Source: Mesostigma viride | Lineage: Eukaryota; Streptophyta; Mesostigmatophyceae; Mesostigmatales; Mesostigmataceae | Assembly (NCBI GenBank): GCA_009746045.1 | Contig: RPFO01000891.1 | Location: 1,080,904 to 1,144,903 of the forward strand | Direction of reading: 5' to 3' | DNA length: 64,000 bases | Part shown: positions 1 to 64,000 of the stretch, in pieces | Layout: every line of letters starts with the position of its first letter | Numbering within the stretch: position 1 is the first letter of the stretch | Notes under the pieces: generated by a model | What the model saw: the letters and a program-made list of their open reading frames with translations, nothing else | What the model was told of the DNA's origin: nothing | Database searches by the model: none | Program-made: the position numbers and the translations under genes

Positions 1-1600
1 CACCCACCCACCCACCCACCCACCCACCCACCGGCCGACCGACCCACCCACCCACCCACCCACCCACCCACCCATCCACCCACCCACCCACCCACCCACC
101 CACCCACCCACCCACCCACCCACCACCCACCCACCCACCCACCCACCCACCCACCCACCCACCCACCCACCCACCCACCCACCACCCACCCACCCACCCA
201 CCCACCCACCCACCCACCCACTGACCCACCGACCCACCGACCCACCGACCCACCGACCCACCGACCCACCGACCGACCAACCGACCGACCGACCGACCGA
301 CCGACCGACCGACCGACCGACCGACCGACCGACCCGACCGACCGACCGACCGACCCACCGACCGACCGACCGACCGACCGACCGACCGACCGACCGACCG
401 ACCGACCGACGGACCGACCGACCGACCGACCGACCGACCGACCGACCGACCGACCGACCGACCGACCGACCGACCGACCGACCGACCGACCGACCGACCG
501 ACCGACCGACCGACCGACCGACCGACCGACGACCGACCGACCGACGACGACCGACCGACCGACCGACCGACCGACCGACCGACCGACCGACCGACCGACC
601 GACCGACCGACCAACCGACCCAACCAACCAACCAACCAACCAACCCACCAACCAACCAACCAACAAACAAACCAACCAACCAACCAACCAACCAACCAAC
701 CAACCAACCAACCAACCAACCAACCAACCAACCAACCAACCAACCAACCAACCAACCAACCAACGAACCAACCAACCAACCAACCAACCAACCAACCAAC
801 CAACCAACCAACCAACCAACCAACCAACCAACCAACCAACTAACCAACCAACTACCCAACCAACCACCCAACCAGCCACCCACCGACCCAACCACCCACC
901 GACCGACCAACCGACCGACGAACGAACCAACGAACGAACGACCCCACCCACCCACCCACCCACCCACTCACCCACCCACCCACCCACCCACCCACCCACC
1001 CACCCACCCACCCACCCACCCACCCACCCACCCACCCACCCACCCACCCACCCACCAACCCACAGACCCACCAACCCACCCACCTACGACCCACGGACCC
1101 ACCGACCCACCCACCGACCGGCTGACCGACCGACCGACCGACCGACCGACCGACCGACCGACCGACCGACCGACCGACCGACCGACCGACCGACCGACCG
1201 ACCGACCGACCGACCGACCGACCGACCGACCGACCGACCGACCGACCGACCGACCGACCGACCGACCGACCGACCGACCGACCGACCGACCGACCGACCG
1301 ACCGACCGACCGACCGACCGACCGACCGACCGACCGACCGACCGACCGACCGACCGACCGACCGACCGACCGACCGACCGACCGACCGACCGACCGACCG
1401 ACCGACCGACCGACCGACCGACCGACCGACCGACCGACCGACCGACCGACCGACCGACCAACTGACCGACCGACCGACCGACCGACCGACCGACCGACCG
1501 ACCGACCGACCGACCGACCGACCAACCGGCCGACCGACCGACAGAAGGACGGACAGACGGACGGACAGACGGACGGACAGACGGACCGAGGGACAGAAAG
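1..1600. repeat. Compound tetranucleotide satellite (CCCA/CCGA/CCAA)n
   Basis: Blocks of one tetranucleotide each follow one another: CCCA-type about 1-230, CCGA-type about 230-615, CCAA-type about 615-850, CCCA again about 940-1065, CCGA again about 1125-1525, then a CGGA-rich edge to about 1600. Block changes are sharp, with single-base interruptions, which suggests successive expansion of point variants. The long open frames across it (GRSV-type and GGWV-type repeats) come from the 4-bp period and are not taken as genes. The opposite strand is G-rich and could form quadruplexes in the CCCA blocks. Confidence 0.95.
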
Positions 1601-2107
1601 ACACACGTACTCACACACGCACACAGATTCCAAGGTGCATATAGCTCGTCTGCTTTCTTCCCATCCCAGCGCATTCAGAATGCTGATGAAAGCATTCACA
1701 TTTGCACAGGCACCCATGGTTAGATGCTACCCGCCAGCCAGGGCCACCCACCCACCCGCTCACCTTCCCATGCCAGCCACTCCCACGTATGCTCCCTTCT
1801 GCCTTTGCAATCACAGCCACCCCTGCCCACGGCTTGCAATTTTACTCAGGGTTACCGGCTGGAAAGAGACCAACTGTGCAACCACTGCTGTAACAACATG
1901 CCGTGGTAACATTTGCTAACACTTAGCAGCTCGGGGGCACAAAGCATGCAATTGAAACATGCAGTTGGAACAAACAGTCTAAACAATTGTTGCGTGGGGT
2001 GGCATCTCGTCGGGGGGGTGCTTGTGTGGTATTGGATGGGTCTGTGCACTGCAGTTTGCTCTGAGGTGGTCTTGCGTGGCCACACGCTCTGCCCAGCCAG
2101 CGCGACG

Positions 2108-3933
2108 ATGGAGTTGGTCTTCCGCCTCCGCCTGTCGCACTCGGGCAGTTTGCACAGTAGAACTATCTGGAAGACTCTCAAACTGCGGTCGGCCCTGGTG
2201 CAGCATCTGGGCCTGAGGGACATCTGCCAGGTGGATGTGATGGTCGGCAAGCCGGGCCAGCTGTGGGTGCCCAGAATTAACCTCACCGAGCAAGTAGTGA
2301 CGATCACCCTGCACATGGATCAGGGTGTGCTGCTCGCCCGGCTGCAATCGATGAAGGCAAGGTCTAGAAGCATTGGCACCGCTATGTCGGAGTTTGGGGA
2401 CAGCATTTTGGAATTCCAGGTGGGTACCTTGTCCCTGGACTCGCACATCAATATCACGGTAACGACAGGTGGCGCGCCACCGCTGCACATGGCGTGGAAT
2501 GTCCTCGAGCCTGCGTCCTCGTCCATACCACCTGGGTTGTCGCAGGGGCTGCCACAACAAAACCTTGCGGACATGGATTCGGAGGGAGCCAAGCAGCAGC
2601 GGAAGCAGCAGTTGCAAAAGCCCTCATCGTTATCTCAGTGGACAAGGGGTGAGCTGCCGAGTGCCAAGGGTGCAAGCAACCATGTCACCAATGACCAGAT
2701 TGCCAGCCATGCCCTCCCTGAAGTCAGCCAGGCCACCGTCAACCGCACATACTGTTTGATTTCTGACAAACAAGTGCACATCAACATGCGCCTGGCAGCT
2801 TCAGCACAATACAATGGTGGGGGACCACCTGGCAGTCCACCTGACCTGGCTGCGTCTCTGCTGCAGGGTGGTGGCGCTGGCGCGTGGGTGGACCAGCTGG
2901 CGGTGATGGCCCAGGGATCCCAGGTGCTGGTCTCTGCCGATGGCCCCGCGGACGTGCCCGCCTCGCGCCACGGTGTGCTGGGCACCGTCACGCTGAACAG
3001 GGTAAGGAATAGTAAAACTAGGCACTATCACGTTGAACGGGGTAGAGATTAGTAGGCACTGATATGCTAGGCACTTTTACGCTGAACAAGGTAAAGAGTG
3101 CAACGGGGTAAAGATGGGGGGGGGGGGGAGTGCGGTTGGCTCGAGCAGGCTCGATGAACAAATGTAGGTTGCCTTGCAAATGTCATTTTAGGTACGCTTT
3201 GCACGTCCCTAATCTGGTTCTCCGCAGCTCAAGCCTTTGGCAACACCCCTGCCATATCTCCACCCTGCAGGGCGCACGATAGTCTCATGTTACGTCGATG
3301 GTAGTACTGGAGACCTTTTTGCTGTGCTGGCATGCAGCAGGTTCACGGCACGCAGAGGGTCTGTACTTCCGTGTCTTCCCATGTCCACCCTTGCATGCAT
3401 AATGGCCACAAAGGCGCCCAATGGATCCCCGCCCTGTCTCCTCCGCCCTCTGTTTGACTAGCTGTGCCTCTGTTTGACTAGCTGTGCAAGCCTCTCGTTT
3501 TCTCCACCCTGCACACCACCCATGCATGTGCCCATGCTTCCTGCAGGTAACTCTCCCCACAACCCGCAGCCTGAGGATAGTCATCCCCGGGTCGGGCTTC
3601 AAGGTCCAGCGGGAAAGGGGGAACTTTATACTGTTGTCCGTCCCGGATGTGATTGAGCTGCGGATTGAGGTGGTTATCCACCGCCCGCCAGGGCAGACAT
3701 CGCCCACCACCTTGCAGGGGCGTGGTGCCCTGAAACTCACGGTGACTAGTTTCCAGGGATCGGAGGATGCCCAGGGGATGCTAGGTCAGCACCTCAGAAG
3801 AGGGGAGAGGGCAACTTCCTGGGCGACGGCTATGGGCCTTATGGCCAAAGGCAGCAACCCTTTTACAGAGTACCTGACAACAGGGATGTTTGGTGCAGAT
3901 TGCCACGGTTCTCGCTACGGGAAGAGTTCTTGA
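2108..3933 (+). CDS. Two-exon host gene, unknown; SEA-like module suspected
   Basis: Exon 1 is open from about 1913. The first ATG in good position is at 2108 (MELVFRLRLSHSG), and exon 1 runs to 3001. A phase-0 intron is proposed at 3002-3546: donor AACAGG|GTAAGG, acceptor CTTCCTGCAG|GTAACT. Exon 2 keeps the frame to the stop at 3931-3933. Residues 1-110 alternate F-x-L-x-L, LGL, V-x-V and V-x-I-x-L segments, a pattern like ferredoxin-fold SEA-type modules of extracellular algal proteins; this is a weak inference. The middle is polar and Q/S-rich. A second beta-rich stretch (IVIPGSGF, FILLSVPDVIELRIEVVI) starts in exon 2. No catalytic motif is seen. The 5' end and any further exons are uncertain. 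Confidence 0.55.
3002..3546 (+). other. Phase-0 GT-AG intron of the 2.1-3.9 kb gene
   Basis: The donor GTAAGG and acceptor TTCCTGCAG join two open frames without shift. The first 120 bases contain two degraded echoes of the exon end plus donor: CTGAACAGGGTAAGG at about 2992, TTGAACGGGGTAGAG at about 3033 and CTGAACAAGGTAAAG at about 3082. Each follows a GGCACT-like stretch. A G-run lies at about 3117-3128. Confidence 0.6.
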
Positions 3934-4659
3934 ATGCATGGTGTACCCCTGACCGGGTTCAGTTTAGACTTTGTATCATAACAGGGTGGTCGGGAGCCAA
4001 TGGTGCTGGGTGTTGGAGAGACCAATCAAATCGTCTCATGTCATATGGGGCCATGAGATCATGAGCCGCTTCCCGCAATGTTCATATACATCAGCCGACT
4101 GTAAACATGTCACAAGATAACGGCAGGCTCGAGCTACCATGGTCCGGATTCTCCCGATTTCTGGCCTGTGCTGGTTGTCTCCTTGATGTCACTCCCTCAA
4201 TAAGCAACTATCAACAATCAAACCATAATCTTGCTGTCCACTCTTCAATCAGGAGACGACAGCCAGTACATATGTAATCTACTCTCGAGATCACTAACTC
4301 TCCATAAACTAGTTATATCCCCCGAGTATATGGTTGTATTATGCCGTATTGTGCTCGACGCAGCAAGGCCCGCACATTCAAAGAACAGCTAGTAGAGGAT
4401 ATGGGAGGCCTAGGCCTCTCCGTGATTTGGAACAAGATGATGGACAAGGCGCGTGGGCCGGCCCAGGTAGTAGAGGACAACGCGACACCCGGCCCCCGTG
4501 GGGAAGAGCCCGCATGTGCAAACATACGGGAAGCACGCCAGACAGGTCCCCTAGGGTAGAGAGCTTAGACTAACGTTGGTTTTTGACGTTGTAGATCGAT
4601 GTTGTAGATAGATTAGACCGGTAGGACTGTTTGCATCCATCCATCCATCCATCAGGGTT
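3934..4659. other. Intergenic; fragment of a dispersed repeat
   Basis: No convincing gene is seen. At about 4115-4183 there is a roughly 68-bp piece also found at 20868-20936 and, inverted, near 30650-30720 (ends GATTTCTGGCCTG.GCTGGT). A short open frame at 4341-4559 (DMGGLGLSVIWNKMMDKARG) is not recognised and has no supporting context. A (CATC)n run lies at 4635-4653. Confidence 0.6.
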
Positions 4660-4720
4660 AATTATGCTCCGTGACTCCCCAACGGGAGCACGAGTCTAAT
4701 TAATTTATTAATTAATTAAT
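4660..4720 (+). mobile_element. Severely 5'-truncated LINE 3' end
   Basis: About 60 bp holding only the LINE-family 3' hairpin (GCTCCGTGACTCCCC ... GGGAGCACGAGT) and an AT tail of (TAAT)n type. It is flanked by AGGGTT at 4654-4659 and 4721-4726, a probable short target duplication. The same hairpin plus tail closes LINE-3 and fragments near 21.15 and 37.57 kb. Confidence 0.65.
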
Positions 4721-4782
4721 AGGGTTGTATCGTTAATACTCCCGGCGTCATGCTGTACGCAGCCATGCATAGATGGACGATC

Positions 4783-5170
4783 CACGAGCCACGAGGTAGC
4801 CATGGCTGACGGCGGAGCTCATAACTTTCACGTTTGAGCACCGAATTTAGCCGTGAATATCACAATCCACGCGTCTTTCTACGACGCACATGCTGATATA
4901 ATTTTCCGAAGCTATTACGCAATATATGACGAGACGCAACACGTCCTCGACGCAACGCAGCCTGGCGGCTGCGCTCGGCAATGAAAATACGTCTGCAGCT
5001 CCGGCTGCAGCTTCGCCATCAGGGCCGGAAGGCCGTGGTGACACTAGTCGCGCACTGGTGCTCGCCTAGAACCCTCCCGAGCTTTCCTTGCCCTCTGCCT
5101 CGCCTGACCCAAAGCGCAGTTGTCGCGTACTCGTGCCCAACTCCCTGCACTGACAGTAGCCCACGACCTC
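4783..5170 (+). mobile_element. 5' region of ORF1-only LINE copy 1 (LINE-1)
   Basis: This starts with CGAGCCACGAGGTAGCCATG and GCTGACGGCGGAGCTC and is closely similar to 37650-37990; the ATGGCTGACGGCGGAG motif is also found at the 5' end of LINE-3 (minus, about 18450). The shared block continues through a GACGCACATGCTGATATAAT segment. Similarity fades near 5170 where the Ty3-like remnant begins. The downstream body of LINE-1 appears to resume around 8260, so the intervening 3 kb is read as a nested insertion; its exact edges were not found. Confidence 0.6.
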
Positions 5171-5319
5171 GTTGGCCCTCATGAGGTATGGCTGCATGAG
5201 TGATCGATGGGCCACATGCTAGCCTTACCCCACTAGTGCTGCCCACTTTTCTCCCCCCCCTCGCTACCAAGTCCTTTGCTGGGTAGCGAGCAACAAAGTG
5301 GCAGTAGCTGCTTGAATCG

Positions 5320-6900
5320 CATGGGTGGTGAACCCCGCAGCATGCAATGCACACAGGGAAAAACCAGCTAGGAACCCTCAGGTACCTGAGACAGAGGGGG
5401 TTGAAGGCAGTGAAGATGCCAGCCGCAGTTGCAGTGATCACACAGCAACATGACCTCAGGCTGGTCGACCCGGTGACAAATTTGACACTGCGCATCGCGG
5501 ATGCGCCTAGCAGTGTGCGGCTGGATGCTCCGTGCCAGGTGGGGCATGGAGCAAGGAGACAGGTTCGACACATTGTCAGTGGTCTTACTACCATCCGCAC
5601 CTTCGAGGACGGCCACCCCCGAAGGCTTAATCTCCACAATGCGAAGGATGGTGGGCCCGGCCGTGACGTCCAGCGTGTGTTGGGGTTGAGTCCGCAGAAA
5701 CACATACTGGCCGGGGTGGAACTGCAGCCGCCTGGCCATATACTTGCCACCCCGTCGCTGGGCGTACCGCAGTGTGTCGCGGTGCTGCGCGATCAACAGA
5801 TTGTTCATCGCGATGGGCATCACCTTCTTAAATGTGGCGGCGCGCGCCACAACCTCCCGCAGCCACTCATTGGCGTCATCCCATTGAATCGGCTGGGGGT
5901 GAGCTTCCTGCACCTCAGAGGGCAACAATGGTGCCCGACCAAAGAGCAGAAAATAGGGGGAGAACTGGGCGAGGGATTCTTGTGGGCTCATCCGGTAGCC
6001 CATGGCGATCCAGGGTAGTTCCCTATCCCAGGTGGCCACACGTGCTGCTTGCAACGCCCATTTGCGCAGCGCCTGTTTGACTGTCTGAACCAAACGCTCA
6101 GCCAGTCCATTGGCCTGAGGGTGCTCCCGCGACGTGTGCCGATGATCGATGGAGCAGGAATCCAATAGCTCTTGGAATTCCCCACGAAATTCCCCGCCTT
6201 GGTCTGAAACCACCTCCGCCGGTGCCCCATACCGAGCAATAACATCCAGGAAGTAGGTGGCTGTGGTGGCGGCGTGCTTGTCGGGTAGGGGAATCAGTTC
6301 CAGCCACTTGCTGAACGATTCCACACACACCATGACGTAACGGTTGCCGGAAGTGCTGAGCTCAAAGGGCCCACACAAGTCGACGTGCCACCGGTAGAAC
6401 AAGCCCCGGATGGGCAAGCTCATGAGCTCCTTGTCATGATGGTCCAGGTTGAAACGCGCTTTCGCGCGAGCACACTCAGCACAACTGGCTACCTGCCGTG
6501 CTATGGCATGCTTCATGCCCGCCCACCAATAGACCCCACGCACCATGGCACCTGTGCGGTTTGCACCCATGTGCCCGAACCGCTCATGGTAATGTGCAAC
6601 GAGGGCAGCACGCTTGTCAGGGGGCGGCACGACCAGCTTGCGGCGCCCCACAAGCTTGTAGACCTGGTTTCCCTCCTAGGTATAATTCACAGCCCGGCGC
6701 TCCACGCGCTCTTGCTCGGCTTGCCTCTGCGTCGGTGTCCAGTCAGCAGGGGCTGGAGAGGCAGGCAAACCCTGCACCCGCTCGAGAACCCTCCCATCCA
6801 GCCACACGTCCCCAGCGCAGCACTCCACCGCAACGGCGTGACTGGCGGCAGCATGCAGCACCACACAGCCCATGCGGCGCCGGATCCACCGGCTGCGCAA
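5320..6900 (-). pseudogene. pol: Ty3-type pol remnant: integrase with C-terminal PHD finger
   Basis: Reading on the minus strand, a linker with an in-frame TAG at 6676-6678 leads into a 427-residue open frame (6651 to 5368). It has the HHCC zinc site (H-x4-H then C-x2-C in SCAECARAK) and the catalytic core: D in WHVDLCGPF, D in VVSDQGGEF, E in PQANGLAERLVQT. These belong to retroviral/Ty3-type integrases. The tail carries a PHD finger, CQIC ... CDHC ... GWHLHC. The last Cys pair (WFFPVCIACC) lies in the next frame after a one-base shift near 5370. The stop and the frameshift mark a dead or mis-assembled copy. RT and protease are not recognisable upstream, and LTRs were not found. Confidence 0.8.
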
Positions 6901-8259
6901 GCGTGTCTTCAGCCAAAGGAAGAAATATCACGCCCTGGGATGGCGTGAAAGCCGCTGGCCCGGTACGGGATTGGCGTAGCACGCAAACTCCGCCACGGCA
7001 TCACTGCAGGAAAGCCATCGCGACTCAGAATCGCATGGCCCGGCTGCGTTGACAAAGACGACTGAGCCCTGTGGTCCCTCCGCGCCCTGCGCGCGCGCCC
7101 CCGTCCGGTCCTCTGACGTTGCCAAAGCTCTGTGTGGATAAGACGAGAAGCCAGTGCCAACTGGACTTCTCAAAAAGGTGAGACCTGAGAGTGAGGTATG
7201 ACTAGGTTAGGCTTCACACTGGGTTCTTTGTTGCAAATGAAATAACGTTTTTATTACCAATACTCTACCTAACTTGGCAGCTCTGTTTCAGCAATAGCTG
7301 GGCTCGATGAGAGAAAGGAGGGCTGGCCACACTTGCCACGCACCACCATGACCAAGACAGAGTTCAAGGATCCACACAGAGCTACATCCAACGCCCTGGT
7401 GGAAACACACACTTATCCCTGGCAATGAATGCCTTACACTTACGCAATATTATCTTGCGTCAGCCTTACCTCGTAGCCACGCTCAGTATCTGATCCTGAC
7501 GACAACCGCTTTGTCGTCCATACTGCTTCAATTACACCAAAGCTACTCCGTGCATGGCACTCGGCTTTGGTCAGCACCGAAGACCTAAAAGTACACAAAA
7601 TCCTAAGTCGTTGTCTGCAACGACTCCCTGTTCCGCATATGAAACATATCATCTAGCACTTTCTCTTTATAGACGACAAAATCAACTAGACAACCTGGGT
7701 AGGCCAGAAATCCCAGACGACAAAATGCCCTTGTCGCAGAGCACTCCAGTGTCGACTTGCCGACCCCTGAGCTTGCCAAACAACTATATCACCAACCAAG
7801 CATGTGCGACAACTAGCTGCAGGCCCTGACGAGAAAAGCTGCCTCGTCGCATTCACAAAAGCGGCTTGCCAGCCTGCCGAATATCTGCAATGCCAATATT
7901 GCACGACATTATCTACCTGCAGCGGACAGTTCTCGAAATCAATAACGCGCCAGCCTGCGTGCACGTGCATGTTCAGCCTGCACGATCCGCATGATTGCCA
8001 GGCTGGCAGCCTAGCTTGGTCCGTGTTGTAGGGCCAGCAGCCAGTGCGTGCAGCCAGCGTTGGCACTGACCTCCTGGTGACGCATGTCAGTACCGCTGTC
8101 AACTCCCAGTGCTGCGCGTCGCGCGCTACGGCGCATGCGTTGCTCCCGTAAGGCCCAAATGCCAAAGGCGTAAAGTAACAACTCGCACACGCGCAATGCC
8201 TAGCTGCCTCGCCTCGTCCCCCGGGCCGGCCGCGTGGCGGCCCCGCGTAAAGCCAATAC
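6901..8259. other. Unassigned: remnant of the Ty3 element and unknown sequence
   Basis: Overlapping open frames on both strands (for example minus 7173-6928 with FVNAAGPCDSESRWL) probably continue the linker upstream of the integrase. 7190-7660 is AT-richer with no motif. 7686-8390 is open on the minus strand but has no recognised domain and overlaps the 5' leader of LINE-1. No gene is called. Confidence 0.4.
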
Positions 8260-8997
8260 TCGTGCGAATCGGAACGGCGCGCGACACAGTCCGCCCAGGC
8301 GAACCTGGCTGGTCTGAGCGTGATTTTGACGTTGCCAGTCAGCTCTTTGCCGAATTCGACGTCAACAAGCCTGCCTTTTCGCATTGCCATCCATCAAAAT
8401 ACTGTCCAGAGCGCTCGTGTTTTACGGGTCCCACGCCTCATTGTTGGCCCTGTGCCTGCAATTCCATTCTAGAACCCACCTTTTCCGCAATGGAGCTGAC
8501 GGCAAGTTTTCCAACAGCGCATCTGACGCCCCTTCTTCGGCCAACATGGCCGGCTGGTCTCGCCCCCGCCTTCAGCTCGCAGCTCTCTTTACCCTCACAA
8601 AGCGCTCGTCCGCGGACCTCCTGCAACCCGCCCGGCCCATTACCGAATCCACCTTCCTCCGCCACCTCCACGACGCCCTCTCACAGCACGTGACGCCCCT
8701 TGCTGCAGATGTGGCAGCTGTGGGGCGCACGCTGGCTGCTGAGCTCCCCACCATCCCCACCGCCACCGCCACCCTCCTCGCCTCCACCCCCCCCCCCTCC
8801 GCCTCATGCACCGACTCCATCACCGCCCAGCTCCGCGACATCGACCAGCGTCTTTAAAAGGACAATGCCATCGCTATCGAGGTCCTGCAGCACACCGCGC
8901 AGGCCTCACCGCCCAGGCGGTGAAGGACACCAAGCAAGCCAGCCCCTGCTGGCCTGGCCGGCGATGCTCCTCCCGGCATCACGACCTGGGCGGATAT

Positions 8998-9261
8998 TCT
9001 GATTTGGCACGCCGCAAAGGTGAAAACCATTTGCGGTCAGTGCCCGGCGGTCCACGGAAAACGCGGAAAAGGCGAGCTGCAAATGAATCCGACTGGAATC
9101 GAACTGGGGACCTCTCGCACCAACTTTTGCTGACTATAGGACGGACGTCTCCGGATATCCTAGGGCATCACCAACTTACACCTACAGTCATCCGCAAAAG
9201 TTCTCCTTTCCGGGGAGTGGTGCAAGCCTTTCGGATTTGGTACTAAAGATAAATCATTCGA
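8998..9261 (-). mobile_element. SINE-like insertion with 10-bp target duplication
   Basis: 264 bp flanked by GGGCGGATAT at 8988-8997 and 9262-9271. On the minus strand it contains TTGGTGCGAGAGGTCC followed by AGTTCGATTCC, the anticodon-loop-to-T-arm pattern of a tRNA-Pro-like sequence with a B-box. The 5' half of a tRNA is not clear, so it is not called a tRNA gene. It lies in LINE-1 ORF1; the uninterrupted order is seen at 38690-38720. Confidence 0.5.
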
Positions 9262-9277
9262 GGGCGGATATGCTTAA

Positions 9278-10976
9278 CCCCTCATTGGTCTTGCAGCCGA
9301 TTTTCCGCCAAAAATCGACTTGCAGCCGATGCATCGGCTGCTCCGCGGGGGACCAAATTGCGCGAAAACTATTGAGAATTAGGAAAAGTTTAGCTGAGAA
9401 GATCGAAAGTTTATAATTTTCCTCACAGCATGGTACTAGGGTTCGCATACTTCTGACAAAGTTATAGAGGTGTTCTGGCCGGTCAAAGTACAAGGGGTCA
9501 GGGTACTTTTTCACGTAAAACGTGCATTCCGGAAAACGACGACCTGGCCATGGCGGCTTGCGCCCACGCATGGCATTTACGTTTGCGTTCGAATTTTCTG
9601 GCCAAACTTAGAAAATTGATTTTATACGTCCTAAAGATGCTACAGGCCAATTTTTGGTTCGCGGGAATGCCATTTGATAGGTGTCGGCAGCGTTCTTGCT
9701 GGAAAAAACTGCGATCAGGCCGGACGATAGAAACGTTGACAGCAATACCTTTACGGCGTATTTTAAAGGATATATTGGTTTCTTTGTACTTATTATGATA
9801 CATAGTAGTCATAAACGTGCAAGGGTGGCAAGAAATCGCCGAATCTAGCGACCATGCTGCACAACTTTGGTGTGCCGAAATGCGCCATTTTGCGGCCACC
9901 GCCTGGGCCAAGGTAACGCCATTCATGCCTGGTAAAGCTTCAGCATCGTTTTCCTATCGATGTTTGACATTTATATATACGTTCTAGCTTGTGTAGCACA
10001 TTCTTTTTGCATTATTCATGCTCGTTCTTGACCCTGGCCTGGCCCCTTTCTAAAACACCCTTCTTAGATGCTTCCCTCAGTCAGTTGACCTGCCACAGTG
10101 TGATGGTGATAAGTTTTAGATGCTGTATGGGTTTGAATACCTCCATATATGTTTGTTATACATTTCCCATACACATATTGCATGATTGTGAGGCAGTTGG
10201 CTGGTCTCTGTGGCATCATCAAGCACGTAACTGGTGAGTAAAAGCTTCCCATTGACAGCATGTGCCACCAGGTGTGCTGGCCATCACCTGGCAAGCTATA
10301 GCAGCTTAGGCCTAGTATATCCTTGCTAGGGCAGGCTGAAATAGGCTCAACGTCACTAGTTTGTTGGTGGCTGCCTCCTATAATGTATGCCTTGCGTAGG
10401 GTATCCGTACCACGTTACCTACGTGCATGGACAAGGTGGCACCTGCACATAGGTGCCATGTAAGGGCAGTGTGATGATGCAGTTATGTTTCCCCATCATT
10501 GTGGAAGGGAAATGTATTGTATGGCATGGTTGGGGGCCATATTAGTAGGTATTAGTAGGTAGTATGCCCACCCCTACCCCCTTGGTTGCTTTTTACCAAC
10601 GGTACCCCTATGGGCTGTACTGGGTGTAACTGCTGGTATACCCACCCAAATGATGACCCCAATGGCTCAAACTGTTCAGCAACTAATTGTTTATCATCCC
10701 TGAAGTGGTAGGTGCCTAGGTCTGATAACATAATTCAAAATGCACATTCTACCAAAAATGAAAACGCGCGTCTCGACCCCCCTAACTTTGGCGGTAGTTT
10801 TCTATGGCCTACCCTGCAGATATGTTAGGTTGTGATAGCTCACCCCGAAGGGCAACTCATGGACATGCTTGACCCCCAAGGACAGCCCTTGGATGTTGGT
10901 AGGTTGGGTGTGGGGTGGTTTGCAAATTTAGCATTTTGCAGCCGATTTTTCGGCTTTAAATGGGACCAATGAGGGG
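9278..10976. mobile_element. piggyBac-like non-autonomous element, type II (1699 bp)
   Basis: TTAA flanks at 9274-9277 and 10977-10980. The inverted termini are CCCCTCATTGGTC and its mirror GACCAATGAGGGG. TTAA target sites and C-rich ends are hallmarks of the piggyBac superfamily. Subterminal palindromic motifs (GCAGCCGATTTT ... AAATCGGCTGC) lie inside both ends. No transposase is encoded. An internal block (GTACAAGGGGT, CCATGGCGG, TTTATACGTC.TAAAGATGCTA) is shared with the element at 13569-15292. Confidence 0.75.
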
Positions 10977-12003
10977 TTAAGCAACACACCACCTCCACCA
11001 CCCCGCCGTCGCAGCCCAGCTCCAGTGGCAGACGCTTGACCTCCGCGAGGAGGCCGAGCTCGCCAAGCGCAGCCTCAACGCCATACTCAAGAACTTCGAC
11101 ATGGAGGAAGGTGAGAATTCCGAGAAGCTTGCACGTGCGTTTGAGAGCAAAATCCTTGATCGCATGGGCCTTCCGTGGGTGAGATTAAGCTGACCGCCCA
11201 CCGCCTTCGATCACTAGGATTCCCCGCGCACGGGGTATAAGGCATGGGCGCCCCCGCTTCTCATCTTTGAGAGCCCATCGGACAAGATTTCGTTTCTCCG
11301 ACGCCGCAAGCGGCTCGAGAACACTCCTGCCTTCACCGTGGACGACGACTTGACCCTGGCGCAGCAACAACGGCGACGGGAGCTATGGCCAACCGACCTC
11401 CAGCTCCGGCAGACCAAGGCGGGGCAGCCCGTGTACTGGAAGGGGTCGGCCATCTACGTCGGCCACAAGCCCTGGCATGCGACCCCGGCCCGCGGCCCCC
11501 GTGACTCCAGACACCCCAGCTTAGGGGAATACAGCAGCTAGTAGTTTACTAGTGTAGAATAGTTAGACTGTGGCCATGTACAATTGTGCATGTAAGCCTC
11601 CTACAGGCTCTATACCAGCTGCATGATGCACGAGTATTATTTAGCCATGCACATGTGTGCCGGCTATAAAGTGCCACCCTCCAGATGATGCCTAGCTTTA
11701 TCTAGTTATGCTGTGCATGCCCATGCAGAGAGATGCTCTCTGCTGAGATGCCACGCTCTAGCTTTTGTATGGCTATCCTGATCTTCCCCCCCATGACAGG
11801 CTCCCCCTTAGCTGGGCATAGCTTGATAGCTCATGGGGCTGCAGGTGCCCTGGGGCACCTAGAGCAAGTGTCGTTTACATTCCCACCCTTGCAGGAAGTA
11901 GCTTAATGTATTAAAAGCCATATGCCCCTTCTCTGGGATCACGGTGCTACATATTCTCCCAAGGGATCGAGTTATGTTACAATTCAATTCAATTCAATCT
12001 ATT

Positions 12004-12793
12004 CAATGTTGTACAAGAAGGGCTCTGCTGCTGACCCCGGTAACTATCAGCTAGGGTGTCTGCCTCCAGAGCGCCGCGCTGAAGGTTTTCATGCGCATGA
12101 TGCTGTGCACACCGGCTCCGCGCCGCGCTGGACCCACACCTGGGTGAGTCTCAAATGGGTTTCCGTCGTGGTTGTAACACTGTCGATCATGGCTGTGTTT
12201 GTCGCGCGCCGATTGATGGAGGATCGAGGTGCGTCGCCTTTGCCCTGACAGTTTGCCGCTGGTCTTCATTTTTGTCGACTATATCAGGGCCTTTGACACG
12301 GTCCTCTGGGAGGCTCTTTGTTGGGCCATCCTATAGCTCTGGATCGGGTACCACCAGCGTTTATTGCTGCCATTCATGATTCGTCGACTGTATGAGGGCT
12401 CACAGGCAGACTGTAGTGCGGACTGCGGAAGGCACCACTTCACCATTCCCCTAGCTTCACCCGGCCACGGGGCGTGTGGCAAGGTTGTGTCCTGTCTCCA
12501 TACCTGTTCATTATTGTCGTGGATCACGTCATGCGCCGGGCACGTCGGTGCGCGCTTTATACTGCTCGAGCCAGGCTTGGGCATGCCCCGCCCGGCCGAG
12601 CGCGAGCACGGCGGGGTTAGCACTGGTTACCGCCTGGCCGACCGACCTGATTTATTCTGATTTTCTGATTTATGCGGACGACACCACCCTCATGCATCGC
12701 GCGCCCCGAGCACATTCAGACCTGGCTGGACTGTTTGGGCCTGGAGGCCGGCGATCCAGCCTCAAGGGCGGTGGGGTTGGAGATTAGTGTCAA
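12004..12793 (+). pseudogene. LINE reverse-transcriptase fragment
   Basis: Broken frames match the minus-strand RT of LINE-B (18890-19620) almost base for base. Recognisable pieces are YKKGSAADPGNY, VDYI.AFDTVLWEAL (broken by indels) and the catalytic box LIYADDTTL at about 12660-12690. Similarity ends abruptly near 12793 in GTGTCAAAAC. It follows directly on the LINE-1 tail. 5' and 3' ends of the element are missing. Confidence 0.7.
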
Positions 12794-13564
12794 AACAGGA
12801 GGGGGGACATCCAGCCAAAACAGCACACTCACTCGTGTGTCCGGCGCGGCACCTCCGGATGTGGAGCGGACTCCAAAAACGGGAAAAAATGTGTCCGGCG
12901 GCAGAATTTTTGCGACGGAGTGTACTCCAGTTGAAATTTTTAGGGCGGCGCGAAGAAAAATTTTGTGGAGCTAACTCCTCCCGCCGGTCCGGCGCCTGGT
13001 TTTAGGCCGGGAAAGGAGTGCGCTCTGGTGATCCCGCTAGCTCGGTCAGGTGTTTAATTTCAACCCATAGTCCGGAAACAGGGCGATATATATCGCCCTG
13101 TTTGACCCCCGGTGGCGCGGGGCTCAATTCCCGGAGCGCCGCGCCACCCGTGACGGAGGGAAAACTTTGTCCGGTCAGGGTCTGGGAACACTTAGGGACG
13201 AAGGTGATGCATAGGTTTGGGGGTAATATTCGCCATAGCCTGGTAAATACAATGTGTATTGAGATAGTATGTATCACGTGACTTTGGCGGGAAATTTTCA
13301 CTCGCGCGCGCGTAACGAGATATGTCTGCTAGCGTGCCGTTATCAAGGAAATGTTGCGTCTCGCGGCTTAGTAATGGTTCAGAATGTCGGTTGCTCAGAA
13401 TGATGATGCGTGATTTTCGTAGGTCAGGGGTGGCCAGATGTATAGCATTGGTAAATTGGTAGGAAATGATTACTGCTTTCTTGGTCTTCAGTACCAGATG
13501 CATGAGTAATGGCATGTCATATTTCGATTTTCTTCTTATGGCCCGGCAGTCTGCGCCAGCCCAA
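12794..13564. other. Unassigned; perfect 28-bp palindrome
   Basis: No coding sequence is recognised. A perfect palindrome occupies 13076-13103 (half-site AAACAGGGCGATAT). It is followed by a second inverted repeat, GGTGGCGCGG at about 13111 and CCGCGCCACC at about 13138. These could be the edge of an unrecognised element. Confidence 0.6.
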
Positions 13565-13568
13565 TTAA

Positions 13569-15292
13569 CCCTTAAACCGTGCTGACTGATATTTGCAGCG
13601 GACAGTACCAACTGACCGCTACAAATAGCGGACAGTTGGTAGTGAGAATAACGCGAATGCCAGTAGGTATTTCCGTGATATTTTTAGCCAGGCGTCTTCA
13701 GCTAGATGTGTACTGCGTCCCGTACCTAAACATCACTATATTCTGACAAGTACACAGGGACTAATTATTGACCCAAGTACAAGGGGTACCCTTTTCAATG
13801 GGACGAAAACGTGAATGTAAAATATTGACGTCCGTGCAGATTTGCGGCCATGGCGGTGCAGAAAACTGACTGGCGCAGGAGCATTCATGCACGGACTCGT
13901 TCCAAATTTTGTAGGCACACTTTATACGTCATAAAGATGCTATAGACCTAGTTGCGCAACCTCTAACGAGGCGCGCAATCATCTCGGGCTGGTTTTTATT
14001 GCGTCAACACGCGTTTACTACTACGGGGATGCCGATGAAGCTAGCACTTGGTATTTGCCGTTTTATCATCGAATATTTCGCAACGATTAACTTTATTATG
14101 ATGTATATCGCATAGTTCATCAGCGCTGTGGGCCAGAATAGCCTCGGGGCATCGTTTCTGTCATGAGCTTGCTACCTGTCAGCCAGCCTTTTTTGCTGTA
14201 GTTGGACCTGGCGCAGTTTGCAGTCCCTGCCGCTGCCGTGAAGGAGGTAAAGTGGTTTTATCGCTCGGTAAGTAATCCCGGACTTATTATTAAGGTTTCG
14301 TGGTGTTAAAGTTCCCTCCTTACTACTTTTATGTAATGGTTTGTCGTGGTGGCTGCGTACAACCATTTCGCCCAGTTTATCATCCGTTTTGTTCATGGTT
14401 AGCTGCGTCTTCATCCTATATACTAGAGTAACGATCGATGTAATGCTTAAATATGTTGTGTATAGTATTGTGATGGGTTTTCTTGCCTACATTCTTTGGA
14501 AAGATGGTATCTTGGCCAGGTTTTGGTTAGCTTTTTGGTTTTGTTAGTAGAGGACACCCCATAGCCAGTTAGCAGCTACTATAATAAAGCCCAGCATACA
14601 GGGAGCACTAGCTAGCACTGTCATTGAGCTAGGCTTACTTGCACTTGTTTATTACAGCATCAGCACAAGAAAAAAGTGAGCATCGTGTTTGGCTTGTGTG
14701 GTTTCAAGGGTGTGCCCTTACCATGCTATGATACGTACAAATGTGACTGTGCATAGGCGTGGTTACCTATCTTTATATGCCATGATGGATGTTCTGCAGC
14801 CTGGACAGGATGTAATTAGCATGTTTGATCATCCATGTTGTTTTTTGTTGCTACGGGATGAGAATTTAGCTTTGTAATGCTAGCAGGCGTCACCAACCAA
14901 ACTGTCCGCTATTTGTAGCGGGCATTTATTTTTAGAGCTTGCAGCTGGGTCCCTGCTCCACCCCATGATGTCAGTGTTCAGGAGCCCTTTCTAGCTTCCT
15001 TTCTCACTGCCTTGTTGAATCCAGGACCAACAAATAAGATTTGACATCCAATATTGCATTATATGTGTCTCTTGTCTCGCACCCTGCGCACCCCCTGCCA
15101 GGGGGTGCTATATTTAGCACCCATAGGACATTGCAATATGACCAATGACATGACCCCCAAGGAGGTCCACATATGTGTGTGCTTTGGTCCTAGTATGGGC
15201 CATAAATAATTATTAGGTTGGTTTGTGGACATTATCATGGAAAGTGCCAACTGCCCGCTATTTATAGAGGGCAGTTGGACACGGTTTAAGGG
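13569..15292. mobile_element. piggyBac-like non-autonomous element, type I (1724 bp)
   Basis: TTAA duplications at 13565-13568 and 15293-15296; inverted termini CCCTTAAACCGTG / CACGGTTTAAGGG. Just inside each end is a roughly 32-bp imperfect palindrome, CCAACTG.CCGCTA ... TAGCGG.CAGTTGG (about 13604 and 15247), with a further half at about 14895. No transposase frame is present. Size, target site and an internal block match the elements at 9278 and 40703. Confidence 0.8.
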
Positions 15293-15296
15293 TTAA

Positions 15297-15866
15297 GCAC
15301 TCAGTTTTGGTACGGGACATCCGCAGCAGCGTTCGATCCCGCCTGTGAATTCGGATGCGTTTATATAGCCCATCTTTGCACAGAACATCAACCTGGTAAT
15401 CATGTCGGATGCATTCACTATGCGGCTATGGCGGCCTACGGCCTGGAAAGCATTAGCCAGTGGGAGACATGAGGGTCCCGGCCAGCAGAACCAGGAATGG
15501 TCGTGATCAAGCCAGGTACGGCAACGTGTTTGCATGTCGTTTGCACGGGAATCTGTCGTTTATACATCCATTTTACACGAGTGTATCAGTGCCCCTTGCA
15601 GCAGGTTTCCATGCTGCTGTATGAGTGCTATGAGCCCCAAATCTGCTCAGTTTGTGGTGTTTCTTTGGAGGATGCCATTCCGTTAGTGCTGTTTTAGCAC
15701 TTCTTTGTTTCCCAGCACTTTTGACAGTCCTATGTCCACGGCTGTATACAATGCATAACTGTGTGGCATTTGATGGATGGCTGCTTACGCGCGCGTAACC
15801 CACAAACGTAAGTGAGCGCATTATATATAGGTCAGATGGTTGCCTCCTTAATTGATAGTTGAATAT
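15297..15866. other. No gene seen
   Basis: Short open frames on both strands without recognisable motifs. This is the flank between the type I piggyBac-like element and the target duplication of LINE-B. Confidence 0.5.
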
Positions 15867-16042
15867 GGCTGACGCCTTAAAATTAAATTAAATTATAACA
15901 TGGCTCCGTTGGGAGATCATATGTAGCACATATTCCCGTACGTGGATGGATGGCCGGCCGGAGGGGGGACAAAGCCGCGAAACCGAACTAATCTAACTCT
16001 AATAAGCTAATCTAATCTAGAAAACCCTACCTATTATTCTAC

Positions 16043-16442
16043 TCAGCAAAGCGCCCGGCTTCCGCTTGCATGGGGGGAGGGGGCTTGCCCACAGGGGCAG
16101 GCGTATGAGCTTGGACAATGGTCTTCCACATCTTCTTGTCCTGCATAGATAGCAGTCCAAGCAAGAGAGAGGGAGTGAATGCGATGTTCAAACGGAGCTG
16201 GGACCACTAGGTCAGCCATCAGCTGCTGTGGGTAGGTCATGGTCGATCCATGTTTGCCTACCTTCTTAGGAATGAGTCCTTCTTGGGGCCAGGCCGCCAG
16301 GTCAGGATATGCCGCCCTGGCTGGCCAAGCCGCTGGGGCCGGGCCAGCCAGACCGCGGGCGGTGTCTGTAACCTGGCTGGTGCGAGCAAGATGTCCTACG
16401 AATGCTATCCTACGCTGTCTAATCTCAACCGAAATGCGAGGC
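16043..16442 (-). pseudogene. LINE-B ORF2 C-terminal remnant
   Basis: The minus-strand frame starts MPRISVEIRQRRIAFVGHLA, the R..R..(W/F)-x-GHLAR pattern common at the C-terminus of LINE ORF2 proteins. It is the continuation of the RT after LINE-3 is removed. The rest (Pro/Ala-rich, ending near 16043) is unremarkable. Confidence 0.55.
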
Positions 16443-16454
16443 ATGCCCTGGTAT

Positions 16455-18485
16455 TAATTAATTAATTAAACTCGTGCTCCCGTTGGGGAGTCACGGAGCA
16501 CCGAAGTGCTTTTAATCCCTGTGTGTGCACAACAGGAGAAAGGGCAGAGACCCCCAGTCTCCTTCATGCCAAAGGCATGCCACAGCTGCATTCGGGCGCG
16601 CTAGCTAAAAAAAAGACATGCTAACGATCCGGCAAACTGTGGGTGCAATAAGACCCATGTGAGCATATCATAGCAAGGAGCGTGGGCAAGTAATCTGATC
16701 GAGGCCATGACGTAGCATGGCTGTACAAAGACTAAGCTAAGGCTGTGGCTGGTTGTGTACCGTGCGTGAGCGGTGCACGTGACTACGTATGGTGGCACAG
16801 CTAGGCATGCATGCAAACATTCTAAGCATGGCTGCCATGGCAACAGTGACTACCAATGAAGTCAAGCTAGTAGGGCTGGTCTAGTCTAGCCCGCTGGGGG
16901 CGTCCACATCTTGTGGTTGATCATCAGGTCCCCGCCCCGCCAGTACACCTTGGGCTTCTGGGGGTCCTGCTTGTGGCGGAGGTATTCAGGCCACAGGTCA
17001 CGTCGCTGCTGCTGCTGAGCGGGGGTCAGGTCGTCGTCCAGCGTCCAGGTGAGGTCGTGCAACCGCTTGCGACGAGAGAGGAACCGCTGCTTGTCCTCAC
17101 GGGAGGGGAAGGTGAGAAGGACTGGTGGGGGAGCCGCCTTGTCCCGTGAGTGGGGAAGGCGGTGGCACCCACGCAGTTCTACCTCACCTACCAGGCCCAT
17201 GAGGGTAAGGAGCTGGTCCCCTAACTGGGCGAAAGTAGCTGGTCCCCTAACTGGGTTAAGCTCGTCGGCAAGGGAGGTTGACGTCTCACCTGGCTTCTGG
17301 GGGAAGCGACGCAGCACCACCCGGCAGTCGCGGCGGGCGCGGTCGGTGGCCTCCCGTTGTTGAGCCTGGCGAAGGTCTTCAAGCTCCTGGAGCTTCGTAG
17401 CGATGGCGTCGGTGGTGGATGCGGTCGCTGTCCGCAGCAGGTCCGCATAGGAGAGGGGCGGGAGGTCACCAGCTTCCAGCCGGGGTGGCTGGGATGCGAT
17501 GGTGGCCGTCTGCTCCGCTATCTTGGGGACCTGTGAGGCCAGGGCCTCGGTGTGGGCGGTGATGGCTTCAAGCTTCTTCATGAGCACGCCGCAAGTTTGC
17601 CCTCCACCTGGTTAAGGCGAGAGACAAGTGCAGCGTGCGTTTCCGATGCCTGTGCCGCGGTGTGCAGCGTCGTGAACTGGGGCTGGAGCTTGTGGACGAC
17701 CTTGGTTTCCACATTGGAGACCCGGGCCTCCACCGTGTTGAGCGTCGTGTTCAGCGAGGTCAGCTTCTCGGCCAACGGCCAGGTCACGTGCTCCTCCAGC
17801 ACTGCTCGGATGTCATCCTTGCAGAGGGAGGAAGCCGATGTGGCTGTCGGCCGCGCAGGCTGGGCTGGGGTGCGGAGCTTGGCGGCGATTCTGTCGAGAG
17901 GTAGCTGGAAGAAGCTGCACAGGATGCCGAGGCGGAGGTCGTATTCTGGCAGGGCGAGGAACCTCTCCACGTTCTCGGCGTGGATGGGCCCACCGGGCCC
18001 ATGGAGCTTGCGTTCCTGTGCCAAGAAACGCACTATTTCGACGCATTCTGCTTTGGACAGTTGCATCCATTTGTCGAAGGAAAAGCGGTCGTAATCTGGT
18101 AGGTACTGTCGCCATTTGTGTGCGTGGCAGGGTTTCTTGGGCTCGGGCGAGGCGCTTGGCGATGGGTTTGCTGGCGGTGGGTTGGCGGGCCCAGAAGGCT
18201 GGGCCAGGACGATGGCGAGTGGTTCGGTTCGGAGCCGGCAAGCTCCTTTTCCAAACCTCGTTTTGCTTTTGGGGCCGTCATAGCTGCTTGTCACGTGCGT
18301 ACGAACTTTGGCAATACTGCGTTTCAGCCGTAACCGATTATACTGGCATGTGCGTCTCAAAAAAGCGCATCGAATGCAAGCATGGTCTGACCGAATTTGG
18401 GGCTCAGACGCAAAAGATCTGAACTCCGCCGTCAGCCATGCCGCCGTCAGCCATTTTTTTATTTTATCCGATGACTGTTTATCCG
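16455..18485 (-). mobile_element. LINE-3: ORF1-only LINE nested in LINE-B
   Basis: 2031 bp between two perfect copies of ATGCCCTGGTAT (16443-16454 and 18486-18497). The 5' end (minus) has the family start ATGGCTGACGGCGGAG, in two tandem copies, then a GACGCACATGCCAGTATAAT segment as in LINE-1 and LINE-2. ORF1 follows, then a 3' UTR of about 430 bp with no ORF2. It closes with the hairpin GTGCTCCGTGACTCCCCAAC and a (TTAA/TAAT)n tail. Both ends are intact, so the lack of ORF2 is not due to truncation. Confidence 0.85.
16886..18281 (-). CDS. LINE-3 ORF1 protein (L1 ORF1p-like RNA-binding protein)
   Basis: The start at 18281 (MTAPKAKRGLEKEL) is a candidate; the longest frame runs through 17578 and ends TGA overlapping the ATG of the next frame (CTCATGA), which continues 17579 to 16886. 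The junction falls inside a heptad-like coiled coil (VETKVVHKLQPQFTTLH ... MKKLEAITAHTEALASQV), so one indel probably splits a single protein. Downstream are an RRM-like region (RDCRVVLRRFPQK, VELRGCHRLP, PPPVLLTFPSREDKQRFLSR) and a C-terminal domain (LDDDLTPAQQQQRRDLWPE, VYWRGGDLMINHKMW). This order matches Transposase_22 proteins of L1-type LINEs. An N-terminal frameshift near 18250 is also likely. Confidence 0.75.
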
Positions 18486-18497
18486 ATGCCCTGGTAT

Positions 18498-20513
18498 ACA
18501 AAGATTCTAAAGACCTATGCGTGGAAAACCCTACATTCAGGGCCTGACGGAGCATCCTGCATGGTTACCGTGACATTTAGCTTGGCCGCCAGCGTGTCCG
18601 TGAGCGTCCATGCCTCGGCGCCATACGTGAGCACCGTGAGGACCAGGACCTTGAGGAGCATGCGCTCGCGGTGCTCGCCCAGGCCCTTCGAGTGCCAGTA
18701 GGTTTTGAGCGATCGATGCCGAGCCCAGGCCTGGCAGGCCGATGCGGGTGTCCACATCGGCGGCGGTGTCAGGAAGCATGCTCCCCAGCAGTTTAAAGCG
18801 ATCACGAAACGGGACCTCCGTCCAGGCGTCTAGCAGCCGTGGCAGCGGCGGGCGACTGGAAGCCCCAATCAACACAGCCTCAGTTTTGACACTAATCTCC
18901 AACCCCACCGCCCGCGCCTCCAAGCCCAGACAGTCCAACCAGGTCTGAATGTGCTCGGGGCGCGCGCGATGAGGGTGGTGTCGTCCGCATAAATCAGGTA
19001 GGCCAGCTAGGCGGTAACCAGTGCTGACCCCGCCATGCTCGCGCTCGACCCGGCCCCTGTCCAAGCCAGGCTCGAACCCCTTAATAAGAGCAGTAAAGCG
19101 CGCACCAACGTGCCCGGCGCATGACGTGATCCAAGACAATACAGATATGGGGACAGGACACAACCTTGCCACACCCCGTGGTGAAGGGGGAATGGTGGGG
19201 TGGTGCCTTCCGCAGTCGACCGCACTATACGTACTGCCTGTGAGCCCTCATACAGACAGTCGACGAATGGCAGCAATAAACGCTGGTGGTACCCGATCCA
19301 GAGCTAGGATGGCCCAAAGAGCCTCCCAGAGGACCGTGTCAAAGGCCTTGATATAGTCAACAAAAATGAAGACTAGCGGCTTGCAAACTGTCAGGGCAAA
19401 GGCGACGCACCTCCTCCATCAACCGGCGCGCGACAAACACTGACTGGCCATGACAGTGTAATACGACCACGACGGAAACCCATCTGAGACTCACCCAGGT
19501 GGGGCTCCAGCGCGGCGCGGAGCCGGTGCAGCATCATGCGCATGAAGACCTTCAGCGCGGCGCTCTGGAGGCAGACACCCCGATAGTTACCGGGGTCAGC
19601 AGCAGAGACCTTCTTGTACAGCATGACTCGGATGCCGCCGTCTGCCACTCAGCAGGCGGAGGCTCATCGATCAAAGACCAGGACACGGTTGCAGAACGCC
19701 AGCAGAAGATCCCTCACTGCAAGGTCAGGGGTCTTCAGCAACTCAGCCGAAAGGTGGTCGGCACCGACCGCCGCGTCGTACCGCCGGCGAGCAATTAAGG
19801 GCGCCGTCCAGTTCCTTCAAAGTGAAGGGGTGGACGGCGCCGTCAGTGGCAAGGCAGCCCTCCTGCAAGGAGGGGACTTGGTAGTCCGCGGCCGAGCTAG
19901 GAGGGGGGCGCAGGCGGCGGCGGGGGTCCGGCAACACCGAGACGGGCGGCCGTCTCGAGGTAAAGCGGCGGGGGAGGGGCGCGGGCCCCACCTGTCAAGG
20001 AAACATTGTGGGCCAACCAGCGGTCAAGGCTGACCGGCGCCGTGCCGTCCCCGTGTGCTCCACCGGGGTGCGCTGCCGCCGGCCGCCGAGCCGGTCGAGG
20101 TGGTACCACATGTCCTTGCCCTGGTTGCGAGCTTGGCAGGCCTTGGTATCTGCAATGCACTGGGCCGCCTCTGCGTCCTGAGCATGTGTGTAGGCCTCCC
20201 CAAGGGCAGCCATGAGCACCGGTTTCAGCAATGGGTCCCGGTTACGCTTGAGGCGGTGCCGGGCGGCCAAGACCTTGGCGGGGTCCTGGCGGTAGAGCGG
20301 GCCGGGGCGGCGGCGGGGCATGACCGGCAGGTGCCGGGCCGCCAGCAGCGGGGCGCGGGCCGCAAAGCCCGCAAAAATGGCGGCGTTGGGAGCACCCTTG
20401 TCCAGCTTGTCGACGTCCGCCAGGGCGTCCAGGGCCGACAGGTACTCCATGCAGTCGGCACCGGTTCCACTCGCGCTTGGCGTCCGTCCAGTCCTCAGGA
20501 TCTCCCCGGACCG
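18498..20513 (-). pseudogene. LINE-B reverse transcriptase (frame-broken)
   Basis: In order on the minus strand: a linker (RPGPLYRQDPAKVLAARHRL, about 20300-20250); FTLKELDGALNCSP; VMLYKKVSAADPGNYRGVCL (about 19600); MGFRRGR; a V-D-Y-I-K-A-F-D-T-V motif supplying a catalytic Asp (about 19345); HGVWQGCVLSPYLY (about 19170); LIYADDTTLI (about 18985), the YADD box; then VLTVLTYGAEAWTLT near 18620. These are RT palm motifs of non-LTR elements. Each block is in a different frame from the next, so the copy is dead or carries sequencing indels. Confidence 0.75.
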
Positions 20514-20709
20514 GGCTGACGCCTTGCCAAACCGAATATATTCGGATTCGAATACGGTGAAGGTGATCAGGAGTCGAATATCAAGATTCTAATTCGGAAG
20601 GACCTACTATTCGACAAATATATTCGATATTTCGGATGAGGATTACATCCCCATCTAGTGCTTAACGGTTGGGGGATGATGCAGACGATATTTGTCTAAA
20701 CTTTTGTGT

Positions 20710-20936
20710 CGAAACACACGCCCTGATCAAGCATGCTGTTTCCGGCCCCACCGTCTAGGTCATCTAGTCGCTCCACACGTAAGCCAGCCATAATTTCAAT
20801 GCACAAGGATACACATTTCCATCACCATTCATCTTCATCATCCTGAACGACTCGAAAACGCGGAAAAGATAACGGCAGGCTCGAGCTACCATGGTCCGGA
20901 TTCTCCCGATTTCTGGCCTGCGCTGGTTGTCTCTTT
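20710..20936 (-). mobile_element. SINE-like interspersed repeat with 23-bp direct repeats
   Basis: 227 bp bounded by identical 23-bp copies (20687-20709 and 20937-20959; each starts GATATTTGTCTAAAC and ends TTTTGTGT). A second full copy occurs in the opposite orientation at about 30645-30895, and partial copies at 4115-4183 and 54250-54297. All share the end GATTTCTGGCCTG.GCTGGT. No open frame is seen. Long perfect direct repeats with a short body fit a retroposed SINE; a pol III promoter was not identified. Confidence 0.6.
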
Positions 20937-21128
20937 GATATTTGTCTAAACTTTTGTGTAATTATTTTTCTAATGAGATTAGCATAGTACTCCGTGGCAT
21001 GCCTTTGCGCATGACACGCAAGTACTTACTTACTTACTTACTTATATTCGATATTTCCGAATCGAAGACTAGCTTGGCTGTCCTCTGTTCGCCTGGGGCC
21101 TGGGGGCTCGAATCGCCTGGCCAGATAG

Positions 21129-21179
21129 TAATTAATTAATTAATTAGACTCGTGCTCCCGTTGGGGAGTCACGGAGCAG
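21129..21179 (-). mobile_element. 51-bp LINE tail insertion
   Basis: Contains only the hairpin GTGCTCCCGTTGGGGAGTC and a (TTAA)n tail. Flanks CTGGCCAGATAG (21117-21128) and CTGGCCGGATA (21180-21190) differ by one base and look like an 11-12 bp target duplication, the same length as for LINE-B and LINE-3. Confidence 0.65.
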
Positions 21180-21289
21180 CTGGCCGGATATGGAGCCTCG
21201 ATGGCATGGCACTTGGCATGTGGAAGTTACCATGCATGGCACTGGCCGCATGTGTTTGTGCACCGGCCCAGAGCTTGTGTAGTTTAAAG

Positions 21290-21400
21290 CCTGCGCTTGC
21301 AGGAAGTAGCCCACAATGTATTAAAAGCCATACGCCCCTTCTCAGGGATATGTGCTAATTCCTAATTAATTAACTATTTAATTAATTAATGGCACTCACT
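21290..21400 (+). mobile_element. LINE 3' end fragment
   Basis: CTTGCAGGAAGTAGC ... AATGTATTAAAAGCCATA matches the LINE-1 3' UTR at 11890-11930. It then passes through GGGATATGTGCTAATTCC into a (TAATTAA)n tail ending near 21400. The 5' boundary is not resolved. Confidence 0.5.
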
Positions 21401-21792
21401 GGACGGTTGCCTAGGTAACATGCCTGGTCAGTTGGCTGCCCGCTGCCGGCGCGGCGCGACAGTACAGGTGCATGCCGCCTGGCGCAACGCGCTACGTATG
21501 GCCTAATAGTAGACTACGGCTACTAAAATATTCTTGTACTAGACATGTTAGATTCGGTATTCGGAATTTACCGTCTTTATTCGGTATTCGATATGGCCAG
21601 GCATCAAAGTTTCGAATATAGTCGGTAAATCAGAAAATCAGAATAGTCGGATCCGAATACGGGGCACCCTTGCAGAGACCGAATATCAAGAGACCGAATC
21701 TATTCGAATTCGATACGGCATACCCATTAAAACCGAATATTCGATACGGAAGAACAATATGGCACTCGATACAACCCTACCCCCGACCCCTT

Positions 21793-23100
21793 CTAGTCCC
21801 CCCTCTGCCGCAGCAGTTTCTCGCGATCAATCATGACCACCCCCCGGTGGTTGGTCGAAACAACGCCCACGTGCGGCAGGCTGCCACCCGACCCCCGGCC
21901 ATATGGCGATGATGACCCCACTGAGGATGACTGTGATGGCGAAGAAAGATCATCCATGTTGGATGAATTATCATGATCACTACCATGCCCACGCATCTGG
22001 CCGCCCCTGCTACCACCCGCCCCCCCGTTCTCTCCCCTTGCCCCCGCTGAGTGCAAAAGCTTGCTCCTGTCGATGGAGACGTGCAGGGAGGGGGCGGGAG
22101 TGCTAGATGCAGCCTGCGCTGATTTCTTCGACACTGGCTGTGGCTCAACCTCGTCATGTGCACGAGGCGACGCGGCGGCGCCACCTGGTCGCAGCAGGCT
22201 GCTCGAGGCGCGCGCACGCACATCTTCATGGTCGGGGTCATGGCGGATGACCACGGAGATATCACGGGAGGGCGGGCCTTGTCGGCGAGCCGCGGAAGAG
22301 CCCCCTTCTGGTGACGCCCGGATGGGCCGGCGGCCGCTCGGCGAGAGGATGTTGTGGGGGATGCCCGTGGCCCTTGGGAAGCTGGTGCCCTGGCTACCGC
22401 CACCGCCACCGCCGCCGTTCCCGTCACTGCCACTGCCACCATCGTGGCCACTGCCGCCATCGTGGCCACTGCCACCATCGTGGGCACTGCCACCATTGTG
22501 GGCACTGCCACCATCGTGGCCACTGCCACCATCGTGGCCACTGCCGCCATCGTGGCCACGGCCACCATCGTGGCCACGGCCACCATCGTGGCCACGGCCA
22601 CCATCGTGGCCACTGCCACCATCGTGGCCACTGCCACCATCGTGGCCACTGCCACCATCGTGGCCACTGCTACCATCGTGGCCACTGCCACCATCGTGGC
22701 CACTGCCGCCATCGTGGCCACTGCCGCCATCGTGGCCACGGCCGCCATCGTGGCCACGGCCACCATCGTGGCCACGGCCACCATCGTGGCCACGGCCACC
22801 ATCGTGGCCACGGCCACCATCGTGGCCACGGCCGCCATCATCATCATCGTCATCGTCGTCGTCGTCGTTCCCTCTGCTCCCTGCCGGTGCAACAGGAAGG
22901 GATGACGCGGCCTCGGCCTGGATCTGGTGGATGGTCTCCGTGAGAATGTGTGCGGCGGCAGACTCGGCGCCGCTGGCTTGCGTCACATGGACTGCCGGCC
23001 GATCGCAAGCCACCAAAAGGCAATGGAGCGTACAGACCAGCCCAAGGGCGTGACCATGTGCGTGTGAGTGTGTGCGTGTGAGCAACATGGTTCCAAACAA
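21793..23100 (-). CDS. Secreted Gly/His/Asp hexapeptide-repeat protein, unknown
   Basis: 435 residues. The N-terminus has a signal-peptide-like core (HALGLVCTLHCLLVAC, residues about 17-32). A run of ten Asp precedes about 24 copies of G-H-D-G-G-(R/S), encoded by an 18-bp minisatellite (22435-22840). The tail is Ser/Gly/Pro-rich and contains two related motifs, VSIDRSKLLHS and VMIDREKLLRQ, at the very end. His/Asp repeats could bind metal, as in other histidine-rich secreted proteins, but there is no enzyme motif. A single open frame with ATG at 23100 and stop TAG at 21793. Whether it is spliced is unknown. Confidence 0.55.
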   Translation of the reverse strand: MFGTMLLTRTHSHAHGHALGLVCTLHCLLVACDRPAVHVTQASGAESAAAHILTETIHQIQAEAASSLPVAPAGSRGNDDDDDDDDDDGGRGHDGGRGHDGGRGHDGGRGHDGGRGHDGGRGHDGGSGHDGGSGHDGGSGHDGSSGHDGGSGHDGGSGHDGGSGHDGGRGHDGGRGHDGGRGHDGGSGHDGGSGHDGGSAHNGGSAHDGGSGHDGGSGHDGGSGSDGNGGGGGGGSQGTSFPRATGIPHNILSPSGRRPIRASPEGGSSAARRQGPPSRDISVVIRHDPDHEDVRARASSSLLRPGGAAASPRAHDEVEPQPVSKKSAQAASSTPAPSLHVSIDRSKLLHSAGARGENGGAGGSRGGQMRGHGSDHDNSSNMDDLSSPSQSSSVGSSSPYGRGSGGSLPHVGVVSTNHRGVVMIDREKLLRQRGD

Positions 23101-23317
23101 GAGCGAGTTAATTAACTATATTAATTTACACATAGACTGCGTTACGTGAGCTTAAGGCCTCAAGGGCAAAGCATCCAACACAAGGGGGATTCGGTACGGC
23201 GGACAAGGGGAATTCATCCAGGGATAAGGTTGAACAGAATGACGGCAAGCAATGCATGGGGAAAAGAGCGATGATATGTGTGGTGCTGGATACAGCGCGT
23301 GGCGTGGGGGCGCAGGA

Positions 23318-23707
23318 CGCATGGCATGCACGATGAGCATAATCAATAACGTAGTACTAGTATATGGCATGCACGATGAGCATGATCAATAACTTAGTAC
23401 TAGTATATGGCATGCACGATGAGCATAATCAATAACTTAGTACTAGTATATGGCATGCACGATGAGCATGATCAATAACTTAGTACTAGTATATGGCATG
23501 CACGATGAGCATAATCAATAACTTAGTACTAGTATATGGCATGCACGATGAGCATAATCAATAACTTAGTACTAGTATATGGCATGCACAATGAGCATAA
23601 TCAATAACTTAGTACTAGTATATGGCATGCACGATGAGCATAATCAATAACTTAGTACTAGTATATGGCATGCACGATGAGCATAATGAATAACTTAGTA
23701 CTAGTAT
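23318..23707. repeat. 43-bp tandem repeat, about 9 copies
   Basis: The unit begins TATATGGCATGCACGATGAG and continues CATAATCAATAACTTAGTACTAG. Copies start about every 43 bp (23361, 23404, 23447 ...). A few point variants occur (CATGATC/CATAATC, CACGATG/CACAATG). No spacer diversity, so not a CRISPR array. Confidence 0.9.
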
Positions 23708-24048
23708 GACAACCAGAGAGACGAGAGTGCTGGTATAGCGGCAGCGTTGGGGCAGGCCGCGCCGCACGGGCACACATGAAGTGGTGTGCACATGTTGACA
23801 ATTACCTGTGCTGCACATGTAATGTCCACAAATACTCCAGTCGATGCGTACTTTGCAAATTTATACTCGGCGTATGGCACCCAAGTGCGGGCAGATGGTG
23901 CAGCACATGCGTATGTTAACACATATATATAACGTCAAACCTTGACAAATCCCTTTCAAAATGCACAGAATTTCATGAGGACAACTCCCTTTCAAAATGC
24001 ATTCTGGGCACATCCCTTCCAAATATAATGTGGCCAGATCAACCTTCC

Positions 24049-24080
<32 letters not shown>

Positions 24081-24780
24081 AAACGGACGATGAGATCCAT
24101 CCCCCCACACCAAAAAAAAAAAAGTGGAAACTTTGACGAAAAGCAGTCAAGCCTATGCAGAGGTAAACTACGTGCGGCTTGAGGATGACAGCAGCGTGGT
24201 GCGCAGCAGCCTCGCACACATACACACAAGTAATTATCCCATGCAGCTATAAATCCGTCCAACCGTAAGACACCCCCCCCTGGCAGCTACACTCTGCACA
24301 CCCCGGCATCCGGGTGGCATACACGGGTATCTTTGCAGGCATTCGCCGTGCATGCAGCCATCCATGGCCCAACACGGCCCAACACACTTGGCGTACCAGC
24401 ACACAGCATAAGTGCCAGCATCAGCCAGCGCACCACCGTCAATAAATGGTGGGATGGTCAATGTGTGGTCTCACCCATGATAGTCAACACTGGTTCAACA
24501 ACCCGGTGGGCCTACCTGGGTGCCCGGAGATGAGCATGGGGTCACTGGCGGACGTCTCCTGCTGGTGCTGGTTCTGCTGCCATAGCTGCTGCAGCTGCTG
24601 CTGGTGCTGCAGGAATGCTGCTGCCCTAGAGGGGGATGATGGGCCAGCTGGCAAACACGGGGATGGTGCAGGAGGACGACGGGAGCGTGGGAGAAGGTAA
24701 GTTGCGTGGCATGCGAGAGGGGTGGCGAGAGGGGAGAGCTGCTATTGGGAAGGACACCAAAAACTACTTGAAGTACACAG
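23708..24780. other. Unassigned; poly-C/poly-A tracts, possible exon
   Basis: C and A homopolymer tracts at 24047-24079 and 24109-24123. A CTG-rich stretch at 24556-24620 is followed by GGGAGAAG|GTAAGTTG at 24690-24705, a consensus donor site on the plus strand. The frame before it (RNAAALEGDDGPAGKHGDGA) is not recognised. No gene is called. Confidence 0.4.
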
Positions 24781-24784
24781 TACG

Positions 24785-26415
24785 CAAGTAGAGCAGCACA
24801 TGATCATATGGACCGTCGACCACAAGCAACCCTCTCAAAGACCAAGAAGACAAGTTCCATCAGAGCGTAGCAACGATTCAACGAGTAGAGCAGCACATGA
24901 TCATATGGACCGTCGACCACAAGCAACCCTCTCAATGACCAAGAAGACAAGTTCCATCAGAGCGTAGCAACGATTTAACAAGTAGAGCAGCACATGATCA
25001 TGTGGACCGTCGACCACAAGCAACCCTCTCAAAGACCAAGACGACAAGTTCCATCAGAACGTAGCAACGATTTAACGAGTAGAGCAGCACATGATCATGT
25101 GGACCGTCGACCACAAGCAACCCTCTCAAAGACCAAGACGACAAGTTCCATCAGAACGTAGCAACGATTTAACGAGTAGAGCAGCACATGATCACATGGA
25201 CCGTCGACCACAAGCAACCCTCTCAACGGCCAAGACGACAAGTTCCATCAGAACGTAGCAACGATTTAACGAGTAGAGCAGCACATGATCATATGGACCG
25301 TCGACCACAAGCAACCCTCTCAAAGACCAAGACGACAAGTTCCATCAGAACGTAGCAACGATTCAACGAGTAGAGCAGCACATGATCACATGGACCGTCG
25401 ACCACAAGCAACCCTCTCAACGGCCAAGACGACAAGTTCCATCAGAACGTAGCAACGATTTAACGAGTAGAGCAGCACATGATCATATGGACCGTCGACC
25501 ACAAGCAACCCTCTCAAAGGCCAAGACAAGTTCCATCGGAACGTAGCAACGATTTAACGAGTAGAGCAGCACATGATCATGTGGACCGTCGACCACAAGC
25601 AACCCTCTCAAAGGCCAAGACAAGTTCCATCGGAACGTAGCAACGATTTAACGAGTAGAGCAGCACATGATCATGTGGACCGTCGACCACAAGCAACCCT
25701 CTCAAAGACCAAGACGACAAGTTCCATCAGAACGTAGCAACGATTTAACGAGTAGAGCAGCACATGATCACATGGACCGTCGACCACAAGCAACCCTCTC
25801 AACGGCCAAGACGACAAGTTCCATCAGAACGTAGCAACGATTTAACGAGTAGAGCAGCACATGATCATGTGGACCGTCGACCACAAGCAACCCTCTCAAA
25901 GGCCAAGACGACAAGTTCCATCAGAACGTAGCAACGATTCAACGAGTAGAGCAGCACATGATCACATGGACCGTCGACCACAAGCAACCCTCTCAAAGAC
26001 CAAGACGACAAGTTCCATCAGAACGTAGCAACGATTTAACGAGTAGAGCAGCACATGATCATGTGGACCGTCGACCACAAGCAACCCTCTCAAAGACCAA
26101 GACGACAAGTTCCATCAGAACGTAGCAACGATTCAACGAGTAGAGCAGCACATGATCATGTGGACCGTCGACCACAAGCAACCCTCTCAACGGCCAAGAC
26201 AAGTTCCATCGGAACGTAGCAACGATTTAACGAGTAGAGCAGCACATGATCATATGGACCGTCGACCACAAGCAACCCTCTCAAAGGCCAAGACGACAAG
26301 TTCCATCAGAACGTAGCAACGATTTAACGAGTAGAGCAGCACATGATCATGTGGACCGTCGACCACAAGCAACCCTCTCAAAGGCCAAGACAAGTTCCAT
26401 CAGAACGTAGCAACG
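24785..26415. repeat. 97-bp minisatellite, 17 copies
   Basis: The unit contains GAGTAGAGCAGCACATGATC, GGACCGTCGACCACAAGC and AGTTCCATCAGAACGTAGC. 17 copies of CAGCACATGATCA were counted at spacings of 94-97. Copies vary at three linked places: ATATGG/ATGTGG/ACATGG, AAAGACC/AACGGCC/AAAGGCC, and loss of GAC in the GACGAC stretch. Confidence 0.9.
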
Positions 26416-26829
26416 GCCGTGATACTGCTGAGGCGGGTCGTACGCCTGGGTCATGAGCTAGACTGCGACGTGGAAAGCCGTTTGAGAATCGCGGTGAGGA
26501 GACTCCCCGATAGGATGGTCGCGCAAATGTGGGGCACAGAACATAAATGTGGGGCTGAATGCATGCATGTATGGCACAACGCACATGCATCTTGGATGCC
26601 GGCATTGCTTCAGAGGCGAGCGGTAGCATGCCCGCAAGTCACAATCTCGGACATCCAAAGGGAGACAATCAATGCCTTATGAGCATGCTGGCCTGTAACA
26701 AGAGAGGCTGGCTTTTTAAGGGCAGCATGCAGCAGGCAATGCCGGCCAGGGTATGCAAATGTCAGAAGAGTTGACACTGGCACGCCCTAGCCGTGCCAAG
26801 GAGTGTCACTGACATTGAGATTTCACCTA

Positions 26830-27516
26830 TCAACAGGGCTTTCCTTGCGACGTGGTACTAGTATGGTACTGACCTTCATGCGTGTACTCGATCTTCACGG
26901 TAATCTCCACTTCGTTGGACGAAAGAATTAGCTTCGGATGTGGCTGCGTCTTTGTGGTCGCTGTAACCGTCAGCGGCAGCGTTGATGGTCCCACGAAAAA
27001 CGCTTCCAGCAGCGCGGCATCCAGCGCATATTTTTTTTCTGTGACCCCCTTCGTGTACACGACGTCGTAATCACGGCCTCGATTTACGATGGGCTTCGGC
27101 GACACAGCCCCTCGCTTTGTCACGCTCACGCTAGACACCTCGAATTTGCCTCCAATGGTTCCATCCGGTAAAGCAAGCTCCACCGATGTAGATACCACAG
27201 GATTTTCCATGTTTTTATCGACCGCCCGGCCAAGTACTTTTAGCTCGGCATTCATCTCGCAACGTAGGATCATGAAAGCAGAGATGAGGCGTTCTCCTCC
27301 AAGATGGAATTGGCCGAGGTTATATTCGTGAACCCAGTTTGCTACTCCCTTAAATGTGCCAGCTGTCGACAATACGTGAGAATTTGAAGGTACCGGGGCT
27401 CCAGGCCGACCCGTAGGAGCATTGCTTTGCCCTGATTTCGATGAAGCGCTACCGCCACTAACTGCCGCCGGCAAGACTGCCAAGGCACACACGATAATCC
27501 GAATAGCGAGCCACAT
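26830..27516 (-). CDS. Predicted secreted protein, unknown
   Basis: 228 residues starting MWLAIRIIVCALAVLPAAVS, a clear signal peptide with a likely cleavage after AVSG. The mature part begins with a Ser/Gly/Pro linker, then a soluble, beta-rich region (ELALPDGTIGGKFEVSSVSV, LILSSNEVEITVKIEYTHE). Only two Cys lie in the mature part (LRCEMN and the last residue). No TM segment follows the signal. A donor-like AAG|GTCAGT at 26873 suggests the frame may splice on rather than stop at 26830, in which case the 97-bp minisatellite could lie in an intron. No homology is recognised. Confidence 0.6.
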   Translation of the reverse strand: MWLAIRIIVCALAVLPAAVSGGSASSKSGQSNAPTGRPGAPVPSNSHVLSTAGTFKGVANWVHEYNLGQFHLGGERLISAFMILRCEMNAELKVLGRAVDKNMENPVVSTSVELALPDGTIGGKFEVSSVSVTKRGAVSPKPIVNRGRDYDVVYTKGVTEKKYALDAALLEAFFVGPSTLPLTVTATTKTQPHPKLILSSNEVEITVKIEYTHEGQYHTSTTSQGKPC

Positions 27517-30084
27517 GCTGAGACACTAGTTATGCGAGGTTTGCGTTCGCATTAACGACATTGACTGTCGCTCCCATGCAGCTTGCGCTCCTGCTGTGAG
27601 GGTCGCCTGACCCATAGCACGTAACACAAATGGAAGATCACTTACCGCTTATGAAAGTCGCGACCTTTCTACACGCATAACCGAGCCCGCCATTAAGGAG
27701 GATCTGGCTCGCGAACTACATCAGTACGAAGCAGCCGTGGCGTCGTTGTCTGCCTGCAAAATCCAAAAATCACTTTCGGCGTATGCATGGGGACGGGCGG
27801 AATCCGAAGGCAAAATCCTGGCTGCATTAGGGCTACAAGAGCATGCTGCTGCAAGGCATGAATATTCATGCTGGCTGCCGACAGTGCCGCTCTACAGTAG
27901 TAGTTGACGCACTCTGTAGTTGACGCAAGTCAGACAACCCGCCAATACCTGTTCAGCCGTCGATTCAGCCAGGTCAATTCACAACCAATACTTTTCTTGG
28001 ACGTCTCTGCTGCCCATGTGCGGCGTGGGCCACAACAACAACAAGAACAACATCTTAGACGGAAATTCACCGTCCACATAATCTTGAAACCAATTGCTGA
28101 ATTCTGAAGTAAACATGAAGTATGGAAAAGTACACGAGGGCTCCCAGCGCCACGGCCTGCCGGGCCGGAAACCGTTCTTCCAGACGCTACGGTAGGATAG
28201 GCTACGGTAGGATATTTCATGCCCTCGGCCACTATAGATTCTCTGCTGCCCATGTGCGGCGTGGGACACAACAACAACAACAACAACAACAACAACGGAG
28301 TAACAACGGTAGGATACGGTACCGCCGGCAGAGCTGGCTGCTTGCAAGCGCCACTGCTCAGCTGGACTGGGCACTGTGTCATGGCAAGATGACGTGTTTC
28401 AACTTTCAACGTGGCAAACAGCCGAGCACTTTGCCATACAGTATGTAATTGTTGGCAACGACTGACCTCGGTGAAGACACGGACGTGCGCGGAGTCATTT
28501 TCAGATCGCCCGTGCCAAGGCCCATGCCTTCCCCATGCGGCCCGATCATTTTGCCCTCCCAGCGTTGATGCGGCCACGGCACGAAAGGCTTGAACAGTGA
28601 ACGGGTTGACGCACGAGGTACACATTTCCTGCGTCATACCTTGGAATTTGTTTCGGTGTACAGTGGATCGAATCCGCCAGGAACTTGTCGATTGACGTGA
28701 GCATTTGTGCCTTTGGAGTACTACATTTTGTGAAATGCGCTCGAAAGGCTCTTAACGTTAAATTAAAGTCGATTTAATTCCCTGGTAAATCCACTACTCA
28801 GGGAAGCTGTGACCTATCCATCGGTACATGCTCTTCCTAATCGAGGCAGCCACCGGGCAGGTTCTAACGCTGCCACCCAAACTGTGCACGTAACGCAGCT
28901 GCAGCTGTAAACCACACACAGCCGCTGCATCTCTGAACTTCAAGTTCTGCAGGATGACTGTGTGTCGGATGGTCATGCAGCGCGTCAGCAGTGCCCGTAT
29001 CCTGCTGGATAACGTGGACACCTGGGAGCAGATTGGGCGCGGTGCTCTGATTCATGTCTGTTTCCTGGATGGTATGCTTCTTGCGTATGCTTTGCCACGG
29101 CATGCTGAACCTTTAGTTTAGGACATTTAACCCGTGCCAGTAATGCATGTGCGTTTGAATCTTCCAAGCCATCCTCGTCCTGGCGTCGTCAAACCTTTTA
29201 TTCTCATCTTTATATTATATTGCCCATTGCACTTGGCATAAGCTTCGTAACGTCGCGCAGGTAGCGTTACCTTGGAACCATAGTTCCCTTTCACTCCTCT
29301 GTGGGTCACCTTGACAAGACACACAGGCAAGCGGCAACCGCTCTATATAAGTCCTTGGTCATCTCAGCATAACAGTCATCCGCGTGCCAGGCGGTGACAT
29401 GCAATAAACGACTATGTCTCCTCCTTCCCTGACCCCAGCCTCGTGGATGTTGGCAAGCTTTTGTTCGTGGTTGAGCAACCCTATTGTGCCTTTATCCGAC
29501 TAGTGTCCCACTCGTGTTTCAACGGTGGTACGGTGGGACTCGTGCTCAGGCCAGAGCATGGATGCCGCCAGGTGCCACGGGCAGATGCACCTTTCGTTCT
29601 GTTATCCATCACATCGGCAACTAACTCATTGGGTCAAAGTTGTTGCATCTCGATCTCCCTCTCTCTCCAGTCTTATGCTTTAGACCTGCCAACCATCTGG
29701 CACCTGACCACCCTTCCGCCTTGGTCCAGTGCGCGCCTGCCAGGCCTCCTCCACACATGAGGTATCGTTGTTGAGACGCCAGTACACCACGGTGTGCAAC
29801 GTTGGGAATTTGGGTCCCTTGCAATCAAGTGCATAATGGTGGAACCCTCTATGTGACAGTTGAAGTGTACCCACGACGTAGCCCATAGCTCTCGGGTCAT
29901 AGCCTAGCCGTCCTGCCTCATTGATGGTATGTAGCCTCGACACCTCTCATGCCTTTCCTCTCTAGTTATTCTCCGTCTCCTCTGTAGTTAGTCAGTGTCA
30001 CTGATGTTCACTCTCCTTTCCTTTCATGGTCTTTCATCTGCATGCACACACGTGGGGATAATGGCCCGGCACCCTCACGGGCAG
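27517..30084. other. No confident gene; duplicated segment with (CAA)n
   Basis: The string CTGCTGCCCATGTGCGGCGT followed by GGG.CACAACAACAACAA occurs at 28007-28045 and again at 28240-28296 with a longer CAA run. TACGGTAGGAT is repeated around 28188-28215 and 28308. The frame at 29443-29760 is not recognised. Upstream exons of the gene ending at 30449 probably lie in 29400-30080, but none could be assigned. Confidence 0.4.
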
Positions 30085-30449
30085 GCATGACCGATGAGCT
30101 GGTCCGCAAAGTGGTCGTCGCGCTCCTCAAGGCCAAGGTCGCATACCCTGAGGGGTCTGACCCTGTCGCCCAGACCTCTGGCGGCTGCTGTACCCTGACA
30201 GAGGCCAAGTGGGAAGTCATCGTGGTGCCCCAAGCGTGCCTCTCGGGCAAGCTCAAGGGCAAGGTGGTGCAGTACCATGGGCGGGTGGACAAGGAGCAAG
30301 GCGAGCGGCTGTACCATTTGTTCTGCGACCTGCTAAGGGATGGCCTCGAGGGGGAGCCGGGCTTACGTGTTGTGCAAGGCACATACGGCAACCGGCAGGG
30401 CTTGGCAATGGAGAGTCCTGGGCCGTTCACGCAAGTGTTTGAGTGGTAG
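30085..30449 (+). CDS. DTD2: D-aminoacyl-tRNA deacylase, ATD/DTD2 type (3' exon)
   Basis: The frame from MTDELVRKVVVALLKAKV onward matches the second half of DTD-fold deacylases, which hydrolyse mischarged aminoacyl-tRNA in the cytosol. Diagnostic blocks are VVPQACLSGKLKGKVVQYHG (PQ-x-T region of ATD, where canonical DTD has SQFT; here the last residue is Cys), then GERLYHLFCDLL, then GTYGNRQGLAMESPGPFTQV, equivalent to the GTYGNRQ...NGPFTH C-terminus of the ATD paralog. The N-terminal strands are absent, so an upstream exon is expected; a 3' splice site (TCACGGGCAG|GC) at 30084 supports this. The stop is TAG at 30447. The frame is open without defects. Confidence 0.7.
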
Positions 30450-30644
30450 ATAGTGCCATGGGTAGATACTTCCACGTGCCTTGCCTTTATGCCGCTTGTC
30501 ATGCTTTTAACATTCTGGTAAAGCTCTGAATCAGCAAGGCCGTATTCATGTGCATACGCAATTACGGCATGCCATGGAGCTCGTGGCATGCCAAGTCTTT
30601 TTGTGGAATTTTTTCACCATGTTTCAGGAAACATGTTATCTAGT

Positions 30645-30895
30645 TATATATCAAGGAGACAACCAGGGCAGGCCAGAAATTGGGAGAATCCGGACCATGG
30701 TAGCTGGAGCCTGCCGTTATCTTTTCCGCGTTTTCAAGTCTTTCAGGATGATGAATATGAATGGAAATGGAAATGTGTAGCCTTGTGCATTGAAATTACG
30801 GCTGGCTTACGTGTAGAGCGACTAGCTAGATGACCTAGACGGTGGGGCTGGAAACAGCTTGCTTTATCATGGCGTGTGTTTGAAGCCTAACTGGC
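30645..30895 (+). mobile_element. SINE-like repeat, second copy (inverted relative to 20.7 kb)
   Basis: About 85-90% similar by eye to the reverse complement of 20710-20936, from ATCAAGGAGACAACCAG through CCGTTATCTTTTCCGCG to GGCGTGTGTTTGAAGCC. No clear flanking duplication was found. Confidence 0.6.
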
Positions 30896-31094
30896 CAGGA
30901 GTCTCTAGTTACATGGCCATCCCGACAGGCATGCTATAGGGAGTCCAACGAATGCATGCATGGACACACATGATGGTGGATCCGTGCGTAGTACTCCTGC
31001 GCACTTAGGTCGATATAGTGATGAGTCATCTTCTATAGATTCAGCAATATCGGACATATTGGCACGCCTCTCCGGCAAAGAGGTTTTTCACAGT

Positions 31095-31190
31095 TGGGCT
31101 GTTTCCAAACGTTAAGTGAGATGCCTTCGGATCAGGAGACTCATACAGCCGCGAAATCATGCCAAAGGTCCTATGTTCGATTCCTTGCTG
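31095..31190 (+). other. tRNA-like segment (possible SINE head), not a tRNA gene
   Basis: GGATCAGGAGACTCATAC, then AAAGGTCCTATGTTCGATTCC, resemble an anticodon arm with CAT followed by a variable loop and a B-box. The spacing is too long for a tRNA without an intron, and no D-arm or paired acceptor stem was seen. Confidence 0.3.
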
Positions 31191-31287
31191 GTAGCCTCTC
31201 GGCTTTCTTACTTTCTGTGTTGCGCAGAATCTCAGATTTGGGCAGCTAGCGTTTTCACATTTGTTGCTTTCTGACGACCATGATATG

Positions 31288-31934
31288 GCGGGTGGGTGGG
31301 TGGGTGGGTGGGTGGGTGGATGGGTGGGTGGGTGGGTGGGTGGGTGGGTGGGTGGGTGGGTGGGTGGGTGGTGGGTGGGTGGGTGGGTGGGTGGGTGGGT
31401 GGGTGGGTGGGTGGGTGGGTGGGTGGGTGGGTGGGTGGGTGGGTGGGTGGGTGGGTGGGTGGGTGGGTGGGTGGGTGGGTGGTGGGTGGGTGGGTGGGTG
31501 GGTGGGTGGGTGGGTGGGTGGGTGGGTGGGTGGGTGGTGGGTGGGTGGGTGGGTGGGTGGGTGGGTGGGTGGGTGGGTGGGTGGGTGGGTGGGTGGGTGG
31601 GTGGGTGGGTGGGTGGGTGGGTGGGTGGGTGGGTGGGTGGGTGGGTGGGTGGGTGGGTGGGTGGGTGGGTGGGTGGGTGGGTGGGTGGGTGGGTGGGTGG
31701 GTGGGTGGGTGGGTGGGTGGGTGGGTGGGTGGGTGGGTGGGTGGGTGGGTGGGTGGGTGGGTGCGGGGTGGGTGGGTGGGTGGGTGGGTGGGTGGGTGGG
31801 TGGGTGGGTGGGTGGGTGGGTGGGTGCGGGGTGGGTGGGTGGGTGGGTGGGTGGGTGGGTGGGTGGGTGGGTGGGTGGGTGGGTGGGTGGGTGGGTGGGT
31901 GGGTGGGTGGGTGGGTGGGTGGGTGGGTGGGTGG
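31288..31934. repeat. (TGGG)n array
   Basis: About 645 bp of TGGG with rare interruptions (GTGGTGGG, GTGCGGGG). It joins the truncated transposase frame directly; reading on from the transposase gives a spurious Thr-His-Pro-Pro tail. G-quadruplex potential on the plus strand is high. Confidence 0.95.
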
Positions 31935-32790
31935 ACGCCCGGTACTTCAGGATCATCGAGCGGCCTCTATTATACTCATCTCCAGGGAACTCGAGCTTGG
32001 CATCGGCCACGTAGAGCTGGTGCATGTCGGTGATGGGGATAACATCCATGTAGGCAACATCCGGGTGGGCGGGGTCGCTGTCCCCCAGTTCGCTCACCAG
32101 CCGGCAGATCCAGGTAGCAGCGTACTCCGTGGCACTAGAGCGCCCAGCGACAGGCGTCCGGCGCGGAGTCTCCTCGTGGCACACACCCGGCAATCCATGA
32201 CTGGTCAGGGTGTCACGGTCCACCGCATCGAAAAACTGCTTGCTGTAGGCGACCCCCTTCACCACCTTGTTCCAGGTTTTTGGCTCCACGCCCAACACTT
32301 TGCGGATTGCAGTCGCACACCCGCTGATGGTGCGCGTGGCGCCGTCGACGTGCACATCCACATGCAATGGACTTTTGAATCTGATGTGGTGGTACTGACC
32401 ACCTGGGCCGGGGGGCTTCACCTCAATGCTGCCTACCCCACCTGATCGGATGATGTCAGCCAGGGTTGCCATGCGCGCCTTGTCAGGATGGCTGTAAAAT
32501 TCCTGGCGCACGGCTGTCCAGGTCCTGTGGTCTACGAGGTAACTGTTAAACTGGTGAAGGCAGCGCTGCTCTGTGCAACAATACCGCTTCGCCATGTCGC
32601 CCGTAACAGCAGCCAGCTTCTGCTCACGAAGCGCGTCTGTTCTCTGCTTGCCAGGACGTTTGGCTTCAGTTGGCGGTTCCTGTACGCCATCGTGGAATGA
32701 AAATTCGTAATCGGGATCGTCGGCATCCCACCCGTCATCCAATCTGCCATCCCACATTAGCACATCCGGATCCACTGCGTCATCGTCCAT
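31935..32790 (-). pseudogene. Transposase N-terminal half, truncated by (TGGG)n
   Basis: The start at 32790 (MDDDAVDPDVLMWDG) is preferred over an upstream ATG at 32847 because the intact relative begins with a similar acidic stretch (MDEEWDVPDLVDSD). About 285 residues align with the 54628 transposase: RMATLADIIRSGGVGSIEV versus RMASLCDVIRSAGVGNIEV; SPLHVDVHVDGATRTISGCA versus GPLHVDVVIAGCMYTVTGCA; VAYMDVIPITDMHQLYV versus VVFMDVMSIKEMHAMYV. The last carries the putative first catalytic Asp. The frame then runs into the microsatellite, losing the Zn cluster and the remaining catalytic residues. It is inactive as transposase. Confidence 0.8.
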
Positions 32791-33194
32791 TGTGCCTACT
32801 CCGTCAGCATTCTCCCTATCTGTAAACGCAACAACCTGGATTCCCAACAGACTGCGATACTAGAAACTTCAAACCAAGGTACCTGGACGCAGCTACCCTA
32901 CCATTACTACCTAGCCACAACTGGTTATGTCACGTAGATTGGCCACCTCTAGTCTAGGTCCTGTCTGCTTCTGTCACCATTTAATAGCATCCGCATTTCA
33001 TACCAATGATTCGTCCCCTGCAAAATTAATTCGCACAACAAACGCTACAGCAGATTATTAGCAGCCGGTTGTCTCACCTGCAGCACCTCTTTAAGACATT
33101 GTAATAGCACTGATGACAGCGTGGCGTTGCTTGACAGACAATCATCATGCCTTCGGCGTACCTCTCACGCACATCAGGTTACAGTGTACAGTTT

Positions 33195-33790
33195 AGGTCG
33201 AGCTACTGTATCGATGCCTGGCCTCCGCTGGGGAAGCCTTGTCCGCGGAGATACGATGCCTGGCCTCGGCTGGGGAATATTGTATACGTTGCCTGCCTCG
33301 GCTACGGAAACCTTGTCCGCGGAGATACGATGCCTGGCCTCCGCTGGGGAAACCTTGTCCGCGGAGATACGATGCCTGGCCTCGGCTGGGGAATATTTTA
33401 TAAGATTCCTACCTCGGCTACGGAAACCTTGTCCGCGGAGATACGATGCCTGGCCTCCGCTGGGGAAAACCTTGTCCGCGGAGATACGATGCCTGGCCTC
33501 GGCAGGCTCGGCTGGGGAATATTTTATAAGATTCCTGTGTCGGCTACGGAAACTTTGTCCGCGGAGATACGATGCCTGGCCTCCGCTGGGGAAAACCTTG
33601 TCCGCGGAGATACGATGCCTGGCCTCGGCAGGCTCGGCTGGGGAATAATTTATACGTTGCCTGCCTCGGCTATGGAAAAACCTGTCCGCGGCGATACGAT
33701 GCCTGGCCTCCGCTGGGGAAAACCTTGTCTGCGGAGATACGATGCCTTGTACTAGGAAACGGACACGAAGCCTGGCTTCGGAGATACTAT
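33195..33790. repeat. Tandem array in the divergent promoter of the truncated copy
   Basis: Repeats of GAGATACGATGCCTGGCCTC, then CGCTGGGGAAACCTTGTCCG or GGCTGGGGAATATT, with unit lengths of about 55-60 bp combined into longer periods. It lies between the two divergent start codons (32790 and 33977), the same place as the 141/149-bp satellite of the intact element, but the sequence is unrelated. Confidence 0.85.
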
Positions 33791-33976
33791 AATGCCTGGG
33801 ATCCGCAACTGTCACCTCATTCAAACGCCGGATCTCCCGCCTGAGCCGGGGCTCCAGCCAGTGCCTCCGTCTTGGAATGAATTTAACGCCGGAAACGATG
33901 GTATTCGGTGCGGCTAAACGATTGTTGGCGATAATGCCGGAAGCAATGAGTAGTGCTGCGGAAAAGTGAGTAATAA

Positions 33977-36219
33977 ATGTCAGAGAGCAACGGTGATGCC
34001 TGCTTTGCAGGCGAAAAGTGTAGGAAATTGGGAGGCGGAGCATCCGAGGATGGCGTTTCTAAGGAGGAGCTCTTGAGTGGCGCCAATCACCCATGCAGTG
34101 GGTCGTGTGGAAAGCACGTCCATGGGATATGCACGGGGCTATTCAAGGACCCAAGTGCTGAAGAAGGGGCAGAATGGATGTGCCCCGAATGTTTTGCTGG
34201 GTCGTCCAAGCAAGACCAGGAAGCGACTCATCATGTCGGCAACAACCCACGTCCCCCCCTCCCGGCCGGCATCAACTTTAATGCTCCAGTTTCCGAGGAT
34301 GACCTGGCGGGGATGGTAGATCTTCATAGTAATTTGGGCGGGAAGGGCAAGGTTGCCGGGGATAAAAAGGACCGTGACGACAAGAATGACAGTGACGACA
34401 AGATGGTCGACAGTGGCGATGACGATCCGGCCAGCCGTGGTGCACACCTGGGTTCCTCCGACCTGACGGGGGACAATTCCATTGACAACGTGATGGAAAG
34501 TACCCCGGCCGACGAGCGTGGCAAAGGGTTCAGTCGCTCCGAGCTGGAGGATGCCAAGATGACATTGAAATTTCCTTCACCTGATCCACCGGTGCTCAAG
34601 ACAATGCCGGTCCAAGGTCGAAATGAGAGCACCATATCTGTGGGGGGCGGGGTTCCTGGTTTTAGGGCCGAATGCGGGATCATGGCTCGGGCCGTCGTGA
34701 ACCTTCACCCATGGAGGCAAAATGTCGGCATCATTTTGGGCGGCTGGAAAAACAAGACCATGAGCGCTCTGTTAGCCCGCGAAACGAAGAATTCGAGCTA
34801 CAAGTCGTTGCTATGTTCGTTTACTCCTTCCATGACCAGGCCCGCACCCACCGGCATCCACTTCCACAACCAAGTGGCACTCATCGTGGCCAACAACCCT
34901 CCCAAGTGGTGCGATGTCCCTGGTGTAACGTTTCCGGGTAAATCCATCCCTGCAAACGCATGGAATGATGAAATGCAGGAGTGTTTGACGTGGGCCCAGG
35001 AGAACGAGCCCAATTTAGTTGCCCTGATGGGCAATGCGCCCGTCCCAAGCATCCTGCTCAGTAACGCATTCCCGCAGCGGGCCACGATGGATCTGTGTGG
35101 TTCTCCTGATACGCCATCCCGAGAACGGCGGACACAAGACACCACCATGACCGATGCGGCACCGGCACCGCTCACGGATATCACCAACGCCGGGCTAGGG
35201 CGAGCGAAGCGAATCACCGCCAAGCAGGCCTTCCAGCCCCCCCCCCAGATGCCAAGAAGCGCCAGCCGGAGAAACGGCGCCCGGGGCCGCAGCCGTTGCA
35301 GGAGGCCCTGCCCGGCACAACGCGAGTACCAACAGAAGTGCAGGCACAACTGGAGGGTATGAAACAGCAGCAGGCCCAGCTTCTGCAAGAGGTCCAGCAG
35401 CAGCACCGACAACTCCAGCAGCAGTTGCAGCAGCAACAACAACAGCAGCAACAACAGCAGCGGCTGCTGCTGCAGCAAATGCAGCAAATACAGCAACAGC
35501 AACAGCAGCCGCCGCCGCAGCAGCAACGACAGGGGAGGCGGCAGCAGCAGGCACCGGCAGCCGAGGCCCCGCCGCCAGAAGCCCTGCCACCACCAGCACC
35601 GGCGACAGCACCGCCTTGCCTGCCACCACCAGCAGCCGTGCCGGCACCGCCTTATTACCCGCCACCACCGGCATCCACGGCGGCACCGCCTTATTACCCG
35701 CCGCCACCGGCACCCGCGGCGGCATCGCCTTATTACCAGCCGCCACCGGCACCCGCGGCGGCACCGCCTTATTACCAGCCGCCACCGGCACCCGCGGCGG
35801 CACCGCCTTATTACCCGCCGCCACCGGCACCCGCGGCGGCACCGCTTTACCAGCCGCCACCGGCACCCGCGGCGGCACCGCCTTATTACCCGCCGCCACC
35901 GGCACCCGCGGCGGCACCGCTTTACCCGCCACCAACGGCAGCCGCCCAGGCACCGTATGCGCAGCCACCGGCACAAGCACTAGGATGGTACCAGCAGGTC
36001 CTGGCACCGGCAACCGCGCCGGCACCGTTGACGCAGCCACAGTATGCGCCGGCACCATACACGCCGGCACCATACGCGCAGCCACCAGCAACTGCAGCCG
36101 CGGGATGGTACCAACAGCCACCGGCACCGGCGACATCAGCGGCTGCCGCTTGGCAGCAGCCTCCCTCGATGACATTGGCATGGCAGCCGGCACCATTGCC
36201 GCAACCTCGTTACTACTGA
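33977..36219 (+). CDS. PHD-like zinc-finger, Q/P-rich transposon protein (copy 1)
   Basis: The N-terminal metal cluster has C9, C15, C40, C44, H49, C52, W67, C69 and C72, a C4HC3 order like PHD fingers, which read histone H3 tails. Next come an acidic linker and a conserved middle (ARAVVNLHPWRQNVGIILGG, FHNQVALIVANNPPKW) shared with the 50.6-52.9 kb protein, and a basic stretch. A frameshift in a run of ten C (35237-35246) moves the frame: the first frame ends at 35362, while the continuation carries a coiled polyQ segment and about seven Pro-rich PPYYPPPPAPAAA repeats to 36219. The function is not known; it may direct integration or regulate the element. Confidence 0.75.
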
Positions 36220-36894
36220 CCGTTTTCATGTGAAGCAACCGTTTCTTGATATGGCATTCCATTGACACTATATCTAGGCTATGTGTTGCACGGATGCAAC
36301 ATGCTATTAATTATCTGGGCGTCCCGGTCATGGTAGGCTAGAGTATAATTTGTTCAAGAGGAACTCGGCGCAAAAGCCGCGGAGCTGTCTAGTCCAGGAT
36401 ATTGGACTGATTGATAAATTAAGGGCGTTATTAGCCATGCACGCCCAACAATGTCTCTTTGGACATTTTAAAATATTATACATGCACCTTGGCCATTATA
36501 ATTGGCGGCATGTGTTAGCACCAATAGCTCAGTACACCCAAGTGCATGCATGCTACATCACTACCTCAAAATTCATTGTTGGAATTGAAATGTTTCCATG
36601 CCCGGGGAGGACTTCATGCATTATGTGAGAAGATTGTATGAAATTACTGCATGGTACACTTCCCTGGCAAATACAATCACGTTCCGCGCATTAAAGTCAT
36701 CGTGTCCACGCTCATGCATTATATGGAAGTAAGCATGACATCATGAAGGGCACCGTCACGAGCATCACCCGGTAAATGTCCTGCAGGGTGGTACCAAATA
36801 GGTTGAAAACAGTTGAATACGTAGGGAATCAATGTCAGCCACATATTGGCCCGTAAAAGGGACCCAAATCAACTTATTATCTTGAGTCGGCATC
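36220..36894. other. 3' part of the truncated transposon, no gene
   Basis: AT-richer sequence after the stop of the PHD-like gene. No open frame is worth calling. It ends in the TCCTAA-containing subterminal motifs at 36895-36942. Confidence 0.5.
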
Positions 36895-36942
36895 AAAAGT
36901 GTCCTAAATTTCGCAATTTGTCCTAATCCAGCGCAACAACTC

Positions 36943-37320
36943 TGGGTGGGTGGGTGGGTGGGTGGGTGGGTGGGTGGGTGGGTGGGTGGGTGGGTGGGTG
37001 GGTGGGTGGGTGGGTGGGTGGGTGGGTGGGTGGGTGGGTGGGTGGGTGGGTGGGTGGGTGGGTGGGTGGGTGGGTGGGTGGGTGGGTGGGTGGGTGGGTG
37101 GGTGGGTGGGTGGGTGGTGGGTGGGTGGGTGGGTGGGTGGGTGGGTGGGTGGGTGGGTGGGTGGGTGGGTGGGTGGGTGGGTGGGTGGGTGGGTGGGTGG
37201 GTGGGTGGGTGGGTGGGTGGGTGGGTGGTGGGTGGGTGGGGTGGGGTGGGGTGGGGGTGGGGGTGGGGTGGGGTGGGGCGGGGGTGGGGGGGGGGGGGGG
37301 GTGGGGGTGGGGGTGGGGGG
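36943..37320. repeat. (TGGG)n array grading into G-rich tract
   Basis: TGGG units to about 37235, then GTGGGG/GTGGGGG variants and a run of G to 37320. It abuts the right end of the truncated transposon, as the other TGGG array abuts its broken left side. Confidence 0.95.
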
Positions 37321-37542
37321 ATACACGGTATGAGAGGAAAATGAGATAACTAGTATTGCGGACTGAATAAGTATCACAAGACAGTTCCAGCTATAGCTAC
37401 ATGTGGAGAGCTACCACAGGTTAAATATGTGGGTGTGGGTGTGTCCGACTGTCCGTGGCTTTGACTTGGTACTTGGTAGTACATACACGTACTTTAGGGC
37501 ATATTTGTACGTGTAAGTAAGTAAGTACTTGCATGACATGCG

Positions 37543-37645
37543 CATTAATTAATTGAGTAATAAAACTCGTACGTGCTCCCGTTGGGGAGTCACGGAGCAC
37601 CGGAGTGCTTTTAATCCCTGTATATGCACAACCAATCTACATGCT
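37543..37645 (-). mobile_element. LINE 3' end fragment
   Basis: (TTAA)n tail, hairpin CTCCCGTTGGGGAGTCACGG, then ACCGGAGTGCTTTTAATCCC, matching the 3' end of LINE-3 (16455-16530). It is truncated about 100 bp from the tail and lies back-to-back with the 5' end of LINE-2. Confidence 0.65.
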
Positions 37646-40250
37646 ATCTACTCCCACGAGCCACGAGGTAGCCATGGCTGACGGCAGAGCTCATAACTTT
37701 CACGTTATTCGGCCGTGAATATCACAATCGCTTCGTCTTTCTAAGACGCACACGCTGATATAATTTTCCGAAGCTATTACGCAATATATATGGCGTGCAA
37801 ACGCTCCTCCGCGCAACGCAGCCTTGCCCTGAAAATACGTCTGCAGCTCCGGCTGCAGCTTCGCCCTATAGCTTCGGCCCAGAATTAAGGCCTCGGCGCC
37901 ACTAGCCAAGCCCTAATGGTCGCCCAGCCCCCCGAGCTCCCGCCTCGCCCGCAGCTTCGCCTGAGCCCAAGCGCAGTCACCCTGCCGAGCCGAACTCTGA
38001 GGAGTCAGTACGACTTTGACGCCAGCCAGCCCGGCTTTTTTACAAGCTCGACCACGATCGCATCCTGGCCTGCGTGTTTTTTGGATCGCGTGCCGCCGGC
38101 CTCGCTTACGGAACTGTGCAAGCAGCTCTTCATCCAGGGTCGCCTCGTCAATTGATGCTTTCCAGAGGCGCACTTACACTTTCGACCATGTCCCCAAACT
38201 CCGCCGGCCCCACCTTCAGCAATGCGCCCTCTTCTCCCTTCGACCCTTGGACGCTCCATCGAGGAGCTCTGGCCCCCCAAGCCCCTCACCACCACCTTGA
38301 CCGAATCCTCCACCCGCTCCCTCCTTATATAAGGATCGAGGCCCTCGAGCAGCACGTGGCCCCCCTCGCTGCAGATGCACGGCGGCCATATGGGCAGCAC
38401 GCGCTGACTGCCGAGCTCCCCCTCCACTCCACCATCTCCACCGCCACCTCCATGCACCCTCCTCGCCTCCTACTAGCTCCACGTACCGCCACCACGTACC
38501 CCCACCTCCGACGCCATCACCGCCCAGCGCTCCGCGACATCGACTGCAGCGCCTCAAGGACAATGCCAGCTATCGCCATCGAGGTCCGGCCTGCAAAATA
38601 AACGTACCGCAGGCCTCACCGCCCAGGCGGTGAAAGACAAGTTGCCGCCAATCCAGCCCCCGCTGGCCCGGCTGGCGATGCTCCTCCCACCCAGACCTGG
38701 GCGGACATGCCGGCAACACACCACCTCATGCACCACCTCCGCCGTTGTAGCACAGCTCCAGCAGCATCTGGAAGCTCGACCTCCGCGAGGAGGCCGAGCT
38801 CGCCATGCAAGCGCAGCCTTCACAGTTAACGAAACTGTGGCTGAACTGTGGTTCAGCCTGCACTGATTAATATCTACAGAGGAAGTAGTTATATTAATCA
38901 ATAGGTTTACGTTGCTGGTTATGGCTACCAGCACAGAACGCACGAGGCACGTGAGAACCGTCGCCAAAGGTGCGAGGACACAGGTGCAGGGAAAGTGGTG
39001 CTACCAAGTGGCAGCGTCCTGCTCGTTATATACTAATTGTGACGCAGTCACATCCAGATGACTGACAGGACAGATCATCTCACAATATTGCTGTCCTTCA
39101 CTCTGGACCAGCAGATCTGGACTCGTTATCCATAAATAGTCACATCAGTGTCCTGTCGCACAAGTCCTGTCACTATTTGTTACGTCTAATCAATAGCATT
39201 GAATAGACCGCAGTGTCGGAGACTAAATGTCCTATCGTACACTGTGACAAGACGTCGTATGCCACGCGTCACTTGAAGAACCACCGTAGAATCACCGAAT
39301 CCAAGTAGAATGTAGTAGAACAGTATCTTGCTCATATCTCGAGCAATACTCATCAGAATGAACCCGTTTCTGGATTGTAGTAACCGGAAGTAGAATCTCT
39401 ACAAGCCAAGTAGCTTAGTAGAATAATATTGCTTGCCAGGCAATATTAACTTTCACGTCATCGTCAAGAACTTCGACATGGTGGAGGAAGGTGAGAATTC
39501 CGAGAAGCAATTGCAAGTGCGTTTGAGAGCAAAATCCTTGATCGCATGGGCCTTCTTGTTGGTGAGATCAAGCTGGTCGCCCAACGCCTTCCCCGCGCGC
39601 GGGGTAAGGCCAGGGCGCCCCCGCTTCTTCAGTTCTCATTTTTAAGAGCCCATCGGGCAAGATTTCGTTTCTCAGACGCCGCAAGTGGCTCGAGAAGACT
39701 CCCTCCACCTTGGACGACGATCGACTTGACCCTGGCGCAGCAACATGCAATTAATGGCGACGGGAGCTATGGCCGACCTACCTCTAGCTCCGCGGCAGAC
39801 CACGGCGGGGAAGCCGGTGTACGTACTGGAAGGGGGCGGCCAAATACGTCGGCTACAAGCCCTGGCACGCGACCCCCGCGACCACCGCGGCCCCAGCGAC
39901 TCCAGACGCCCCATGCAGCTTAGGGTAATACAGCAGTAGTAGTAGTGTAGAATAGTAGTTAGACCGTGGCCTTGTACATGCACGCCTACTATACAACAGG
40001 CACTATACCAGCTGACTTATGAGCATTATTTAGTCATGCATGTACACGGTGCGCTCATGATGCGCCACCCTGGCACCATGCAGATGATCATGCCTAGCAA
40101 TCTATTTATTTAGTTATGCTGTGCCACGCAGAGAGAGCTCTCCTCTCTGCTGAGACGCCATGCCCTAGCTTCTGTATAGCCATGTTGATCCGTCCACCCC
40201 ACGACGGGCCCCTTTGCGCTCTGAGAGATCATGATGGTGCAGGTACGTGC
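37646..40250 (+). mobile_element. ORF1-only LINE copy 2 (LINE-2)
   Basis: The 5' end (CGAGCCACGAGGTAGCCATG) matches 4785. ORF1 begins near 38188 (MSPNSAGPTFSNAPSSPFDP) and is interrupted at about 38821-39452 by unrelated sequence rich in AGTAGAAT and CTGTC words. It resumes at AAGAACTTCGACATGG (39470). The C-terminal ORF1 segment (39640-39900) is frame-broken but keeps the RRRK..E.T, LTLAQQ and GYKPWH-like positions. The 3' UTR (39930-40250) parallels LINE-1. The 3' end is lost to insertion of the chromovirus LTR at 40251. Confidence 0.7.
38821..39452. other. Insertion of unknown type in LINE-2 ORF1
   Basis: About 630 bp absent from LINE-1 at the equivalent site (11085). TTAAC occurs near both edges (about 38826 and 39447), but inverted ends were not seen. 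It contains short repeats (CCTGTC, AAGTAGAAT, CAATATT) and no open frame. Confidence 0.45.
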
Positions 40251-42560
40251 TGTTACGTCCCTGCCCAGACACACCTAGCCTGAGCTACGTAGCGAAAGAC
40301 CCTCCTTGCCGGAATTAGGAATAATTCAAGATAGCCTAAAGTAGGTTGCGCTTCACGACGTGAGTCGTGAGATATCTGGCATCTGACACGGCTTAATGCC
40401 AAGCTAATTAGTACGCACTTATATTGGCTAGCAATACCAATTACAAATGGATAATGCCCCGGGCTCAATGTGTAGGCGTATTCGCACTTATCATTCATTA
40501 AACCAAGAGGACGAGACTCTCGTCCTCGGACCAATTTAACCTAGGTTGGTTGCGGCGCAGATACACGCCCATTTCCCTAGAACAATCCGAGTCACTCATT
40601 CCACGTAGGATCCGGGCCGACATCGACCCTCAACTGTAGGATCCACGCCTAGAACTACTGACGGACTCAGAACTGGCGCGGCGCCACGGCGCCGGCCCCT
40701 AACTCTTCAACCGTCTGGACTGGAACCACCGAAACGGACTGAGTTTGGGTATCTTTGTGCGCCTGAGAGTAACTAGCCAAATAACATTTTCTGGCCCACC
40801 CTTGGAACCAAGCATGCTTTTATATCAAATAATGTTTGGGAAATTTGGTTGGTCACATATCTATGCCCCATGCATGCTATAAATAGCATCCCCCCCAGGG
40901 GGGTACGGTGCACATGGGGTTGGAGACATATATAATGCATTATAGACCATTTACACAAATCAGGTGGCCCTGGCCTTTTAAAGGCAGTTTATTAGAATCA
41001 CAGGCATGCCATCAATGCATTCACAGCATGAAATGTCACAGAACTGCACATGCTAGCTAGCAAACAGCCCAAAATAGCTCAGACCGTTATAACGGTGCAA
41101 GCTATTTTGGGACGGTTGCTAGAACTGCCGTATAGGTTTCCTATCCCAAAGTGGCACAAAACAACAACTAGATGGCCACAAAAGCAATGCCAACACCATG
41201 TCCAGCATATAAGACACAAGCTCATGCTATACAATAGGTGTAAGGCTCATATCAAGGCCTAAAGCGCGCGTACAAAGGGTGGCAAGGAGCTACATCACTA
41301 ACACACCCAATGAACGACAAAACACCTCTATGTTCTTGGAAACAATGAATAAAACAATAGGAATAAGTTGGTATAATGCTCCCATGCAAACAGGTTATGG
41401 GTATCTCCACGATTTTCACATGCAATGGATGCAAAACAAGAAGGTGGGCGTTGGCCAGCAAAACAAGAAGCCACGCCTTACACTGGTCAGAAAAGAACTT
41501 GTCTCGGGGTGCTTGACCAAGGAAAAGCATTGGGTAATCAACGTTACCATATTAGTGACCGATAACAATCGTTACCTCGCTATTTCCGTTGCAGCATCAG
41601 CTAACGGTGACCAAACATGGTCCAAAATCTGCTTGACCTGATGGTATTCCCCAACCATGACAAGCCGATGCGTAGAGGCAGCAAAACAACAAAAAGACAA
41701 TCACAACCCCTCGGTAATAACTCTGATATTAGCTTTAAACGATAATACAACTATATACGGCTAATAGAACACGCTTGGAGGCTAGAACGTACCAGGTCGG
41801 TACAGCAGATTACCTTTCTTGCGCGAGCCAGCACGCCAGAGTAATGGACGTAGCCTCGAGCCTTTACTGGCTGCCAATGCTAATAAATCTTGTTGGGAAC
41901 AACGTACTAAATTGATCGATGCGCAGATGTCTGGGAAAATTCGGCCTAGCAACATGCAGCACTCGCACCATCACTGCCTGGCGGCTAACGTCATTTGCTG
42001 CGCCGACCAGCACCCCGAGACCCATCTACGTACCTCCGAACCTTCCATGGCTAGGGATATTCAATTTTTAGGATCTAAGAATCATGCCTACAAAATTTGA
42101 GTCCAATACGTCAAGCCATTCTCTCGTACCAGTCAGTTCTTTGCACCGCCATAGCCGTGCGCGTCAATATTTTTCCTGCACGTCGGTCCCGTTGGACCAT
42201 GGTACCCCCCTAACTTTGCTCAAGCATATCTCCCTGGCCAGGTGTCCAAAGTACGGTCTGAAGTGCTCTACGGAAAGCTGACGTCTAGATCTTTCGATCC
42301 CCCCAGGTTTGACCGTTAAATTATTATTGGCGCGGCGCCTGGTTAGCGCACAAACTCAGTCCGTTAGAGTGGTAGGACTTCAACTGGTACCACGAAAACG
42401 GCGCGAGAACGGTTTAAGAGCTAAAAGGACAACCTAGGACCAAAATAACTAGTCCAATTCACGCAATAGCCAAGGTCCATAAAACCCAAGTCCAATAGAC
42501 CAAACAGCCTTAGTAATTTATTCCATTGTTACGTCCGACCAAAAGGGCAGGGACGTAACA
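40251..42560 (-). repeat. 3' LTR of the chromovirus (with nested element)
   Basis: Ends TGTTACGTCCCTGCCC and GGGCAGGGACGTAACA form a perfect 16-bp inverted repeat with canonical TG...CA. The side facing the coding region is preceded by a polypurine tract. Subtracting the nested 1718-bp element and its CTAA duplication leaves an LTR of about 590 bp. Confidence 0.75.
40703..42420. mobile_element. piggyBac-like non-autonomous element, type III (1718 bp)
   Basis: CTAA at 40699-40702 and 42421-42424; inverted ends CTCTTCAACCGT / ACGGTTTAAGAG with one mismatch, similar to CCCTTAAACCGTG of the 13.6-kb element. CTAA is a variant of TTAA. Subterminal inverted matches (CGGACTGAGTTTG near 40733, CAAACTCAGTCCG near 42350). 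Part of its interior (42090-42220: GCCTACAAAATTTG, GCACCGCCATAGCCG, CGTCAATATTTT) is the reverse complement of 13800-13915 in the type I element. No transposase. Confidence 0.65.
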
Positions 42561-42573
42561 CTCCTCCCCCCCC
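42561..42573 (-). promoter_or_regulatory. Polypurine tract of the chromovirus
   Basis: On the minus strand GGGGGGGGAGGAG lies directly before the LTR start TGTTACG, the standard position of the plus-strand primer. Confidence 0.7.
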
Positions 42574-42780
42574 ACGGGGGTCGGTAGTCCCTACCGTACA
42601 AGTTAGATTGGGAAAACCGCGCTACTATAAGAGTACTATGTCCCAACCTCGGTTCACCCGCATGTTAGTAATGCCAGTTCCTCTAGAAGTTGATACACAG
42701 GACCAACTCTGACGTAGTACTAAGACTCTGTTGGTGACTGGATCAATCCGCTATCCGTCACAAAAACTATTCTAGCCACT

Positions 42781-45276
42781 CTAGCGTCCGCCGCTAGTGG
42801 GCGCACGTCGCTGCGACAGGACTTCAGCGAGAGCCCTACGCCCCGCATAGGTCATTTGCGAAGTCATCATCCCGGGGTGCGAACACAGGTCACACTCAAA
42901 GGCCACTTGGTAGGGGGACACCCTCTGCCGACCCAGTCTGGACAGCTCCACCCACGACCCTCTGGGCCACAGGGACAGGAACCCAGCGAGGTACTGGGGA
43001 TGGGTGAATAGGAGTGTCAGCGCCGACCGATCCACCACCCCACAACGGTGCTCGCGGACAAAGCGCACCCCCATCATGAAAACCTCCATACGCACGTGAT
43101 CATCGTTGATCGACACCGTCGGGGACCCTACAATATCGGGCGCCACCAGATTAAGAAAGACACTCCCCTCCGCTGGAGCCACCTTGGGAGGCGTCACCAC
43201 GTGCCCCACCCCGTCGACCTGATATCGCCAATCCCACCAGTCTTCGGACCCGAACCGCACAGTATGCCCCACCGCAAGGGGAAAACGAGGGTCGTCGGGT
43301 TGCGGCAGGGGCAGGGGAACCTGGGGCAGAAAGGTGATCTCTACCTGTTCCCAGTAAGCCCCGCGATCCACAGCGAACCAAGGACCCGCTTGAAACACCA
43401 GAGGAGCGGGCAGGTGCGAACCCGGGGGAACCTGAAAAGCCGGAGGTCCCTCGAAGGTCACACACAGCTTCTCCGTGCGAGGTCCTGGCCCACCATGTCT
43501 CACTGCTCTGCCCGGTACCGGCCGTATGAAGTCCCCCAATGACCACTCCTCGTGAGATGACCCAGGAGCTCTGAAAGCCGCATCATAGCCCACTGAGGTG
43601 GCTGCAGAATGATCACCTTGACGACCCTGCCTGACCATCAGGCGCTGTAACAAGTCCTGTCCTGATTGTACCGCAGCTACGAGCGCTTCCAAGCGCATCA
43701 CGGGCTCCGCTGGCACCAGAATGTCCGTACCACTAGGGTCCTCCGCGACCCGAGGTCGCGTCTCTGCCAAGGTGTGTAGGCACGGTTCCTCCGCGGAAGG
43801 GTGCTTAAGGGTCGGCCCGACGAAGTGGGCCGGACGTGTCCCTCCGCAGGACAAGGCATTGATGATCCGGCTGGTGCGGCCCGGGGACGTGGTTCCAGGG
43901 AGACTAGGAAGGTAGGCTCCGGTGGTTCCAAGGAGACATGGAAGGTAGTCTCCTCTTGGCCCGCATCCGTCGGAGGACCTGAGGGGGCCACAACCGGGGG
44001 CTCGCCCCCGGCCGGCTGTTCTGTCCTAGCCGGAGCAGCTCCCGTCGTATCCGACCGCGGTCGCCGAGCCTCTCGCTCCAATTCCACCGCCGACCCCCAC
44101 GTGCGCTCCCAGTGCCGATCAGCCGGGCGACGAGGTGGCGGTGACGCTCGGCGAGCAGTGCGTACCTCCGTTCCCGAGTCCGAACGGGAACGCGAGCGCG
44201 ATGACGGTGAGGGCGAGCGCCGACGTGCAGGTCGTTCCGGAGCACGCCGAGAAGCTGGTTGACTGCCCCGCCCCAACCCGTGGACCGCGGGCGAGACCCT
44301 CGCCCAGAGGGCGCCCCCAGCCCGTCGCCGGCGGTGGCGCCTCGAAACGCGTCACAGGACGATGTCCTGCGCCGCCCTCCAAGGAGCCCCCAGAAGGTGG
44401 ATCCCTTGGAGGAGGACGAGGAAGAGGACGGGAGGGTAGTCATCAGAATCGGAGTCGTCACCCTCGCTCCCATCATCTGGTCTTCGTCATCCATCGCCAC
44501 GATGCGATCCAGGGCCTGCCGTAACGAATACTGACCCGCGCGCATACACTTCTCGCCCCGCAACGCCCCTTCCAACGGGAGGTATCGAGGAAAGTAGTTC
44601 TCCAGATGCTTCCGCACCTCGGGTGGAATTAGGAGGAGCAACAGCCGTGGAAAAGCCAGACCTGCATCCAACGTGTTCATGCACGCATGACACAGGCACT
44701 CCCGCTCATGGGTTTCCCAGTCGATACCGACCACCACGCCGTCGCGCTCGGCGGTGCGGGTCTCGATCTTGAACCCCACATTTCTTCGCACGAACCATCG
44801 AAAATCCTCCAGCTTAGCGGGGCCGACATGCGCCAGAATGGAATCGGCGCGGAGATGTGACGGCATCTGGTTACGGCGCCGACGACGCCGCTCCACCAAG
44901 TCACCCTCCCGACCATAGTTGCGCACGAACACTCGGGGGTTAAAGTCTCCTCATTCAGCTCCTTCACTAGCTGCATCGTGCGCGCGTCCGGTGCTCCGGG
45001 TCTGGACGACGTCTCGTGCCGGCCACCACCTCCCGAGCCCCGGCCCTTAAGCACCCCTCGGACTGCAGGCTCTCCGCGAGCTGTCTGCATCCTGTCATCC
45101 TGTTCTGGTAGAGGGGCCTCCGGGTAATCTGTCGTGTCCATGTCCACCAGATCTTCCTCACTCGACTCCCCGTCTACTACCCGGATTCCTGCCTCTACGG
45201 CCTCCGCGGCGCTGGCAGAAGTCTGGCCCTGGGAAGCGCCTCCGCGGCGTCCCCCTGCACGGCCCACACACCACAA
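42781..45276 (-). CDS. Chromovirus ORF3, unknown protein (frame-broken)
   Basis: After the chromodomain stop at 45365 a further coding stretch of about 830 residues runs to 42781, spread over four frames that join at homopolymers; at about 44940 a C-run indel links NEETLTP to RVFVRNYGREGDLVE. Visible features are an acidic N-terminus, an Arg cluster (LVERRRRRRNQ), a Cys cluster (ECLCHACM), a Leu-rich helix (FPRLLLLLIPPEVRKHLENY), an RS/SR-rich basic region, and a folded-looking C-terminal domain (KLCVTFEGPPAFQV, EDWWDWRYQVDG, DDHVRMEVFMMGVRF). There is no signal peptide, TM anchor or envelope-like feature. No homology is recognised. Confidence 0.55.
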
Positions 45277-45364
45277 GCCAAGGCGTTAGTCGGCGTGTAC
45301 CTAGTACCCGGCTCACACCTCACTCTCACCCTACACCGTACACCGTTATACCGCCTGTGGCCTA

Positions 45365-48300
45365 TTAATGCAATTGGTGTGTCTTCTTGTATGCTTCCAA
45401 TAAGCGGGCGCAACCCGCTAACTCAGTAGTGCGCCAGGAGTCCTCAGACTCATGCTGCGCGAATCGCCATCGCACACGGTACTGTCGCTGGGTCCCCCGA
45501 CCTCGTTTGACATCCCGGTGTCCCACGATCGCTGCCACCTCATCCTCCTGTTCCCCGTGTCCGGATTGAACTCCAACGGGGCCGGGGGATTGACCCGACC
45601 CTGAATGGTGTTCTGGTGGTACAACTTGAGCTGGTCACGATGGAAACGGTTGGACGTGAGGTTCCATGACACTGGGACGTCCACCTGGAACATGACGTCG
45701 TCAAACTTGGTGAGAACCTTGTAGGGGCCCAGGAACATGGGACGAAGCTTAGTCTTCAGCTCCTTCTCCACCTTGTGTGAGAATCGTCCGATCTGTGGGC
45801 CCTCCACCAGGACCCAATCGCCCACCTCAATGGACGGCGCCCGGTTATCCCGCTTGCCGGCTGTCCTCTCCAGATACCGCTCGGTCGCGGCGCGGTAGCC
45901 CTGGACTGCACTGTTATGAGCCTGGTGCATCCGCTGCAGCAAGCGATCAACCCCCTGGCGTGTGTCCAGCTTGACCTGATCCTCCCCAGTCCGGGGCTCA
46001 TAAGCAAGTCGGGAGGCGTGAGAGGGTGCCTGCCAGAGTTGAGGAAAAAGGGGGTAAATCCGTGGGCGGCCTGGGGGCATTGTTCAGGGAGAACTCCACC
46101 AAGCCCAGAAGTTCCTCCCAATTGCTGCCCACCGCGTCGGTGTAGTGTCGCATGGTCTCCTGCACTGTGCGGTTCAACCGCTCCACCAGATGTGACGACG
46201 AACTGTGGTAGGCCGTGCCCAGCGACACCTTGGTGCCCAGCCGTTCGAAAACTCCTGCCAGAATTTGGCCGTGAAGAGCTTGTCGCGGTCGGAGATGAAC
46301 TGTCGGCTGAGCCCGTGGAACCGGAACACGTGCGTCAGGTATATCTTGGCGCACTCCTCCGCAGTGAGGTCGGCCGGACACGGGGCCAAGTGACACATGC
46401 GCGTCAGGCGGTCCACGAACACCAGGACCATGCTGTTGCCGCTCTTCGCCTTCTTGAACGGGCCGATGAAGTCCATCATGATAGAATCCCAAGGACCCAT
46501 CGGATCAGGTAACGTCTTGGGGACGGCTTGCGAGCCCGTGTTCCTGGACTTCATGATCTGGCACGAGGGGCACTGGCGCACATATGTCTCAATATACTCC
46601 TTCATCCCTGGCCAGTAGAAATGTTTGCGGGCCCGAGGATAAAGACGGTGGCTTCCTTGATGTCCGCCTAGAAGCGAATCGTGGAGCTCGTGAAGCAAGG
46701 CGGCCCTACAAAGCTCCGGGACATACAGCCGCCATTCCTCCGGCTGGACACTCACGAACAGGCGTCCATCCTGGAACTTGCAAGGGTAGGCACCCATCTG
46801 CTGGGGATGCGCCCGGATGGCTTCAAGCGCCGCTTCCTCCGTGACCGTGAAACGACTGATCATCGTCTCCAGGTCCGACGTGACTGTGAACGCGTCCGCG
46901 GCCGGTCTGTCTCCGCGCTCGCCTGGTTGACGAATTCGGAGAAGACTGTGGGCGGGCCGATCGGCTGAAGCTGAAAAATTCCCTGGGGCGGCACCACATG
47001 GCTAAGGGGCATGCGCATATGCGATCCCTCCCCCTCCCCGGGGGCGTCCACGTCCTCGTGGGCACTCGTCTCCTCCAAGAGAGGTGACAAGTCATCGCTG
47101 GTGGTGTGTCCCAGATGAAACAGGTGGCGGGCCCGGGGAGACCGTGGCTCCGCGCCGTAGGCGGTCCCCGGGGCGGCCACTGGTACGCAAGTGGTATGAA
47201 GCACATCCATGTCCTCGTAGAACCAATAGTCCGCCCGTCGCGAAAGGGCGTCTGGCACCACGTTGTCCGCGCCCTTGACGTATTGGATCTTGAATGGCGC
47301 AAACTGTGACAAGTACTCCATCCACCGCGCTTGGCGGGGCGTCAGGTTGGGCTGCACCAGGAGGTGGGTGAGCGGCCGGTGGTCGGTGTGGATCACCAGG
47401 CGGTGGGGGTCGAGATCCCCCTGCTCACTAATGGCCACCGAAAACTGGGCCCCCAGAAGATGATGACGCCACGTGTGGCAGCTGTAGACTACTGCCAGAA
47501 GCTCCTGCTGATGCACTGGGTAATTCCGCTCCGCCGGAATCATTGTGCGTGAGATATACTCGATGGGCTGAAGACCCTTGCCTTGGTCCTGCAGGAGGAC
47601 ACCCCCGATGGCCACCTTGCTGGCGTCCGTAGCCACGACGAAAGGAAGGGCCGGGTCCGGCAGGATAAGGACTGGTGCTGTGGTGAGGTGGCGCTTAAGC
47701 GCCTCAAAAGCCTGTTGGCACTGCTCAGCCCAGAGGAACGGGGTACCCTTCTTGAGAAGAGCGTTGATCGGGCGGCGATGGTGGCAAACCGCGGGATGAA
47801 CCGTCGGTAGTAAGATGCCAATCCCAGGAAGCTGCGCACCCCTTCACGTCCGTAGGGACAGGCCATTGCTGGACGGACTCGATCTTCTCGGGTCGGTCGC
47901 GATGCCGTCTGCGGACAAGGTATGGCCCAGAAACGGCACGCAGCGGCCGGCGCGCACCTTGGCTTTCCGCGCCGAAAGGTGCTCATCCTCCATGATCTGC
48001 AGCACGGCGTCCACATCCTCTAGGTGCTCCTCGAACGTCTTGGAGTACACCAGGATGTCGTCCAGATACGCCAGCGCGCACGTGCGCTTGTAGGTCCAGG
48101 GCGGGCGCGCCCCCTTCTGCGGGTCCGCCAGGTCCTGGGAGACCTGCGGCAAGTGGGCTGTGCCCATCACCGGACGGAGGATATCATTCATCAGCATCTG
48201 GAAGGACGCCGGCGAATTGCACAGCCCCATTGCCGCCACCCGAAACTGATAGTGACCGAAGGGCGTAGCGAACGCGGTCTTGTGGCAGTCTTCTGGCGCG

Positions 48301-49765
48301 ATGCGCAGCTGCCAAAACCCGTCCGCACAGTCGATGACGGTGAAACACGTGGCCCCCTGGACACGGTTGAAGATGTCGTCGATCCGCGGTAGAGGATACC
48401 GGGACTTGACGGTGATGGCGTTCAGCTTCCGGTAATCCGTCACCAGACGCCACTTGCCTCCTGGCTTGGGAACGAGCAGCACGCCCGCTGAGAAGGGGCT
48501 GTTGCTGGGTTCAATGAGCCCCGCGTCGAGCAGTGAAATGAGGATCTTCTTGAGCTCCACCAGCTCGACTGGGCCCATGCGGTACATGGGAGACACGGTA
48601 GGACCGGAACCCTCCTGGAGCTGGACACGGTGCAACACCGATCGATTGGGAGGGAACTGGGGGGTGCGATCCGCAAAAAGGGTAGTGCGCTTCTCCAGGA
48701 CGGCATTGAACCGCGCCAGCTCATCCGGTGTGAATCCGGCACCAATCTCGTTAAGCAGAGCCTGAGTGCTATCCAGGTCTATGCGATACATCGCGTACTC
48801 CTTGCCCTTCCGAAGCTGGCGCGCCAGCGTCTTGCTACTCATCAGGATCTGGGACGCTGGTCGAGGCCCGTCCGCCGAGCGCTCGTGTGTAATGTTATGG
48901 ACCTCCGCGGCCTGTGCCCTATACTCGCTGTCAGGGCACCAGAATGAACCATCCGGAAACCAAACTACCCGCCGGCGCACACTGATGTCCACATCCTGCT
49001 TGTCCAGCCAGTCCACTCCAATGATGATGTCGGCAGCGCCCAGCGGCGCAATAGTCGCCACCAGGTCCACCGGCGTGCCCTGCAGCACACCCTTGATGTC
49101 TGCTAGGCCCGGCGATTGGTGTCGCCGACCGTCTGAGTAGGTGACATAGACTGCCGTGGTGTGAGGCCGGGGTACCAGGCCCAGCCGACGCACCAGGGCC
49201 TCGTTGATGAAGGACGTGGAGGCGCCGGTGTCGACCAGGAACTTCACGTCCATGATCGTTTTCTCCTTCAAATACGGATCAAGGACGGTGGGAGGGACCA
49301 ATAACCCTCCGCTGAAAAGGAACAGATGCCGCGAATCTCCTTGAGATGCACGCGCCGCCGGTTGGGTGGACGCGTCTGCGGCCACGTTATTGACGTCTAC
49401 CTCTACTCTAGTTGACTCCGCGTCTGGGCTACCATCTGATTTGTCTACCCTATCCCCTACCCCGGGACCCAAGCCCATGGGCAGGGCTACTACTCCCGAG
49501 GAACGGTGGGACGGGAGGCCGCCTCGCCCGACCACCCGCCCTCTTCCCCCCCCTCCTCCTCTTCGTCCGCCCCCTCCTCGTCGTCATACTCGTAGCCAGC
49601 CACTGCCTGCGTTTGGCCGGAAGAGGAGGACTGTCGCCGCGCCTCCATCTCGTTGACCGCACGCAACACGCCCTTGGTAGAACTGGTCGCGGGTGGTCGC
49701 GGCTGCTGGTACTGCGTCGGGACCTGTCTGGCGTGCTGCAGGCGAGCCGCACGCTCACCCGCGTT
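45365..49765 (-). pseudogene. pol: Chromovirus pol: protease, RT, RNase H, integrase, chromodomain
   Basis: Protease FLVDTGASTSFI (about 49240) with IIIGVDWL; RT with VPKPGGKWRLVTDYRKLN, FTVIDCADGFWQLRI and YLDDILVYS (about 48060); RNase H with VVATDASKVAIGG, a Glu in HQQELLAVV and VIHTDHRPL; integrase with H-x-H and C-x2-C (GGHQGSHR, RQCPSCQIMK), D in MMDFIGPF, D in FISDRDKLF, E in SSHLVERLNRTVQE. The end is a chromodomain (EDEVAAIVGHRDV ... YRVRWRF ... EDSWRTTELAGC), reached through a one-base loss in a G-run near 45558. At least six frame changes occur (near 49500, 47880, 47780, 46860, 46240, 46080, 45558). Domain order RT-RH-IN-chromo defines a chromovirus. Confidence 0.85.
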
Positions 49766-49794
49766 GGGTGGTTTTACCGGATTAGGATACATTT
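49766..49794 (+). repeat. Left terminal inverted repeat
   Basis: Starts GGGTGGTTTTACCGGATTAG and ends GATACATTT; exact reverse complement of 60770-60798. Followed by TTTTG and a second TTAGGATACATTT (about 49800-49812). Confidence 0.9.
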
Positions 49795-49799
49795 TTTTG

Positions 49800-50565
49800 T
49801 TTAGGATACATTTGATGCACTGTGCAGTTTTCAGATGTGTTTGAGGGGGTTGATTGCGCCTAACATGCATTTTATTGAAGCAATGAGTTTCCCAAGATAT
49901 ACATGATATAAACTAAGACAATTGACCCATTAAGGCAATGAGACAACATCAATAAGACAACTTATGCCAATTGAATAAGACAACTCAACCTTACAGGACG
50001 TTGGGCCATCATACGTCCGGAATAATTGTCTCACTTATTACATAACCAAACTTTTTGAGGGATCGCCATGGTTGCATGGTTTCAACACATGCGCCCTGCA
50101 CTCATGTGCATCAAAGGTGTTGCGTCTAGTGCCAACTCAGTGTCAAAGAACTGATTCAATCATATTTCCCCCGTGGCCATGAAGGCCCACATGAGTTAAA
50201 CATGGCCGAGAGTGATTGCATCATCCTTCTTGGCGACATCGGTCTTGACGACGTCGATGGGGAAGACGGCAGCACCTGCATGTGAACAAAAGAATCCATG
50301 AATTGTGGCATCCAAAGGCAACAACATATTAGCATCCCATTGAACACGCAGCCACGCTGACCCGGCCATCCAGCCGCCCACGCAGCCACAAAGCCAGCCA
50401 GCCACGCAGTGACGCACCCACCCAGCCACACATCCACGCATCCACGCACCCGGCACCCCCCCCAGCCAGCCAGCCAGCCAGCCACGCAGCCACGCAGCAG
50501 CGCAGCCACGCAGCCACGCAGCCACACAGCCACGCACCCTCCTTTCCAGCCAAGCAGCCACGCAG
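49800..50565. other. Left subterminal region and low-complexity 3' flank
   Basis: AT-rich stretch with repeated ATAAGACAAC / AATGAGACAAC words at 49915-49990, then AGCCACGCAGCCACGC-type repeats at 50340-50560. Short open frames here reflect the repeat and are not called. Confidence 0.6.
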
Positions 50566-51370
50566 TCACACAGTCAACCCCCCCATCCCCCCCCCCCCCC
50601 CCCCCCCCCACCCACCCCACCCCCCACCCCACCCACCCACCCCACCCACCCACCCCACCCCCCACCCCACCCACTCAACACTACACGAATGACTCACAAA
50701 GAACTGCTGCACCACCGATGATCCCTGCGGGAACTGCTCTGCTGCCGACGGTCCCTGCGAAAACTGCTGCAGTGCCGACCATGCCTGTGGAATCTGCCAC
50801 ATTGCCGACGCTGCCTGCGGGAACTGAAGCGCTGCTGGTGACGCCAGCTGTAACTGAAGTGCTCCCGACGATGCCTGCGGGAACTGCTGTGTTGCCGGTG
50901 ACGCCAGCTGTAGATGAAGCACTGCCGACGATGCCTGCGGGAACTGCTGCTGCTGCTGCTGCGGGAACTGCTGCTGCTGCTGCGGGAACTGCTGCTGCTG
51001 CTGCGGGAACTGCTGCTGCTGCTGCGGGAACTGCTGCTGCTGCTGCGGGAACTGCTGCTGCTGCTGCGGGAACTGCTGCTGCTGCTGCGGGAACTGCTGC
51101 TGCTGCTGCGGGAACTGCTGCTGCTGCTGCGGGAACTGCTGCTGCTGCTGCGGGAACTGCTGCTGCTGCTGCGGGAACTGCTGCTGCTGCTGCGGGAACT
51201 GCTGCTGCTGCTGCGGGAACTGCTGCTGCTGCTGCGGGAACTGCTGCTGCTGCTGCGGGAACTGCTGCTGCTGCTGCGGGAACTGCTGGTGCTGCTGCTG
51301 CTGCTGCGGCGGCGGCTGCGGGAACTGCTGCTGCTGTTGCTGTAGCTGTTGCTGTAGCTGTTGCTGTTGC

Positions 51371-51466
<96 letters not shown>

Positions 51467-52935
51467 AGTTGCTGCTGCAGTTGCTGCTGCTGCTGCTGCA
51501 GTTGCTGCTCCAGCTGGACCACTTGTTTCTGCACCTCTTTGTACAGCTGCAAACCAAGCTGTTCAACCTTCTTGCTTTGGTTCTCCATAGCTCGTTGCAT
51601 CTCTCTCATCGTCTGTTCCACGCCCACCAGTACGGGGGTCGGCGGCGGCAGCGGCTGGGTACGCTCTGGCTGGGTGCGCTCTGGCTGCCGGCGTTTCTCT
51701 GCCGGCTGGGAGGACTTGGCTTTGCTGTTCCGCTTGGGTCGCTGTTGTGCGTTGGTGACGTCCACCAAAGGCGTGGCTGCCTCTGGGGGCTTCACTATGG
51801 GCGGGAGGGCACGCACTCGCATCCCCCGGCTAGGCGCCGGAGGCCACGCCGCTGCAGCAGGACCTGAATACAAGGCAAGGGCGGGGTCCCTAGGAAATCC
51901 TGTTGTCAAGATGCATGGGACCTCAGCGAGGAAGTCCCATGTCATCTGGGACACCAGCTCACCTTGGTGCGACTGGGCCCAGGCGAGAGTGCGCTCAATA
52001 CGCTCGTTTCGCGCACTCTCCGGAAATGTGTCAACTACCTTGAATCCGGGGATGTGCCCAGTGGCAGGGTCACGATCGACGACCATGCACACCACATCTG
52101 TCATCTTGATGGTAGAGGATCTCCCCCGTGCCGCATTTGTGTATGCCGATTTTAATGTTTTCTTTGTTGTGTAGGTCGTTTGGGCGACCAGCACCGCTTG
52201 CAGCTGTTTGTCGATGGTGAGGCCCCCCACCACCACCCCGAGGGTATCCCAGCCAGAAATTTCCACGACAGACAGTGCCATCGGTCCACTGCGGCTAAAA
52301 GACCTTGCAGTAGGGACCGGCGTGCCATCGTCCCGCTTTTCAGGAACGCCGGCCTCAGGTAGAGGGGAAGAGAACAGAGCCTCCTTAGTGGCGTCCAGCC
52401 CCGAACCCGGGTTTGAATGACCATGCTCGTCGGCAGGACGCTGAGGAGACATCGGGGAATCTTTCTCGTTTGTCGCATTTGCAGCCCCATCATGATGGAA
52501 GTCATCCTCTGCCATTGCAGCTTCATCATCACAACCGACATCATCATCGAAATTCAGGTCATCCTCGGTGACGGGCGGGCGAAACGAATTATCCGGGCAC
52601 TCTGGGCTGATAGTGGAAGGCTCCGTGGGCTTAATGTTGCTAGTGTGCCCTGGCTGCTCGAGCGTGGCGCACGGCTGGCATCGTGGAGGGCCGCCGCAGT
52701 CAGAGCATTGCCATTCCGTGCCGTCACCGTCGTCTGCGTGCCTGAAAATATGCGTACAGATGCCGTGCAGGACCTTGCCACATCGGCCGGCGCATTGGTG
52801 GTTTGCACCGGCCAAAAAATCTACTTTCATGGCACCAGGTTTCTTTCCTAGCACCCATTTTCTACAATCGTCCCCGGCATAACACAAATCACTCAATTCG
52901 TCCATGTCATCGCTTCGGCTATCAGCATCGGGCAT
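50566..52935 (-). CDS. PHD-like zinc-finger, polyglutamine transposon protein (copy 2)
   Basis: 789 residues, one unbroken frame. The N-terminal zinc cluster has C18, C24, C48, C52, H57, C60, W75, C77 and C80 (C4HC3, PHD-like), close to copy 1 around GANHQCAGRCGKVLHGICT. An acidic linker follows, then a conserved core (DTLGVVVGGLTIDKQLQAVL, TLAWAQSHQGELVSQM) shared with copy 1, a Pro/Lys/Arg segment (residues 400-430), and a predicted coiled coil (MREMQRAMENQSKKVEQLGL). Then come a pure Gln run of over 40 residues and about 16 QFPQQQQ heptads encoded by 21-bp repeats (50930-51300). The C-terminal 40 residues are read from a C-rich tract (50580-50680) and may not be real. Divergent from the transposase gene, 1.7 kb apart. 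Confidence 0.8.
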
Positions 52936-53039
52936 AGTTCCCGTGGCTAGTGCCCATCACCTTCCACCTTGAGCGGGGCGAAGTCACGAATTCAAGCGCG
53001 AAGTGCATTTGAATCAAGCGGGAACTGGGTGACACTGCT

Positions 53040-54120
53040 TGAAGACAGGTGAAGACGCGGTGAAGACGTGAAGACGTGAAGACGTGAAGACGTGAAGACG
53101 TGAAGACGTTCAGACACGATACGGCAAGTTCAGGTGAAGTTCAGGTGTTCAGGTGAAGCCGTGAAGACGTGAAGCCGTGAAGCCGTGAAGACGTGGTGAA
53201 GACAGGTGAAGACGCGGTGAAGACGTGAAGACGTGAAGACGTGAAGACGTTCAGACACGATACGGCAAGTTCAGGTGAAGTTCAGGTGTTCAGGTGAAGC
53301 CGTGAAGACGTGAAGCCGTGAAGCCGTGAAGACGTGGTGAAGACAGGTGAAGACGCGGTGAAGACGTGAAGACGTGAAGACGTGAAGACGTGAAGACGTT
53401 CAGACACGATACGGCAAGTTCAGGTGAAGTTCAGGTGTTCAGGTGAAGCCGTGAAGACGTGAAGCCGTGAAGCCGTGAAGACGTGGTGAAGACAGGTGAA
53501 GACGCGGTGAAGACGTGAAGACGTGAAGACGTGAAGACGTTCAGACACGATACGGCAAGTTCAGGTGAAGTTCAGGTGTTCAGGTGAAGCCGTGAAGACG
53601 TGAAGCCGTGAAGCCGTGAAGACGTGGTGAAGACAGGTGAAGACGCGGTGAAGACGTGAAGACGTGAAGACGTGAAGACGTGAAGACGTTCAGACACGAT
53701 ACGGCAAGTTCAGGTGAAGTTCAGGTGTTCAGGTGAAGCCGTGAAGACGTGAAGCCGTGAAGCCGTGAAGACGTGGTGAAGACAGGTGAAGACGCGGTGA
53801 AGACGTGAAGACGTGAAGACGTGAAGACGTTCAGACACGATACGGCAAGTTCAGGTGAAGTTCAGGTGTTCAGGTGAAGCCGTGAAGACGTGAAGCCGTG
53901 AAGCCGTGAAGACGTGGTGAAGACAGGTGAAGACGCGGTGAAGACGTGAAGACGTGAAGACGTGAAGACGTGAAGACGTTCAGACACGATACGGCAAGTT
54001 CAGGTGAAGTTCAGGTGTTCAGGTGAAGTCGTGAAGACGTGAAGACGTGGTGAAGACAGGTGAAGACGCGGTGAAGACGTGAAGACGGGAAGACGTGAAG
54101 ACGTGAAGACAAGTTCAATG
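53040..54120. repeat. Satellite of alternating 141/149-bp units in the divergent promoter
   Basis: Seven copies of CAGACACGATACGGCAAGTT occur at 53111, 53252, 53401, 53542, 53691, 53832 and 53981: spacings 141, 149, 141, 149, 141, 149. The 8-bp difference is one extra GTGAAGAC in every second unit, giving a 290-bp higher-order repeat. Each unit is itself built from GTGAAGAC/GTGAAGCC octamers and AAGTTCAGGTG words. Confidence 0.95.
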
Positions 54121-54149
54121 CAGCACTCAGCCGCAGCAGTCGCACGCAG

Positions 54150-54627
54150 GTAGAAACGAGTATTGCTGCTTGAATCTTATAATTCCTATCGAATGTAAAA
54201 CAGGCTTTTCGTAAAGAAATCCGATGTGTGGGCGGGCTTTACATAGTTGCGATTTCTGGCCTGCGATTTCTGGCCTGCGCTGGTTGTCTCTTTGATAGTG
54301 CTTCTGCCCAAGCACTACCGGCTGTAAAACAGTATACTTCTTGAAGAAATCAGTTGGGGCTTTGTTGGGCGTCACATTTGACCGGTGGGCGGAGTTTCCT
54401 GCTTCTGTGAAGGCGCCATCGAATGTAGATCAGTAGATTTTCTAAAGAAATCTGAGGTGTGGGCAGGGCCTTTATTGCTTGTGTCCATCCACCACCGGAT
54501 GTAGAACAGTAGACTTATTGAAGAAATCAGTTTAGGGTTTTGTTGGGCGCCACATTTGAGCGGTGGGCGGGGTTTCTTGCTTCTGTCCAAGCACCACCGG
54601 GTGTAATACAGTAGATTTCCTATTAAC
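54150..54627 (+). promoter_or_regulatory. Degenerate tandem repeats upstream of the transposase start
   Basis: Four diverged units of roughly 110-130 bp, each with a version of CACCACCGG.TGTA.AACAGTAGA, TTGAAGAAATCAG and GGGCG..ACATTTGA.CGGTGG, the last ending 14 bp before the ATG at 54628. Repeats of this kind next to a transposase start could hold promoter or transposase-binding sites; that is inference. A short piece of the SINE-like repeat (54250-54297) is embedded. Confidence 0.55.
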
Positions 54628-57600
54628 ATGGATGAAGAATGGGATGTGCCAGACCTGGTGGATTCGGATGCGAGTTCTGAAGCTAGTTGGGGCGGGGATT
54701 CTGACGGCTCTGACGACGACCTGCTTCACACGGAAATGGGGCCCGGCACGTCTTCCTCTCGAGCGAACCGCAGTGGGAAGAAAGATGGCGCCCGGCTTCT
54801 CGCCTCCAAATTGAAGTCCGTTGACAAGGACATCGCCAAGGCCAGGAAGTGCGGTCCGACTTGTGGGGAGCATTGCCTCGAGAAGGTGGGCACCTTACTT
54901 ACCGATACCAGGTCGTGGACTGCCTTTCGAGAGTACCTGTACAACCAAACGGACCAGCAGCGCATGGCCTCCCTTTGCGACGTGATCCGGTCGGCCGGCG
55001 TGGGCAACATCGAGGTAGAATCCCCTGCCGACGGTGGCCGTTACAAGAAGTACATCATTACCGGCCCTTTACACGTGGACGTGGTGATTGCGGGGTGCAT
55101 GTACACCGTCACCGGTTGTGCATCTGCCATCCGGAAGATGGCCGGCGTTACCCGGGCGACTTGGAACAATCTGGTGGCGTCGGTCGTGTCGGCGAAAGAG
55201 TATTTCCTGACTGTGCATCCCAACGACCTAGCGACTTTCGGTGTTGGTCTGGAGCACGCACCACCTGAGCGTGATGCTCGGGGGCGTTCGGAGGTTGGCG
55301 AACACGCAGCAATGTGGATGCACGAGTTGGTGCAGCAGATCGCAGACCATGACCCGACTCATGCTGGCGTTGTCTTCATGGACGTCATGTCCATCAAGGA
55401 GATGCACGCCATGTACGTTGAAGACGTGGTGGCAGAAGCGGGGGAAGGGGCCAAGGTGCTAGGCTACAACGCATTCTACCGCATCTGGCGCACCTACTGC
55501 AAAGGCGACTACTTCCCAGGGCAGAGGAGCCCGAAGGTGGTGGTATGCCCGCACAACAAGAGCACCGGTCACTGCGCGGACTGCGTGGAACTGCGCATGC
55601 GGCGCCGCGGTGCTTCAACTGAGGCACAACGGCAGTACGTCGACAACCAAATCAAGCAACATGTCGCTCTGGCCTGGTTTACCCGCCAGAACTATTGGTT
55701 GAGGCGCGAGCTTGCCTGCGCGATGGTGGCCGCTATGTTGACGGCCATTTTGTCGATCAACCTCGACAAGCTGGATCACGCCAAGACATACTGGCCGAAG
55801 CTGGTGGGGGGGCCCGACTCATGGGGCAGCTATGCAGGTGGCATGATGCCGTTCTCGCTCTTCTGTGCGGCCGTCCATGGGTACAAGGCGATGTGGTTCA
55901 TCGTTCTCGCATGGGTCCTCATGACCGACAACCTCTCCGGCAGTGTCACCGTCACGATGCTGATGCACATCCTGGCGCAGTTGATGAGGGACCAGCCATG
56001 GAGGAGGGCGGGGCTGCCGCACATGCCCAGGTGTTTGTGCCTGCAACTGGACGGTGGGAGTGAAAACCGGAATCACACCGTCTTACTGTTTGCATGGTGG
56101 CTCGTACACGTTGGCTTCTTCGACGTCGTCGAAATGCACCGCATGCTCGTGGGCCACACGCACGCCGACCCAGATCAGAAATTCGGCGTGCTTGTGGCCT
56201 ACATGAGACACGCTGTGGCGGGGGGGCCTAGCTTCGTGCACAAGTACCCAACTTTGGAGAGCTGGGTGGCGGCCATAGAAGAGGCATTCAGTCAGCCTAG
56301 TGGTGCAGCTGCGAACTGCAACTCGACCGTCCCCGCTGGCACGGAGGTCAAGGTATTGGGGTGCGCTTACGATGTCAGGAACTTTCTCACTCCGTTGCAG
56401 CGCGAGTCGTTTGCCGGTTGGTGCAGCACGGTAGATTGGATGACCGGTAGGGAGGATCAGGTTATCAAGGTCACCAGGGTGCGTGGTGATGTCGTGCAGC
56501 CTGCGTGCAGCGAGGCGCAGCCGGCGCACGGAGGGGCGGCGCCATCGGTGCGCGGCGGGGCGGCAGCGGCGGCGCAGCCGGCACGCGGCGGGGCGGGGCA
56601 GTCAGCGGGCAGCGGGGCGGCGCTGCCGGTGCGCGGCGGGGCGGGGCAGTCGACGGGCGGCGGGGCAGGGCCGTCGACGGGCGGCGGGCCAGCGGTGCTG
56701 CCGGCGCGCGCGGGCGGCGGGGCGGGGCTGTCGACGGGCGGCGGGGCGGGGCAGTCGACGGGCGGCGGGGCAGGGCCGTCGGCGTGCGGGGGGCCAGCGG
56801 TGCTGCCGGCGCGCGTGGGCGGCGGGGCGGGGCAGTCGACGGGCGGCGGGGCGGGGCAGTCGGCGCGCGGGGGGCCAGCGGCGCTGCCGGCGCGCGCGGG
56901 CGGCGGGGCGGGGCTGTCGACGGGCGGCGGGGCGGGGCAGTCGGCGCGCGGGGGGCCAGCGGCGCTGCCGGCGCGCGCGGGCGGCGGGGCGGGGCTGTCG
57001 ACGGGCGGCGGGGCGGGGCAGTCAGCGGGCAGCGGGGCGGCGCTGCCGGTGCGCGGCGGGGCGGGGCAGTCGACGGGCGGCGGGGCAGGGCCGTCGACGG
57101 GCGGCGGGCCAGCGGTGCTGCCGGCGCGCGCGGGCGGCGGGGCGGGGCTGTCGACGGGCGGCGGGGCGGGGCAGTCGACGGGCGGCGGGACAGGGCCGTC
57201 GGCGTGCGGGGGGCCAGCGGTGCTGCCGGCGCGCGTGGGCGGCGGGGCGGGGCAGTCGACGGGCGGCGGGGCGGGGCAGTCGGCGCGCGGGGGCCAGCGG
57301 CGCTGCCGGTGCGCGCGGGCGGCGGGGCGGGGCTGTCGACGGGCGGCGGGGCGGGGCAGCCGGCGCGCGGGGGGCCAGCGGCGCTGCCGGCGCGCGCGGG
57401 CGGCGGGGCGGGGCTGTCGACGGGCGGCGGGGCGGGGCAGTCGACGGGCGGCGGGGCAGGGCGGTCGGCGTGCGGGGGGCCAGCGGCGCTGCCGGCGCGC
57501 GTGGGCGGCGTGGCGGGGCTGTCGACGGGCGGCGGGGCGGGGCAGTCGGCGCGCGGGGGGCCAGCGGCGCTGCCGGCGCGCGTGGGCGGCGGGGCGGGGC

Positions 57601-59621
57601 AGTCGACGGGCGGCGGGGCGGGGCTGTCGACGGGCGGCGGGGCGGGGCAGTCGACGGGCGGCGGGGCAGGGCCGTCGGCGTGCGGGGGGCCAGCGGCGCT
57701 GCCGGCGCGCGTGGGCGGCGGGCCGGCGCAGCTGGCATGCGGCGGGGCGGGGCTGTCGACGGGCGGCGGGGCGGGGCAGTCGACGGGCGGCGGGGCAGGG
57801 CGGTCGGCGTGCGGGGGGCCAGCGGCGCTGCCGGCGCGCGTGGGCGGCGGGCCGGCGCAGCTGGCATGCGGCGGGGCGGGGCTGTCGACGGGCGGCGGGG
57901 CGGGGCAGTCGACGGGCGGCGGGGCAGGGCGGTCGGCGTGCGGGGGGCCAGCGGCGCTGCCGGCGCGCGTGGGCGGCGGGGCGGGGCTGTCGACGGGCGG
58001 CGGGGCGGGGCAGCCGGCGCGCGGCGGGCCGGCGGCGCAGCCGGCGGGCGGCGGAGCGGCACAGCCGGTGCCTGAAAAACGCGGTCGCTCAATGAAGGTG
58101 CACCACGCGGTCTTCTTCCAGGTACAGGGCAACGCAGAGACCTGGTTGTCCTACCGGACCACGGAGTCCCAAAAGACGCCGTGGCAGCCCGCGGGGACTC
58201 GACAGGAAGGCGCGCCACGGTGCGGGAAGGCGATGACACAGCCTTACAAGTTTGATGCGGAGGGGCGGCCGCTGTTTGGCGTCCGACTTGTGGATCCAGA
58301 CCGCATTCCGATGTTGCAGGACACCCCAGCCTTCGCACCATTGAACATGGAGTTTCTGGGGAAGGAGCTGGAGTCGATCAAAACAAGGGTCCAGAAGTTG
58401 CCCCATGGCATCTGGCAGTGGTACTTTCCGCCCGACACCATCAAGCCAAACGAGGCCTTTTTCGCAAAAGTCCCACATGCCCCTGAGGAGGTGCCTGAGG
58501 AGTGGCGCCCTTTGCCGTGGCCATCTCGCGCGGACATCTCCGCCCTGCGTGAGCACGATGCAGCGCCTGAACCACCACCGACGCAAGAAGAGCACTTCAT
58601 GGCGTTGGTCGACGCAGAGGCGGTGCGCGTCACCCCGCTGGTAGACCGAGTTCTTCATGATGGCCACACACAGCAGGAATGGGCGGCAGAAGACAGGGCC
58701 ATGACAGCCAAGGTCGCTTACTTGAAGCGCATGCAAGGCGTTGAGAAAGGCTCCGCTGTTCTATACTGGCACCCTTCAGCTGGTATTCTCTGCAACTCGA
58801 AGCTCACGTGGACTCCAGTCCTCTTTGGCATCATCAAGGAGGTGGTTGCGAAGGAGGATGGCGGCCAACCTTCTATTGAGCTCTTTGTATACCGCGCTAA
58901 GCATTTGCGTGACACGTGGCACCCGTGGAACCCAGACATTGCGCAATGGCCCCATCCGCCAACCACTGCGGCGCACACGGTGATCATCACCGCGTCAGAC
59001 CTCGTCTTGACACAAGTGGTGGGCAAGCGAGGTCAGCCGCCCCATGCAGTCTCCTTGGGTGCGAACAAAAAGCTCACCAAGGAGTGCCTAAAGGCGCTGA
59101 AGGAGGTGCCCTGTGACGCGGAACACCCGGTCGTGAAGTGGCAAGATGCTGAATGCTCGAAGGGCATCGTCGGCATGGCGAAGGCATGCTGGGAAGGCAT
59201 AACGCTGCAGGTCAAGAGTGGCAGCCGCAACCTCGTAGGGCAAGTCGTGTGTCATTGGGCGTCGGAGCGTGTGACATCCGCGGACGGTCGCACCGAAAGC
59301 CGGGACGGCAGGTACCATGGTCGTGTCGCTGTTGTCGACACGCAAAACGACATGGTAGCCATGTACTGGGGTGCCCGTTGGGAGGAGGACGCGGTTTCTT
59401 GCGTGCCTCTCCACGAGCTGGAGGCACAGATCTGCGGGTGCCCCGGTGTGGTCGTCCCTGCGTTGCAAGCGCCGGATATCACCCTGGCCGAGGCTCGATT
59501 GCGCGAGATGGTTCCACCCAGCGACGATGTGGCGGAGAACAACAACGCAGGCGCCTCCCGGCGTCGGAAGCGAGCGCTCATCCTTGCCGATGACGATGAC
59601 GACGACGACGACGACTGCTGA
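54628..59621 (+). CDS. Large DDE-type transposase with Gly/Ala-rich spacer
   Basis: One frame of about 1,664 residues if a single lost G at about 57286 (five instead of six G in a repeat) is allowed for; as given, the first frame stops at 58095. Acidic N-terminus; putative first catalytic Asp D252 (VVFMDVMSIKEMH); a Cys/His cluster C307, H309, C316, C319; second block LQLDGGSENRNH (D475, E479); third block VGHTHADPDQKFG (H510, H512, D514, D516). The D-x-x-S/x-EN-N ... VGHTH-x-D-x-D pattern is that of a broad eukaryotic transposase-like family (DUF7869-like, from memory). Residues about 625-1150 are repeats of GGGAGQST/GGPAALPAR. The C-terminal 500 residues are unique, with two Tudor/SH3-like stretches (GSAVLYWHPS, GRYHGRVAVVDTQND) and an Asp-rich end. 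Confidence 0.75.
56500..58075 (+). repeat. GC-rich coding minisatellite within the transposase
   Basis: About 1.6 kb of shuffled 18- to 45-bp units (GCGGGGCAGTCGACGGGCGG, CGGGGGGCCAGCGGCGCTGC and relatives). Larger blocks repeat, for example about 56600-56870 and 57020-57290. All six frames stay open because of composition; only the plus frame continuous with both flanking domains is taken as coding. Confidence 0.9.
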
Positions 59622-60769
59622 AGCGCGAGCAGCGGTTGTTGTCATTGAGCTGCTCATGTGCTGCTGCTGCTGCTGTGCTGCCATGCTACTGTTGCTGCAT
59701 TGCTGCCGTGCTGCTGTTGTGCTGTTGTGCTGATGTGTTGCTGCATTGCTGCCGTGCCGCTGATGTATTGCTGTCGTGCTGCTGTGTTGATGCACTGCTG
59801 CATTGCGGCCGTGCTGCTGAGCTACAGTTGTGCTGCTGCTGTGCTACGGTCATGCTGCTGCTGTGTTGCTGGGCTGATGTGTTGTTGCATTGATGTAGTG
59901 GCTATTGTTCCGCTACTACAATTTGCTACTGATGCCGCTGCTGGTGCTTTTTTGCATGGCAGTGCCCGCTATGTTCACACCACTGTTGCCGCGGTTGGTG
60001 TCGCGTGATTTCCACCGGTTGTGCGTTGACATGTGTTACTCATGCATTTCCCGCTATATTTGGTAGCACGCGGTTTCACGTTAGTTAGGTGCAGACAGCT
60101 GCATGTAGACAAACATCTTGTTTAAGTCGGTCAATTGACGGTTCTTGACGCATCATGGTCCAAGTCGACCGACCTGTAGGGACCAGTAGAGCAATTGTCT
60201 AGGAGAAAGAGCGTGATCGCTGCAGAAGCCGCGTGGCAGCCGTGGCTGTACCTGTAGTACGACCTGCATATATATGGATACTGTATTTGGATACTGGGTT
60301 GTTTATCAATTCTGGTTTTAATTTATTTAGTGTACCTGGTGTTGGCATGCCAACTCAGTGCTAAACTACTTTATGCACAATGATGCAACTTGATGCTATA
60401 GTGACGTGCCACGATGTAACTTTATTAACTTCACCATTAGTCATGGGGTCAATAGGATTGCTCATTATGCCATGTTAACATGAACCATGGGTTACGTAAT
60501 AGTGAAAACAGTAATCATGATGCTCCACTTGAAGTCTCCAACATGGTCATGTTTGGAATTTTATTGATCATATTTACAATATATGAAAAGAGACAACAAA
60601 CGTGGAAGCATGGCACGCCGAGGCCGATAATATATGTGTGAAATATGAAAAGAGACAACATCTTTGGCAAGCATGATCATATCATGCTTGCCAAACATAT
60701 GAATGATATCGACCATGTCCAGAAACCATGTTTGCCAATGGTGCATTTAGGATACATTTGAAGCCGTGC
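59622..60769. other. 3' flank of transposase: CTG-rich tract, then AT-rich subterminal DNA
   Basis: 59640-59950 is built from GCTGCTG/GTGCTG words, possibly transcript 3' UTR. From 60050 the DNA is AT-richer, with TGAAAAGAGACAACA repeated at 60583-60597 and 60646-60661 and CATGATCATATCATG near 60673. No gene is seen. Confidence 0.5.
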
Positions 60770-60798
60770 AAATGTATCCTAATCCGGTAAAACCACCC
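60770..60798 (-). repeat. Right terminal inverted repeat
   Basis: Exact reverse complement of 49766-49794. It is preceded at 60748-60760 by TTAGGATACATTT, which with the terminus forms a hairpin around GAAGCCGTGC. Confidence 0.9.
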
Positions 60799-62464
60799 GT
60801 TGCGGGGGCGGTCCCGAGGACCGGAGGAGTCGGGTCGGCTGCCGAAGGCCGGGCCGGAGAAACGAACACTGGGTGTCCCTTCTCCTGTCCCACGACTGGC
60901 GTTCTTGCCCCGGAGCTTGGGGCAGTCGCGCTTGAGGTGCCCCACCTCGCTGCACATGAAGCAGCGCGCCTTGCTAGCGTCGATCGCGTTGACACCATGT
61001 TCAGTGTAGCTCTCGTCAGGGTCGTCGAGGTACTCGTCCTCCTCCTCGCCGGTGAACTCAGTGGAGTACATCTGATTCACCCGTCGCGGGGGAGCAGGTC
61101 TGAAGAAACGGCGCACTGAGGGTGCACGCCCGCGAGCCACTACGTCGGCCACCTGTAGGAGATACCTCTGGATATTCAAGATGTCCCACTCTTCCCAAGG
61201 GATATCAGCATAGTGCTTGAATACCTCGTCCTGCAGCTCAGGGCAGAGTGCCTCGATGAACCTGCTCTTGTACTCGTACCAGGTCATGTCAGCCAGGTAG
61301 GCGGCGCTGGACTCGAACTTAGACAGAAACTCGCGATATGGGGTGGTCCCCTGGCGCAGCTTGCTGAAGGCCATCCGCTCGTGGAGTGTAGCATCTGGGG
61401 GCACCAGCTTGCGACGCACTCGGTCCATCAGTTCCGCCACGGTTTGCGGGTATGACTGGGACGCGATGCTCTCACAGTTCAAGATGCTTATCACCGAGGG
61501 GTCCATACAGGTGTTAATCACCAGATCAATCAGATCGCTGGTGGCCAGCTGCCAGTTGTGATGGTTGCGCCAGATGGTATACTGCCGTCGCCACATGCGT
61601 CCCCATTCCTCTACCTCGCGCGGTTTCATGTCCGCGTGCAGCTTGGGTACATTCTTGAAATTGGGCATCGGCGGGGCCTTTACCGCGGCGGTGATGGGCC
61701 CACCGACGTCTACGTGGGGAAACTCGCCGAAGTCGGGGGGCTGCGGTCGGGGGAGAGAGCTGGATCTGGGCGGCGTACCATGAGTCCGCCGCACCTGGAC
61801 GGAAGAGGGGTGTTCGTACCCCGGGTCATCCAAGGCCACCCTGCTGAAGCTGAAGTTGCCAGCAGGCGCAGGCGAGTGGACCGCGCTGTGGTCAAGCACC
61901 CGTGGGCGCTGCGGTTGATGCGCCGGGCGCTGAACTGGCGTGTGAGTCTCCTCGTCCCTGGAAGTGACACTGCTCCTGGTCTCCCCTGGGCTTGTCCGTG
62001 GTCTATGAGTACCAACGGGCGGGCCCTGCGTGGCTGTTCCCTCGTCCGCCTCGTTAGTCCCTTCCAGATCATCGAACTCGCCATCTGCCCCTGGGACCTC
62101 CCCTTCCTCGTCCGAATACCATAGCGCAGTGGGTAACAGGGACGTGCTGCCGAAGGACACTCTGCGTCTGCCCCGGTGTGGGGGGCCCGGTGGAGGTCCC
62201 TGGGGCCGCCCCCGACCTGCCCAAGGATGCGTTGGCCGCCCGGTGACTGGCTGCTGATGGCGGTAGTGCAGGGTATCTTCATTCTCGTCTCTCTGCTGCT
62301 CTGGATCAGGTGGTAGCCATTGTGGTCTCGTCTGGGGTTGTTGCTGCTGCATCCGGGGTTGCTGCTGTTGCCATTGCTGCTGCGTTGACCGTTGCTGCTG
62401 CTGATGCTGCTGCTGCTGTTGCTGCTGCTGCGGTTGTTGTTGCTGCTGCTGCTGCTGCTGCTGT

Positions 62465-62499
<35 letters not shown>

Positions 62500-62849
62500 C
62501 TGTCATGCTGCTGCTGTGGTTGCTGCTGTTGCTGCTGTTGCTGCTGCTGCGAGTAGTCTTGGAGCCTCTCTCGGTCGTTCCTGTCATCTCCCTGCCTTGT
62601 TAAGGCGTCTAGATTGTCCCCATCCGCTGGGAACCTAGGGTTCTGATCTCTGGATCGTGAAGAGCCTTCCGCAGGTCTCTCCATGACCTCACCTGTATCT
62701 GTCCCTGCTTGGACGTGCAGTGGTACCTCTATCCCCTCTGTACCGTGCTCGTGGTTGTCTACCGGTTCTACCTCTGTATTCTCTAGATCTCGTTCTCTAG
62801 TCTCTTCCTCTGTATCTCTGGCGTTCCTTGTTTGGGACCGTGTGGGCAT
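60799..62849 (-). pseudogene. gag: Chromovirus gag with CCHC zinc knuckle
   Basis: The start at 62849 (MPTRSQTRNARDTEEETRE) begins an acidic, then Gln-rich N-terminus; CAG/CTG repeats at 62340-62560 pass through three frames before the main frame (62352 onward). Then a Pro/Arg linker, a capsid-like retrotransposon gag domain (PKLHADMKPREVEEWGRMWR, ATLHERMAFSKLRQGTTPYR, ADMTWYEYKSRFIEALCPEL), an acidic spacer, and a C-x2-C-x4-H-x4-C knuckle (CFMCSEVGHLKRDC) for RNA binding. Gag would continue in frame into pol but is cut by the 11-kb transposon at 60798. Gag packages element RNA into cytoplasmic particles. Confidence 0.85.
62340..62565. repeat. CAG/CTG microsatellite in gag
   Basis: Mixed CTG/TTG triplets, encoding polyQ in the gag frame and Ser/Asn or Ala in the other frames. 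Frame slips within it break gag. Confidence 0.9.
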
Positions 62850-62990
62850 GGTGCTCGTACCGGTACCTTACACTGCAGGCAACACCTCCCCAGGAAGGAA
62901 GAGAGAGAAAGGGAGAGAGAGCAACCACGTGCTATTGAGCTATGACTATAGAACCTAATACTACTCCCTAGTAATGGTCTCCTCTACTGT

Positions 62991-63329
62991 TTAATTGCTG
63001 GGGCCAATGGTCAACTGAGAGAAGGTCACTGTAACTGCTGTCCCCTCCCCCTGACTGCTGAGCGTGGGTGGTTTAGAGCATTCACGTGTGGTGTGCATCC
63101 CCTCAGGCAATGGCATATGTTCCCTAACAAACCTATCTGCGTCCATGATGTTATCAAATCCCTTCCACTTGGCACTAGAGTCTTTAGACACTATCTTGTC
63201 CTTGATGTGTTCTTCACATGCCTTCCAACTGTAAAATATGGCTGGTCTACCCTCGCCCCCATCATGGGCCACGGCGTAGTAAGGAAATCCAGATTGGCCA
63301 CCCTTATTTATTCTGTTGCGCCTGGGCAT
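62991..63329 (-). CDS. Small ORF upstream of gag, RNase H1 N-terminal (Cauli_VI-like) domain
   Basis: 112 residues, open and unbroken. The segment FPYYAVAHDGGEGRPAIFYS, followed by WKACEEHI...KDSSAKWKGFDNIMDADRFV, fits the hybrid-binding domain found at the N-terminus of eukaryotic RNase H1 and in the caulimovirus VI family: (Y/F)YAVA-x-G ... I(Y/F)xxWxxCxxxV ... A-x-(Y/W)K-x-F ... A-x-x-F(V/I). That domain binds RNA/DNA hybrids or dsRNA. The catalytic RNase H is absent. It ends 141 bp before the gag start on the same strand, so it is probably an accessory first ORF of the chromovirus, although a captured host fragment is possible. Confidence 0.65.
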   Translation of the reverse strand: MPRRNRINKGGQSGFPYYAVAHDGGEGRPAIFYSWKACEEHIKDKIVSKDSSAKWKGFDNIMDADRFVREHMPLPEGMHTTRECSKPPTLSSQGEGTAVTVTFSQLTIGPSN

Positions 63330-64000
63330 GTTACATCATAGACTGGCAGAGGCTTGCAAGCAGGAGAGAAAGAGAGGATCCCAGGCTACCTCTAGGTGCA
63401 GTGACCTTTACCAGCACAAACGAGGGAGAAGCACAGAGTCTAACACAGCACACGCCCGAGCCTTCCGCAGGAACGGGCTATACGCACACACGGAGGTAAA
63501 CACCGTCCACACAGTCGGCAACAGCCAGACGGTATCCACCCCCACGACCCCTTGCGGGTCAAACAACGAATGGCCGTCTCCGCGACGTCCATGGGCACCA
63601 ACAACATTTACAACCTATAGAGGGTACAACATATAACATAAACCCCCTACGCGCGCGGACCCGGATAGAAAGCGAGCTCGCCAGCTAGCCTTCAGCAGGC
63701 ATAGCTTGTAAAGAAAGACTTCTAACTAGGGGACGTACCATCTTCGATGACGTTAATCCCTCCTGAGCTGGCCGCCACCCGGTGTCGTTGAAGGCAAGCC
63801 CTGGCCGCCACTAGGTGTCGTTGAAAACAGGAGAGCTGAACGCTATCGTTGACAGCACCTCACCACAGGACTATTGCTAGCCCCGCCGAGTATCCCAGAC
63901 TGGCCGCTTGCTGCCTAGGTCGTCGTTGAATCCCTTAACGGGCTGGCCGCCGGCCTGACAGCAATCGTTGAATTCCGGAACCTCTACCTACGCCAAGCTT
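63330..64000 (-). other. Probable 5' leader of the chromovirus
   Basis: No ORF is convincing. GGTGTCGTTGAA and CGTTGAA-type motifs recur at 63782-63960 with GGCCGCC before them (four or five degenerate units of about 45-50 bp). The LTR end TGTTACGTCCC is not in the window, so primer-binding site and 5' LTR should lie beyond 64000. Confidence 0.4.

Follow-up and report, generated by a model that had tools for sequence, protein, structure and literature searches.

A probable cut-and-paste DNA transposon lineage built around DUF7869 in Mesostigma viride

Results and Discussion

The 11-kb element described here, E1, occupies positions 49766-60798 of a 64,000-nucleotide stretch of Mesostigma viride DNA (contig RPFO01000891.1, positions 1,080,904 to 1,144,903 of the forward strand; hereafter the window). 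Its best explanation, which we hold to be very likely correct, is that it belongs to a DNA transposon lineage of many copies that is built around a DUF7869 transposase and moves by cut-and-paste in the way proposed below. Judged against the literature searched, this lineage is probably an undescribed superfamily. New among its features is the architecture of the ends: at one of them a TIR motif is repeated directly 19 bp inward (5/5 families), and at the other it has an inverted copy, which is well supported in three families. A domain of unknown function in Pfam thereby gains a mobile-element setting with mapped ends. The lineage also provides a transposon whose TIR occurs hundreds of times in a single genome, whose deleted form keeps both termini, and whose ends carry a readable code.

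Boundaries and empty site of E1

The ends of E1 are marked by the following features of the window.

49763..49765, no strand: left GTT target-site duplication, identical to 60799-60801
49766..49794, plus strand: TIR at the partner-gene end, 29 bp, 29/29 against the right TIR
60770..60798, minus strand: TIR at the transposase end, 29 bp, 29/29 against the left TIR
60799..60801, no strand: right GTT target-site duplication, identical to 49763..49765

The TIRs are thus exact over 29 bp and GTT flanks both sides, as the preliminary description of this DNA had reported. The E1 TIR had no further match in the window at up to 3 mismatches (shuffling expectation 0). When the joined flanks were used as a query against the genome, all 40 places scored among 433 candidates matched query bases 1-300 at 98-99%. 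These matches are retrotransposon copies, each 299-301 bases long, and the insert is therefore absent from all 40. Such empty-site evidence exists for E1 alone among the families, and it agrees with the TIRs and duplications on a DNA transposon with the ends first assigned to it. The earlier reading that removal of E1 restores a chromovirus gag-pol frame stood in part. Without E1 and one GTT the gag frame does cross the junction, with a stop near 49490; however, the pol frame, 47844-49583, is shifted by -1 and overlaps gag, so that what is restored is a gag frame with a gag/pol overlap and not a single fused gag-pol frame.

Families, copies and a deleted derivative

The E1 TIR has 527 matches in the genome at up to 2 mismatches, against 0 for the reversed-pattern control. 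A search for DUF7869 in the genome gave 275 candidate places, and all 150 that were scored lie above the cut-off. Ends were mapped for five families, F1 (the family of E1), F2, F3, F5 and F6, all of which have a DUF7869 protein, a head-to-head ORF and a 3-bp duplication. The F1 pairs that were read share their ends, rather than having the different boundaries that the preliminary description named as a ground against it, and 17 of 21 further F1 TIR pairs (10/11 and 7/10; binomial P 1e-27) are flanked by 3-bp duplications, the other four having no matching duplication. F3 showed duplications at 10/10 pairs, and one copy each was read for F2 (ATG), F5 (TTG) and F6 (TAT). The duplicated sequences vary: F1 has 13 distinct ones in 18, and all 11 of F3 differ from one another.

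No scored DUF7869 match accompanied 28 of 36 TIR pairs. These pairs were considered as a separate superfamily and the idea was rejected: L075, the one read of the 28, is an internally deleted F1 copy with both ends kept and a TAC duplication. A sixth family, suspected at C1912, was likewise dropped, since the locus (L116) is a decayed F1 copy.

The window itself holds the remains of a second, related element, E2.

31936..32790, minus strand: related transposase, N-terminal part, truncated by a (GGGT)n run; 231 aa align at 42% identity (E 1e-54)
33977..36219, plus strand: partner gene in two frames, 33977-35362 and 35110-36219; it lies head-to-head with the transposase
36891..36942, minus strand: remaining terminus, with TIR 36915-36942 and a direct motif 19 bp inward

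The 28 bases of the E2 TIR recur at an end of an F2 copy that is complete and flanked by an ATG duplication.

Transposase gene

The larger gene of E1 reads as follows.

54628..56583, plus strand: N-terminal and catalytic part of the transposase, with CxxC 64 residues ahead of D380, and D380, D475 and D516
55936..56400, plus strand: DUF7869 (PF25273) match, residues 437-591, E 1.2e-16
56490..58058, plus strand: GC-rich repeat linker, inside which the E1 frame is broken
58059..59621, plus strand: C-terminal part of the transposase, 520 residues, with no Pfam family at E<=10

The DUF7869-like core suspected earlier is borne out by a score of 61.4 bits against a Pfam cut-off of 26, and the transposases of F2, F3, F5 and F6 also score above the cut-off. 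E1 had been called intact-looking, which its transposase frame contradicts: it is split within the GC-rich repeat into overlapping frames 54607-58095 and 56490-59621. The break in the assembly may be a sequencing error. Over 3.5 kb the two copies closest to E1 match it at 99.86% and 99.80%, and both are open for 1669 codons at the same place. The lineage may be active at present. By eye, stretches similar to the C-terminal part occur in the F2 and F5 transposases.

D380, D475 and D516 are Asp in all 13 aligned sequences, and the spacing from the second to the third Asp is 40 in 5/5 families. The triad proposed earlier, D252/D475/D514-516, therefore keeps its invariant D475 and D516, while D252 is doubtful as the first residue. 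Its column is acidic in 8/8 rows of a check alignment but divided between four Asp and four Glu, which makes D380 the better candidate, and D380/D475/D516 the probable triad. The protein may have an RNase H fold with these residues, which occur in this order, catalysing.

A profile search of the PDB with the transposase gave no match, and the E1 piece alone as a protein query found nothing. A search of genome contigs gave three matches, L001, L002 and L003. The first reads as a chance match and was set aside; L002 and L003 come from Bacteroidetes bins but are contigs of eukaryote-like character, and no good TIR was found in L002. A small alignment of E1 with L002 and L003, used as the query, retrieved 13 DUF7869 relatives, two of them from M. 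viride itself. No relatives were found in the viral sequence collection.

Partner gene

Head-to-head with the transposase lies the second gene, beyond a tandem repeat.

50566..52935, minus strand: partner gene, 789 residues, with a PHD-like C4HC3 N-terminus, a middle domain and a polyQ/PQ-rich tail; about 29% identical to the E2 partner
53040..54110, no strand: tandem repeat of 141/290-bp units between the two divergent genes

Both genes of the preliminary description, transposase and PHD-like partner, are thus present, the PHD match of the E1 partner (E 0.025) being under the Pfam cut-off. Pfam PHD matches were obtained for the F1, F2 and F5 partners, all sub-threshold (E 0.0046-0.025), and the F3 partner is PHD-like by eye. 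The opposite-strand ORFs of F6 showed no PHD match and no visible relation to the other partners.

The partner might be a passenger, either a captured host gene or a silencing decoy, and dispensable for transposition. The low complexity of its tail and its lower identity between E1 and E2 (29%, against 42% for the transposase N-terminus) would fit such a role. We regard it as unlikely, because an opposite-strand head-to-head ORF is present in 5/5 families and F1, F2 and F5 retain the Cys/His pattern, as does F3 by eye.

Comparison with known superfamilies

Like CACTA elements, for which a part of PMC2613891 describes 3-bp duplications, a requirement for two proteins and subterminal repeats that are asymmetric, the E1 lineage combines a 3-bp duplication, a transposase accompanied by another protein, asymmetric repeats close to its ends and deleted derivatives. 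Its duplication also falls within the 2-5 bp of CACTA/EnSpm and CMCT. E1 could on this account be a very divergent CACTA/EnSpm (CMCT) element with a TNPD-like transposase, a TNPA-like DNA-binding partner and repeats near its ends, and both the layout and the deleted copy look alike. A section of PMC12730594, however, gives CMCT ends as CA..TG in most cases and places C(2)C and H(3-4)H in the interval from the second D to the last E. The E1-type ends are GGG, GAG or CCC, and no CxxC was found within up to 400 residues past D475 in the pieces of five families, those of F1 and F6 ending sooner. Among the Pfam matches listed for the E1 proteins at E<=10 there is no CACTA transposase. In contrast to CACTA/EnSpm, the genes are head-to-head and one motif step is fixed at 19 bp, and we consider a CACTA identity improbable. 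PIF/Harbinger elements have TWA-type 3-bp targets, and Zator also makes 3-bp duplications. With PIF/Harbinger (PHIS) the E1 lineage has in common TIRs, a 3-bp duplication and, in some lineages, two proteins; a portion of PMC12730594 gives the 3-bp duplication for canonical Harbinger and two proteins for the Nuwa lineage. Membership in PIF/Harbinger or another known 3-bp superfamily such as Zator, which a part of PMC7386202 relates to TP36/IS630-type transposases, is nevertheless very improbable given the many duplication sequences of F1 and F3, with TTA or TAA at 5/18 F1 sites and 0/11 F3 sites. Neither a Harbinger DDE nor a Myb family is listed in Pfam at E<=10 for the E1 proteins, nor any named DNA-transposase family for the two transposase pieces and the partner. 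Defining features of CACTA/CMCT and of PIF/Harbinger are lacking, in keeping with the mismatch first claimed for CACTA and PIF/Harbinger. The KDZ elements (Zisupton/Kyakuja) differ in duplication length, 7-8 bp according to an excerpt of PMC12730594 against 3 bp here.

The lineage may be real and yet have an entry in Repbase or Dfam already, so that only its anatomy is new. This is rather unlikely, though less so than the passenger role of the partner. M. viride repeats have been annotated with Repbase and de novo tools, as stated in a part of PMC6947507; on the other hand, DUF7869 was not found in the literature searched, and among the matches listed there was no description of such an element. 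The E1 core is a member of PF25273, to which Pfam assigns no function, and here it lies inside elements with mapped ends.

RAG has two unlike ends and a 12/23 rule, and the duplication of Transib/RAG is 5 bp. The E1 lineage also has unlike ends, for which the 12/23 rule is an analogy only, and differs from Transib/RAG in its 3-bp duplication and in the absence of the CMCT C(2)C motif at the expected place. A transposase head-to-head with a PHD-type partner is common to both, TransibSU being such a pair in the account given in a part of PMC4411706. The E1 partner showed no Kelch match in Pfam.

Unlike ends and proposed mechanism

At each end of E1 the inner TIR motif occurs a second time.

49801..49815, plus strand: the motif repeated directly, 19 bp inward, at the left (partner-gene) end
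60747..60761, plus strand: the motif in the orientation opposite to that in the right TIR, at the transposase end

The direct repeat lies exactly 19 bp inward at one end in 5/5 families (shuffle P 5e-5 to 2.4e-3), the probability of a repeat of such quality at any lag being 0.08 in F5. One end motif is common to F1, F2 and F5, so that three sequence types underlie the 19-bp step. At the opposite end, the inverted pair is well supported in three families (shuffle P 0.0007 in F1, 0.0007 in F5 and 0.002 in F6), weak in F2 (0.03) and not significant in F3 (0.10). One end of each type was present in 11/11 F1 pairs tested. In F6, unlike the other families, the direct end is the one next to the transposase.

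In the cut-and-paste movement that we propose for the DUF7869 lineage, the transposase, with its probable triad D380/D475/D516, would bind the inner TIR motif and the second motif copy, which at one end are direct repeats with a 19-bp step and at the opposite end are inverted. The direct and inverted arrangements would make the ends unlike, and a left end would be paired with a right one. Cutting at the TIR tips and joining of the tips to the target with a 3-bp stagger would then produce the 3-bp duplication. The partner, with its PHD-like zinc motif and long Gln-rich tail, may be an accessory subunit that either aids end assembly or steers insertion via chromatin reading, and copies that lack the gene cores but keep the ends would be moved in trans.

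A wider reading takes DUF7869 as the mark of an undescribed eukaryotic superfamily with an end rule, in which one end has a direct pair with a fixed 19-bp step, the other has an inverted pair, and only unlike ends are joined, as an independent counterpart of the RAG 12/23 rule with a head-to-head PHD-type partner. We offer it tentatively, at somewhat less than even chances, and have lowered its weight because the inverted pair is weak in F2 and not significant in F3. If the asymmetry is functional, this would be a second natural case of a transposase and PHD-type partner joining two unlike ends, and would bear on the origin of RAG-like rules.

Insertion sites

E1 is inserted in CCCGC-GTT-GCGGG, and a general palindromic target was considered after this example; it was rejected, with only 45/160 positions paired (P 0.2). 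Among 32 insertion sites, G is common at -2 (15/32) and C at +2 (17/32).

Ends and insertion site of E1

The element E1 (49766-60798), which carries a DUF7869 transposase gene and a head-to-head partner gene, works like a cut-and-paste transposon. As the preliminary description had it, E1 is bounded by perfect 29-bp terminal inverted repeats (TIRs) with GTT on either flank; no further TIR match is present in the window at ≤3 mismatches, and none is expected from shuffling. The insertion lies in a minus-strand retrotransposon identified by RT, aspartyl protease and zinc-knuckle matches and a sub-threshold gag match. Excision of E1 and one GTT had been said to restore a gag-pol frame; gag indeed reads through to a stop near 49490, but pol is separate and overlaps gag in the -1 frame. 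The joined flanks were matched over the full query (bases 1-300) in all 40 places scored among 433 candidates in a genome search, with 98-99% identity over 299-301 genomic bases, and these places are therefore empty sites.

The interrupted retrotransposon (45418-49583 and 60821-62502) has at least 40 copies that are 98-99% identical across the insertion site, and its -1 overlap of gag and pol resembles programmed frameshifting. The divergent gene pair of E1 is separated by a 290-bp higher-order tandem repeat (53040-54110), possibly a regulatory region.

Copies in the genome

In the 439.9-Mb genome of Mesostigma viride, a streptophyte alga, the E1 TIR had 258 forward and 269 reverse matches at ≤2 mismatches, while the reversed-pattern control had none. 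Among the 100 TIR places listed, 36 adjacent +/- pairs were found. Judged from 150 scored of 275 DUF7869 candidates, 8 of these pairs (10.5-12.4 kb) enclose a scored match and 28 do not, 22 of the latter being 8.8-10.1 kb. Flanks were read for 21 of the 36 pairs, and the expected copies with the same ends were found: identical 3-bp duplications flank 10 of 11 and 7 of 10 pairs. The absence of the duplication from the other 4 could be due to recombination between copies or to assembly error.

One 9.1-kb pair, with TAC as its duplication, lacks any match to window positions 54623-56495 (the transposase start and core) or 51691-52760 (the middle of the partner and the last part of its PHD-like motif); it is a deletion derivative that kept both ends. 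The transposase region of E1 is 99.86% and 99.80% identical to those of two other copies, which points to recent movement. A profile search also found a 99-residue protein (jgi/Mesvir1), 98% identical to E1 over the aligned part.

Related families

E1 belongs to family F1. A truncated relative in the window and four further families were found:

E2, 31255-36942: same gene pair, head-to-head; one terminus survives
F2, contig C887: complete copy, 10,188 bp; TIRs match 27/28; ATG duplication
F3, contig C1: 9,397 bp; TIR starts GAGGGGATTCATA; CGG duplication
F5: 10,364 bp; TIR 30/30; TTG duplication; one copy
F6: 8,904 bp; TIR at least 30/30; TAT duplication; one copy

E2 is 42% identical to E1 over 231 residues of the transposase N-terminus and 29% in the partner. 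A (GGGT)n run stands in for the rest of E2, and (GGGT)n also starts directly outside its surviving end. The F3 boundary was fixed by one-base trimming to give the flanking CGG; applied to other pairs from the 100 listed of 278 F3 TIR matches, the same boundary gave duplications in 10 of 10. The F6 TIR has 263 genomic matches (28 exact among the 100 listed), and its genes were examined in L069, a different copy from the one used for the ends.

Internal to its TIRs, F3 is flanked on either side by long inverted repeats with units of about 170 bp (about 5522-6135 in locus L066 and 5040-5721 in L064). A weak context is shared by the insertion sites of F1 and F3: relative to the duplication, position -2 is often G and position +2 often C.

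Architecture of the ends

We compared the outermost 75 bases, using a single copy from each family. At one end, the inner motif of the TIR (roughly positions 16-28) has a direct second copy exactly 19 bp inward in all five families, of which F1, F2 and F5 are not independent. The motif differs among families, so the step is conserved and the sequence is not. At the opposite end, the second copy that matches best is inverted in 5/5 families; this pair is solid in F1, F5 and F6, weak in F2 and not significant in F3. Its axis, observed post hoc, falls at one position in F1, F2, F3 and F5, where the start positions add up to 58-59; in F6 they add up to 48.

Table. Motif, shuffle P values (direct repeat at lag 19, per end; direct repeat at any lag 12-41; inverted copy) and side of the direct-repeat end
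F1: TTAGGAYA; 5e-5; 0.0005; 0.0007; partner
F2: TTAGGAYA; 3.5e-4; 0.0055; 0.03; partner
F3: TTTGCTCAATT; 1e-4; 0.002; 0.10; partner
F5: TTAGGAYA; 2.4e-3; 0.08; 0.0007; partner
F6: AATGTACTCC; 3.5e-4; 0.012; 0.002; transposase

The ends were of unlike type in 11/11 F1 pairs tested, which common descent alone could also explain.

Transposase and partner

DUF7869 exceeds the Pfam cut-off in all five families. The transposase is inferred to have an RNase H fold. An alignment of 13 sequences, some of them from this alga and some from other sources, shows no variation at D380, D475 and D516 (E1 numbering) and very little at D514; D380 and D475 are 91-101 residues apart, D475 and D516 40. D380 coincides with the start of the profile match in locus L002. 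D252, proposed earlier as catalytic with D475 and D514-516, falls in a column that is Asp or Glu in all 8 rows reaching it and may be relevant, but the D380 column is Asp throughout. Where the relatives have the Glu of a GHTHEDID motif, the families of this alga have Ala, Leu or Ile, so that this Glu is unlikely to be catalytic.

A C4HC3 pattern opens the second gene in F1, F2 and F5, and by eye in F3; Pfam PHD scores are sub-threshold in F1, F2 and F5 (E 0.025, 0.0046 and 0.024), and the opposite-strand ORFs of F6 had no Pfam PHD match.

DUF7869 genes in L002 and L003, on contigs binned as Bacteroidetes genomes, have intron-like breaks, and these contigs are therefore probably eukaryotic contamination.

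Relation to known transposons

Like CACTA elements, as characterized in PMC2613891, these elements have a 3-bp stagger, a gene pair, near-end repeats and a deleted copy. The PHD-type partner in head-to-head orientation is like that of the RAG1L/RAG2L transposon (PMC4411706). Under the definitions in PMC12730594, membership in CMCT, the clade including CACTA/EnSpm, was rejected for the termini and for the C(2)C motif, a CxxC expected between the second D and the last E. A CxxC is located 58-64 residues N-terminal of D380, and none was found after D475 in the pieces scanned (up to 400 residues). Harbinger was rejected on target and domains, and KDZ on duplication length. Among the literature matches listed, no description of such an element was found.

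Other features of the window

5368-6675, minus strand: integrase-like ORF, its C-terminus resembling a PHD finger by eye (CQICHRVDQPEVMLLCDHCNCGWHLHC)
23235-23750 and 24653-26495: tandem arrays of 43 bp and 97 bp
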